Assembly: GCF_020520425.1 (NCBI RefSeq)
Contig: NC_079491.1
Span: 1,364,001-1,428,000, forward strand
DNA from: Spinacia oleracea
Lineage: Eukaryota; Streptophyta; Magnoliopsida; Caryophyllales; Amaranthaceae
Reading direction: 5' to 3'
DNA length: 64,000 nucleotides
The translations under genes were made by a program, and so were the position numbers. Positions within the stretch are counted from its first letter, which is position 1; each line of letters starts with the position of its first letter. Below are positions 1 through 64,000 of the stretch, piece after piece. The notes under the pieces were generated by a model that did not search any database, was not told the DNA's origin, and saw only the letters and a list, made by a program, of their open reading frames with translations.

Positions 1-369
1 TTTACCAATTATTTTTCAGGTTGTTCGGATTCGAATAAAATCAGATTACGGGTAATAAAATCTTGTTCAAGATCCAGTATTTTCGGGTCAATCTCTGACA
101 GTTCTAGGTCCAACTATGATAAAAAGGCAATTCTTCTCCCGAACCTCATAAAGAACATACCTAATTATATAATACCATGTTGTCATGGTCTAATAAGGTT
201 GGAAATTCATTTTCGATTGAGCCTTGAAAATGGTCCTAGTGTACTACGTAGTACATTATATTGATGAGCCTTAAATCCAAGGAATTGAAACTCTTTTGCA
301 CAACATTCACTAGCTAGTACAAATTGTACCAATTAAAGCGAGGTAATTTGCAAACCTATTTATTTTATT

Positions 370-1056
370 GTACGAGTATGTCCTCAACATTCGCTCCCTT
401 ATTGACCATTTTGTTAGAATATGTTTTGAAACGGTCAAATTCTCTTCCTGCAACGTCCTACCACGTGGATCTCACTGCTCGGTGGAGCGAGTCGGGGTTT
501 ACAGATTTTCTGGATTAGGGTTATTAGTTTTGGACCTGCTTTTTAATGGGTTTCGCATATTATATAAACTATTTAGGTCATAATTTAGTTGTATTTTGTA
601 GATGTCGTATGACTATTTTATTCAATAACTAATTTTTTACCTTTAAAAAAAAAAAAAAACTTAGTTGTATTTTGAAATTGATATGTATTCCTCAAGATCA
701 AAAAAACTTCTCCTCCTCTTTTTGTGGACTGCCTAATACATTGTTAGTGAACCACGTTAAATTTGCATGTTCTTTATTTGCGTTCTTAATTATTGTTAGA
801 ATAATGTCTATAATCGGTCAAGCCCCTTACTGCAACGCCTCAACACGGGTTATCTGTTTGGGCCTATTTTATGGGATTTTTCAGCACCTGTATAGAAAGT
901 ACTATATAAACTCTCTAGGTCATAACCTAATCGTATTCTATAATTTGTACTCCTCAAGATCAATAAAACTTTTCCCCCCTCTGCCTGTGGACGTAGCTAA
1001 CACATTAATTGTTAGTAAACCACGTTAAATCTATACGGTCTTTATTTATGTTTTTT
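370..1056 (+). repeat. LTR-derived repeat, tandemly duplicated end segment
   Basis: Two diverged copies of a segment lie about 268 bp apart (about 655-790 and 921-1056). Each has a 'CTCAAGATCAA' AAACTT run, a GTGGAC motif and an ACCACGTTAAAT motif, followed by a TTTATTTGCG/TTTATTTATG stretch. This arrangement resembles the 3' part of plant Copia LTRs. An upstream piece from about 370 (ATGTCCTCAACATTCG, then ACGTGGATCTCACTGC) appears related. No gag or pol reading frame is present, so this is a degraded LTR remnant; the short ORFs across it are not genes. Confidence 0.5.
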
Positions 1057-1619
1057 TTTTTTTTGCATCCGTTATAACAATTATCTTTCTTGATTTCGTT
1101 ACAACACATTTTACTTGTTTTCACTTTACTTTATCCATTCTATAATAGTCAATATGTTACAATTATTTAGAAATGGAGAAAGTATATTCTATGTCGACCT
1201 ATACATAGATGCATATGCCATCACAACATGATTATTCAACAACCTAAATAATTTCGAACGCCAAAGAAACTGAAAGAGATGCATATAGTTGGCTGTTACA
1301 CAACACTACAGCAAGCACGTAGCAGTACATGTTTGCATTATTGGTACAAAAATGAGCTAAACTAACAAGATAGCATACATACAAGAATGATACAACCCAA
1401 TTCAAAAATCAAAATTAATTATATAATTGCATAATTGCCAATAATATGGGAATGACAGCATAACTAGGAACAGAGATAAAATGTTCAAACTTACATGCAT
1501 GAGTAGAAAAATAACATAACAAATTAGAAGTACAATAATTTTATGTAATTTTTATTTTTTACATCATCTTAAGATGAAAAAGAAAGAAATAACTATACAA
1601 TGACAATGAATGTACGTTA

Positions 1620-1880
1620 TAACGGAAGCAGTAAAGACAATTAAGAACGTAAATAAGAACACAAATATTTGACGTGGTTCAATAATAATTTGCTAGCTAC
1701 GTCTACAGAGACATAGGTGAGAAAATCTTTATTGATCGTGAGGAGTACAACTAGGTTTGACCTAAAAAGTTTATATAGTACTACTATATAGATGCAGAAA
1801 AGCTCAAAAAAGAGGTCCATAATCCTATTCCAGAATAACATATGCGTGATGGGGCGTTGCAGTAAAGATACCTGAACTTC
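1620..1880 (-). repeat. Inverted copy of the 370-1056 LTR-like repeat
   Basis: Read on the minus strand, this stretch matches the 655-1056 repeat: the GTACTCCTCA.GATCAATAAA segment, a GTAGACGTAGCTAGC motif and a TTGAACCACGTCAAAT motif in the same order. It lies in opposite orientation about 600 bp away. It may be the remnant of a separate insertion or of a rearranged element. No coding capacity is visible. Confidence 0.5.
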
Positions 1881-4054
1881 AAGACATACCCTAACAACGA
1901 CGGTTATAGGGACAAAGAAGCGAATTAGCCGACAACGGTGTTGAAAGCCACCTGACTGCTTGAGCTAAATCTCCAGCCTACTAATCAACCGGTGTAGGAT
2001 ATAAATTTTTCTAAAATGCTCAAAAATTACCCGATTTGATGTAAAAGTTATTTATTTTTAGTGATAAATTTTTATTTTTGATTAAATTGTCCCTAATCAC
2101 ATTTAACAAATAAATAAAATAACCATGTAATTCTTTAAAAAGTTTATCCATAAAATCCCAATTTATATTAACTATGTGCGTGCTATACCTATTAAAGATC
2201 ATGTTGATTGATGAGTAATTGAGTAGGGACAATAAAACTGTATTTTGTTTTTGTTTTATTTTCACTTAGCCAACTGTATAAGATCATGTTGATTGATGAG
2301 TAGGGACAATCACGTAAATTAATACTTTGTATGTAACTAGAGAACGTACTTTTGAAATTAGAGATAAAATAGAATTCGAAATTTATATGGAAATGCAAAA
2401 TATAGATAATGGTCATTTCTGAATTAATAAAGAACAGAAACATTACATGTGTAATGTGTTCAATGTTCACTAGTATATATGGCTAAACAGGATGATGTTT
2501 TTTACTGCAAATTAAACCAAAAATATATTTCCAGGAATATTAATAAATTATAATTGTACAATCTGATTTTGTAGGAGAGGGTATAAAAGGCACATCAATA
2601 ATTCTATATATAGTTACGTTATGTACTGCTTCTTATAATTCTGTAGTGTAGGTCGAATTTTTTGAGTTTGTTTGGTCTACATTTGGGTTCAAGATAGAGC
2701 TATAATTGTATGTTACTCGTGCTATCTATTGTCGTTTTAGGATGGAATCGTACTAATTAAGCTGATAATTACATATGATCAGATCTCCTCCAAAGCATGC
2801 ACTAGGTAAGGATCGGATAAATCTATTCAGAAGATAAGTATGAAAGTTTTGTTTGAGCACGACATGGCTTATTAGCATGTTATAAGGGTATTTTAGTCTT
2901 TTTATTGGCTTCGAATTGGATCATATTATTGGTCCTTGGAGGACCCATATTGAAATCATTACCAAGACAATAAGCATGTTACAAACCCATTTTGGATAAT
3001 TTGTTGTAGTGTGATCATATATGACAATTTATGGACATTATAAAGTGCTCCATCATCAAACAAATTAGTCTTACTTAGGTGTCAATTACAAATATCATTG
3101 AAATGTATTGTTTATTATTATTATTATTGAAGAAATTAAATGTAGTAATGTCGATCTTCTTCTAATTTGGATAATTGGAGATCTTCTCAAAACTATATAG
3201 AGTAAAAATTGTACTACGGGTATATACAAGTTCTTGTAAAAGGTTGTATGACGTTAGTTTAACTATCAAATCACATGTTACGTCACTCACTTCACGTCAG
3301 ACCATGTTGTATATGATTTCACAATGAAATAAGTGTAAGACTGTCTGACAAAAACCTAAAAAAAAATCCAAATTTATCAAGTTTTAGCGTTAGTTGTAGT
3401 GTTGTACTGTATGTCTGTACGTATGCAGAAACAAGATAGTTGGAGTCTGGAGTAATTATTATTCCGGTAAGCGGGGATAACCAATTGAGTATCGACACAT
3501 TTCAAGTAAGCTGCACATGACACATGTGGACTCTAATCCACGTGCCAAACCTCAATTGGATATGATCACTACACTAATTAGATTAGTTATTGGTTAATGA
3601 TAAAATGTTATTGGTTAAAATAGGTGGCATGTAATAGTAATTAATTCTACCAACACTTGACTCTGTAGTTTAATTTAAATTAATTAAAATAAAAAACAAA
3701 AAATAAAAAGAGTTTAATACAAAGCAGAATCCAAGAGAAAGAGAGAATCTACAAAGCATTGCGTCACCCTATTGCTTCCTTGAATACAGACATGCCTAAG
3801 TTATGGGAGCCACTCATAATTCGATAATTTCTTTTGTTATTATTTCTATAATTTCAACATTATTTGTCATTTTTTATCGTAAATTAATCACTAATTATTG
3901 TCCACAGAAGGTGCTCGTATATATGATTACTATTGCTATACGGTTTACTATTATATTTTTCGTTTTTATTTACTCAAACTGATTTTCTTCATTCAAATTG
4001 ATTTAATTTTTACTTAAGATTTTAGATTAAACTGATTTCCGTTCATATTTATAA
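1881..4054. other. AT-rich intergenic DNA, nothing recognised
   Basis: No reading frame with codon bias, splice structure or known motif was seen. There are short AT-rich runs and a small local duplication of an ATCATGTTGATTGATGAGTA segment (about 2198 and 2283). Confidence 0.6.
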
Positions 4055-4938
4055 CTAGACTTTAGCCCGTGCGATGCACGGTTTCTATTAAATTGTTACG
4101 TTAAAATAAAACTCCTACATAAATCAACTGCTATATTTTATATATTAGATTACGGCAACTTTTGTGTAAGACCGCCTTACCAGAAAGACCACTTTGATTG
4201 TTTAACTAATTGGTTATATTGGTTAACTAATTAGTTCTAGTGTTTAACTAATTATTTTCATTGTTTAACTAATTGGTTCTAGTGCTTAACTAATTAGTTC
4301 AAGTGTTTAACCAAATGATTTCATTGCTTAACTTATATGACATCAAGTTGGTCTTTTATGTAAGACCGACTTATATAAAAGTTTGTACTTAGATTAAATT
4401 GATTTTTTTTTTTGGATTGAATTTCATTTTAGATTTTTTTTTTAAATTATTATAGTGTTTGATTTTGGATGAAATTGTATATAAGAAATATTAATAATGA
4501 TTTAATAAAAATATTTATGTGGCACCTAATTATTTATTTACGTGGCATTCGACTTTTTAATTCAAAAATAATTTTGAAGTCTTATTTTTTATTGGATGAA
4601 ACCATTAAATTTCCTACGTGGCGCTCTAATATTGGATTAATGTTTGATTTTGGATTGAATTTTATTTTACATTAGTGTTTGATTTTGGATGGATTTTATT
4701 TTAGATTTATTTTTTAATTATTAGAGCTTTTGATTTTGGATGGAATTGTATATATTAGCAATTAATTAATTAATTTAAATATCTATGTGGCACCTAATTA
4801 ATTATCTACGTGGCACTCGATTTTTTTAATTCAAAAATAAATTAGAAATCTTATTTTTTATTGGCCGAAACCATTAGTAATCCTAGGTGGCGCTCTAATA
4901 ATTCAGCAAATATGCCTCCTTTATATATGTATATTAGA
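4055..4938 (-). mobile_element. Non-autonomous Helitron (probable)
   Basis: Read on the minus strand, the element begins with TC after an A (4938-4937) and ends in CTAG before a T (4058-4055), as expected for Helitron insertion between A and T. A hairpin CCGTGC-ATC-GCACGG (4067-4081) sits about 8 bp inside the CTAG end, the usual place for a Helitron 3' hairpin. The interior is AT-rich and has no Rep/helicase coding. It contains an imperfect duplication of a ~270-bp block (about 4452-4724 and 4725-4905) marked by TGATTTTGGATG, TGTGGCACCTAATTA and GTGGCGCTCTAATA. A nested MITE-like segment lies at 4157-4386. Confidence 0.65.
4157..4386. repeat. MITE-like inverted repeat with internal 20-22 bp minisatellite
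   Basis: The ends are inverted: AACTTTTGTGTAAGACCGCCTTA on the left reads against TAAGACCGACTTATATAAAAGTTT on the right. Between them, variants of TTAACTAATTGGTTCTAGTG repeat about six times (4198-4340). It is nested in the Helitron-like element. The superfamily was not determined. Confidence 0.5.
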
Positions 4939-5210
4939 TTATTTATTTATATATTTTTGGCATACACATTGGTATTATTGAGTGTGACTTAATTTACCCT
5001 AACAATGCAAATTTGTAGAATATTTGTTAATTGAAATATTATATAAAAAATATTATAATGGATCAAGAGATCGAATTAAAGATTGAGATTTTAATAAAAT
5101 CACAGACAATGTATAATAATTGAAAGGGGGAAGGAGTACGTAAAGAAAAACGGCAAGGAAGGTCATAGGATACTTTACAATACTCGATTACTGTTTTTTT
5201 TAATAACACA

Positions 5211-5486
5211 TACTATCTCCGTTCCTAAATGATCTTTACGGTTACTATTTGCACGGTAATTAAGGAATTTTGGTGAACATGTGATGGTGGGGTAACAAAT
5301 GGAAAATGAGTGGCTATAAATTGTCCAACAATGTGAGTGGGTGGAAACTAATATTAAAGTATTGTGAGTGGGTAAATTATGGTGGGCCAAATAAGAGTAA
5401 AAATGGAATAAAGTAGGAGTGTAAAGAACTTTCAGGAACAGACTAAAACGGAAAGCGTAAAGAACTTTTAGGAACGGAGGTAGTAC
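5211..5486. mobile_element. Stowaway-like MITE
   Basis: Terminal inverted repeats CTCCGTTCCTAAATGATCTTTACG and CGTAAAGAACTTTTAGGAACGGAG lie inside TA dinucleotides, typical of Tc1/mariner-type Stowaway elements with CTCCGTTCC ends. About 276 bp. The short minus-strand ORF inside it is not a gene. Confidence 0.75.
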
Positions 5487-5844
5487 TTAATTTGTAATAG
5501 TAAAATAAAGTTTACATACGAAAATTACAACTAAAAAAAAAATAGTAGGGTCGTTTACAACACTTGCATAATAAACTAATAACAAGCTACTAAAAGCCAA
5601 ATAGGTAGTATTCAGTAAAGTTGTTAGTATTAATAGTAGCCACCCTTGCAACTAAGCAAAAGTTTGGTGCCCCTTCTTTAAAGGTTTTTAAATGCTCATG
5701 TTATATGTTTGTGAATACTTCATCATATAATTCATTTGTGTATCACTCTATCCGTCGTTGTACTCCGTATTTGTGAATATTATTCTTATCAAACAAACAA
5801 ACAACCAAAAATTACTGCGGAGTACTCTATCTTGTGAATATTAA

Positions 5845-5943
5845 GTCCCTGTTCTGTTCACCTTATTTTCACTTATTTTCAGGAAAAATAAGTTCAGATA
5901 AGTTCAGGAAAAATAAGTGGAAATCAGGTGAATAGAACGCAGT
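5845..5943. repeat. Short MITE-like inverted repeat
   Basis: About 100 bp whose two halves are inverted: GTTCTGTTCACCTTATTTTC on the left and the complement of its core (AAATCAGGTGAATAGAAC) on the right. The interior is made of AAAATAAGTTCAGATAAG-type units. It is a short relative of the elements at 8681-8909 and 36884-37067. Confidence 0.6.
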
Positions 5944-6594
5944 CTGAGTACTCTGTACTAAATACGTATACCAACTACATATTGTTAATGTGATCGGTTG
6001 AATTCACATTATGAATTTTTCTCGTGAAAGGGGTTTTCTAATGTTTTTTTTAATATACATAGTGTCAAATTGATTTGAATTCCAGTTAAAATTTAAATTG
6101 GGATATTAAAATCGAGGAAAATTAAATAAATAAAATTACTAAACACGGAGTAAAATATTGAAGAAAATAGTGAAAGAGTAAACATGAGCAATGAATTGCA
6201 TTGAGCACTATTTAAATTATCTCTCACATTAATTAAGTGGCAAAAATAAAGTGTCTCTCACATTATTCTTACATGCAATATATCGGAGTGATCATTTAAT
6301 AGAAAAATGTGAGGTTCTCACATTTATGAAAGCGAGAAGTAAATAAGAAAAATGTTCATTTTAATTTATATATGTAGTGGTGCATTATTGATTATTAATG
6401 ATATTGTTCTTCTCGATTAACAAAAATATGCATTTCATTTTTAAATCCGTAAACCTAATTAATTTAGGATATTAATTAGCTAGTCATTAGAGATTGAAAC
6501 TGAAAAAAACCTAAAATGTATTTTACTCCGTCAAACCAGCGATAATTATCAAAAAAAAATACTTCGCATTAAAAAGGCAGAACATATATAGTAA

Positions 6595-6930
6595 GGGTGA
6601 GTTTATCTCTCAGACTCAACTTCAATCTTCAAATTCTGCCACATTAGCACCTATTTTTTCATTATTCAGAATCACACAGACTCTTTCTATTTTTACACAT
6701 TAGTCCCAGACTCATCTCACACTCAACTAACCTCCTAAAAAAGATAATTAATTTTGATAAAGTATGATTCATGATGTGACATAATTTTATTTGGTTGGAG
6801 AAAAAGTAGAGTAAGTGAGCCTTAGATTTTCAAACTCGATCACCTTCAGACCTGCGGTAAAATTTTACTACATTATTCCAAGAGTCTAGCTCCAGACTAT
6901 CTTCAAGACTAGGAATAAACTCAACGTAAT
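6595..6930. repeat. Possible MITE with GAGTTTAT ends
   Basis: The left end GTGAGTTTATCTCTCAGACTC is matched in inverted form by AAGACTAGGAATAAACTCAA on the right. No coding capacity was seen. Boundaries and superfamily are uncertain. Confidence 0.35.
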
Positions 6931-7064
6931 TGATACTCCGTATGTTGCGGAAAGACATGCAACCTTGTTCATTATTTCCGATAATAATTTGTGTACCTTC
7001 AAAAATTATTTAGCAGAATTTCAATCATATAATGGGGATGAAAGGTGTAAGAGTCGTAGTACTT

Positions 7065-7065
<1 letters not shown>

Positions 7066-7096
<31 letters not shown>
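7066..7096. repeat. (AT)n microsatellite
   Basis: About 15 uninterrupted AT units. Confidence 0.9.
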
Positions 7097-7099
<3 letters not shown>

Positions 7100-7793
7100 A
7101 CTGGAATTTCAATGAAATTTGAATAAAAACGACAATTATATAAGTAGTATTGTCTTATTTATTGTTTTTTTGCCAGCAAAGACTACATGGATGTGAAATT
7201 GGCCCTATCTAATTGTAAGGGCACACATGAAAGAAAGAAAGAAAGTACGTACTTTCAAAGTGAAGAAAATATAAGTGTTTATTTTGTCATTAACTTAGAA
7301 GGGAGGGCGTAACATGTGCACTTGTGCAGTTGTACGTGTTGTAAAATTGCTGGTTAAATTCATGATCGTTCTATAGCATATAGATGAACATGAATTTAAC
7401 CATCAATTAATAATTACTCCGTAATAAACTAATAACCATGTAGTAATGTACTACGTAGGTTATCTCATGGTATATGCCTCCAGGTGAACAACGAAGGGAA
7501 AACTATAAGTACATTGCCAAATTGATATAATGTCGTTATATTTTAACACGCAATTTGAAACGAAGATAATAGTTGGGTATGTATTTCATTACTTGGATAT
7601 ATATTGTTGATCCTAACTACTCTGTAATTATATTTGAAAATTTTAATTAAGCCTCGGATTTCAAATATATACAGTTATCGAAATTACTACATATATAAGT
7701 AACAAGTTCTTGACCCCACTTGGCCAAAATTAAAAATTAAAAGTTACTTTTACTTAATTTTTATTTCTTTTAAATATATAAATTTTAGTTAAA

Positions 7794-8072
7794 CACTACA
7801 AGAAATTGTACAATTAACGACGAGAAATCCCGTCGCGAAAGGCCAATAATCGTTGATTAACGACGGGATTTCCTGTCGCGAACCCGTCATAAAAGGGGAC
7901 CGTCGTTAATATAAAATCCCGTCATAAACCCGTCTTAAACCCGTCGTAAAAGACATTTGCGACGGTTATTCCCGTCATTGTTTGTTGTTAGCCCCGTCGC
8001 AAAAGGTTTGTGCGACGGAATTTTTGACCCGTCGTAATTAAGTTATCGTTAAAAATACAAATTCTTGTAGTG
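7794..8072. mobile_element. CACTA-type MITE, copy 1
   Basis: The ends are CACTACAAGAAATTGTA and TACAAATTCTTGTAGTG, flanked by a 3-bp target duplication AAA on both sides, the CACTA superfamily signature. The interior is rich in CCCGTCG/CGACGGG subterminal repeats. It is 279 bp with no transposase coding. Three close relatives lie at 9142, 9994 and 22746. Confidence 0.9.
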
Positions 8073-8680
8073 AAAGTTTCATCAACTTTTAAATAGTGAC
8101 TCTGCTACCTATAATTTCTGGATTTGCTACTGCACGCTAGCGCTATAGAGTACAAAGTATTTATTTTTGAGACAAAGTATGGGGTAATTACTTAATTGTG
8201 GGCTAATGTTGAGATATATAGGTAGATTATATTAATATATAGGGCCATAGGGGTCCAAGCTTTTCCATAGTTAACATTATATGACATGCTAGCTATTTGG
8301 TAGCTAGGTTTGATACAAAGAATGTAGAATTGAAGATGGATGATTCTTGACAATTGACAAATAATGGGACCTTGAAATTAACAAGTGATAGCCTACTAGC
8401 TAGCTAATTAAGCTACTACGTACGTTCTATATACATAATGCATGGATGTGGTGCACCATGCAACTAGCTTATACAGTTGCACGTACTGGACCCAAAACCC
8501 TACTACTTTGTCTCTTGTTTACCATGCGCCTTGCTTTCATAGTTTTATCACATAGACTATTTATTTGATTTTCAATATCAATTTTTAGTTTTAATTTTAA
8601 TTTTTAAAAATTAATATTTGCAAAATTATAAAATATATCTCAACTTTTTTATTAAAAAAAAAAAATTGTCAAAAATTTTT

Positions 8681-8909
8681 AGGTTGCGTTATATTCAACT
8701 GATTTTCACTTATTTTTTCTGAACTTATTTGAACTTAACTTATCTAAACTTATCTGAACATATCAAAACCTAATTTAGTTATAAATTATACTTGGTCAAT
8801 CCTTATTTTTCCTGAACTTATCTTATCTGAATTTATCTGAACTAAACAGAACTTATCTGAACTTATTTTTCCTGAAATAAGTGGAAATAAGGTGAACAGA
8901 ACATAACCT
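8681..8909. mobile_element. MITE with AGGTTRYGTT ends
   Basis: Inverted terminal sequences (AGGTTGCGTTATATTCAACT on the left; AACAGAACATAACCT on the right) enclose repeated CTTATCTGAACTTATTTT units. It is about 229 bp. The relative at 36884-37067 shares the same ATTTTCACTTATTT and AAATAAGTGGAAATAAGGTG blocks. Confidence 0.65.
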
Positions 8910-9141
8910 TATACTTCATACTACATACGGAGTACTACTTTATTTTTGAACAATTATTTTGTTACTCAAATATTTAATAAAAAGTTGTCAAATAATAATT
9001 TTAAAATATTCGTGCATGGCTACATGCAGGTTACCTAATCTACTTCTAAATAATATTAGTGACCGATTCCATCACGAAACCATATAGAGGGTCACTTGCT
9101 CAGACTTATTTATTTATTTATTTTATTGTGACAACAAATCA

Positions 9142-9410
9142 CACTACAAGAAATTGTACTATTAACGATGGAAAATCCCGTCGCGAAAGGTCAATAATCG
9201 TTGATTAACGACGGGATTTCCTGTCGCGAACCCGTCATAAAAGGGGGCCGTCGTTAATAGAAAATCCCGTCGTAAACCCGTCGTAAAAGACATTTGCGAC
9301 GGTTATTCCCGTCATTGTTTGGTTGTTAGCCCCGTCGCAAAAGGCTTTTGCGACGAGATTTTTGACCCGTCGTAATTAAGTTGTCGTTAAAAATACAAAT
9401 TCTTATAATC
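9142..9410. mobile_element. CACTA-type MITE, copy 2 (right end decayed)
   Basis: The left end CACTACAAGAAATTGTACTA is intact. The right end reads TACAAATTCTTATAATC instead of ...CTTGTAGTG, so the terminal CACTA motif has been lost. The interior is nearly identical in order to copy 1, with CCCGTCG repeats. Confidence 0.85.
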
Positions 9411-9993
9411 AAATGATCATTTGTATCATATCCAAGAATGAAAGTGTGACGCCTTAATAACATAGTAAGTTAGTAACACATACGTAGTTTATTGCAAATT
9501 TGCAATTAAATCCACATAACTCTATTTAATTTTGATAATTTAAGTTAGAGTATGTCCTTGTTTGCTGGTTAATTTTGCAACTTGTAGAAGTTGCATGTAG
9601 CTATACTATGTAGGGCTGTTATATTATACGGTGTATAGGGGTGCCATATTGTTACACTAATTCGGAGTATGCACTATTTATATTCAAATGATATGTGCAT
9701 TTATTTTTTAAAGAAACTAAATATATGCATTTATTTCGAAATTGAGTTATAACTAATTTGCCAACGACACTATATATTTCATGAAAAGAATATGAGATAC
9801 TCGTACATCTACACTCCCTCGATAGTTACTACTCCTATATGTGGAATCAATTTGACAATATAGAAATGTACGTAGTACTACTGTATTAGTAACTATTTTT
9901 CCCTGGAGTAAATTACTTTTTGAGGCATTCAAAGCTTATTCAATTCATGGTTAGTTATCAACTTTACAAGAAGCTAGGAATCGAAGGTGCGGA

Positions 9994-10265
9994 GACTACA
10001 AGAAATTGTACCATTAACGATAGGAAATCCCGTCGCTAAAGGCTAATAATCGTTGATTAATGACGGGATTTCCTGTCGCGAACCCGTCATAAAAGGGGAT
10101 CGTCGTTAATGGAAAATCTCGTCGTTAACCCGTCATAAAAGACATTTGCGACGGTTGTTCCCGTCTTTGTAATTGATTGTTAGCCCCGTTGCAAAAGGCT
10201 TTTGCGATGGGATTTTTGACCCGTCGTTATTAGGTTGTTAATTAAAGATACAAATTCTTGTAGTG
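9994..10265. mobile_element. CACTA-type MITE, copy 3 (left end mutated)
   Basis: The left end reads GACTACAAGAAATTGTACC (first bases of CACTA altered) and the right end TACAAATTCTTGTAGTG is intact. Flanks are GGA and GAA, an imperfect 3-bp target duplication. The interior matches copies 1 and 2. Confidence 0.85.
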
Positions 10266-10362
10266 GAAGTATGTATATCAGTATATATGTATGGACGAGT
10301 ACGTACATCAGCTGCGAAATGCTTGTGAGTGACTCAAGCGAAGACATGTGTAGCTGATAGAC

Positions 10363-10663
10363 TCACTTGTGATAGGTGTTGGTTCAGTAGAACTCCTTCT
10401 TCTTACTTGATAAAAAAAATGTGCAAATACCAAAATTCACGTCTTTTATAGAAGTGGTGCAAGTAAGATAGATTTTGTAAGGAAAGTGTTGCAAATACGC
10501 TGAGCTAAGGCTACTTTCACTTGTGACATGTGTTGGTTCAGTATAACTCATTTTTCTTACCTGATAAAACAATTGTGCAAATACAAAATTCACGTCTTTT
10601 ATAGAAGTGGTGCAAGTAAGATATTTTGTAAGAAAGTGTTGCAAATACTCTAAGCTAAGGCTA
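10363..10663. repeat. 155-bp tandem duplication
   Basis: Two copies (about 10363-10517 and 10518-10663) share CACTTGTGA..GTGTTGGTTCAGTA, AATTCACGTCTTTTATAGAAG, TGGTGCAAGTAAGAT and GCTAAGGCTA in order. Differences are substitutions and small indels. The minus strand is open across both copies (10384-10692), but this looks like a by-product of the duplication rather than a gene. Confidence 0.85.
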
Positions 10664-10665
10664 GT

Positions 10666-13600
10666 TATTTTCCTTTTATTCTTATTTACCAATTCTTTTT
10701 AAAATCAGATCAGATGAGACAAATTCTGGTCATACCAGACTAGACCAGAAAAAATCAGATCAATCAGGCTAGGAAAAAAATAATAAAAAGTACTTTTTAA
10801 AAATCATTTACATTTAACCAGATCAGATCATACCATACCAAAAAATTTAGACAGCACCAAGAAAAATCAAACCAAATCAGATGAAGAGAACGGAACCTCG
10901 AATCAATAGGTGGGGGGAGTACATGATTAGAACATGAAATAGCTGGCATCCGTATCACTGAAAGAATAATGGAACAAGGAAGAAGAAGACGAAAATGTCC
11001 TTACTCTTTAATTAACTCTAACACACAACAAAGTTACTTTATTTTTAGCCAGGATTATCATTTAATTTGTCTCTTTTGTTATTTTCACTAGCTTAGTGTG
11101 ACATGGACCTTATATAAAGTACTCCATAGAAAAAGATCATTCATAGGCCCTACCTAAAAGTGGGACCCTTTGTGTTGTGTTGCCACGTGTCGACACATAC
11201 AAAGCCAGAACATCATGCCAATTGGCATCCAAGTCCTGTAAATTGTAGGGCAGTGTCCTTAATTAATTAAACAAGGTGCAAAAGGTAATTAGTAGGGTTA
11301 ATTATTGGGCCAATGTGGTTAATTAAAGGGGTGATTGGGTAGGGAATATGAAAAGGAAGTTAAAGAAAGACTTTAAGGCAAAACCAATCTGGCAATCTAT
11401 CCATATTTCATGTGCATTCAATAAAAACCAATTGTGAATTGTGGATGTGGGTGGGGAAAAAACACACACATATAAAAGGCAAAGGAAAGGCAAACAAATC
11501 TCATCCTCTTAATTACTTTAGCCTAATATGATGAAAATAAATATTTTGCATGATTCATTGCGGTTTTAAGAGATTTTAAATGTTTTTGTCTTTTTCTTAC
11601 TATTTCATTTCTCGATTCGTGTTATTCTAAGAGGAACAGATCGAGGTAATATATATATTTGATGTTCCTGATATATACTTTCTCCGATTTTTAATATTCG
11701 CAACGTTTATCACTTTCATGCATGTCAATGCATAACTTTGATTATTAATATCTTTACTTATTCTCCTTAAGCAGAAATTATAAAATATTGATATTTTGAA
11801 AGTACACATTCAGACTAATTTTAACAAGATCCTACATGACTATATTTTATCTTACCTATAAATAACCAATAATAGTCAAAGTAGAATATGTGAATAGTGT
11901 AAACAATTCAAACGTTGCGAGTATTAAAAATCGGAGGAATTATGAAGTATGTATTTTGAGATTTAATGCAATAACCGTGTTTAGCGTCTCGAAGAATAGA
12001 CGAATGTGGATGTTTCGATGAGACGATGAGTACTTACAAATGTTGATGAGAAAATCTTAACATTGAAAAGTTTTGTCTTTGGAATATGACATGTATAGAG
12101 TACGTGCAAAGTGTAAAGAGTACATAGCTAAGGTAGCAAAATCAAATTGTGGAAGAAGCAATTGAGATGCTACATAGATATTGTTCTTCTCGCACAAACA
12201 AATAAAAAAGATGATTATATCATTGATTAATTTATTCATTTATTTACTTAAATAGAAAGGATATATAAAAGTTAAATTCGTCATCTTTTAAGGTTTCTGT
12301 ATGACTTATTAAGAATAATAAAATAAGAAAATTCGATATTAATAAAAGGGTCGACATTCATTTCTGATGACTATAGGTATGACGGAAATATAACGACGTA
12401 CTCGTAATATGCAACTCAATTGACTTTTACGTAAATAAGAAGAAGATATTTTTATAATTTTGTTAATTATTATTTTTAGAAAATAGATAGCTTATTGAAT
12501 ACTACTACACTCCACAAGAATACAATACTGGTTATGATGGTTGGTTTATGTTTATTGACTTTTGTACACAACAAATCTCGAACAGTTTCATATTTGGCTG
12601 TGCATGCATGCCTTAATTTTCAATATTGTTGCTTAGCTCTGTTTTCCACTCTTAAACACATTCCAACCAAATTGTCTAGTTTTCTCAAACAATTTTAACA
12701 TGCAATTATTGGCTCATTTTTTTGTTAATTAACAGTTGGGTTTATGCCAATTAACATTTAATGACTAGCTAACTACCCCACATGTCCTTAAATTTCCATG
12801 TAATTTGTTTCTAAGTTAAAAAAAATTAATTATACCAAACAACTATTTAATTAATTTAATTTAATTATACCAAACAACTATTTAATCAATTTAATCAGGT
12901 ACTTCATCAGTTTCAGTTTGTACCCTTTTCACTTTCAGTTAACTTATCAGTTTTAACTACTTATCAGTTTTAACTACTCTGTATATCCCAGTCAGTGTTG
13001 CTAGACAGAGCATGAGAGTATTGTTTCTCAAACCCCAAAGTCTTCTTCTATCAAAATCCATTAATTTGTAATTGTACCTACTTTTTCAACTTTAAGTAAA
13101 GGTTTAAAGTGTTATTAGCTCTCCACTTAATATTATCGAGCATAACCAAAATCCATAGTCCAATAAAGAAATAATGGCTTATATGGTAAGTAATCGGATT
13201 CCACCCAAGAAAAGAGGCAACTCATTGCCTTCAATGTTTAATTAAACTAAACAATAATCATTCAATGAGTCATCAAAAAGAGTCAATTAATTTTTTTTTC
13301 GAGGGAAAAGTCCATTAATTAAACACAAGAAATCTTTGGTATGCAACGGATAAGAGTAAGTAATAAATATGTAAATATTGCATGCTAAAAAGGGAGAAAT
13401 TCTAAGAAAAACTCAATTAACAAAAGAATTAAATGCTCTTGTCAAAATAAGAACTAGCTGTACCGGGTAAATTATCAAGCCATTAATAATCTTGCAAGTT
13501 TAGTGTAGTAAACGTTATTTATTTGATAAAGATTTATACGAGATCGGAAATAAAATAAAATTATTTGAGTAGAATCAGATAAATTAGACGGAAATCATAT

Positions 13601-14150
13601 TTAACTTTAAATATACCCCAATTTGAGGATGAGATAACCATTAATAATTTTGATTGGCATGTGATTTGTTATTAAGTTTGAAAGAATAAAATTACTGCTA
13701 TATCAGGAAATCCTTAATATCCTATATTTCAAAAGAGAAAGGATATGTTATTATACGTTGAGGAAAAAAAAAGTAGTTTAAGATATCTTAATATAAATAA
13801 ATAAAGAAAAATTCTAATAAAATGCAATAAGTTTCAATCACGCAACATAAATTACCTCTTTCAAGTTTAATCTCTTATAATTTGATAGTTTTAGGTTCGA
13901 TTTTCCAGTCTCCATTTACTCCTAATTCACATGTCTTTGTATCTCATTTTAAATAAAAAAAAAGTTTCAATTAATTAATTTTTCTTTCAAGTTTAATCTC
14001 TTGCAACCTTTCAATTATTTCCAATTAAAATTAGTGATATTTGTCAGGAACATTTACTAATACTGCTCGTATACAATTACACCACACAGAAGCCATTACC
14101 ACTTTTCATTGTAAAACTAAAAAAAAACACCACGTAGCTTATTAGCCTAG
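10666..14150. other. Gene-free intergenic DNA with scattered repeats
   Basis: Apart from the element at 11676-11942, I saw only low-complexity runs. These include an ACCAGA/CAGATCAGA-rich patch (10730-10880, resembling 20340-20570) and a 36-bp duplication of AATTATACCAAACAACTATT near 12827 and 12863. No supported coding region. Confidence 0.6.
11676..11942. mobile_element. Stowaway-like MITE
   Basis: The left end TTCTCCGATTTTTAATATTCG is inverted at the right end (AGTATTAAAAATCGGAGGA). Both continue inward into GCAACGTT/AACGTTGCG. About 267 bp. Confidence 0.7.
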
Positions 14151-14592
14151 AGAGAGAAACACACAAAAAAAAAGTCTAGTGAGAGAAAGTAGAGAGAGAA
14201 TCTGAGGTTGCCAGCTATGAAATTGAAGGATCAAAGCTTTCTCTTCTGAGAGTCAAAGCTGGCAAAAATAATTAAGTAGAGAGTGTTGTGTTTTCTAGAG
14301 AGAGAAAAACTAAAATCAATATCAATTTTTTTTATCTCTATCTATATTCTCTCCTTATTTTTACCAATTTTAATTTAATTTTATTTTTTTCTTGAAAAAT
14401 CTAATCCATTACAAATCTCATTTCTTTCTCTCTCTCATATATAATCCTCCTCCCCTCTTCTCCCATTTTCTTCCTTGAGGGAGAGGTGGTGTTTCTAGAG
14501 AGAGAAACAGTGCAAGAAAGAAAAAACAGAGTTTAGAGAGAGATAGTAAGGAATTTATTTATTTTTTAAAAAATTAAAAAAATTAAAAATAA
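14150..14592 (+). promoter_or_regulatory. 5' leader region of the TPR gene, GA-rich
   Basis: Immediately upstream of the ATG at 14593 there are repeated TCTAGAGAGAGAAA blocks (for example near 14295 and 14494) and CTCTCTC stretches, typical of plant 5' leaders. No clear TATA position was fixed, so the transcription start is unknown. Confidence 0.4.
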
Positions 14593-17500
14593 ATGGTGGA
14601 TCAGCCATTTACAACCATGTCTACTACTTCTTCAAATTCTCCTCCTCATCTTCCTTCTACAGAAAAGAAACATTGGTGGCTAAGCACCAAGAAGGTAATT
14701 TTCAATCTTTAATTTCTTACAAATTTCAATCTTTTTTGTTCATGGGCAATTTTAATTTTGTCTAATTTTATTGGGTATCAATCAAAATCCAAAATTTCAC
14801 AACATTTTAGCTCTAATTTGTCAAAGATTTGAATTTTTTTTATGTTTAATTTGTCAAAGTTTAAAATGGGTTTGAATCAAAGATTGAAACTTTTCATGTT
14901 AATTTGTCAAAGTTTACCACATTTGATCTCTAATTTGTCATAAATTTGAGCTAAAATCAAATGGGTATCCCTTAATTTGTCTAAAATTTAATGGGTTTGA
15001 CTCAAAAATTGAATCTTTTTTCATATCTAAATGTTGAATTGATCATTTCATTTACAGATTGTAGACAAATATGTAAGAGAAGCAAGAGTAATGATCTCAA
15101 CTCGAGAACAGAGTGAGATCAACTCAGCACTGAGTCAACTCGAAGCGGCCCTCTTTCTCTCTCCTAAATACGAACCCGCACTCGAACTCAAAGCTCGATG
15201 TCTCCTCTACCTAAGACGATACAAAGAGGTTGCAGATATGCTTCAAGATTACATTCCGAGTTACAAGATGTCTGACTCGGATGACTCGTCTGGGTCATCA
15301 TCGGATAACTCGAACTCGTCGTCACAAACTCTGTCAAGAGAACGAGTCAAGCTGTTGGGATCGTCGTCTAACTCGGACCTTAACTCGTCGGGTTGTGATT
15401 ACTCGACCTCCTTCAAATGCTTCTCTGTTTCTGACCTTAAGAAAAAAGTCCTCTCTGGCTTTTACAAGAACTGTGATAAAGAAGGGCAATGGAGGTAATT
15501 TCTTGTTAATTTTACTGTTAATTAACTTATTAATTTAATTAAAATTACGTGTCAATCAAAATGTGTTGAGGTAATTTCTTGTTAATTTGATTTTTAATTA
15601 ACCTATTAATTTAACTAAAACTACATGTCAATCAAAATGTAATCCAGTTAATTTCTTGTTAATTTTACTGTTAATTAACCTATTAATTTAACTAAAATTA
15701 CGTGTCAATCAAAATGTAATCGAGTTAATTTCTTGTTAATTTTACTGTTAATTAACCTATTAATTTAACTAAAATTACGTGTCAATTAAAACGTAATTGA
15801 GGTAATTTCTTGTTAATTTTACTGTTAATTAACCTATTAATTTAACTATACATGTCAATCAAAATGTAACCGAGTTAATTTCTTGCTAATGTTACTGTTA
15901 ATTAACCTATTAATTTAACTAAAACTATGTGTCAATTAAAATGTAATGGAGGTAATTTCTTGTTAATTAACCTATTAATTTTTGACTAAAACTACGTGTC
16001 CATCAAAATGTAGTTGAGTTAATTTCTTGTTAACTTTACTGTTAATTAACCTATTAATTTAACTAAAATTACATGTCAATCAAAATATGTCCAAGTAATT
16101 TCTTGTTAATTTTACTTCTAATTAACCTATTAATTTAATTGAGTAAAAATATAATATGATCCCATTAATCGAAAGGAAACATGATCTTGTACATTACGCT
16201 AGGATTAGTAAGCATTATGCCCTCCACCGCCACCCTGTTTTTTATGCTCTTCGATCTCATCAAAACACACTTTTTTTCCTGGTTCACATGGGTGTTTTTG
16301 GAATTTACCCGAGTCAGACCGAGTTGACTCAGCTTCATGAGCCATTTTGTAATTAGGGAAACTAAAAGATTTAATCCCTTATATAGTCATGTATATAATC
16401 ATGGTAAAATTAAAAAGATGATTTTCCTTAATTAGGATGATTCTTGTAAATTTACCGAGTTAGCCCGAGTTGACTCAGTTTTGCTCTTGATCCCAATCAT
16501 AGAGAATGTGTTTCCTACCTTTAGGACAGTTGTATGGTGTTAATTTGCACAATCATTTTCTAAATAGGTGGTGTGTGACAGTTGTATCGATACCTTTTTT
16601 ACACCTAATAATTTTTATATATTCCGTATGTGATTTGATACTCATTTAATTTGAGATTTTTGTAAAAACTAATTGGTTTAATGTTAATTTTTTTTTTTAA
16701 AGAATTATACGGTTTTGAGTTGAGAACAACGCAAATTATTATTTAAAAGTGGTGTACAATAAATATATATTCCGTATTTGATAAAATTGGAACAATTTGG
16801 CTAAAGTTTTGTATCTATTGATCCTTTTTTCAGGTACTCAGTACTTGGACAAGCATGTTGCCACCTCGGATTAATGGAGGACGCCTTGGTCCTCCTCCAA
16901 CACGGCAAACGCCTCGCCTCCGCCGCCTTCCGCCGTGAAAGCATTTGTTGGTCCGACGACAGCTTTGCATTCACCGTATCCTCTGCCACCTCCGACTCAC
17001 TCACTGAGTCACAGCCACTCACAGAGACCGAGTCAATTTCCCACCTCATTGCCCACATCAAGCTCCTCCTCCGCCGCCGTGCCGCCGCCCTTGCCGCTTT
17101 AGATGCCGGCCTCTTCACGGAGGCGATTAGACACTTTTCCAAGATATTAGAGGGCCGCCGCCCGGCCCCACAGGCGTTTCTTGCGGAGTCTTACCTTCAC
17201 CGGGCCTCTGCTTATAAATCAGCGGGCCGGACTGCTGAGAGTATTGCTGACTTAAACCGGGCCCTTGCATTGGAACCGACCTCAACCGTGGCCCTACAAT
17301 CACGGGCCGGGTTGTTTGAGTTCATTGGGTGTATTACTGATTCTGTTCATGATCTTGAACATGTGAAGTTGATTTATAATTCTATTTTAAGAGACCGTAA
17401 ACCACCGGGCCCAGTGTGGAAACCGAGGGCGGTTCCGTATAGAGAAATTCCGGGCCGGCTTTGTTCTCTGGGTTCGAAAATTCAGCAATTGAAGCAGAGG

Positions 17501-18130
17501 ATTGCAATGGGGGAGACAGGCAATGTGGATTATTTTAAGTTGATTGGGTTAAGGAGGGGTTGTTCGAGGTCCGAATTGGACCGGGCTCATTTGTTGTTAG
17601 TTTTGAGGCATAAACCCGAGAAGTCAATGAGTTTTCTTGACCGGTGCGAGTTAGCAGACGAGAGGGATTTCGACTCGGTCAAGGACCGGGCTAGGATGTC
17701 GGCGGTGTTACTCTTCCGGCTCGTGCAAAAGGCATACTCGAACGTGTTGTCTACAATTGTCGAGGAGGAGGCTGTGGAGGCCGAGAGAAGGAAGACCACA
17801 TTGGCCCTCCAACAGGCCCAAGCCCAAGCTGAAGCCCAAGCCGAAGCCCAATCACAAGCACTGGCCCTACAAAACATTGAGGCGCGGAAACAAATGACAG
17901 AAGGTAATGGGCCCGCAATCGGCATTGTGCCCGTGTATGAGCCCGAGGTTGATGTGGATCAGCCCGATGACAGGCCCGACACGGGCTGTGATGGGAAAGT
18001 GGAGTCATTTCCTTATCAAGGGGTGTTTTGTAGGGACTTGGCAGCTGTGGGGAGTTTGCTTTCTCAAGTCGGGTTTAACCGGCCCATTACTGTGAAGTAT
18101 GAGGCTTTAAGTGGTGGTGTTCTTGTGTAA
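14593..18130 (+). CDS. TPR protein with a J-domain-like region
   Basis: Three exons, 14593-14694, 15058-15494 and 16834-18130, join in frame at GT-AG introns into 611 residues. Exon 1 ends in KKHWWLSTKK. Exon 2 gives a conserved-looking helical segment (about residues 35-95) and a Ser/Asp/Asn-rich stretch. Exon 3 holds TPR-like helices (about 257-363; ...SYLHRASAYKSAGRTAESI...). It also has a J-domain-like segment (about 411-485: DYFKLIGL, SRSELDRAHLLL) in which the canonical HPD is replaced by RHKPEK, and an AQAEAQAEAQ-type region (about 502-528). The C-terminus (RPITVKYEAL...) sits at the usual place for this family, from memory. TPRs bind peptide partners such as HSP70/HSP90 tails; without HPD, the J-like part is unlikely to stimulate HSP70 ATPase. 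Intron 2 starts with a minisatellite. The role in the plant is unknown to me. Confidence 0.88.
15493..16143 (+). repeat. Minisatellite at the start of intron 2, about nine 65-80 bp units
   Basis: Each unit runs from (GAG)GTAATTTCTTGTTAATTT through TTAATTAACCTATTAATTTAA and ACGTGTCAATCAAAATGTA. The first unit begins exactly at the exon 2 splice donor, so the donor motif itself is part of the repeat. Exact GAG|GTAATTT copies follow at 15570/15571, 15801/15802 and 15951/15952; other units carry GTTAATTT. Confidence 0.9.
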
Positions 18131-18310
18131 TTACCAAAATGTAGGGGCGAAAACGGAAATTGTTGGGGGGTTTTCGGTATTTCCGAGTTCTCGGTCATCG
18201 GAGGAGGACGAAAAGAAAATAAAATTGGGAGAAGGGGTTCAGTGTTTGATTAAGCCATTGGCAGGGTGGAATGGGATTAACTTTCCCTGTACAGAAGAAA
18301 AACAAAAAAA

Positions 18311-18331
18311 GGGAAAGGGAAAGGGAAAGGG
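18311..18331 (+). other. Canonical G-quadruplex motif in the TPR gene 3' region
   Basis: Four GGG runs separated by AAA lie on the coding strand about 180 bp after the stop codon, in a purine-rich stretch (18297-18340). They fit G3N1-7 x4. If the 3' UTR reaches here, an RNA quadruplex is possible. Confidence 0.7.
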
Positions 18332-18643
18332 AAAAAGAAGGATGAAAAATGAGCTGCCAGAAAATTTTGCTACTTGAAATCTTTAGATGTACAGACTTTT
18401 TATGTTGAAAAATTCAATTCATGTTCACTTATATTAGTAATTCTCTATCAATGAATTAATCCAACTATTACTAGTACATTTTCATAATTTTGTGTTGTTT
18501 TTTTCGTTCCATTGATTCGTGTAGGAAAATATGCATTATCAAATAAATAATCATAGAAAAATTTGCGTAGTTTTACATATTTCTCAAAATGATTCTCAAA
18601 AGAGCAGTTGAATTAGTCATTAGCATGTTAACATGCGTTCAAT

Positions 18644-18799
18644 TAGAGGTGATTAAAGTTCGGGCCGGTCGGACTTTAATATAAACGTTCATGTCAAATC
18701 CATAAATTTGGTGTGGGTTTTCGGGCTTTTTGGGCCATGCTCGGGTTTTGGAGTAAAAATGCATAGTTGATCAGGTCGAGTTATAGTTGATCAGGTCTA
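18644..18799. mobile_element. hAT-type MITE with TAGAGGTGATnA ends
   Basis: Ends TAGAGGTGATTA and TGATCAGGTCTA are inverted. The flanks CGTTCAAT and AGTTCAAT agree at 7 of 8 bases, consistent with the 8-bp target duplication of hAT elements. The interior holds GGGCCGG and TTTGGTGTGGGTT blocks shared with 38600-38785 and, inverted, 29232-29411. Confidence 0.75.
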
Positions 18800-21700
18800 A
18801 GTTCAATACAATTCTCATAACACTTCTATTTTAATGTAAGTATTCAAAAACAGTCTAAATAAACAAGTGTTGCGAGTATTTAGGAACAGATAAAGTACTT
18901 CGTGAGTTATAAAAGAGTCAAAAGACGCACATAAGACTTTGATGAATGTTCAACTAAAGGAAGAATTAGGGTATGTGTGTGCTAAATTGATCCATTGACC
19001 ATACAACTATACAAGTAGCATTTTTTGGTGCTTCCAAAACCATTGAAAAAAATGTGGGTCAATTAAATGAAATTTGGTAAAAAGGGGGGGAGTTTGGTAA
19101 TGGGTAAGGTGATTCTAGTTAGAAAAAAAGAAGATGACATAATTTATGAAAAAAACACCTTTTTATTAATTTTCTTTTTTCTTTTTTGTGCTGATTACAA
19201 TTAATATTATTTGGTATGGTTTTCAATTTAAACCTAAATAAAATTTAAAAACTTTACCAAAAACTTTGGTCATGAACCCTGTCCAATAGATTATAGATCT
19301 GACATTCCACTGGATTTCATTTAATTTCACCCACTTTTTTTTTCCTATTTTTTTTTTTTGTTTCATAGAAATAAATAATGCAGCTTTGGATTCTTCTACA
19401 GTCTTTAAATTGCTAGATTTTTTAAAGAATTTGAAATTTGGCGGTTATCTAAGATTGGAAATTATGTGTGATTAATTTAGAATTATTTTTTTTGGTTAAA
19501 AATTAAAAAAATTGATAATAGTAATGTTGTTACAGAAGTAAGGTCAGTGTTTTTCCCAGCTTTCCTGAAAAAGAAAGGTCTTTGCTGGCCTGAATTGATA
19601 GCAACAAAGGACGTGTCTAATCACTTCCATTTTGCAGCTGTGGGATTACCAAACTCTCATTTTTTTGATTGTGATGCTTTTCCCATTAATTTCCTCAAAT
19701 TTATTACTTACAATAATTCACCCGTCTTTAAAAGATCGTCCTATTTTGAATCGTATTCAAAATATTATTCATTTCTTTCTTTGAGAGTGATATACTGAGT
19801 ATTTCATATGTTAAGAAATAGTTGTACCGGTTTGATTTTTACGTTTGTCAACGCAGACCTTTGACCGTTAATATCTCTGATTATCTATTAGTAAAATTAT
19901 GATTTTTTTTTTGGTAATTTAAAAAGTAGACATTGAGACTAATCCATCCATTTTTATAAGTGATACATTTATATTTTACATGTGTAAAAAGAGGGTCGGA
20001 GTTATTATATGAATAGTGTATAAAGTGAAAGTAGTGCAACTATTTCTAAACGGAGGAATATATGGTTTCCACGGTTCCTTTATACTTTTTCACCTACACC
20101 TACTATGTACCAAATTTCTCAAAAACAACTCTTAATAATGTAAAATATGGGAATAATTAAGACAATATTTAAGGGACGGAGGGAGTTATAGTACTCTTAC
20201 AATAAGGGTTTAAAAGTATTTTGTTCGAGGACTTGGTTAAGCTAATGGATTTATAGAATTGGAATTATATTCATCATCATGTAGATTAATTGTAACTGCT
20301 CTCACGAGCTATTTAGGTTATGTTATGTTCACGCTATTCTTATTGCTTATTACATTAGATAAGACGAGAAAAATTCAGACTAGACCATACAGATCAGAAA
20401 AAATAAAAAATAAAATACACATTCTGATAAGACAAAACGAGAGAGAATCATACCAGACCAGACCAGACCAGATGAGAAAAAACAAATAAAAACACTCACA
20501 TTCAGACCAGACAAAACAAGAGAGGACCATACCAAACCAGAAATTAGAAAAATCAAATCAGACAAGGTAAAAAGAACAAGACCTTAATCTCAAACGCAAC
20601 TGTTTTGCCTTTCACACTATCCACATAATCTATTTTAACTATATATTAAGAAGATAAACACAATTATATGTAAGATCTTGTTTCACGTTAACATACATAC
20701 GCGTGAAAATAATAATAAATAAAAAAGGTTGCATCTAAAACCAAATAGAGGAAATATATAAATGCATGATAAATTGATAATCCTAACTACTCCATTGAAA
20801 TCATGCATAGAGTGTCCTCTTCTATACAAATTGATGGAAGTCACAGGTGTTGTACAGGATAATGGGAACCCCAATCCAAGACTATGTAAGTTTGTAATAA
20901 GAGTAATGAATTAAGTGTGCACTTTGTGAATTGTGCTTACTCATTTGGACCATTTTCAGGCTTTCATTGGATTCCTTTCTTTATTTTTTTTATTTTTTTT
21001 ATATATAATTTTTTTGTTTAATTTATTTATTTATTTATGTTTTGTAAAACTCAATGCAAGAACTAGATGAAGATAGTAAGTAATAAGCATTGTTTTGTAG
21101 AACTCAAGATAGTATATATGAGATGATGGGTACTAGTTTTATGATCATTATTATGGTTTTTGTGGGGTGGTCCTATATAATTATATATATTCTCACAAGT
21201 TTTCAATGACTTTTTAATTTATGGGCATCTCATCAAAAAAAGGTCCAAAGATAAAGATTATTATGGTATGTACGGATTGGTTTTCTTTTATCACAACTAC
21301 ATTATGAGACTTCATAATCTCCAACCTTGTTTTTATAAAAAAGTAAGTATACCCTAAGTTCCGCAACCAACTTGTATAATTTTTTTTAAAAAAATTACAA
21401 CACTTTTTGTTTTGCCTCTATTTATATATGGAGTACCAACTTTGACCATGTATTTTACTACTTCGTAATACGTAATATATTACAAGAAAATGTTATCAAA
21501 TAAAATGTCGTGAATTGAACTCATTATATACTTTCATAAATTAAATTTTAAGATTCATTTAGAACAAGATAGTTTGAGATAATTATGGGTAAAGTTGTAT
21601 TTTGGCAAACATGCAAGTCAAAATGTAGCAATTTGTTTTGAAATTATAGATGAAGCATTACGGAGTACAAGTATACAATAAATGCACGCTACGGAATATA

Positions 21701-21811
21701 AAAATAAAAGTTTATATGCATTAGCTATAAAATCTTATTCAAGATCAATTTCGAGAACTAGCTAGTAGAGATACGGAGTATATACATAACATAGTATTGT
21801 ATATTTCGTAC

Positions 21812-22076
21812 TACTCCCTCTGTCCCTTAATACTCGCACCGTTTTGACTTTTTACACTATTAACATAATTCACTTTGACCCTATTTTATTGCTAGTATAT
21901 GAAAACAAATGTTACTATATAATATATTATTGGCTTCATCTTAATATATATTTTCAAAATATTAATATTTTTATAAATTTTTATAATATGTAGTTAAAGA
22001 TATTGGTGGTCAAAGATGTGCATTGGCAAACGTGTCCAGTCGAAACGGTGCGAGTATTAAGGGACAGAGGGAGTAG
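21812..22076. mobile_element. Stowaway-like MITE
   Basis: Ends ACTCCCTCTGTCCCTTAATA and TATTAAGGGACAGAGGGAGT are exact inverted repeats and continue inward into CTCGCACCGTTTTGAC / CGAAACGGTGCGAG. About 265 bp. Confidence 0.85.
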
Positions 22077-22745
22077 TTACTACCCTAACACAAAAAGTGT
22101 AATGGTAGTATACTACTCCGTAGTATGGTACGTACACAAACATCTGTTAAAATATTTATAACATCTATGGATATTTTTTCCGAGAATAGGAAAAGTTCAA
22201 ATCATTTCGAAGTTTTGTGCATTGGACTATAGAGTAAATTCCTATACTCTTTTATGCATTTATGACTATGATGTGCATTGCAAAAGTAGAAATTGCTAGC
22301 TAGAATTTTAATTTTTTTTGGGTTTTTCCATTTTTATCCAAAAGGGTGTATTTCATAGGTTTGGTTAGTTGAGTTTCAGCAGTATACTTTTAAATGAAGG
22401 CAAACTAGCTAGCCAAGCTAGGAAAAGGGTACTTGAAGGAAAAGCCTGGCAGTCTTTTTAAAAATTTAACTTAATTAAGAAAGAAAATGGTCCAATTTTA
22501 TTAATATAATTAATTAACTTTTAAGATATTAAAGGCAACATTTTAATGATATGCATGCACATCCTTCAACACACTCCCAAATCCAATGTATCAAAATGTA
22601 GTAAATTAAAAATAACTTTATTTATATTTATCACTTGTAAATTAGTTAAAGTTTAATTGCTCTTTTCTTCCCTCAAGTTTAGGAACTTTTCTTTCCTTAC
22701 AAGTGATTTTAACTTTAATTTGCTCTTGTTCTTTTTTGTAACTTA

Positions 22746-23024
22746 CCCTACAAGAAATTGCACTATTAACGACGGGAAATCCCATCACGAAAGGCCAATA
22801 ATTATTGATTAACGACGGGATTTCCTGTCGCGAACCCGTCATAAAAGGGGGCTATCGTTAATAGAAATCCCGTCGTAAATCCGTCGTAAACCCGTCGTAA
22901 AAGACATTTGCGACGGTTATTCCCGTCATTGTTTGGTTGTTTGCCCCGTCGCAAAAGGCTTTTGCGACGGGATTTTTGACCCGTCGTAATTAGGTTGTCG
23001 TTAAAGATACAAATTTTTGTAGTG
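22746..23024. mobile_element. CACTA-type MITE, copy 4
   Basis: The right end TTTTTGTAGTG is intact and the left end reads CCCTACAAGAAATTGCAC. A perfect 3-bp target duplication TTA flanks it. The interior shares CCCGTCG repeats with copies 1-3 and carries one extra CCCGTCGTAAA unit. Confidence 0.88.
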
Positions 23025-26000
23025 TTAATTCGGTAACCCTTATCACACGCTAAGTAATGCTATTGCATTATTTCTCCTTTTTTTTGTTTGGAGAATATGA
23101 TCCTTCACATTATTTTTTTTCCATTAAAGTTCTTATCATCGTTTGACAATGTAAACATAACAACATAAAGGCGTTATTGAGGTGTCAAAGAATATTTTGA
23201 CTTTTTTTATTTATTTTTTATTTATGGGATATTATGACAAGTCTAAATTAAATTGTTTATTAGATATAATTATCAATTAAATTTTAAAAAGGTATATAGT
23301 TAGACTCACATAGTTATGACTTTCATTTGTCTCAGTCAACATTAAGATTAATTCATTTACGGGATTTTATGGTAATAAAAACATATGAAATCACGAAAGA
23401 TAACACCAATCATAAATGCAAGTACATAGGCATGGAGAAAAAAAATACTAATCTTGAATTCACTCATTGTGAGATAAGCATTGAATTACTTAACTTTATA
23501 AGAACTCAAACATATATTTTAAAATTTGTAACATTGTGACATCATATCATAAATAATCAATAATAATAATCATGAACTAGTAATTAAATTATGGATATAA
23601 TGTTCCCAAGGTTGTGGCTAGATCTATCTTTTGAAATTGGCTCCACATGGGCCTTGAATGTTGTTGTTGAATGAGCAATGGTTTTTATTAGCTGGGAATT
23701 CAAGGCTTCAAAGGCTAATGGTGGAGAAAAGTGTGATTTTAAATAAAAAATAGTAGGAGTTATTTGTATATTTTTTATTTTATTGGAAATAATTTAATAA
23801 TATATGATAAAATGAAGTTGCATTAAAGTATGTACCATAGCCACTTATTTATCTTTTAGAAATCCCCAATTGTTGTTCTTCTGACCATACTCTGTCTTCA
23901 TCTATTGTGTTCCCATAGGTCTTTGAACAATATTTTGTCAAAAACTTAAAATAATGTTTTGTCACTTATAAAATCTAGTTATTCTTCTACATTACTTACT
24001 TAACTAGCAGATCATTTCTAATACGAAGTATTACGTTTATTAGGGTAGAAAGTAACATACTAACATGACACGTAGTCTGACAGTATTAGACTGATAATTT
24101 TTAAATTTTGTATTCTGACGGTTAAAATACATTAGACTAAATTTAGTATTCTAATATAGTAAATGTTTTATTTGATTTTATAATCATTTTTTCTTGTTAT
24201 CTTGTGGCGAAAGCAATGGAAGGTGTTGCCCTTTGTTGCACAGATTTTATTAAGGGGAGGACCAACTCTCACTAATTAAATTTATATTTTTCATGTTATT
24301 ATAAAATTAAAAGTCAGAGTATAATGGGCTTAGTCAAGTTTAATGTTTCAACTTTGCATATAAAATAACTACAATACCCCTACATCTTATGTGGATGTTT
24401 GAGTCATATAGGGATTAGGGAGTTAAGTGGGAATATTTTCAAGAATATAATTAGTCTAACTTATTTTAATAAGTCTTAAAAAATATGATACCTTTTATAG
24501 GTGTTTTACAGTAGAACGTTGATATGAACACGAATATTGCAAAAATAGATAATTAATGGATTTTGGACCCTCTATTCCCCACTTAGATAGCGGATTAAGA
24601 AAAAGTATTTTCATAATTTAAGAAAAATTAGTAGGAAACAATTAAGAACTACTCTTAAAGAACATATATATATTCATTAGTAAACTTTATGACTTTATGT
24701 ACAAGTACTACATAATTTACGTTTTTATTTAAATACGGAATATGACAAACTGACAAGATAATGTCTTACTAAGTATTTTGTAGAATATGAAGGTTATCAG
24801 CACGTAGTATAATGAAAGAGGACGCATGAAACTGAAATACATAATGTTGATTATAAGTAAAAGGATGAACATAGTGACTCTATTGCACATATTTTTTTTA
24901 AAAAAAAACTCCATGGGACAATGACACTAATTAGACATATATCGATCAAAATAAAACCGTTTCACGAAAGTGAATATGTAGCAAACACGACAAGTATGTG
25001 GCAAATTGGCAATAATGTTTATCAAGTTTTGGGGAAAAGATAATCATTTGATTTATTTCCATGTCTACAGATAATCATTATATTTACTGCAGTACTATTA
25101 TAGTGATTTTTAAAATAATAATAAATCAAAATGACTTTTTTAATGTCTAACAAATTGATAAAACCTTCTATTTCCGACTACATCATAATTAATCCATAAA
25201 CTTTAAAACAGTACCACTCGTACCACATTAAGCAAACATTGTTTAAACAACTATTCTTGATTCACCTCACATTCAAGATGATCATCATCATCACCACCTA
25301 TATTAAATTAGAGGACATGGAGGGTACAATTTGTGTACTACATTTCATTGATCCAATACATGTTAGGTTGAAATACAATATCATCAATCTTATTAGATTC
25401 TCTACACTAATCTATGTCACACACATCAAGATTTTGTTCTCTACTACATGTGTTTTTATTGGATAGTAGTAAGAATTTTCAAGATTAAATTGGAAACTGA
25501 GTTTTTGTCTTCAAGTAGTAGTACTTCTGCCTTTGTGAAAATATTTTTCAGAAAAAAAAATGGTAATTTATTTTTTTTTAGAAAAAAAAAAGAGTTGAAT
25601 GGGAGGAGGGAGGGAAGCACGTGATGTTTGAATGTTGGGAACATTGGAAAGAGGAAAGATGGTGGCCAGATATGATGAGGTCAGTGACAACCATGTGATG
25701 GAATCATACATGTGCTCTTCTTCATTTTTCAATTTTTTTTCTTTTTATACAAATTACAAATGTTATAAAAATTTCTACAAATTTTAAATCGGCTCGATTG
25801 TTATCAAACCGTATGACACTTAGATGCTTCATAAGTGAGTAGGGGTGAAACGCGTAACGAAAATAATAACTTATTTTTTCATTTTCAAAGTAAGATCGAT
25901 GATTTACCATTTTCTTTTTAATTTTCAATACTTTGAATTAGTTTTTACAAATAAATAAATAAATATGGGGTGACAAGGCTCCCGCTCATGAGCTCGACGA

Positions 26001-27329
26001 AGCGGCACTCAGATATGTGCAAGCAAAAATATATCAGTGGATAATTAGGTCATTTAAGAGATACAAAAACGCAATTTTTCACATAAAATATCATTGTTCG
26101 ATATACCAGTGTGGCAGTGTTCATATTTTATACCATTTTTTCATTTTTAATACCATTTCCTTTTTTTTTCCAATGATAAGTATTTACTAATACATACTTC
26201 GTATTTGATACTCCGTATTAAAATTTACTTCCTCCCTGCTCATGCCTATGTTTGATCCCTACTGACGTGACTCCGTGACATGCGGTCTTACAGTTAGTTT
26301 TGATAGCTTAATGTTCTACACAGAGAAACTGCAAGGCAATCTTTTACAAGATTTTATTATATTTTTATAATATTGTTTTTTTGGTTAGAAATTTGTCTTG
26401 TTTCATTTTCTTTGTAAGAAAAACTCAAATCCGAATGAAATATGATTGGTTAAAATAGGTTGGAGTTTCAGAGTTGCTGACAATAATTTTCTTTGACGTT
26501 TTCTGAGTTTATGATTCTTACTATTTTGTTTTTATTTTGGTGATTTTGATGTTTTAACTTTTTTATTTAAGTGGATTCAGATATTTTCATTTTTTCTGTA
26601 AGGTGAGGTGAGTATGGGGTTTTCAGAATTTGGGACCTTAGCTCCATCCTTTATTCTTTCTTAGTCCAACTTCTGAAATTAATAGAACAAACTTCACTTG
26701 ACTATTTGTTTCATATTCAAAGTACCATGAAGGTCAAATTCTAATGTTGAAATTTGAGCATGTATCTCTAAACAAAATCGGGGTATGAGTAGGGTAAAGT
26801 GGCAAGTCCTTGTCTACAAATTTGCGAAATCACATTCGAGTTATAATTAGCATGTGTTCGGGAAGAAGGAAATTGAACTTTTGATTTGCTACAACAAAAT
26901 GTAAGTTGTTATATACGAATATCACTAATGTAAAACAATAATTGGTAAAGGACTTATTTTGATAGGTTTAATTCAAATGTCATTATCAGATGTCGATATC
27001 AACCTAACATCTCAATGTAACATTAGGTTGCTATTTCCCTTCAATCAAGGCATTGAATCTTTTATACCTATATGATTGTATTTGATCACGAAATGTATAC
27101 TCCTTCCATACACAAATAATCACAAATTAACGAACTTAATTAACCAACTTTTCATATTAAACCACTCATAAATTTTGATACAATTACATATTTACTACGT
27201 TCTGAATAATAGCATCGTTTTGACTTTAACGTTTACCATAGCATAACTTTGACCATCAATGTTAATATATTTAAAATATGTATTAGTAAAAATTATGCAC
27301 AGAGACAAATTTTATATAATACCAAGTAG

Positions 27330-28015
27330 TAGACCTAGTTATCTGGCGGGGCGGGTCAGGGTCGGTGCGGGTCAAAAGAGGGTCGGGTATTGAAAGGGTC
27401 ATTTTTAGCGGGTCGATAATGGGCGGGTCAAAAGCGGGTCATTAATGGGCGGGTCAATAAACGAGCAATGAAAAATGAAAAACAAAATAGCCATGTGCAA
27501 GTACAAGTAAATACGAAGCTATACACGTAATTTTTTGTACTCCCTCTGTTCCGGAATACTCGACCCGGTTTGACCGGCACAGAGTTTAAGGGACTTGAAT
27601 TGACTTATTTAATTTAATAGGTAGTAGTTGATAGTGGAGTATTATTTTAATGTAGTTAGTGGGAAATGTGTAAAGGGGTGGGGTTGGGTAGAGTAGGGGT
27701 TGAATTTTTAATTATTTTTTGTATGGAGTACGGGGTAGGTGGGTTAATAAGGGTGGAGTGAGAAATAATATAATATTGTTAGAATATTTCCATTTTAAAA
27801 ACAGGTCAAGTATTAAGGGACGACCCGATAAGGAAAACAGGTCAAGTATTGCGGGACGGAGGGAGTATCATTACTATTTTAATTTTCAAAATAATTGTAG
27901 TATAAGTTTGACCCTATAATGACCCTGTCCAATAAAAGCTCTGCCCAATAAAAGCCCTATTAACTTGACCCTAACCCTATATCCATTGGACTACCCTGTC
28001 CAATAACCAGGTCTA
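27330..28015. mobile_element. hAT-type element with a Stowaway nested inside
   Basis: Inverted ends TAGACCTAGTTAT and ATAACCAGGTCTA are flanked by an exact 8-bp duplication CCAAGTAG (27322-27329 and 28016-28023). The interior is GGGCGGGTCA-rich on the left and TGACCCTG-rich on the right, so the inverted repeats are long. A Stowaway-like MITE (27538-27867) is nested in it. Confidence 0.8.
27538..27867. mobile_element. Stowaway-like MITE nested in the 27330-28015 element
   Basis: Ends TACTCCCTCTGTTCCGGAAT and GCGGGACGGAGGGAGTA are inverted and lie at TA dinucleotides. Inner inverted blocks are ACTCGACCCGGTTTG and AAACAGGTCAAGTATT. A short plus-strand ORF inside is incidental. Confidence 0.8.
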
Positions 28016-28044
28016 CCAAGTAGTATTTACCCAAACAAAACCCC

Positions 28045-28386
28045 CAAAAAAATGTGGGTCAGGTTGGGCTTCATGCCGAGCGCACAAGGCATGGCCTGAA
28101 CAGGCCAAGCCCACACCAATTCACTCTACATCATGTCGCGCCGAAAATTTCTAAACATGGCCCAAGCTCACGGGCCGTCATGTCTAAGGCTAATTCTACT
28201 AAATTTAACGTACTTTGTAGTGCAGGTCGAGTCGTGTCGTGCTTTTTCATATACCTGAAATAAAAATACGATCCAGACTCAGCTCACAACTTCGTGCTTG
28301 TATCGAGCCTTACTTTTTTGGTTCCCGTGCTGGGCTAGGCTTTTTTCATGCCGGGTCGGGCATCAGGCCTGGTGACAGCAATCTTT
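28045..28386. repeat. GGGTCGGGC-rich repeat, TAAAGATGG family (degenerate ends)
   Basis: It carries the family's internal order: GTGGGTCAGG, GGCCCAAGCTCA, a TAAGGCTAATTCTACTAAATTT block, GTCGTGCTTTTTC, then TTCGTGC and GCCGGGTCGGGC, ending near AATCTTTA. Complete relatives at 38144 and 43337 have recognisable ends and 8-bp flanking duplications; here the ends are eroded. Confidence 0.6.
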
Positions 28387-29028
28387 AGGTATATATTAAA
28401 AAGAAGAAAGGTTTTCCAAGGTTAAAATTTAACTAAATATGTCATTAGCATGAATCTAATGCCTCATGGACTCATCAAGGTACCATATGCTACCATCCTC
28501 GTAAAAATCGAGGTAACTTTTTGGACCTTGGAGTCACAAAAAGACCGTGATTGGTTTGGCAACCAAGATCTGTAAAAGCTCATATCAAAATGATTGTCCC
28601 AGTACACAGGCTTTTAACATAGTGAAAGATGGGCCCATAAAGTTGGGCTGCCTTTTTATGTCTCATGAAAAAAATTACTCCCACTTAAAACCTTTAGTTT
28701 CAAAAGTGCCTGTAAACTGTTGTAAAGCTTGTGAACATGAATCAGTAGTTAGCCTCAATTATATCATAAAGCACCTATTTAACACTTTCTCTCATCTCAA
28801 AATTCATCATGCAACAAAGGCCAAAAGAAGAAGAAGAAAATAAAAACATTCATTATTGTTAACACAAACTAAACTTCTCATGTAGAATTCAGTCTGGACA
28901 AAATACAAAAGCACAATGATAAATTGTACTACACCATAACTTTAACTTGATCCTGGTTCTTAACAATTTCCTACAAATATATACTATACTGTGGCTGTAC
29001 ACGACGGAGAAACGACAAGTTTATAACC

Positions 29029-29058
29029 GTGATTTGCAAGTTCAAACTTGCAAATCAC
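29029..29058. other. Perfect 13-bp inverted repeat (hairpin)
   Basis: GTGATTTGCAAGT and ACTTGCAAATCAC are separated by four bases. It lies about 370-400 bp beyond the stop codon of the minus-strand BRCT/PHD gene. It could be a 3' UTR stem-loop or chance. Confidence 0.7.
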
Positions 29059-29231
29059 AGATTATTAGCATTCATATATAACTCGTAAATGCTCTTAAAA
29101 ACTACCTAGATTTTTTTAAGGTAAGAAGAATGGACCCTGAACCAGCACCTAGCACAAGTTAACCACCCTAGCTACGCAGATCTTTGCTTGAGCCACTCCT
29201 AAACATTTTGCAGTTGATGGGGCTCAACCCT

Positions 29232-29411
29232 GTGACCTGATCATCTATATCCCAGCCAAATGGCCCAACCTGAAAAGTACAGGTTTGGACAACCTCAAAT
29301 ACAACTTTTTAGACCAAAGTTTGAACCCAGCCCGAAAAGCCTACACCAAATTTTTTGGGTTGGGCATGAGTTTTTTGTGTTAAAGCCCGGCCCGAATTTT
29401 AATCACCTCTA
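29232..29411. mobile_element. hAT-type MITE, TAGAGGTGATCA family
   Basis: Read on the minus strand it opens with TAGAGGTGATTAAAATTCGG and closes near TGATCAGGTCA, with the shared TTTGAGGTTGTCCAAACC and ACTTTTCAGG blocks also present at 38600-38785. No convincing flanking duplication remains. Confidence 0.6.
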
Positions 29412-29430
29412 AAAGCAAGATGCGGGAAGG

Positions 29431-32400
29431 TTATTCTAAAGATTCATAGCACTTGGGACAAAACCAGTCTTCTTCAGGTATATCCTTGAGAGGAGGATCA
29501 CAACAATCAATGTGACTACCAACACCACAACCAGTGGTACCACTCTCATTACCACAGACTAACATCACTTCCCCTCTATCAGTTAAGCCACAAATTTGAC
29601 ATGCTAAGTCATCATCATCATCACTAACCTGATCATGATCATCTGGTGGTGTTGCAGTAGCAGTAGCAGTAGCAGCAGCATCAGCAACGCCTACGACCTC
29701 TTCTGATAGGCTCGAGAGCTTCGAGAATGACTTAGCAGCCCACTCATGGGTGTTGTATTGAACGTGCCTATCGAGAGGGTATCCGGGTTTGCAAACATAC
29801 TCTACCAAGTAATCAGCCAAAACACATGGAATTTGGTGTCTGAGAAACTCTTGAACCCATATATCAACGCGTGGCATACCGGGACTAACAATGGCGAAAT
29901 CAACACCTGATTCGAGAATACGGGTGTATGGTGGAGAAGTAGCTAGGATCGTCCCATCTCCGGCTTTTATTACTCGCTTTAAGGTTTCCTGTTGTTATAC
30001 AATACAATGGCAGCATAAATGAGAACTCTACTATAAGTCTATAACAAAACTGAACAGAAAATCTTTAGGACTTTACTCTAAAGATGGATGTGGGCAAGCC
30101 CAGGTCGACGAAATAACACGGCCCGGTACTAGCACGAATTCGTGGGCCGAGGCTGGGTAGATTTTTTTTGGAAAAAGCACGACAAAGCACGCTAAAATTA
30201 GAATAATTAGGCTATTAGATCAGATTGGGCTTGGTGTGGGTGTGGGACCCTGTTTTGACCTTTTCAGCCAGACACAATGCAAAGTGGGCTTGGTGTAGGC
30301 CGGGCCCATTGAGGCCCATGAGCTCGACCCAAACCCCGCATTTAGGCCATATTTTCTATAATTATTTAGTTTGATCAGCATTCAATACATGCCTTTTATA
30401 TAGATTTTTCGTGTCTTTATCTAATTAACTACTCTTGTCACAACACATTTACCCAAATAAAAATATAATCTTGTGAAATGCACATGTTGATCAAATCGGA
30501 AAATTATAGAAAAAATTGGCCTAGATGTCGCCAAAAGCTCAATTCTTTTACAAAATTGTTGCCGCAACAAGTTTTTTTTACCAAATTGTCGTTAAGGGTT
30601 ACCTTTTTTTTTTACCAATTTGGTAAATTGGCCCCTGTTGGTCCAACTTTAGAGAAAAGAAAGCAAGAGTAATAATGTATGTTAACTTAGCAATGTGACA
30701 TCTCGAAATGGTATATGTTAACTTAGGGTTTAAGAGGAAGGGAGAATAATATCAAGAGTTTAGGAACATGGTGAAGAAGAAAGAAGAAAGAAATAATACC
30801 AAAGGTGGAGCAATGCATTCCCCGTATATTACAATTCGCATGCCATAGAAAGCACCATGACCTGTCTTCTCTCTTAGAAGGCGCCACTTCCTTGGAGCCT
30901 CGAAACTAATAGCACCATCTTCACTAAGGCCGTTCTTGTGCCACTCGAAAGGTTCCTCAGGTAAGAACTTACCGGCCTGACTACTCGCAGTTAAGTAATC
31001 AGTCTTCAAAATCCAGCTGCATTTGAACCAAATCACAGGTTAAACTTCACAGAAATAACAGATAACCTATTAGACCTGATCAAATTGTGGACTGGGTCGG
31101 GTTTGGGCCGGGGCACGACTTAAAAAATCTTCCCGTTGTGTCAGGATAGGCAGGGACGGGCCAGACTTTGGGTCGAAAATCTGCCCAAACCAGCTATTTA
31201 GGGCCATTCGGACCGATGCCAAATTTATAACTAGAAATGCAATTTTGAACTGTCCAAAACCCACACAAAAAATTAAAATTTTGGCCAGTCGGACCCGAAA
31301 ACAGGACCTGAAAATTCTGCCCAAAAACCCGTTATTTCCGGGCCAGGCCGGCCTCATGAGGCAAATTTATAACTAAAAATGCAATTTTGAGCTGTCCAAA
31401 ACCCACATAAAAAATCAAAATTTAGGCCGGTCGGGCCAGAAAACCGGGACTAAAAATTCTGCCCAAAACCCGCTATTTTCCGGGCCGGGCTCATGATGAG
31501 CAGGTCTATAATCTATAAAGGCAAAAGACTGCTAACAGTGTCGAAGATACAGAGTAATATACAAAAACATAAAAAAATAAGCTTAAAATAGGAATTTCAC
31601 CTCCCAGATGCTGCAGCAGCAAAGAACTTCTCTGTTCTGCGGATAGGTTCCGGAACAACAAAATGTGAAGCCTGATATGACCATTGATGAGAATCTCTGC
31701 AAAGTTTTCCTTTGAGACGCTTGATGAGTTGTTGGAACTCCTTTCTCTGTAGTCTATGTCCACAAAGTATGAAGTATGCAGTTTGTTGTTTTTTAACCTT
31801 TTCTAACTCAGGAATGTTTAAAGAACTTGAAATAGCTGCATCACTCTCATTGGCTGTCAAATCCGACTTACTTGTTCCATCTTTAGTTACATCTTCATCA
31901 TTATCAAAAACCGGATTACTTCTGGTACATTCATCATTTTCTTGCACCTCATTAGACTTGTTTAACACTAGAGTGCCACGCCTCTTTTTCCCCGCTATTT
32001 TACCAGCATGTTTTCCACCCTTACTTACTGCATCACTCTCATTGATTATCAAATTGGACTTAGTACTGGTCAGCTTTCCATCATCAAGATCCGGTTTATT
32101 CGCATCACCCTCATGGACTTGCACCTCAGACTTGTTTAACACCAGAGTGCCACCACGCCTCTTTTTCCCAGCTAATTTACCAGCACGTTTAACACCCTTA
32201 CTAGTATTTTGATCATTTGCAAGAACAGGTTCGTTTTCTTTGTCAACTTCCGTGGATATATCTAAGATATCAGATGCACTACTCAGCTTCCCATTGTGTT
32301 GCCCACCATCAAGAACTAACTCATTTTCCTTTTCAACAGACTTTTTTAACTGCAGAGAGCCACGCCTTTTCTTCCCACCCAACTTCCCAGGGCGTTTTGC

Positions 32401-35400
32401 AACCTTATTTGTACCTTGGTCATTACTAACACCACAGTCACTTCTATTTTCGACTTCCACATTATCTCGTGTCATGTTGAAAGAAGGGAAATTTTTACAG
32501 TCACTGTGTCCATCGCGATGTAATATTGGCTCGTTTTCATTTTCCACTTCAACAGGACCCTCTGACTTGTTTGACAGTAGACTTCCAAGCTTATTCTTCA
32601 AAGCTGATTTCCCTGTTACACCCTTATTCGCAAATTGATCATTACGAATAAGCTCATTTTCTCTTCCCACCTCAGCACGATCAATAAAAACAGATTCATT
32701 TTCTTTTTCCACTTCAACAGGCCTCTTTGACTTATTCAACAACAGAGTACTGCGCCTTTTCTTTGCAGCAGCACCAACTACTTGTTCATTCACATCATCA
32801 CTGGTTTTTCCTGCTTCAGCCTCATCTGCATCATCTTTGACGACTTCCTTTGCAGCAAGCTTAGACTTTTTCCTATCTTTCACAGCCATTTCCTTCTTCT
32901 GTGAAACCAAGTCTTCCTTCGTACCAACAATTTCAGCCACATTGAATTCATTATCCACATTGAATTCTGGTGGACCTTCAGTTTCATCATCTAAAAGTGC
33001 ATCATAGTCATTTATTTCAGTATCAGACTTCTGTTGAGGCTTAGAAGAACCCAAACCAATTGGCTCTTCTACTGTGGGGGGCACCAGAGCTTTATCAGCA
33101 GCAGGTGAAGGTGCAGTCGGCTCTTTCTTTTCCTGTCCCGCTGAGTGTATCGATACATCATCTAGAACGGGGTGTTTCTTGGCGGAACTTCTCTGAGCAT
33201 CAGCACTTCTTTTACTTACTTTAGGTCTGGAACCCAAAGTTTTTCTAGCCACCATTTTTTTCTTTGGTGGATTTGAAACAGATTTACAAGTTTGATCGGC
33301 AGACTTCAACTCCGGACTCCCAGACTTCACAGCTTCTAAGTCATTGGTGCCAGGAGAAGCATCAATAACTTTCTGCAGAGTCTGTGGTTGGCCAATTTTG
33401 TTACCAACTCCCAGTGAAGTAGAAATACTGTTGGTTTTAGGGGTGGTTGGAACATCTGTGTTCATAGGTTCACTAACTTGCAGCATCTCGAAAGCCAAAG
33501 ATCTAGAGGGACCACCATTCTTTGCATTGGACTTGGCAGATGAAACATTGGGAGATGACCTACCTGCAGATGATGTGGCAAACTCATCTTCTATTCTGCG
33601 GCCAGAATTAAGGGCACCACTTCTCTCCACAGATTTATTTACAGCAGTTCTAGGTTCTGATGCACCAACTCGTTTACTGGCTGAGGTGGTTAACTTCTGA
33701 GATTTGGGAGTAGTGTTAGAAGCATTTGAACCATCTGCAGTCCTCTTTTGCGGCAGTAAACCACCTGGGCCTTTTTCATCAAATAAACCAGCAACTGCAC
33801 TTGATGTTCCAATTTCTGAAGCAGCTTTTCCTTGGTCTGATCCTGTATTAGAAGTGCACAAGTCAGCAATCACATTTTCAGCTAAAGGCTTTTGCAACCT
33901 TTCAGCTAGATTGCTCAACTTTCCTTCAGATTTCAGGGAGAGACAAGATTTTCTCGGTGAATTTTTTGATTTTAAAGGACTACACTTGCCAGCTTTAGGA
34001 TCAGCTTGTCTTTTGGAACTTGATACTCCAAAGAAGCCTGTAGCCTCGTCTGTTTCTAGATTGAAGGTGGGCACGCCTTCAGTTGTCATTTCAGTTATTT
34101 TTTCTTCCGGCCTCTCATCTGACTTGGCAATCTTTCCTGCAGTTTGCAGGGAAGCCCTAGATCTTGGAGCTTTTCTTGAGCTTGATGGAGTTTTTCTTGC
34201 TCCAATTTTGTCCTCTGCGTCCTCTTCGACGTGCAATGGAACACTAGTTTCTTTTGAAGTCTTCTTTGAGTATTCTGAGCTATTCAACTTCTCAGCTTCA
34301 AAATCACCTGAATTCTTAGTATTTCCAGAAGTGGACGGGTGTCCTTTTCCAATCTGATTAGATGGAAGAAGTGCAGCATTTTGTCCATCAACATTATCAG
34401 ATTTAGCATCCATGTGAGACTGAGCTCTGTGGTCCTGTACATACTGCTTGCCCAACTTATTTACACTTGTAGACTCAGACAGCAAATCAGACTGCAACGA
34501 CTTTCCATCCTTTATTAATATACTGTTTGAGAATCCTTGTTGTGCAGACGAAACAGGCAACTTTCTACCAATACCAGAATAAATATGGGCTTCCCCCATT
34601 TCATTTTGCAAATTAGTGATCCCACTATTGTTTCTTCCAGTAATATCTTCAGTCTCATCTTCAGAATCTTTAGCCTCAGCTTCCATAAGATCACATTCAT
34701 AGCCACTGCAGGAGACAGAGAACCTATGTTACTAAGCTGATTTAAAGAGATTGAATAAGTAAATGAAAGTATAATAATTTTATTAAGAACAAGACAAGTG
34801 TTTCAAACTTGCAATTAAATACCATTACTATTTACTTCACATGCTAAAACAAATCCAAAATAAAGCATCATGTAACTACATATTTCATGCACAACTCACC
34901 TTGTAGTACTATACGGCTCCTCCGGAATAATTTTCCAAGCCTTTAGACTGCATAGCAAAGCAAATATCACAAAGTCAGAAAACTTTTGAATTAAGAAACA
35001 GTACCCGTGGATGTTTAAGACCACATTTGAAGTACAAGATTTAGACATACCAATCAACCACCCACTGATGATTTACGATTTTTGTAAGATTCATTTTCTT
35101 AGCCAGATCATACTTCTCCCCTGTGAAGAGAGAAAATAATCTTGTCATCTAGAACTTGTTCAGCCAAGCAGATTACATATATGAGTACACGTTTTATACC
35201 ATGTTAGCAAAAAGATTGTTTTACTTCCATATCTAAGAGCTGAAAAGAAGATGTAAATAAAGTTCAAATTTTCAAAATGTCCACTCTTATATTCAGGCGT
35301 GAAGAAAATCAAAGCAAGTGATGCTTACAAGTACAATAGCTAAAGAATTTGTGCCTTAAAATGTGGAACAAACTGAGTTTGTTAAATCTGAAAAGACCAG

Positions 35401-37875
35401 GAAGTGCACCCCAAAATAAAAACTACTATAAGACGAGTACTTTGTATGTAATTTGTGACAGCTGATATAGGAGTCTGACCAGTTACTTGTGTATATATCG
35501 TCATATGACTCATATCCTACCAGCCTAAAGATAATTCTCAAAATTTCACAAGGAAGACCAAATGTTTTGTAGACTAGTACGGAGTATATTCCACATGTCA
35601 TCATTTAACACAAAATCTCAAGACACGTAAGTTTCTACACTAAGGAAAGTAGCTCATAAAAAGACAACAATTCATGAACCAAAAGCTTTTATTCTAATAG
35701 CATATTTGACAGAAGATCACATGCAATGCACAAGCTACCTGCGAGTGAAATCCAAAAGAAGTACGGAGTAATCAACATCATCATCATGCAAACATCATAT
35801 AACAATTGCAGAACAGACTCCATTGACCAGAACATGATTTACTGATGAGAGGAAGGGAGTGTGAAATTGTGATGCCTAACCTTCAAACTTGTAGCATATA
35901 AGGTGAGTAACTCTTTTCACCACCAGTGGTTTAGAAATCTGGGCTCCCATTACGCTCACCATCATCTAGGAATAAACCAAAAGTTAAATATTAGATACAC
36001 CCTATAGGATGAAGTGATCCATATTCTATAATCATCAATGACATACCTTCAAGTCTTCCCTAGGCAAGCCCTGGTATCCGGTCAAGCAGATAACAAGCTC
36101 GTTAGCACCAGGAATTCCAGTCAGCGCCTTCGGTGGCTTATACAGAATCTGTGAGTAAACATGAAACCAATTTAATGTCACTTCATGAAAAGGCACATTC
36201 AGCAAAATGAAGAACAAATTTGAGCTAGGTCTAGGACAGGTCAAATGCGCAAAACTGCCGCAAGAAAGAAATTAAGAAGCAACAGAAGATAATATAAATT
36301 AAAAAAAGAGCTAAATGACAAGTAGTGATTCACTGGTCATGAACTCATGATCCAATACATTACAGGCCCTCTCATGCTCACGGCAATATGTCCAAACTGT
36401 TAAGAGCAATTGAAATATTTTGACACATCAAACTAAGAACAAAGGCGAATAAGAAAGAGTGAAGAAACTTACATTGCCAATGCCCAACAGCTCTCCGTAT
36501 TCTAAACTATCATTAAGCCACACATTTGTTACAACCGTCTTCCCATCCCTTCTGGCAGTAACACAAATAGGATCATCCTACATAGAACGAAAAAAGGAAA
36601 TAATTACACATATAGAAAGAAAAAAAGATTGAGGGATTGAATATTCGAGCAAAGATAAATTAAGTTTAGATGTCAGCGAGACACGAAATCAATAAAGGAA
36701 AGATCACACACACACACCTCAATTGCAACAAGAATTCATTAACAATTGAGTAACTCTAACAATCTCACATTTGCATCCATATTTAACTTGTATCTCACAA
36801 CTTTTGCATCACCATGCAACATACTGAAAACGGGGATGGAAATTGTACTACTGAAATGTCCTCACAGAAGCACAAACTCTATAAGGGTGTGTTATATTCA
36901 ACTGATTTTCACTTATTTCTTCTGACCTTAACTGAACTTACTAGAACTTATCAAAACTTATTTTAGTTATGAATTGACTTGGTCAACCCTTATTTTTCCT
37001 AAACTTATCTTATCTGAACTTAACTGAACTTATTTTTCCTGAAATAAGTGGAAATAAGGTGAAAAGCCTAAGATGGAGAGTTGAAAAATAGTAGCCAAAA
37101 ATGCAATTGTACACAGGTAAATCACTAAACCTAACAAGACTCTGTGTAACTAAGCTTAGGTAGTTTTGTTTAACACCGATACATGTCCAATTGTAAAAGT
37201 GGCCATTTTACGATAAAAACCTTTTTTGGTATAATATCCATCCCAATTCTCAAGTGCCTTAAACATGTTGGAGTGTAAAATCCAAGAACCCGAGTTTCAC
37301 TTAGCAGATCAAACAAAGTCCTCCTAAACCACAACACATATTACATATTTACATCACAAGCACCGCCAAATTTGTAAAGAACTTCTTCTAACTCTCAAAA
37401 TTACACCTTTTGTTTCACCCGCATCAATCTTTCCCTATATTCTACTCCAATTGAATTGTTTAAGCATCAAAATTAAGCTTTTCAATTAGCAAAATTCCAA
37501 TTAACCTCGTCTTTATTTCAACTTCTCTAATTTTCATGCTTAATCAAAAAAATACAAACATAAATTTTACTTTAAAAAAATGCAAAATAAAATGGAGAGA
37601 GAGAGAGTACTAGGGCGATGTTTTGGACGACGACGTGAGTGCAATCCGGACTGTACTCATCGAAAACAACTCCTCCTTCACTTATAATCCTCGACTTATC
37701 CTGTCAAAAATATAAAATTAAATCCATCAGAATACGAAATTATTGAAAATAATAATAATTAAAAAAATAGCTAGAGAGAGAAAATTATATAAAAATAAAC
37801 CAGGAGGTATTGTTGAGGGGTGAATCCGGCGAGGAATAAGCGGAGTCCGAAGAAAATTGATGAACCGTACATCAT
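29431..37875 (-). CDS. BRCT domain and PHD finger protein (At4g02110-like)
   Basis: Ten exons read on the minus strand: 37801-37875, 37611-37700, 36473-36577, 36047-36148, 35881-35965, 35051-35120, 34900-34947, 31601-34705, 30800-31016, 29431-29988. All joins keep frame and give 1484 residues. Two BRCT repeats are at the N-terminus (about 5-90 and 100-190; TNVWLNDSLEYG, VNHQWVVDCLKAWK). A long, Lys/Ser/Glu-rich, probably disordered middle is encoded by one 3.1-kb exon. Two BRCT-like units follow (about 1158-1245 and 1290-1370), then a C4HC3 PHD finger (about 1429-1479: CQICG...HIDCCDPPL...DWFCPKC). BRCT pairs bind phosphoproteins and PHD fingers bind histone tails, so a nuclear chromatin or DNA-damage role is inferred. 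The architecture matches Arabidopsis At4g02110, whose protein is somewhat shorter in my memory. hAT-type elements sit in the last two introns. Confidence 0.93.
30079..30355. mobile_element. TAAAGATGG-family hAT-type element in the last intron of the BRCT/PHD gene
   Basis: It starts TAAAGATGGATGTGGGC and ends near GGCCATATTTT. The inner blocks (ACGGCCCGG, AAAAAGCACGACAAAGCACG) are the family sequence in inverse order to the 38144 copy. The flanks CTTTACTC and CTATAATT agree at only 5 of 8 bases, so the duplication is doubtful. Confidence 0.6.
31071..31508. mobile_element. hAT-type element in the intron between exons 8 and 9 of the BRCT/PHD gene
   Basis: Ends TAGACCTGATCA and GAGCAGGTCTA are inverted; flanks TAACCTAT and TAATCTAT agree at 7 of 8 bases. 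The interior contains two copies of a CTGTCCAAAACCCACA..AAAAT block (about 31250 and 31393), an internal duplication. It is longer (438 bp) than the ~180-bp relatives. Confidence 0.75.
36884..37067. mobile_element. MITE in intron 2 of the BRCT/PHD gene
   Basis: GTTATATTCAACTGATTTTC on the left and AAATAAGTGGAAATAAGGTG on the right match the element at 8681-8909. Interior CTTATCTGAACTTA units are shared. Confidence 0.6.
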
Positions 37876-38008
37876 TTTTACAGAGGTTTTTTGAGGATTT
37901 GATTATGGCGGAAAGAGAGAGAGAGGGAGAGGAGAGAGAAAATGGAGAAATGAAGTTGCAGTGCTGGGGAAGATTTGGGGGTTTTTTGAAATTTTGGGGT
38001 TTACTACT

Positions 38009-38015
38009 GGCGGGA
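38009..38015 (-). promoter_or_regulatory. GGCGGGA motif upstream of the BRCT/PHD gene (E2F-like, weak)
   Basis: Read on the minus strand, TCTCCCGCCAG lies about 135 bp upstream of the start codon. It resembles but does not strictly fit the plant E2F site TTTSSCGC/TTCCCGCC. The same ACTACTGGCGGGA block is kept 132-138 bp upstream of the duplicated copy (49183-49195). Confidence 0.25.
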
Positions 38016-38143
38016 GAATAAAAAATTGAGAATTCAGGATTTTAAGAAACTAACACGTGGATTCTTCTCGAACTCTGTGCATTCCCGGTTAGAGCTGAGT
38101 TGTTGGGTTGTGTAGGCCCTTGTGTTTGTGCCGTACTTGTGAC

Positions 38144-38516
38144 TAAAGATGTACGTGGGTCGGGTCGGGCTTATGGTTGAGCCCACCGACCGTGGGCCTA
38201 ACTGGTTTGGGTTATGTCAGGCCCACATTGTATTGTGTCGGTCCGAAAAGTTTAAAATGGGGCCAGGTTCAGCCCAAGCTCATGGGCTTTAGTGTCAGGG
38301 CAGCGCGTCGTACCTAAGGCTAATTTTACTAAGTTTAGTGTGATTTGTCGTGTCAGGTCGAGTCGTGACATGCCTTGTCGTGCTTTTCCAAAAAATTAAG
38401 GCCCACGACCCATGAATTCGTGCCCGTGGCAGATTTCTTTCGTGCTCGAGTCGGGTCGGGTTTTTTGTGTCGGGCCGAGTCAGGCTTCGGCCCGGGCCGA
38501 CCCATAACCATCTTTA
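38144..38516. mobile_element. TAAAGATGG-family hAT-type element (complete copy)
   Basis: Ends TAAAGATGTACGTGGGTCGG and CCGACCCATAACCATCTTTA are inverted. Flanks CTTGTGAC and TTTGTGCC agree at 6 of 8 bases. It has no coding capacity, and its GC content is well above the surroundings because of GGGCCGGGTC-type units. Confidence 0.75.
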
Positions 38517-38599
38517 TTTGTGCCTAGGGGTGTTCATAATCCTATCCGGGCCCGAAACTGGATCGGTTTAAGACCGGATCGGTATCAGTTGATTCCGGT

Positions 38600-38785
38600 T
38601 AGAGGTGATCAAAATTGAGTCGGGATTTAACACAAAAAGTCATGTCCAAACCCATAAATTTGGTGCGGGTTATCAGGCCGCAATGGGTTTTTCGGGTCTG
38701 GTTCGGGCTTGGTCTAAAAATGCGTATTTGAGGTTGTCCAAACCTGTACTTTTTCGTATCGGCGGGCTATAGATGATTAGGTCTA
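38600..38785. mobile_element. hAT-type MITE, TAGAGGTGATCA family, nested in another repeat
   Basis: Ends TAGAGGTGATCAAAAT and TGATTAGGTCTA; flanks ATTCCGGT and ATTTCGGT agree at 7 of 8 bases. The surrounding sequence (38525 to about 39200; starts TAGGGGTGTTCA and holds CCGGATCGG units) appears to be an older, larger repeat into which it inserted. Confidence 0.75.
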
Positions 38786-39379
38786 ATTTCGGTTTTTGGT
38801 CCTTTACATTTTGGTTTTTGGTCCAGTATAGTCCAAAATCAGCGTTTTTCAGTCCGGATCGGTGGACCCGATTTATATTAAATAAATCATTAATTACTTT
38901 AGCACCCTAAAATTATGTGTAATTTTGTTTTGTTTTCCTTCTCTTGGTATTCTATCCATCTAACCATCTCTACTACCTAAAAAATGTTGATATTAAGTTT
39001 GAAATATTTTCTAACTATATTTTGTTTGGAAATAAATAACCTCTAAAAATTGTATGGAGGCATAATAGCATATATAATAATTTCTATCCAATCCGGACTG
39101 GACCTGCCCGAATTTTTTCGGTTCGGTCTTAGGTCCACAAATTTTTCTTGATTACGGGTTTTGGTCTGGTCCAGTACGGTTTTGGACATGTGTGCAGCCA
39201 CTTGTACCTATTTTTGACAAGGTCATGAATAATGGTTCCACATGTTTGGTCGTGTCATGCTAGCCGGTCCTTTTACTAAATTTATAGATTTTTTAATTAA
39301 TTGTTTCAAAACTAGCTTGAAGACGTGAGTGGCAACGTATCAAGCTCATGTCAAATTTTTAAAATGATTCTTATGTATC

Positions 39380-39667
39380 ATGGTCCATCCACGAACTTGT
39401 GGGGCGTGGACCTTATTTTTTTGGAAAAAGCACGACAAGGTACGATACGACTCGACCCGACCAGGTACGACAAAACACACTAAATTTAGTAAAATTAGCT
39501 TTAGACACGACGGGCAGACCCCGCTTGGCACGAAAGCCCGTGGCTTGGGCCTTGTTTTGAACTTTTTTCCGGCCCCGTCCGATACAACATGGATCCGTCC
39601 CGGCTAGGTCCACGATCCGTGAGCTGCCCCAAAACCCGCCCCGCGCCCGGCCGGTGACCATCTTTAT
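39380..39667. repeat. TAAAGATGG-family repeat, truncated left end
   Basis: It ends GGCCGGTGACCATCTTTA and contains the family block GGAAAAAGCACGACAAGGTACG followed by ACTAAATTTAGTAAAATTAG, in inverse order to 38144. The left terminus is not recognisable. Small ORFs on both strands here are composition artefacts. Confidence 0.6.
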
Positions 39668-40140
39668 CCGATTACACCCGATCTGTATTATACAGATAAT
39701 CTGATTTGACACCCCTTTGTCAAGTCTTTTATGACACTTTTAAGTCAAACGGCTGTCATCTCGTCAAAATGTAACAAAAAGCCAACCTTCAAGCACGTGA
39801 AATTAACTAAAACCGCTAAATTTTCATTTTACGCGCTTCTTTGAAATTTCAAAAATATTTCAGTTTCCAAATTTTGAATTTTAACGCAAAAATATCAAAA
39901 CCCCCCTTTCTTGTTCCTTTTGCTCTCATTCTCTCACCTCTTCTCCGCCCATTTTCTCTCTCATCTCTGCAAATCTGGAGAATAATCAAGCAACAAGGCG
40001 GTCGAATCTCCGGTGATTTTTATCAACACCCATCAATTTCAGGTACTCCCCCCTAGAAAACCCTAATTTTAGATTTTCATATCTAAGCTCGTTTCATCTT
40101 TAATTCGAATTGAATTGAAACCACAAATTGAAGTAAAATC

Positions 40141-41973
40141 ATGGTTAGAGAGCAAAAGGTTGAGGCATTTTACTCAAAATTACGTGATTCGGCTTTACAA
40201 GTGTCAAATTATTCCCCAGAATTATTTGATTCTGCTGCAGCTTCATCCCCTTTGTTAATCTTCCCTTCCACTTCAGATGTAGATTCTCTATGTGCGCTGA
40301 AAATTGTTTTTCATATCCTTGAATCGGATTCTATACAATATGCTTGTTACCCCGTTTCGTCGTTTGAAGAGATTCATAAGTATTTGGAGCCTAGTTTGAG
40401 CTTATCTCCTGATATGCCTCTCACATTGCTGCTTATAAATTGGGGTTCTCATAGGGATTTGAGGAAGTTGTTGAGTTTGTCTGAAACGATGCGTGTTTTT
40501 GTTGTTGATAGCCATCGTCCTATTCATTTGCATAACTTGAGTGATGGGAATGATAAGGTGGTTGTCCTTTATACTAAGGATGATGAAGAACAAGCTGATT
40601 TGACCTATGATTTCGATATTTGGCAGTTGGCTAATGTCAGTGATTTGAATAGTGATGATGAAGGTGGAAATGAGAGTGATGATGATGAGAGTGAGAATGA
40701 TAGTGACAGTGATGAGGAGGAAAGAGAAGAAGATGGTGATGGTCTGAATAGGAAGAAGAGGAGGGTTTCAGATGAGGGAGAAGCTGACCCAGATAAGCTT
40801 TTTAGGAGGTTGAAGAAACAGTATTATCAAATGGGTACTTTTCATGGTAAACCATCTGGGTGTTTGATGTATGATTTGTCACATTCGTTGAGGAAAAACA
40901 CAAATGAACAGCTATGGTTAGCTTGTGTGTCGATAACTGATCAACTCGTACATGAGAGGTTAACCAATGAGAGGTACCAAGCTGGGGTTATGGAGCTTGA
41001 ACAGCATATCAATGGTCTTGGTAATTTAGATGCTGTTACCTCAGTAACTCTGAAAGACGGGACTAAAATTCGCGCACCTGAATCTTCTAGGATTGCGTAT
41101 GAGGATGAACCGAGGTTGATGCTGTTAAGGGAGTGGAATTTGTTTGATTCAATGCTGTGTTCTTCTTACATAGCGACAAAGATGAAGACTTGGAGTGATA
41201 ATGGGATGAAGAAGCTTAAACTTCTGTTGGCTAGGATGGGATTTGCACTTATTGACTGCCAACAGAAGTTCCAGTACATGAATATTGATGTTAAGAGGAA
41301 AATGAAGGATGAATTTGAGAGGTTCCTGCCAGAATATGGGCTCAATGATTTCTACTACAGAAGCTTTATGCGGCTTCATGGGTATAGCTCAAGAGTTTCA
41401 GCTGCAGATGTTGTATATGGGGTCACTGCCCTTTTGGAGTCGTTTGATGGTTCTAATTCAAAAAAGTTAGGGTTTGGGGTAGCCTATGATGCATTGTCAT
41501 TGAACAACTTAGATCAGTTGAGGATTGGAATGCAGAACGCAATAAAGGTACAACGAGCCATTCTTAGACAAGGAAGCACGGCTATAACCAAAAGGGGTTC
41601 AATAAGAAGTGGAAGGAAATTCAGGTGGGTTAAACTCGAAGATTCAGTAGACACAAAGCTATTAGGGTATCCTCAAGCATTGACTAAATTCTGCTATTTT
41701 GTGATGGATGCATTGAGAGAGAAAGGTGCAAGAATGAAGCCTTTGTTGTGTGCTTGTTGTTTAACACAGGAACAAGATAAAGTGTTGATTGTTGGTGTTA
41801 CAGGGAAGCCTCGACTTGGTGCAGTACAAGGTAATGCATTTGGTATGGCTTTCAAGAATGCAGCACAGGAGATTGGTGCTGAATTCTTCCACGAGCTTTT
41901 CGAATCATCGTGGATAATCTTAGATAAGGTTGCTGTCAATTCTTTCATGGTCAGGTTAACTGAAAAACTATAG
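40141..41973 (+). CDS. CDC45: Cell division control protein 45 homologue
   Basis: A single uninterrupted reading frame of 610 residues, the usual length of CDC45. CDC45 joins MCM2-7 and GINS to form the CMG helicase that unwinds DNA at replication forks in the nucleus. Visible family marks are the N-terminal DHH-phosphoesterase-like core (TSDVDSLCALKIVFHIL about 44-60; VVDSHRPIHLHNL about 121-133), an acidic loop (about 168-200), a basic KKRR patch (205-208) that may act in nuclear import, and a conserved C-terminal half (...KPLLCACC...). The start is the first in-frame ATG after a 5' leader rich in CTC/TTC. No intron is seen in the coding part. It is divergent from the BRCT/PHD gene and lies between that gene and its truncated duplicate. 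Confidence 0.97.
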   Translation: MVREQKVEAFYSKLRDSALQVSNYSPELFDSAAASSPLLIFPSTSDVDSLCALKIVFHILESDSIQYACYPVSSFEEIHKYLEPSLSLSPDMPLTLLLINWGSHRDLRKLLSLSETMRVFVVDSHRPIHLHNLSDGNDKVVVLYTKDDEEQADLTYDFDIWQLANVSDLNSDDEGGNESDDDESENDSDSDEEEREEDGDGLNRKKRRVSDEGEADPDKLFRRLKKQYYQMGTFHGKPSGCLMYDLSHSLRKNTNEQLWLACVSITDQLVHERLTNERYQAGVMELEQHINGLGNLDAVTSVTLKDGTKIRAPESSRIAYEDEPRLMLLREWNLFDSMLCSSYIATKMKTWSDNGMKKLKLLLARMGFALIDCQQKFQYMNIDVKRKMKDEFERFLPEYGLNDFYYRSFMRLHGYSSRVSAADVVYGVTALLESFDGSNSKKLGFGVAYDALSLNNLDQLRIGMQNAIKVQRAILRQGSTAITKRGSIRSGRKFRWVKLEDSVDTKLLGYPQALTKFCYFVMDALREKGARMKPLLCACCLTQEQDKVLIVGVTGKPRLGAVQGNAFGMAFKNAAQEIGAEFFHELFESSWIILDKVAVNSFMVRLTEKL

Positions 41974-43087
41974 TATAATTGTTGGAATTTCTTTTTCCTC
42001 ATATATTGTACTGTACTGTACTACTAGTGATTTACAATGAATGGGAATTTCTTTTTATTGGCTATATATGTAAACATGAATTGAGTCAAGCGGCTAAATG
42101 TTATAACTTATAAGTGTGGTTGGTGTCCGAATCTATGTTGAGATATGTCATTCAACTTGTCAGACACAAATTGCAAGTTAGAAATAGCAATTTAATTGCA
42201 TCCCAAGTTGGAAGAAAGTTTCTGAATTTTTTTAGTCTAGATAACTTTGGTTGCAGGATTTTGTTGATCAAATTTTGGCTTTTCTTGTTGATGATTAAGG
42301 TAGGTGTTCTAGTTACCACCCTTAATTTATAGTATTATTTTTTCAAGTATGAGATGAATAAGCTACGGCTAAGTGCAACCTGTACTTGTGTGTTGGAGTG
42401 CTTTGTGGTTGATTTAGATTCAGTTTACAAGTTGAGGTTGGCTTCTCTGCTCAAATAAGTGAAATTTACTTGCATAATTTTTTATTTACTATTTACTATT
42501 CATTCAGTTCAATTCAACCAAATAAAGCTAAGAAGAACAGGGCCAAATAAAAGATAATCAAGACAAACACAAATTCGAGTATGAATTCAAAGATGAATTG
42601 ATATTGCCGGAGAAATTTTAATAACGGATAAAAATAACTTAAATTGAAATACAATGAAGAATTCTTGATTACAATTTACAAGTGCATTATGAATCAATGT
42701 TATCATGAAATACAAAAGTTTGGCCTAGCGGTAAAGGTTTGGCCTCATAACCGATCTCAAACCCCATTAGGGGTCTCTTTGAAGGTGATATTTCCCTTAT
42801 AATCAACTCTCACTTCCAATAAGTCAGACTTATATTCAAGATTCTGATTTTCGGGGATGTCTTTTCTTCGGTAGGAGATTATGTATCGTTTTTCCTTTTT
42901 TTAAAAAAAGAAAATTACTCTTTTGTCGATGAGTTGTTCACCTATGAGACTGTCATACACGTAACACAACTGATGCCATCATTACTAATCAATTTGTTTG
43001 ACTTGTTGATAGCTATGGTACCTTGACTTTGCCATGTAAGCATTTACCCCTAATTTTGCAAATTAGCCTCAGGTAGCATCAAATAAC
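41974..43087. other. CDC45 downstream flank
   Basis: It contains the CDC45 3' UTR and AT-rich spacer. A possible tRNA-related SINE trace lies at 42718-42900 (TGGCCTAGCGGTAAAGG followed by GATCTCAAACCCC) but lacks a convincing tail or target duplication. No other gene is supported. Confidence 0.5.
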
Positions 43088-43336
43088 ATTCATAGCCACT
43101 ACAGGAGACAGAGAACCAGTATGTTACTAATGATGATTTAAAGAGATTTACATTCTTAGAAAATTTCCAATTTAAAACATCATTTAAACAACATGATTTC
43201 ATGCAACAATTTACCTTTTAGTACTATAAGGTTCCTCTGGAAGAATTTTCCAAGTCGCCAGACTGATACCAAAGCAAATATCACCAAGTCAGGAAACCTT
43301 TGACAGTTAACAGTTAAGAAACAACATCCATGGACG

Positions 43337-43618
43337 TAAAGATGGCTGTGGGTCGGGTCGGGCTGAGCCCATGGGCCAGAACGGCCCCGTCACACTCTGA
43401 ATCGTGTTGGACTGACCAAGCCTAAAATTTCAAAACACAGGCCCACTGGCTGGTCGGTCCAACACGACTCAGAGTGTGCTGGGTCAAGTCGTGTCTTGTT
43501 GTGTTTTTTACAGAAAAATACGGCCCAAATCCGGCCCCAAACCTTCTTGCTCGTGTTGGATCGGGCTTTTTCGTGCTGGGTCAGATTAGGCCTGAGGGCC
43601 GGCCCACAACCATATTTA
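43337..43618. mobile_element. TAAAGATGG-family hAT-type element, first of an adjacent pair
   Basis: It starts TAAAGATGGCTGTGGGTCGG and ends GCCCACAACCATATTTA. Flanks CATGGACG (43329-43336) and CATGGAAG (43619-43626) agree at 7 of 8 bases. It lies in the pseudogene intron between exons 6 and 7. Confidence 0.85.
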
Positions 43619-43626
43619 CATGGAAG

Positions 43627-43917
43627 GAAAGATGGATGTGGTCCGACCCAACACGACCACGAAGCCGTGGGCTGAGCCAGTGCCAATTTTTTTGGGAAAA
43701 AGCACTACAAGGCAAGGCATGAAAAAGCACGCTAAATTTAGTAAAATAGGTTTATGCACAATGGCCCGACCTAGCCCGTGGGCATGCGCCCTGATTTGAA
43801 CTTTTCAGCCCAGTCTGACCCGCCACGAAGGCGAGTGGGCCTGGCTCGGGCCCGATCAAAGGAAGCCCGCCGCCGTGGGTTCGGTACGACGCTCAACCCG
43901 GCCCACGGCCATCTTTG
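43627..43917. mobile_element. TAAAGATGG-family hAT-type element, second of an adjacent pair
   Basis: It starts GAAAGATGGATGTGG and ends GGCCCACGGCCATCTTTG. Exact flanks CATGGAAG lie at 43619-43626 and 43918-43925; the left one is also the right flank of the preceding element. The internal order is inverted relative to its neighbour. Confidence 0.85.
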
Positions 43918-44632
43918 CATGGAAGTTTCTTGACCAAATCTGAAGTACGGAGTACAAGATATAGACATACCAATCAACCAACCATTGATGATTGACGATT
44001 TTTGTAACATTCATTGCCTTAGCCAGCGCATACTTTTCCCCTGTGAAGAGAGAAAATAATCTGTCATCTATAGAACTTGTTCAGCAAAGCATAATACAGT
44101 TATACAGTTATGCTGGCAAAAAGATTGATTTACTTTCATACCAAAAAGAGTTGAAAAGAAGATGTAAAGGAAGTTCATGTTTTCAAAATGTCCCACTCTT
44201 ATTCAGCAATGAGCAAAAGCAAAGCAAGTAATGCTTACGAGTACAATAGATAAGGATTTGTGCCTTAAAAATGTGGAACAAATTGAGCTGTTGAATATAA
44301 CTCCGTCTCCGACCCACCTCTATTCGAACTCGAAATTTTTGAAACGGATTCGGACTCAGATTATATTTATCGGATTCATTTTACTCGGATTGGGTCGGAT
44401 TCGGATTATTTTAGCATTTAAAATCACAAAATGAAGAGTTTTAAAACATTCTAACGTAATTTTAAAATATTTGTTGATGAGGTGGCAGTAGTAATCGGAT
44501 TCGGGTCGGATTTTTCACAAACTCCACCTCCTGCAGGGTTCTGATCGCATTTTTACTTTTTCGAATTTGGATTGGATTTTTTTTGTCAAATCGAGTCGGA
44601 CTCGGATCGGATTCGGACTGAATTGCCATACC

Positions 44633-44808
44633 CAGTGGCGGATCTTTGTGATGGCTGGGGTGGGCCTGGCCCCCCCGGCCGAAATTTTTTGTAGTGTATT
44701 TTTAGTTACGGCCTCCTAAAATTTGTGTATAATTGTATAATTACATAGTATAATGCTTAATTTTTCTCTACCGGCCCCCCTCATAAAACCGTTTAAGATC
44801 CGCCACTG
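44633..44808. mobile_element. hAT-type MITE with CAGTGGCGGA ends
   Basis: Inverted ends CAGTGGCGGATCTT and AAGATCCGCCACTG are flanked by an exact 8-bp duplication GCCATACC (44625-44632 and 44809-44816). It is 176 bp without coding. A relative lies at 62113-62292. Confidence 0.93.
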
Positions 44809-44903
44809 GCCATACCCTAAGCCCAGGAGGTGCACCCTAGAAAAGAAAAGTACCATAAGATGACTATTTTGTATGTCATCTATGACAACAAAATATAGGA
44901 GTC

Positions 44904-45991
44904 TGTTAGAGATATGGAAATATTAGAGACGGAAAATAGAATTAATACACTGATAAACTTTCCATATTAATAATAGAATATGGTTAAAGATAAAGGTAAG
45001 AAATAATTCCAGCATAGTACAAATTCTAGAGGTAGAGCTATATTTAAGTTATGTTTCCTAATATGAGTTGGAATAAGTTTAGGAAACTATTGTATTATAT
45101 GTATATACTTTGATATTATATATTTACACAAGAGCTAAATTTCCGGTGAATTTTGCAACGATGACTTCCATAACTTCCGTTGAATTAAACTATCTAATTT
45201 TCCGATATCTTCAAGAATCAGGGTTTACACACTCTGCTTTTTCTTTAGGGTACGAGGCTGGAATCAATAAGTGCACCATAGATGGCAATTTAGTTCCACC
45301 AAGTGCTCTGGTTACCTTTGTGCAGAAAGGGATACAGTACTTGGAAATTGAAGCTAACTTGAATAATAATAGTGATGATGATAATATGGATGAAGATTTC
45401 TCATTTATACAGCCTATATATCTTCTCACTAAGGATGTGAATGAATTGCATCGAATGGTTGAAGAAAAGAGGAGAAGTTCTAGGAAGGATAAGGAGAAAG
45501 ATCATGTTAAGGATGATGAAGAAGGAAAAGAGAAAGATGAAAAGGGTGCAAGAGAAAGTGATGAAAAAGCTATAAACGAGAAGGATGGAAAATATGGTAT
45601 TAAGAGCTCAGGGAGATGGACCGTCTATAAAAAACGTGCTAGTGGATTAGAAAAATAAATCTAATGGCGAGATTTATGGTTAATATAATATTTCCGATGT
45701 GAATAATATGGAGTAGTAAAAGATAAGTATGTGTTGGAGAAAAGACTCGTACTTCTGAGTTTAGATTAGTTTTGCTCCAAAACATCAATGACGGGTTAAG
45801 CATGATTTTGAAAGGTAAAATAGAGTATTTTTACTTTTTCAATTTGTATCGCTCGGATGTGTTACGAAAGAATTAAGAATTGATTATAGCCTGTATAAAT
45901 CTAGAGGTAGAATTGTATTTAAGTTATGTTTTCTACTATTGTATGGTTAATGAGAAAGGGTGAGAACTTGAGATTGAGAGTAATATTGTCA
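44904..45991 (+). mobile_element. Small LTR-type (Copia-like) element carrying a LisH gene fragment
   Basis: It begins TGTTAGAGATATGG and ends GTAATATTGTCA (TG...CA). Flanks GAGTC (44899-44903) and TAGTC (45992-45996) differ at one base, as a 5-bp retroelement duplication would. Comparison with the parental gene intron near 35470-35500 (ATAGGAGTCTGACCAG) shows this stretch is an insertion. The two end regions share a block (TCTAGAGGTAG..T.TATTTAAGTTATGTTT near 45035 and 45900) expected of LTRs, though they are otherwise diverged. Before the ORF, a CAAGAGCTAAATTTCCGGTG leader resembles a Copia PBS/leader from memory. No gag or pol is present; the interior is the ORF at 45161-45658. Confidence 0.65.
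45161..45658 (+). pseudogene. Intronless HOS15/TBL1-like LisH-domain fragment
   Basis: A 165-codon open frame from the ATG at 45161. The first ~100 residues resemble the N-terminus of HOS15 (plant TBL1-type WD40 corepressor subunit): TSVELNYLIFRYLQESGFTH is the LisH helix pair, followed by a GYEAGI, VPP.AL, FVQKGIQYLE, EDFSF and TKDVNEL order. A highly charged Lys/Glu/Asp stretch follows and the frame ends in unrelated-looking SGRWTVYKKRASGLEK. All WD40 repeats are missing. LisH domains mediate dimerisation in histone-deacetylase corepressor complexes; a LisH-only product could in principle titrate partners, which is speculation. An upstream in-frame ATG at 45110 lies in element sequence and is less likely to be the start. 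Lack of introns and the LTR-type surroundings point to capture through RNA. Confidence 0.8.
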
Positions 45992-46016
45992 TAGTCTTAC
46001 CACTTAACAGTGTGCA

Positions 46017-46035
46017 TATATATATATATATATAT
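46017..46035. repeat. (AT)n microsatellite
   Basis: About nine AT units in the pseudogene intron, next to the LTR-type insertion. Confidence 0.8.
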
Positions 46036-46555
46036 TTTCACATCCTACCAGCCAAAGGAAGATTTTCATAATTTCAAGGAAAACCAAATGTTTGTAGACT
46101 ATGAGATCAGGTAGGTATGGGTTCACAACTCACTACCTAATTTTATGGTTCACTTTTTTTGGTTCGCGGTTCATGGTGTGTTTAGGGAATTAGGTAACAC
46201 TTTCTACGATAAAGGATAAAGTAGCTCATGAAACAGAAAACAATTGATGAACCAAAAGGTTTTATTCTAATTACACATTTGACAGACTAGCTAACTGTAA
46301 CTGCGAGTGAAATCCAAAAGAAGTAATCATCATGTAAACAACATAGTTATACCAATTGCAGAATAGACTACATTGACCATAACATGATTTACTGAGGGGA
46401 GGAAGGGAGATTGATAAAGTTGTTGCTAACCTTCAAACTTGAAGCATATAAGGTGAGTAACTCTTCTCGCCACCAATGGTTTAGAAAGCTGGGACCCCAT
46501 TAGTTGCACCATCGTCTAAGGAAAAACAAAAAGTAAAATATTAGATACATTTACT

Positions 46556-46849
46556 TTAGAGCAAAATCAATGGGGTCTTGTTTTAAGAATTTTTTTAAAT
46601 GCCATGTCTCTTCACCTCTCAAATTTATTCAACATTTGTAAGTTTATGTACAATATTATTTTATTATTTAGTTCAACTCATACACTGAGTCTTATGTCGA
46701 GTCTTGGTTTTTTAAGACTCAATTTAAGGCTTTCCCAAGACTCATTCACTTCAATGCTCCACTTTCTTTGCCTGATTTTAAGACTAAATGAGTCATATGC
46801 CATGTCAGCACAACTGAAGTCTTGAAACTTGTGGCTGATCATGCTCTAA
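46556..46849. mobile_element. MITE with TTAGAGCA ends in pseudogene intron 4
   Basis: Left TTAGAGCAAAATCAATGGGG and right GATCATGCTCTAA are inverted; inner GTCTTG repeats recur. A 3-bp ACT flanks both sides. Probably a PIF/Harbinger-like non-autonomous element. Confidence 0.65.
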
Positions 46850-47148
46850 ACTCAACAACTAAGCAACTCAAGATGGGAGAGAGGGATACTTGATGAAATG
46901 TACACATACCGTTATGTCTTCCCTCTGCAAGCCCTGGTATCCAGTCAAACAGATAACAAACTCATTAGCACCAGGAATTCCAGTCAGCCCCTTCAATGGC
47001 CTATACAAATTTTAAAATCTGTGAGTAAACATGAAACTAATTTAATGAGACTTCAAGAGAAATAGGCACATTGAGCGAATTCAAGAACAAGTTTGAGCTA
47101 GGTCAAAGCTAAATCAAACGAGAAGAACTACAACAAGAAAGAAATTAA

Positions 47149-47449
47149 GGCTCCGTTTGGTAGGGTGTAAACGTTTTCATGGAAAACGATTATCCCCTTT
47201 TTAATCATTTTACATTGTTTGGTTTGGCAAGGGATGGAAAATAATTTTCTATAACTCTCTCAAAGGTGGAAAAACATTTTCCATTTGAAAGGAAGGGAAA
47301 CTACTTTTCCATTTTTCCTCCCTACCTCCATCTTCCTTTTCCCATCAATCTTCAACCAAACAAATGAAAAGTTGTTTGGAATTGTGTTTTTCTTTGGAAA
47401 AAAAATTTCATTTTTCATTGAAAAGTTTTACGCCAAATCAAACGGAGCC
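47149..47449. mobile_element. Tourist-like (PIF/Harbinger) MITE in pseudogene intron 3
   Basis: Ends GGCTCCGTTTGGTAGGGTG and CGCCAAATCAAACGGAGCC are inverted, with a TAA target duplication on both sides (47146-47148, 47450-47452). 301 bp, no coding. Confidence 0.9.
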
Positions 47450-47714
47450 TAAGGAGGAGCAGCAGATAATAGCTCAAACCATAACAAGCTATATTCACTA
47501 GTCATGAACTCATGAACACATACATAACAGGCCCTCAGATGCTCACAGAATTGTGCCAAACCTGCCCATACTGTTAAGAGCAATTGATAAATTTTGACAC
47601 ATCAAATCAAACTAAGAAAGAGTGAAGAAACTTACATTGTCAATGCCCATCAGCTCTTTGTATTCTAAACTATCATTAACCCACAAACGTGTTACAACCG
47701 TCTTCCTATCCCTT

Positions 47715-48400
47715 CTAGCAGTAACACAAATAGGATCATCCTACACAGAATGGGTAAAGAAAACAATTATACATATAAAAGAATAAATGAAGGATTGCAT
47801 ATTCAAGCAAACGTATGAAAAGTTCATACACACACCTCATTTGCAACAAGAAATCATTGAAAGTTAACTCTTACAATCCCAGCATTTGCATCTATATTCA
47901 AACTATATCCATAACTTTTGCACCACCATGCAACATACTAAAAATGGAGATGGAAATTGTACTACTCAAAGGTCTCCAACAAACCTCTCATAAGCAAATT
48001 TATCCTTTTCATTTTCCAATAAATAAGTTCAGTAAAACCTAAGTAACACAAATAGGATCATCCTACATAATTACACATACAGAAAAATAAATGAAGGTTT
48101 GAATATTCAAGCAAACATAAAACAAGTTTAGATGTCAACTAGGCACAAAATTAATAAAAGAAAAATCACACACATACACACACCTCATTTGCAACAAGAA
48201 ATCATTAACAATTGAGTACTCCTAACTCTTACAATCCCAGCATTTGCATCCAAATTCAACCTACATCCATAACTTTTGCACCACAATGCAACATACTAAA
48301 AATGGGGATGGAAATTGTACTACTCAAAGGTCTCCAACTAACCTCTCAGAAGCAAATTTATCCTTTTCATTTTCCAATAAATAAGTTTCAGTAAAACCTA
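47715..48400. repeat. Tandem duplication inside pseudogene intron 2, including part of exon 3
   Basis: A ~330-bp block repeats (about 47715-48040 and 48042-48400). The second copy includes AGTAACACAAATAGGATCATC, the 5' part of exon 3 on the minus strand, and its acceptor. Both copies share ATTTGCAACAAGAAATCATT, CAATCCCAGCATTTGCATC and GGAAATTGTACTACTCAAAG blocks. Confidence 0.8.
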
Positions 48401-50083
48401 AAAACTCGAATTCTATAAGGTGGAGAGCTGGAAATAAGTAGTCTAAGAATGCTCCATTTTACCAAGAACCAACAATGACTTGTACATGTCCTATTGCAAG
48501 AATCGCCATGTTACAAATTCATGTTTTTGGTAAAACAATTAACCTAGGTGCCCCAAACATGTTAGATTTGAGAATCCATAAACCCAAATTACACATTTCT
48601 CTTTATCCTAATCCATCTCTCTCCATATTCTACTTTAATTGAATTGTTTAAATGTCAAAATCAAGTTTTTTAATTCAACAAATTTACAATTAGCTTCATC
48701 TTTATTTCGCCTTTCTAATTTTCATGCTTAATTAAAAAAAAGTACAAACAAAAATCACAAAAAAGTGCAAAATAAAATTAACAGAGAGAGAGAGTACAAG
48801 GACGAGGTTGTGGACGACGACGTGAGTGCAATCAGGACCGTACTCGTCGGTAATAACTCCTCCTTCTCTTATAATCATCAGCTCATACTGTCAACAATAC
48901 GTAATATCAAATTAATCTCCATGAAAACACGAAATTGAAGAAAACAAAAAGAAGTTAGCTAGAGAGAGAAAATTAAAAAACAAACCTGGAGGTGTTGTTG
49001 AGGGGTGAATCCGGCGAGGAAGAAGCCGATTCCGGAGAAAAGTGATGAACTGTGCATAAATTCTACTGTTCTACACATTGTATGTAGAATTGAAAATGGC
49101 GGAAATAGAGAGAGAGAAGAGAGAGAAAAATGGAGAGATGAAGAAGATTTGGGTGTTTTTTCTTTTTTGAAATTTTGGGGTTACTACTGGCGGGATAATT
49201 CGGTCATTTGTGTATGCGTTACCCATAGAGTTTGACATGCCGGGCCGGGTCGGGTCGCGCCGGGCCGGTAGGAGACGGTTTGAACCTGGTATCAAGGTAT
49301 GAAATTGGTCCGACAGATTGACACGGTGCGAACCTATTGTAATCCAGTGTGGCATGAGAGGCAAGTCGGTGGGCCATAGGTCGTTCATGAACATTATTTT
49401 AAAAATTTGACACGAGTCTGGTATAAGTACGCGGTTTGGCAGCATATAAGCACACTTATTTTAACTAGTTAGCAAACATAGGGACTCGCTGGTGTGACAC
49501 GACTCGGACCGCCACGTGGGTTAAGTTGTGCTTATGCTTCATTATGGAAGATATGTACGAGTCTGACACGACACGACTTTTTCTTGGCCTGTTCCAGACA
49601 CTAGGCACGCGGGATCTGAGACATGCCCTATTCTTACCCATTGTTTTGTCAATCTTCTGTTTTCTACTACACGTACCCCATCAAGCCACAGCTCATCACA
49701 ATACATGGTTATCGACTTAACGTTCATTTAACATAAATGCAAGACATAGATGTGTAATCCAATTCTTTCATACAACATCCGAAAAATACGTGATCCTTCC
49801 CACACCTTTTGTAACGATGTCACAAATGTGAACCTTGTTACAAAAATTTCAACATCTATATATATATTTTTTGACATTGAAACAACATCTATAGATAATA
49901 AAAAAAACAAAAAACAAAAAGAAAACAAAAAAAACAACAACAACATCTATAGATGATCAATTGATCATATACGATTACACGGAGTATCAATTTTTTGAGA
50001 AGCGACATGGACTAGGTTGTCCAGCTTGACCATGAACATCCACGTCAATACCAACTTTAGCAACAATCAAAGGCGTAGAAATT

Positions 50084-50252
50084 CTGAAATTGTTTGTTGG
50101 TTCAGTGGTGATTGGGACTGAACTTGGTAGGGAGGATCCGTGTTCGACCCCCGCAACAACAATTGGGAAGGGACTGGAACCTATCCACAAAAACTCGCCC
50201 CGAATCCAAATTAGTCCTAAGGGTGAAACGGGTGCTAACAAAAAAAAAAAAA
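50084..50252 (+). mobile_element. tRNA-derived SINE
   Basis: A box A-like TGGTTCAGTGGTGATTGGG and box B-like GTGTTCGACCCC lie about 30 bp apart, as in a pol III promoter, and the 3' end is an A-run after GGTGCTAAC. An exact 14-bp target duplication AAGGCGTAGAAATT flanks it (50070-50083 and 50253-50266). Confidence 0.9.
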
Positions 50253-50933
50253 AAGGCGTAGAAATTAAAAGTGTCCAACGACTACTAATCAACGAAATTA
50301 GCTTCTACTAGAAGTAGAACACAAAACATGTAGTACAAAAAGGCTAGATACAATGCTGTGACATAAACATTAACTAAGCATGGACATACAGTTTTGTAAT
50401 GAACCCATAAAGAATTGAATACACCTTTATTTGTAGTTCTTTTTTTCCGAGTGTAGAGAGAGCCGCACGTCCACAAATGTCACGGCGGCAGACAACAAAT
50501 GATGTAGACGGAATTTGATTAGGTATCACCTTTAAGTCTGTTATATAGTTAACCCTCAATGTTAAACATATCAACATAGTTAAATAAACACGATTCAAAG
50601 ATAAAGGGTATTGAGTCAGACCAATCTATGTTAGGAATCAACCTACCACGAAAAAAGTACACTCGCAACATTATTAAGTGCTTAAAAAATTATGAACAAA
50701 CAAAAAAGAACGAGAAGATAAGTGAAATTTGAGACTACAATACACAATAGTTTGTATGTAAATTGATATTGATCCACTCTATATGAGAGCATAAAGTTTG
50801 TGCTATAGTCAAATAAGGTGTGTCAAAATGAGTCAAATGGCGTACCAAAATCACTTTCCGTTACGCACTTAGCCAACTATAAGGCACGTAAACTTGACAC
50901 AGAACACCATTCAATAGAAATTAGAAAGCGTCA

Positions 50934-51200
50934 TAGACTTGATCAAGATGACCCGACCCGACCTAAAATTCCACGGCAGAAATTTCTGGCCCAACCCGAC
51001 CCAAAACTTTAAATTTTTTGGGCGGGTTTGGGAAACTTAAAACTACGCTTCTTAGTTATAATTTTGGCCCGACCTAAAAATTCTCTAAAAGCCCGATATT
51101 CTAAGCCCAAAATACCAGATTTAATCTTGACTCAAGCCGACCCGGCTAGACATAACAGGTAGTTTTTATGACTCGATCCGACCCGCCATTTGATCAGGTA
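50934..51200. repeat. hAT-type repeat, TAGACCTGATCA family (uncertain ends)
   Basis: It starts TAGACTTGATCAAGATGACC and ends TTTGATCAGGTA, with CCCGACCCGACCT and GGCGGGTTTGGG units inside. No matching 8-bp flanks were found. Confidence 0.45.
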
Positions 51201-51402
51201 ACTCATGTTTTCAATATCGCTTTCTATTGCAAACATGAGTTAGGTGATCGAGCCACTCCTGGAAATAAATGCGCGAAAAATGGTTTAAGTCAAACACAGT
51301 TATCAACAAAGATACAAAGGTAAACAAAGATCAATTTCATCAACTCTCCATTTCCAAAAACCAATCTTCCACACCAAAATCAAACAACAACAACAACAAA
51401 CA

Positions 51403-54400
51403 ATGGGGTGGTTATCCAGATTTGTTGTAGCACTATCATTCTTAGCAATCGGAATCATCTTCTCCCCTGAAACCTTCAAATCAGACGGCCCAGATTCCTC
51501 CACTCTCTCCACCGTCCTTAAACTCTCCCACCTCCTTTGCTTCTCCACCGCATGGGGCGCCGCCTTGTGGGCCACCTTCATCGGCGGCATCATCATGTTC
51601 AAGTAACTAATTACTCTCTCTCTGTCCCTCTTCAAACATTTTCTGGGTTTTTATTGTTCTTCGTCAATAATTCCGTGTTTTGTTTTGTTGGGTGTTTTTT
51701 TAGGAATTTGCCAAGGCATCAATTTGGGAATCTGCAGAGTAAGATGTTCCCGGCGTATTTTACTTTGGTGGGTGTTTGTTGCGCGGTTTCGACGGCGTCG
51801 TTTGGGTATTTACATCCTTGGAAATCATCGTCTTCTACTGAGAAGTATCAGTTAGGGTTTCTGGGTTTTGCGTTTCTGTTCAATCTCTCCAATTTGCTGG
51901 TCTTCACTCCTATGACCATCAAGGTTATCTTCTTTCTCTTGTTTTTCTCTCTTACAATTGTATAGTTTTGCTGATTCAAATTGCAATTGTTGATTAGAGC
52001 TGAATCATATTAGATCATTAGTTGGAATTTAAATGGGGTTGTGTGCACTTTGTGATTTGATACTACACATTTAAGATTAGGTTATTTGTAGTACGAAGAA
52101 TGGAGTAATAGTTAATCAAATGTGTCTTTGCTCTTGATTTGTTCCTTTGATCATGGTGAGGCTGCCCGAGTGCCCTCATTTCAGAGTGGTTCAGTACATA
52201 ATCAAATTTTTTGAATGTATTCACTAAGATTTCTCTCTTACAATTATTAATTATATGGTTTTGCTGATTCAAATTGCAACTGTTGATTATAGAGCTGAAT
52301 CATGTTAGTTGGAATTCAAATGGGGTTGTGTGAAATTCATGATTTGATAATATACATTCAAGATTAGGTTATTTGTAGTACGAAGAACAGAGTAATAGTT
52401 AGTCAATACTTCGTATGTCTTTGCTCTTGATTTATTACTTTGATCATGGTGAAGCTGTCCTCAATTCAGAGTGGTTCAGTATATAATTAAAGTTGTTGAA
52501 TGTATTCACTGAGATATACAACTAAGTTTGTTTCGGAGATAAACCTCGCAACCCTTGTATTGATCATCTGTGTTAGGGGTTTCTTTATCGTTGGTCTAGA
52601 TTGAAGTGTAGAAGAATTGGTGAAGTCTGGTATGAGAATGCATTTCTTCACTTATTAGCTTATTAGGAGTAACTTTTGATGTCTTATGGTAAAATTAGTA
52701 AGCACACGATCTCACTCTAGAGTCTAGACTTGTCCCTAACATTTAGAGGAGGGTAAATTACAGGTTTGTGTTTGGGATTAGGATTAGAAGCTCCAGAGAG
52801 GTCTAAAATGGTTGGAGAGTGAATTATAATGAAGGGAAAGGCCTGTTGCTTAGTTTGTGGCCAAAGTCTTCGTATGATTAACTTGTTTGATTTTCTAGCA
52901 AGCTAGTGAAGTACTAGCATTTTATGTTACTCCAGCTAAGGGTCTGTAATGATCGAGGATTGAAAAATTGAAGCATCTTCGGTCCCTTTGTTAGCCGGTA
53001 ATAAATAGTGTAAGTGAGAATAAATCTAAGTGTTATTTGGGAAGAAAAATATCATAATGTCCACGGTGATGAAACCTTATCTGAAACTTGGTGTTTCTCT
53101 TCATAAATTTGCATACCCACCCAATATCACTCCCCAAATGGTAATGGATGGTAATGGAAATCTATGAATAAAAGTAGATGATTTTGCTAGGATTACCACG
53201 GGAGTGGATAGTGATTTCCCTAACAAATTTACATACAAATTCATTCCCATTGACACCATTTATGACCGGCTACTAACGGGCCGTTTATGTTACTCAAACT
53301 AAGGGTCTGTAATGATCAAGGACTGAAAAATTGAGAAGTACATTGCCAATAAACTTGTAGCATCAAACAAATTCATATGCATCTCTTGTAGTGTTTGCTA
53401 GAGAACAAGTATAACCAAGTTTTGTTTTTGCACTTGGCGTGGTCTGTGGAGCACTCTAGTTGAGTTGTTTTAGTGGTGTAGGGATATGCGGAAAACATGC
53501 GTGATTTTTGCATATCTAAAGTATCTTTAATCATCTATCTTTGGAGCATTAGCAGTGATTACTTAGCAAATCAGTTAATATAATATTTTTCATGCATATC
53601 CTGAATCCAGAATTTGTATCTGCGTTTATGTTTATAAATGCTGTACTACTTATTTTGGGCATGATATAATTACCGAAGCATATTATGGACGCCGTAATAT
53701 AATGCTTAATGGTTTTATTTCCTGACTGGCTTGTGTGCTTGCAAAATTTCTGCCTCAAAGTAAAATTGTGCTAGTCATATACCATATGATCTGAGACATC
53801 TAACGAAGTACTATATTAGATGATGCCTATGCCAATTTGAGGCTCTCATCTAACATAAATTCCATCTGGGAAGTTTTGAGGCTCTCATGATCCAATGTTG
53901 TCTTGTTCAATGATGAGTTGCTTTTCTTTTACAATAGTCTTACTATTGAATTCTTACGTATGAAATTCAGGATATTAGCCATTTTCTGAGATCTAACTAC
54001 TATTTGAGTATTTGCACACATGAACACATGCATAATTGCATATATTATGATGTCTACCTTGGTTACTAAAATGGCCATGGGCCGGGTCGGGCTTCGGGAT
54101 GATGCCACATGTCGGGCCCGCGTCAAGCCCACTCGGCCACTACGTGTCGGACCGGGTCGGAAAGTTCAAAACCAGGTCCAGGACCACGGGCTGTTGTGTC
54201 GGCCCGGGCCGTCGTGCCTAAAACTAATTTTTTTACTAAATTTAGCGTGCTTTGCCGTGCCGGGTCGACTCGTACCGTGCCGGGTCGACTCGTACCGTGC
54301 CTAGTCGTGCTTTCCCCAAAAATGTGGCCCAAGCCCGACCCACAACTTCGTGCTCGTGTCGGCCCGGCCCCACCCCGCCCACAACCCATCTTTATATGGT

Positions 54401-54799
54401 TATATCCTGATCTCTTCTACTGCTCCTTCACTTTAGCTTCAGTTGCATATCATTCCATAAAGATTAAACTCGGTCGAGATTGCAGAATTTCGATTTCTTT
54501 TATATTCAAGTACACAGTATGTTTTATGACTTTTTGTTTTTGTTTTTGTTTTGAGAGATCTCTTACCCTGTTGCTGGTAACAGATGATGAAGCAAAGACA
54601 CAAGGTAGAACGAGAGAACAACATCGGGGAAGAAGTGGGGTGGACAAAGAACAAAGAAATCGCAAAGAAAAACCCACAACTTGCAGCGATGAACAAGAAG
54701 TTCGGTATGATCCATGGCTTGTCTTCTCTCGCTAACATCTTTTCATTTGGATGCCTCGCCATGCATTCGTGGTATTTAGCCGGTAAACTCAACCTATGA
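51403..54799 (+). CDS. TMEM205-like integral membrane protein (DUF4149)
   Basis: Exons 51403-51602, 51704-51923 and 54584-54799 join in frame to 211 residues with GT-AG introns. Hydrophobic segments lie at about 5-20, 40-66, 82-103, 117-137 and 182-205; the first could be a signal anchor. Family marks are HLLCFSTAWGAALWATFIGG (about 43-62), the FTPMTIKMMKQRHKVERE turn (about 134-151) and MNKKFGMIHGLSSLANI near the C-terminus. TMEM205 relatives are membrane proteins of poorly known function (the human protein is linked to drug export); the plant role is unknown. Intron 2 (2.66 kb) contains a 285-bp tandem duplication and a TAAAGATGG-type element. The start is the first ATG after an A/C-rich leader. 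Confidence 0.92.
51944..52515. repeat. ~285-bp tandem duplication at the start of TMEM205-like intron 2
   Basis: Two copies (51944-52230 and 52231-52515) share TTTTGCTGATTCAAATTGCAA, AGGTTATTTGTAGTACGAAGAA and TTTGATCATGGTGA in order. They differ by scattered substitutions and short deletions. Confidence 0.9.
54067..54394. mobile_element. TAAAGATGG-family hAT-type element in TMEM205-like intron 2
   Basis: It starts TAAAATGGCCATGGGCCGGG and ends CCCACAACCCATCTTTA. Flanks TTGGTTAC and ATGGTTAT (one base shifted) agree at 6 of 8. It contains a doubled CGTGCCGGGTCGACTCGTAC unit. Confidence 0.75.
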
Positions 54800-54908
54800 T
54801 CAGATCATGCCATATTCCCGTTACGCCTGTTAACCAAACTCAGTTGGAACAGGGGAAGATTAAAGTTTACACAGGAGTTGTTTTTGTTGTTAAGCTTTGT
54901 ACTTGTTC

Positions 54909-54914
54909 AATAAA
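54909..54914 (+). terminator. Possible polyadenylation signal of the TMEM205-like gene
   Basis: AATAAA lies about 110 bp after the stop codon in a T-rich context (TTGTTCAATAAAGATAG). The spacing suits a plant near-upstream element. Confidence 0.5.
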
Positions 54915-55539
54915 GATAGAAATTATTCAAGCTGTTCCAGTGTTTCCAAATTCCAACTATGTAATTAACTAGTAGTAATTCTTATGGTGTTGGATTCTGA
55001 AACTGCCATACCTTCTGAAGAATTCATGGTAATTTATACGAAGTATATGCTGAGAACAGTAAATCTATGATTTACCAGTTCTTTGATACTCCCGCTGTCC
55101 TCAAAAAGTTTACTTAAATTGATAGAGTCGACTTCAAATTGGGTTGTGTGAATTTTCTTTGACTTGTGTGTTCAAGTAATTTTAGGCAAATTTCAAAATG
55201 TCGCTGATCAATTGTTTTAAATCACCTTTTATGATTTATTATGGTGTACTCCTTTCGTCCCAATTTATTCTTATTCCTCTCTTAAACATAACTTTGATTA
55301 TTCCAAATAAAAATTATGAGAGTTGTAATTAAAATTTAATACTTCGTATTACTCAAATATGATAAATTGGTCAAATCGGGTTGAATTGAGGCCATTCGGG
55401 TTCGGTTCAGGGGGTTCGAGTCTCTCTCAGTAATTTCAGGTTGGGTTTGAGTTATTAGTTGGGTCAGGTATTGTCAGCTCTAGTGAATAGATATGATGTC
55501 GTGACAGGTTCGAATCTTCCTTCCAATAATTAGTGTTGG

Positions 55540-55787
55540 CGTATCGGCCTACATCGGGTTGTGCTGGGCTGAAAATTTCAAAATAGGACATCCACGGGCC
55601 GTCGTGTCGGGTCGGGCTGTCGTGCTTTAGCCTAATTTTACTAAATTTAGCTTGTTTTGTCGTAGCGGGCCCAGTCGTGTCGTGCTTTTCCCAAAAAAAT
55701 AGCAGACCCGACCCACTACTTCGTGTTCGTGCCGAGCTATGCTTTATTCCCGCCTGTGCCGGGCCGGGCCGGGCCTAACCATCTTTA
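55540..55787. repeat. TAAAGATGG-family repeat, left end missing
   Basis: It carries CGGGTTGTGCTGGGCTG, ACGGGCCGTCGTGTCGGGTC, TTTTACTAAATTTAG and CGTGCTTTTCCC in family order and ends GCCTAACCATCTTTA. The left terminus was not identified. Confidence 0.6.
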
Positions 55788-55901
55788 CGCGTGGTTGGGA
55801 TTGTTATGCGCTAGAAATTGGATTGTTAAACGGTTTTAGATTTTATTTTTAATGATTTTATGTTAACCCAGAAAATTATAAATACCCCCAAAGTGTTGCC
55901 T

Positions 55902-56058
55902 TATAAATACCCACAATTATAAATTTTGCGCTCTCGCTCATTCACATCCCTCGGCATTCTCACTCCCTCAACCTCACCGAGTCACCGGAGAACCGCGCCT
56001 TACCGCCCTTATCGTCGGAATAATATCCGACCGGAACTTCTCAGCCACCAATTACCAG
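55902..56058 (+). promoter_or_regulatory. TAF13 core promoter and untranslated first exon
   Basis: TATAAATA at 55902-55909 (a second ATAAATA near 55877) precedes a C/T-rich leader with TCACCGGAGAACC-type sequence. The leader ends in CACCAATTACCAG|GTACGAAC, a good splice donor at 56058/56059. The start of transcription is inferred to be near 55935. The acceptor upstream of the ATG at 58492 was not fixed. Confidence 0.55.
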
Positions 56059-58440
56059 GTACGAACAACTCCTTTCTCTCTCCTCTTTTTGCAAGTTCTT
56101 GATTATTCCAAAATTGCTGAAAAAGTATATGTATTACTTTAAGAAATTAGGGCACCTGATGATGTATTCGAAGTGCTTAATTAATTTCATCTGATTGTTA
56201 TCTTCCATGTACACCTTAATTTGGGGGTTTGTTGAATAATTCAAGATTTATACTAACGCTTAGGGTTTCTGATTATCGGTTATAAGGGAAGGAATTGTAC
56301 TGTATTGTAACATGGGTTTGGAATACCAGGTAGTGATATAGAATCATAATGTCAATTTTAGTGGAGTATAGATTTAAGAATATCCTCTGATTTGGGGATT
56401 TTAGTATGAACTTGTGTGGCATTGGATTGAAAACGTAGACGAACCCTTTTAGGATTTGGTATTCTGTGTTGCCTTGAATTGTGTCATGATGATGAACTTA
56501 TGGTTATGCTAATGGTTAAATCCAAGCTTACGGTGATGCTTAAAAAATTCAACTATCAAGGGAAGGAATTTTGACAGGGGTTTGCAATGCCAAATTGTGG
56601 CGTACCAGTTAATTTTGGTGGATTTATGATTTATTAATGTTTTCTAATTTGTAAATTTCAATATTAAGTAGTGTCTTAGGTGAGTAATTCTTGAACCCGA
56701 ATGAATCTTTTATTCGATTTTCATGTAATATGACCTTATCTGTATTCATTAAAGAGTCTATTATGCTAATTGCTAAGATATGTCTAAATTTAACTAGAAC
56801 AATTTAGTTCAATTTTCCGATCTAGAGAACATATTTTTAGAGTGGTTTGAGTTAAGGTTTTCTAGCTCAATGACTATGAACTCTGTAAGTTTTATGATTA
56901 TAATTGGGTACTTAGTATCGCCATTTACATTTTTGAACCTTTGGAAATCAGTTTATAGAATCTATAAGGATGATGCAAAGATTTCTAATTTGGATTTATG
57001 GGTAGGTGGAGACTTTTCCTACCTTTACTAACTAGCTTAACCTTCTTTTGTCAAAGAATGAAAAATAGAGGTTTTCATCCGAAATTTCTTTGATAATGAA
57101 GTTCATGGATCTTATTAATGTTGGACTATCACTTCCTATGTTGCTCAGACTCTTATTGGGGTGTCGTGTCCGACAAGGGATCCAAGGATCTGACACTCTA
57201 AATGTTATAAATTTCATAGACGGCCACTCTATATTTCGGTGTCATGTCGTGTCGAAGTGTCGGAGGATCGGACACTGACACCTTCTATCAACCAAAGTGT
57301 CTAAGTAACATAGATCACTTCAATGATTTGCATGATTATGTCTTTAGAAGAATTAGAATGCGTTAAATCCTGAACTTTTCCCCTAACAACCCATGAACCC
57401 ACCATCAAATTTGCGGTTTTATGGGATTTAATGTTAGCTAGCGTTGGGTGAGTTTGGGTTTTGAATCTTGTTGGGTAAGGTTCACCCTCAATTCATATGC
57501 AAAGTAAACCCTTCAAGTTCGTACTGTAAAATTGTAAGTTTATACTTGCGTTATTTGAACAGGTTTATACAATTATTAGTTTAAAGTTGATAAGTTGTCT
57601 TTTTTGATGTTTTAAAGAGGAGATGGATTGGAATACAAGTGAACTAGTGAAGTAACTCATACTTATCCTGATAATTAGTTTATATGCATAAAATCTCACC
57701 ATTGAATTTCATGTTGTTTTCAATCGAGTAATAGGGTTTCAGGCCAGCTTGTTTTGGGTATTCTGAATGTCAGGTCAGTTATGTTATCAGCATAATTGGA
57801 CACTGAGTTAGATTTGATTGGATAGGATCAGTCTTGGGTAATCTCAATATGTGTCATTGAGTGTTGAATGGATTGAGTTATAGGGTTGATGTGTAGATCG
57901 GGTGAATTGTGCTACACCCTCTGAAAGTACATTATATCCACGTTGTCTAGAGAAAAAACGGAAACTAGCCCTGTAGTATTTGGAGAAAGGAGATCCCCTG
58001 GGAATAAAAATATGAATTGCACTTCGTTAAAACACCATTAAAAATATGAGGTATCCTAGGCTTATAACCGAAATATGTTAATATGAACACAAAGGCCATA
58101 TCTTTGACTTTGGTGACTCATAGGGGTGTTCTGGGAGTTTCCTTAATATTTAACTAGGAGGCAATGTTTGGGTTTTGTGATATGCTACGGAACTACTATA
58201 TGCATAACTTTATTATGAATTTGGACTTACTCGATTACTATTTGCATATCCTGGGTTTCAACTTGGCCTTGCACAGGAGCCTTGTTTTTAATGTAAATGA
58301 CATACAGAGGGACAAAATCAGAATTTCTGAACAACAAATAGGGGGGAATTTCGGAAGAGAAAAGGGTGAGATGTGTGGTTTAACACTTCTCTTTATATGC
58401 TGTTTTTCTTAAGTAGGAGAAAGAGAGAAATTTGGACATT
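56059..58440 (+). other. Probable 5' UTR intron of TAF13
   Basis: A T-rich stretch with no supported coding lies between the untranslated exon and the coding start. It contains a MITE-like element at 57137-57312. An 82-codon ORF at 58164-58412 has no recognisable features and lies within the likely intron. Confidence 0.5.
57137..57312. mobile_element. MITE-like repeat with TATGTTGCTC ends
   Basis: Left TATGTTGCTCAGACTCTT and right GTGTCTAAGTAACATA are imperfect inverted ends; inside, GTGTCGTGTCCGACA is answered by AGGATCGGACACTGACACC. It resembles a common plant repeat with GTCCGAGCAACATA ends, known to me from memory. Confidence 0.6.
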
Positions 58441-58491
58441 TGAAGCTTGATTCTCAACAAGCAGAGGGTATACACCTATTAGAGAGGGAAC

Positions 58492-61470
58492 ATGAGTGGA
58501 GTAGGTGCAGGAGGTTCCTCCAAACAGAAAATTGAAACCTCAAAGGCATCTGATTCTTCCTTCAAGCGTAAACGAGGTGTTTTCCAGAAAGACTGTGAGT
58601 ACCTGCACCTTTTATCCCCCTTGTGTCTTTGAAAATAATTTGTTTCTAAATTGAAGTTCTTGTTGCAGTGCAGCACATGATGTATGGTTATGGAGACGAT
58701 ATAAATGTGAGTTCCTTTCCCCCTTTCAATTTTTACTTGCTTCCTGATTTTTCAGCGATTATGGTTTTTCTGTTGATTTCTTTCTTTTAGGAAGTTCTTT
58801 TGTTGGTTTGTTGGTGGGCTGGTGGCTTTGTGAGAATTTGACCTTTTGTGAATTGGGTTTGGATTTTCTTTAAAATTTTTGGTTTTGCGCAATGGTTATT
58901 GTTAGTGCTTTTTGAACAAGAACCAAGCTAGCGGTTACAGTTCAAAAAAAACATTCTTTCAAGGCCTGTTCCTATCAAATTCTTGTTTTAGAGAAGTGAT
59001 TTTGTTGGTGGGTTGCTAAAGTTTGGTGAATTGGGTTTGATTTTTCTTAGAAAGACTTTGATTTTGCTGCAATGGTTATCATCAGATTAATGTTAGTGAT
59101 GGTTTGTTGTGAACAAGAACAAAGTTAGTGCCTTCAATTCTATTTGATATTTTTTATAACTTCTAGTTGAACTGATGCTTCTGTTACGGTCTATCTTGGC
59201 AGCAAAAGGGTTTCTTTTTAATTGTTTCCCACTTACCCTGCTTCAACAAGAGTGTATTTGTTTTCGGGATGGGTGGAGAGTAGTTAGTTTTATCTATGTA
59301 AATCTAAGAGGAAAGGTTGGGTTTTTATCTTTCGTTGATCATGCATATGCCTTCCAAACAAAATGGTTGGTTATATACTTACAGAGTTACAGATAAGCCT
59401 ATCCATGCTTTGCAGTTTTCATATTGAATTTTTGTTTTCTTGGTTGATGTGTAGGGTTTTGCCTGTGTGGACATTCCTCAATTAGAATGAAATCTCAAAT
59501 ACATATTGGAGAAGACAAATGAGTGACACATTGCTGTTTTTCAGAAATTTTATTTTCTAACCTACTAGGCTCTTAGCTTTAGGCGGGAAGGTTTTCCTTC
59601 TGTCTATCCTTGGTGTCGGTAACAAATATGCATAATGGAATCACTGACTTCCTTGATTTCAATGATTTTTTTCATGGTTCAGGCCTTGGGAAAAGCGGGG
59701 TAGGGGTCATTTTGGTACTTTAAACTTTAAAACTCTAATTAGTGCCAACTGCTATATTATTAGACCTGACATTGCTTATATCTGGTATTTAAAGTAGATA
59801 GAGTGCATTATTTCTATTTGGTGTCTTCTCTTTTATCACTCCTTTCTCCTATGTCACTTAATTTACATTGGTTGTTGTGTATCCAGCCACTCCCGGAGTC
59901 TGTGGCCCTTATGGAAGACATTGTTGTGGAATATGTTACTGATTTGGTATGTAAGTCCTGATTCTGCATTGGAAGTTCAGTAAAACTCTCCATGTTCTGA
60001 TGTTCTCACCAACTGTACACTCAGGTTCATAAGGCCCAAGATGTGGGTTCAAAGAGGGGGAGGCTGTTGACAGAAGATTTTTTGTTCATCATCCGCAAGG
60101 TAAACTGACTTTTTTACTATTATTTTTTTCTTTTGTCTATTTTCCATTGTGTAGCTTATGGATTAACTCATGACTGTGAGTCCGTGATACATGTCGTTTA
60201 AAAATTCTGGGGTGATTTCATTGGAACTTCATGAAGGTTATTGATCATGGATAATAATCCCTCTGTTTCTTAGTACTTGTTACCACTGGGAAGTAAATAA
60301 TAAACCAATATCAATACGAGGTATGTGGTTTGCTGATAATACTTTCTATATTCACCCAATTTGGTTTGTTTTAAGGGGCAAGAAAGTGTTTAGTGGTTTG
60401 TAACATTACATGTCTTTTAATATTTTAGATAGAAGTAACAGATTTGCTGGTTATTTCGTCATACTTTTGGTTTCTTGATTGCTGAAACAGTTGTTGGTTA
60501 TCTTGCTTAGCTCCATGTTTTTTAAGGTCCGTGGTGTTCAATTTTAGGAAGTTACTTGCACCTGTTTTCTCTTCTAATATGTCTGAATGTTCAATCACAT
60601 TAAGATCTAATAGTCCTGTTAAAGAAGCTCAATTCTGATGCTAGGGCAGTCTTGCTCCTTTGAGGTAGCCAGTGAGGCCCGAGTCCTCTTGGGCCTCTAA
60701 GCCACTGGACTTGGACTGACCTGTGACGGTTGGTTCAGTGGTACATGCATGCAGACAGTTAAGGTTAAGGACAGGAAATGAATTACGGACTACAATCTAT
60801 GTTGTCGTATGTAATATGGCCTCTATATATCTATCTAAAATAAAACCCGTACAAGTAGGTGGGGTTACATGAAAAATTTGTAGGTCTGTCAAAAAGTAAC
60901 CCGATCCAACCGATTTCTGACAAAAACCGGAGTGACCCGAAAAAAAATTCACATTCAATCCGCATAAGCACAATGACCCCACACAACTACATTATCCGAT
61001 TATACCCGAACCGATTATAACCGACCCGTAACCGACCGATGAGGCGATGACCCCGATTTGAAAGTCTTACAAATTTGTAAGGATTGACCCGTGAACCAGC
61101 CCATTCTGCCATGGCCCAACTACCACCTCTAATTGCATCCAGCATGAACCCTAACCTTTTACTTAACCTGCCTTGCCCAAATGTTGCATCTTGCATTGAC
61201 CTTGTGTCAATTTGTCATTCTAGTGTGATTCTGGCAATGCTTATATACGATCTTAACATTGAACAATTTGAACCACTAGGTTTGGACCTCATTGGTGAAA
61301 CATGCTATTATGCGTAATATAAACCTAACTTTTTTATCTATTTATTTATTGAAATTCAGGACTTGCCAAAACTGAATCGTGCCACAGAACTACTTGCTAT
61401 GAACGAGGAGCTCAAACAAGCTAGGAAGGCTTTTGATGTAGACGAAGAAAAGCTGGTCAGTGGCGACTGA
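58492..61470 (+). CDS. TAF13: Transcription initiation factor TFIID subunit 13
   Basis: Five coding exons, 58492-58594, 58669-58706, 59887-59946, 60025-60099 and 61360-61470, join in frame to 128 residues, the usual TAF13 size. TAF13 pairs with TAF11 through a histone fold inside TFIID, the complex that recognises core promoters for RNA polymerase II. The Ser/Lys-rich N-terminus is followed by the fold: FQKDLQHMMYGYGD (about 31-44), PLPESVALMEDIVVEYVTDL (48-67), KRGRLLTEDFLFIIRKD (about 77-93) and LPKLNRATELLAMNEELKQA (94-113), then a short acidic tail. All introns are GT-AG. The start lies about 50 bp after the probable 5' UTR intron acceptor. Confidence 0.95.
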
Positions 61471-62112
61471 TGCACATTGCTTCCTGTTATGGAGTTGAAA
61501 ACTTACAAATTGAAGCACCATACAAAAATCTGAATGATCAAGCTTTATTACAAGTTACCTTTAGAACTCAGTCAGTTTTCACTCCTTTTTGTTGATTTTA
61601 AAGGAACTGAGAGGATGGCAAATTGGCAAATACTGTGTTAATATGCTTTGATTTAGGCATGGTATTGAATTAATCATTGAGCATTTGATGTAACTTTTTA
61701 GAATTGGGTGTGTGTTCGTGTGTTGCTTCCTTGACATCGTACAACACGTACAAATGGTACAATCGAGTCGAGTATATGCTAAATTGTAAATCGTCAAATC
61801 TTGATTGTAGCTAAGCTATACATACTATTGTTCAGTTTTAAGGAAGATAGAAAAGTTCATTTGGGCTATTGGTAGTTCCTTTGAGAATAGTGGGCTAAAT
61901 GCAAACTTTGGTTTGTGGAGAAGCAAGCTATAACCAATGTTAGAAGTTGAAAATGTTTGCAACAACTTCAAAGTTTTTTAGTCTTTTGGAGTTTAGTTTA
62001 TCATGTTTCAGAGTTTGAAACGGCTACCCATCTCCATTGCATTTTCTTGTGACCCGTAACTAATTTGGTCCTCGCCTGAAAATATATCCATCATTTCTCA
62101 TTCCCTCGTATT

Positions 62113-62292
62113 CAGTGGCGGATGTTAGTTGTGCTTAGGGTGGGCCCAATTCCTAGACTGAAACTTTTGTAGTGTATTTTTAGTTAAGCGTACCCCTAAA
62201 ATTTGTGTATAATTGTATAAATTACATACTACTACATATTGCTTAATTTTTCTACTGATCTCCCTCGTAAAACGGTTTAAGATCCGTCACTG
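62113..62292. mobile_element. hAT-type MITE with CAGTGGCGGA ends, second copy
   Basis: Ends CAGTGGCGGATGTT and AAGATCCGTCACTG; the interior TTTTGTAGTGTATTTTTAGTTA and AAATTTGTGTATAATTGTAT match the 44633 copy. Flanks CTCGTATT and TGCATATT agree at only 5 of 8 bases, so this copy is probably older. Confidence 0.85.
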
Positions 62293-62796
62293 TGCATATT
62301 GCCCGCAATGCTTAAGGAGTCGAATAATATATGGTCCATATTAACCTACATGGCTATATGGATGAAAATTGGATCCAAATAACATGAGAAAATCATGTGA
62401 AATAGGAAAAGGGATAAGAGACACATCGTTGCTGCATCAACTTCTTTTGTTGGATAGTAGGGCATTTGATTTGTGAGTCAAAGTTTATCTTTGTATTTTA
62501 ACTCTTTAGCTTGAACCCCAGCTAAGCTTTTTGGGGTACAATTTTGGATTTGGATGTTCTAATGGGACAAACAACATGTCTCTAACTAGTGTCAAGAGCT
62601 TGGAGTTGGCTTTGAATTATTCATAGTCATAGGCTCATAGCTCGTACATTACAAAAAGTACCCGTTACGTGGAAAGTCCCTGTTACGGGACATCAATATG
62701 TGTTCTAGGTGCACGTAAGAGTAATATCTTTAATGATCTTTAGATCCTGGTTGAAAATGATAAGAGATTAAATGATGTAATGAGGCAACTAATATC

Positions 62797-63003
62797 AAGT
62801 AGACAATCATTAGCCCGATCCGTTGGTCTGGCCCGACTCGGCCCGAAAACAACGGGTTTTGGCAGAAAATTTAGGCCCGAATGTTTAATATTTTGGTGGG
62901 TTTTGGATAACACAAAATTACAATTTTAGTTATAAATTTGGCTCGACCCGACCTAGCGGCAGAATTTTTAAGTTGTGGCCCAACCCTTAATTTGATTAGC
63001 TCT
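62797..63003. repeat. CCCGAC-rich repeat related to the TAGACCTGATCA family
   Basis: It begins TAGCCCGATCCGTTGG and ends TTTGATTAGCTCTA, with GGCCCGACTCGGCCCG and CTCGACCCGACC units inside. Flanking duplications are not convincing. Confidence 0.4.
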
Positions 63004-64000
63004 AATATCAAGCTTCATAATTAAACCTTATTATTCGATCTTCAGAATGTAATTAAAATCCACGTAGTAAATTAGAGAGGTTTGAAATTATATGGTCTTA
63101 GTATGACGATTGTCTACAAAGTGACAAAACTTGTATACGTGCTACATATGTGACTAGTCTGATTATAACACGTAAAACTATTCTCTTTTTTCATTGATCA
63201 GACCAAAGACACCTAAATCATCACGAAATAGCTAATTAAAAACAAACTCTCACAAGGAAAGATCAAAATTTGTCAAATGTATAACATGTTTGACCAAACA
63301 TGATAAGTATTTAAGAATGTTCTTCTTCCAAAATGCACCTGAAATTATGAGCAAGTTGGAAATACAGAACACCCAGAATTGTGAAGCATGCCACGCTGTA
63401 ATGTTTTATGGATAAGGTTAATAGAAATACATGTAAATAAACAGCCCAAAATACAGTTTGAAAAACACAACTGTTTTTTGTCTCTCACCACACAAATTCT
63501 TATTTACATGGGGTGTACGATAAATATCGTACACCGAAGTTAAAGTTGACGTAAAATGGTTAAAAGTCACCCTTATATAGGTAAAAGTTATCTACTTTTT
63601 AGTAATAAAAAATTTCATTTTAATAAAAAAATATTTCTTCAAAATCATAATAATGTATAAAATTAATCATTTAACACTTTAAAATGTTTATCTATTAACT
63701 TTTTTTTAATAATATAAAAGTTAGAAAAAACTGAGTAAAAGTTAGAGAAAACTGGATTAAAGTTATGTTGGTGCACAATAAATTTATTGTACAACTTGTG
63801 CACGCAAGACCTTTTGCTCTCACCAAATTAAAACCTTAGTTTTGGTCTCAGATTCTCTGAATTCGAGAAGTTGTCTTGTTGTCCATCCTCCTTTTTCTGA
63901 CGTGGAATTCTTGTTATTATTATTTTAATTAATCTCAATCTGACTCATGAATATTCATTCATTATCTTTAGTTTCACATCAAAGAATATTTCATGGCCAC

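Follow-up and report, generated by a model that had tools for sequence, protein, structure and literature searches.

What brought part of a host gene into the 1,088-bp insertion that occupies positions 44904-45991 of the window, the 64,000-nucleotide stretch of Spinacia oleracea DNA analysed here? An initial annotation, made from the letters alone, had read the insertion as an LTR-type element with a captured fragment of a HOS15/TBL1-like gene. The LTR-type insertion and the spliced host piece proved well supported, and the element probably captured the piece through its own reverse transcription. The insertion itself is established by a tandem paralogue within the window, which lacks it and carries at the corresponding position a single GAGTC (35471-35475) followed by TGACCAG. 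The paralogue reads ATATAGGAGTCTGACCAG at this empty site; the occupied site runs from ATATAGGAGTC through the element (TGTTAG...TTGTCA) to TAGTCTTACCA. Since the paralogue holds one empty site, 44904-45991 is one insertion with a 5-bp target duplication, mismatched at one base (GAGTC versus TAGTC), and both the TG...CA ends and the near-exact duplication described initially are borne out. This comparison used only the alignment around the insertion site. The near flanks share 73% and 78% identity with the paralogue and two farther stretches 82% and 85%, with K between 0.17 and 0.34 over the four stretches, and the insertion should be younger than the tandem duplication that made the paralogue.

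The insertion sits in an incomplete tandem duplicate (about 43-49 kb) of a BRCT-domain gene, in which a twin-BRCT match falls under Pfam's cut-off; the gene's fuller copy (BRCT E 2.3e-5), on the minus strand, spans about 31.6-38 kb. These minus-strand duplicates (31600-38019 and, partial, 43063-49199) flank a CDC45 gene on the plus strand (40132-41970) that matches its profile over the full length. About 500 bp to the left of the element (about 44300-44815) occur in the window copy only and are missing from the tandem paralogue; the right part of this stretch (44633-44814) has a 77% copy at 62113-62298. Elsewhere, the window contains a minisatellite of about 8.7 copies of a 77-bp unit (15488-16138) and four copies, 85-91% identical, of a dispersed repeat of about 280 bp (7793-8075, 9141-9413, 9995-10270 and 22745-23024).

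Within the insertion, a LisH domain (Pfam E 2.3e-9) is encoded by a long open reading frame (ORF), whose product also has a match to the TBL1X N-terminal domain (E 3.8e-22). It thus shares the N-terminal LisH domain of the HOS15 and TBL1 corepressor subunits, but lacks their C-terminal WD40 repeats: a Pfam scan of the ORF up to E 1 returned LisH alone, with WD40, gag and pol absent. The host piece consists of 21 nt of 5'UTR and codons 1-144, covering the LisH domain, an acidic stretch and the start of a K/E-rich region, within whose coding sequence it ends at GGATGGAAAA; alignment with the parent gene revealed no poly(A) at this 3' end. The frame is open over 165 codons, as first described, but its last 20 or so codons are element leader sequence rather than HOS15.

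A search of the genome (894,210,420 bases in 242 contigs, of which C1-C6 span 115-189 Mb) with the element yielded 48 matches among the best 40 of 79 candidates. Among these, the HOS15 coding stretch recurred only on contig C3 (147692631-147696317), in separate blocks of a HOS15/TBL1-like gene, the intron-containing parent that the initial annotation had suggested looking for. A protein search, with five of five candidates scored, returned the window and two exons of this parent. The parent starts with an ATG at position 4649 of locus L021 and has exons at 4649-4709, at 7425-7570 and from 7698 on, bordered by GT...AG; WD40 sequence follows downstream in L022, where one stretch scores 40.3 bits, above the Pfam cut-off, and another 21.5 bits, below it. 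Relative to this gene the host piece is spliced, in agreement with the intronless N-terminal fragment without WD40 repeats proposed at the outset: introns of 2,715 bp and 127 bp are both exactly absent, leaving exon junctions at 45221/45222, which is gapless, and at 45367/45368, beside which the copy has 6 extra in-frame bases. Between short repeats, the copy is on balance 66 bp shorter with its frame preserved (the codon alignment shows 23 codons missing and one added), and its protein shares 87% identity with that of the parent over residues 20-71 and 68% over residues 72-124. Segmental DNA duplication of the HOS15 locus, in which copy and parent would share flanks and introns, is ruled out because both introns are exactly absent, and the parent lies on another chromosome-size contig; we give it next to no weight.

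Table 1. Features of the insertion and its target site (window coordinates).
Feature	Position	Strand	Basis
Left target-site duplication, GAGTC	44899..44903		Sequence and paralogue empty site
5' LTR, TG... to about ...ACA (probable end)	44904..45128	+	Matches to LTR-like genome copies
Ambiguous 12 bases, first primer-site remnant or HOS15 5'UTR	45128..45139	+	9/12 to each
HOS15-like 5'UTR end	45140..45160	+	Alignment with parent
HOS15/TBL1-like codons 1-144, spliced	45161..45592	+	Alignment with parent, Pfam and TBL1X matches
ORF, 165 codons and stop	45161..45658	+	ORF list, Pfam scan
Primer-binding site (TGGTATTAAGAGC...) and leader of element family	45595..45810	+	Matches to at least 35 genome places at 70-80%; reading against L028, L030, L033, L034 and L035
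3' LTR remnant, ends ...TTGTCA (start approximate)	45811..45991	+	Match to 5' end and C5 copy
Right target-site duplication, TAGTC	45992..45996		Sequence and paralogue empty site

Both ends of the insertion resemble LTRs. The 5' end (44904-45130), which includes a TATA-like stretch at 45096-45107, has five genome relatives that match it over part of its length at 76-81%, namely C5:9892109 (77%), C4:20342919 (76%), C6:42841547 (79%), C1:19191978 (81%) and C6:67870289 (78%); by eye, a Copia-like 3' end and G-rich tract precede the C1 copy. For the Copia fragment L056 on C1, no 5' LTR partner bearing a primer site was found. The 3' end matches C5:9892134, a relative common to the 5' end, and one LTR-like copy (C5:9892109-9892252) is matched by both ends. 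Compared directly, the two ends reached a local score of 67 under stricter scoring, against a maximum of 34 among 500 pairs of first-order random sequences, and under looser scoring 50.5, barely above the random maximum of 48.5 (500 pairs). The shared block reported in the initial annotation is therefore real, and the outcome that would have spoken against an LTR element, ends with no LTR homology, did not occur. The 3' remnant is missing the start of the LTR as well as the family's polypurine tract; judged by eye against the tract of four of five relatives described below, the tract has apparently been deleted.

That the ends are diverged had been noted, but the divergence was understated. 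Although the best 68-bp block is 81% identical, over a core of 107 aligned bases K amounts to 0.41 between the two ends, compared with 0.25 between the 5' end and the LTR-like copy L023 and 0.24 between the 5' end and L043, and only 18 of 2,000 bootstraps placed the ends closer to each other than either to L023. Restricting the comparison to the best-aligned 85 columns gave K of 0.29 for the ends, 0.22 for the 5' end and L023, and 0.32 for the 3' end and L023. The ends are, as far as their sequences tell, too diverged for a clean LTR pair; the excess may stem from a mosaic origin, from misalignment or from a 3' end that has decayed faster. With K spanning about 0.22 (best 68 bp) to 0.41 (core), we abandoned dating by the LTR pair. 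The closer affinity of the 5' end to L023 and L043 over the core, together with the bootstrap result, would fit ends that are pieces of two different LTR copies, joined by recombination or by reverse transcription from several templates. We regard this as unlikely: both ends lie within one common 5-bp duplication and correspond to a single empty site, and the comparison covers about 100 bases with several gaps, in which the best block remains as similar as stated above. At L023 itself, the relative of the 5' LTR (4570-4778; C5:9892069 on) lies directly before an F-box ORF (4802-5552). The place could be a second neighbourhood of LTR and host gene, but a capture there was not upheld, as the F-box ORF seems broken and neither a leader nor a second LTR was found in 9.9 kb; part of the stretch after the LTR piece matches a high-copy repeat (best 40 of 1,156 candidates).

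The position of the host piece became apparent from the element's family. All or part of 45594-45754 recurs at 70-80% identity in at least 35 other genome places. At 16 of 18 such loci examined, an LTR-like end directly precedes the primer site, in one of them (L013) with a base changed; the start of the primer site is lost at L007 and L031. A direct-repeat partner lies downstream at 14 of the 18 (only 43 bp long at L031), and none was found in the stretch examined at L005, L006, L007 and L012. Five relatives (L028, L030, L033, L034 and L035) are short LTR elements that measure 927-1,608 bp and have terminal repeats 183-194 bp long and 95-100% identical; in all five, the primer site TGGTATC directly follows the LTR's final CA, and in four, judged by eye, the 3' LTR is preceded by a G-rich tract and by a remnant that looks like the RNase H end of Copia. 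A young-looking short LTR family was also seen at 11 loci on several contigs (L008-L011, L013-L018 and L020), with 190-bp stretches 97-100% identical between the ends and an inner duplication in L011/L030.

In the window, the corresponding primer site, TGGTATTAAGAGCTCAGG, which presumably fits initiator methionine tRNA, starts at 45595, directly after the HOS15 codons. Because the LTR end adjoins the primer site in the relatives and HOS15 intervenes in the window, the host piece is located after the 5' LTR and ahead of the primer site, and the established order of parts is 5' LTR, HOS15, primer site and leader, 3' LTR remnant. Two details of the initial annotation change accordingly: the leader and primer site, which it had placed before the ORF, have their clear copy 3' of the HOS15 piece, and the 3' end repeat, which it had extended over 45733-45991, cannot start at about 45733. 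The stretch 45733-45810 is internal leader in L028, L030, L033, L034 and L035, as comparison with L033 and L028 illustrates, so the 3' LTR remnant spans about 45811-45991. The 12 bases at 45128-45139 can be read in two ways, matching the family primer site and the parental 5'UTR at 9 of 12 positions each, a level attained by 0.9% and 1.0%, respectively, of 5,000 random 35-bp windows. Under the first reading, HOS15 stands between two copies of the primer site, an arrangement compatible with a double template jump and also with a LINE-type insertion that duplicated its target; under the second, U5 of the 5' LTR has disappeared or given way to other sequence.

We favour, with a probability of roughly 0.6, an origin in which an old, now degraded, short non-autonomous Copia-type (TRIM-like) LTR element joined a spliced HOS15/TBL1-like mRNA between its 5' LTR and primer site during reverse transcription. 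Ordinary replication yields two matching LTRs, and any host sequence situated between R and the primer site in the RNA would end up in both of them. The absence of the HOS15 piece from the 3' end consequently points to a late minus-strand jump at the primer site or to an insertion after integration. For the former, we infer that spliced host mRNA was packaged with the element; minus-strand synthesis would then have passed the leader and primer site to the end of the template, switched there to the HOS15 mRNA within its K/E-rich part, proceeded along this mRNA to near the 5' end and jumped back to an element RNA, on which the LTR would have been completed. Such an order of jumps would leave the host piece beside the 5' LTR only and out of the 3' LTR, and the DNA, presumably with the host piece already inside, would have integrated into the partial BRCT-gene copy and generated the 5-bp target repeat. 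That plant LTR elements undergo abnormal template switching has been suggested before (PMC1950507, PMC13317346). Capture is favoured by the empty site with its target duplication, the match of both ends to one C5 copy, the two exactly missing introns, the architecture of the family and a host piece that ends within the coding region, without poly(A), and adjoins the primer site; the unclean end pair, set against the K of 0.17-0.34 of paralogue flanks whose duplication the insertion should postdate, and the missing polypurine tract speak against it, as do the possible two primer-site copies around HOS15, which also fit the target duplication of a later insertion.

Such a later insertion is the most serious competitor, although we consider it doubtful. 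Here, an internally primed, LINE-type retrocopy of HOS15 mRNA would have landed in the primer-site region of a pre-existing LTR element, making a target duplication of about 15-19 bp with primer-site sequence on either side, and the element would be the landing place only. The fragment does run from 21 nt ahead of the ATG to an A-rich part of the mRNA (GGATGGAAAA), and the 12 bases before it resemble the primer site; these bases fit the parental 5'UTR equally well, however, and by eye no TTAAAA-like target was seen at the junctions. Landing exactly at the border of LTR and primer site would moreover be a coincidence, and the piece has no poly(A) tail. Dicot retrocopies with LINE-type hallmarks, including candidate target-site duplications of 13-17 bp, are described in PMC4838847, as are tailless L1 retrocopies in mammals, so, on this account, the missing poly(A) is not decisive.

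Copy number also weighs against capture. A second HOS15-bearing element was not found among the best 40 of 79 nucleotide candidates or the five of five protein candidates, nor was an amplified family of such elements, the only other place with the coding stretch among the scored candidates being the parent. Several copies with the same junctions would have indicated that the host piece moved with the element; a single copy among the scored candidates gives no sign of joint movement with the cargo. As to its class, the insertion shares with TRIM elements its length of 1,088 bp, a long ORF without gag or pol match and small LTRs, and its relatives measure 0.9-1.6 kb. We call it TRIM-like only, because it has no clear primer-binding site next to the 5' LTR (the site lies at 45595 instead) and no polypurine tract. 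At present, it is most likely a decaying relic.

Exon capture by short LTR elements is known; its placement here, between 5' LTR and primer site, is unusual. The closest counterparts are 30 TRIM elements in seven subfamilies from soybean and Medicago with captured exon fragments (PMC4717578), which resemble the spinach element, as far as described there, in size (1.17-1.45 kb versus 1.09 kb), intron-free exons, two end repeats and a 5-bp target-site duplication. According to the same source, however, their cargo is internal, whereas the spinach host piece precedes the primer site, and at least two copies exist of every subfamily except two, compared with one copy among the scored candidates here. 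Maize Bs1 is likewise an LTR element with host gene fragments (PMC13317346), exons only (PMC4717578), but it is described as combining three genes into a chimeric gene that is transcribed and translated (PMC13317346), whereas the spinach element carries a piece of one gene, set before its primer site. Host genes inside LTR elements were also reported in rice (672) and sorghum (1,343), some of them under purifying selection; the abstract of that study gives no placement between LTR and primer site (PMC3726574). Finally, a host piece placed 5' in a retroelement recalls 5'-transduction, of which, according to a review, a plant example has never been reported (PMC13317346). Unlike in 5'-transduction, the spinach host piece lies inward of the 5' LTR rather than upstream of it, and it is therefore not a simple read-through product. 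Among the listed titles and abstract openings on HOS15, TRIM capture, LTR retrogenes, template switching and microproteins, none reported capture of HOS15 or LisH by a mobile element. The cargo's absence from the 3' end, pointing to a late reverse-transcription jump, suggests a specific and testable way for a host ORF to come to lie directly behind an LTR promoter.

The initial annotation had considered a LisH-only protein under LTR control conceivable. Such a protein is possible, and so is a function of the ORF, which could, if expressed, interfere with a histone-deacetylase corepressor as a ready-made fragment of it. The TBL1 N-terminal domain forms a tetramer and binds SMRT and GPS2 (PMC3315023), and the HOS15-PWR-HDA9 complex is described as the plant counterpart (PMC9853073). 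If the ORF is transcribed from the LTR, its product could join HOS15 complexes without contributing WD40 repeats, and since HOS15-type complexes act on histone acetylation, an element carrying such a microprotein could, if this were true, weaken silencing. A working mini-gene, in which the LTR would supply promoter and poly(A) signal and the LisH-only protein would dampen the corepressor by entering HOS15 tetramers as a dominant-negative microprotein, is compatible with either origin, but we judge it improbable. Its full form, with capture on the 5' side at the primer-site step and a dominant-negative effect in the HOS15-PWR-HDA9 silencing complex maintained by purifying selection, would be more improbable still. 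The 165-codon frame is open, no ATG lies between the TATA-like stretch and its start, and the LisH score of the copy (37.3 bits versus 37.5 in the parent) is practically unchanged, as is its TBL1X match (82.0 versus 81.7 bits). On the other hand, a stop-free frame arose by chance with a frequency of 0.34-0.58 in simulations, and a single copy is present among the scored candidates.

Constraint was assessed by dN/dS against the parent, as had been proposed, over 124 of the copy's 144 HOS15 codons, leaving out gaps and the ambiguous K/E repeat. The 15 synonymous and 16 nonsynonymous changes correspond to dS of 0.239, dN of 0.056 and a ratio of 0.23 (0.13 for codons 1-69 and 0.52 for the remaining codons), with 10, 3 and 18 changes at codon positions 1, 2 and 3. 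The low overall ratio, its still lower value in codons 1-69 and the scarcity of second-position relative to third-position changes would suit a mini-gene; the ratio after codon 69 would not. We ran 12 simulation settings with 400 accepted runs each. In the four settings with a neutral copy and a constrained parent, P was 0.065, 0.033, 0.128 and 0.083 for the whole piece, so that neutrality was not rejected at 0.05 in three of four, and 0.015, 0.007, 0.020 and 0.015 for codons 1-69, a subset picked after seeing the data that can therefore do no more than hint at mild constraint. Simulations with a copy omega of 0.5 fit the data (P 0.38-0.71 for the whole, 0.08-0.24 for codons 1-69), and with an omega of 0.2, 90-99.8% of runs had a nonsynonymous share no higher than observed, which disfavours strong constraint over the whole piece. 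The substitution pattern is thus a weak hint of possible mild constraint on the ORF.

Residues at the binding interface were compared using the positions given for TBL1 (PMC3315023). Those matching Glu7, His23, Phe26 and Glu61 are kept in the copy according to the alignment, in favour of a functional protein, but the positions of human Ile30 and Glu68 differ, and do so alike in copy and parent. With human TBL1X as a distant outgroup, the six differences between copy and parent at positions 3-69 look like one change in the parent (12) and two in the copy (51 and 58), with three ambiguous, and the copy agrees with TBL1X at 38 of 67 positions, the parent at 39.
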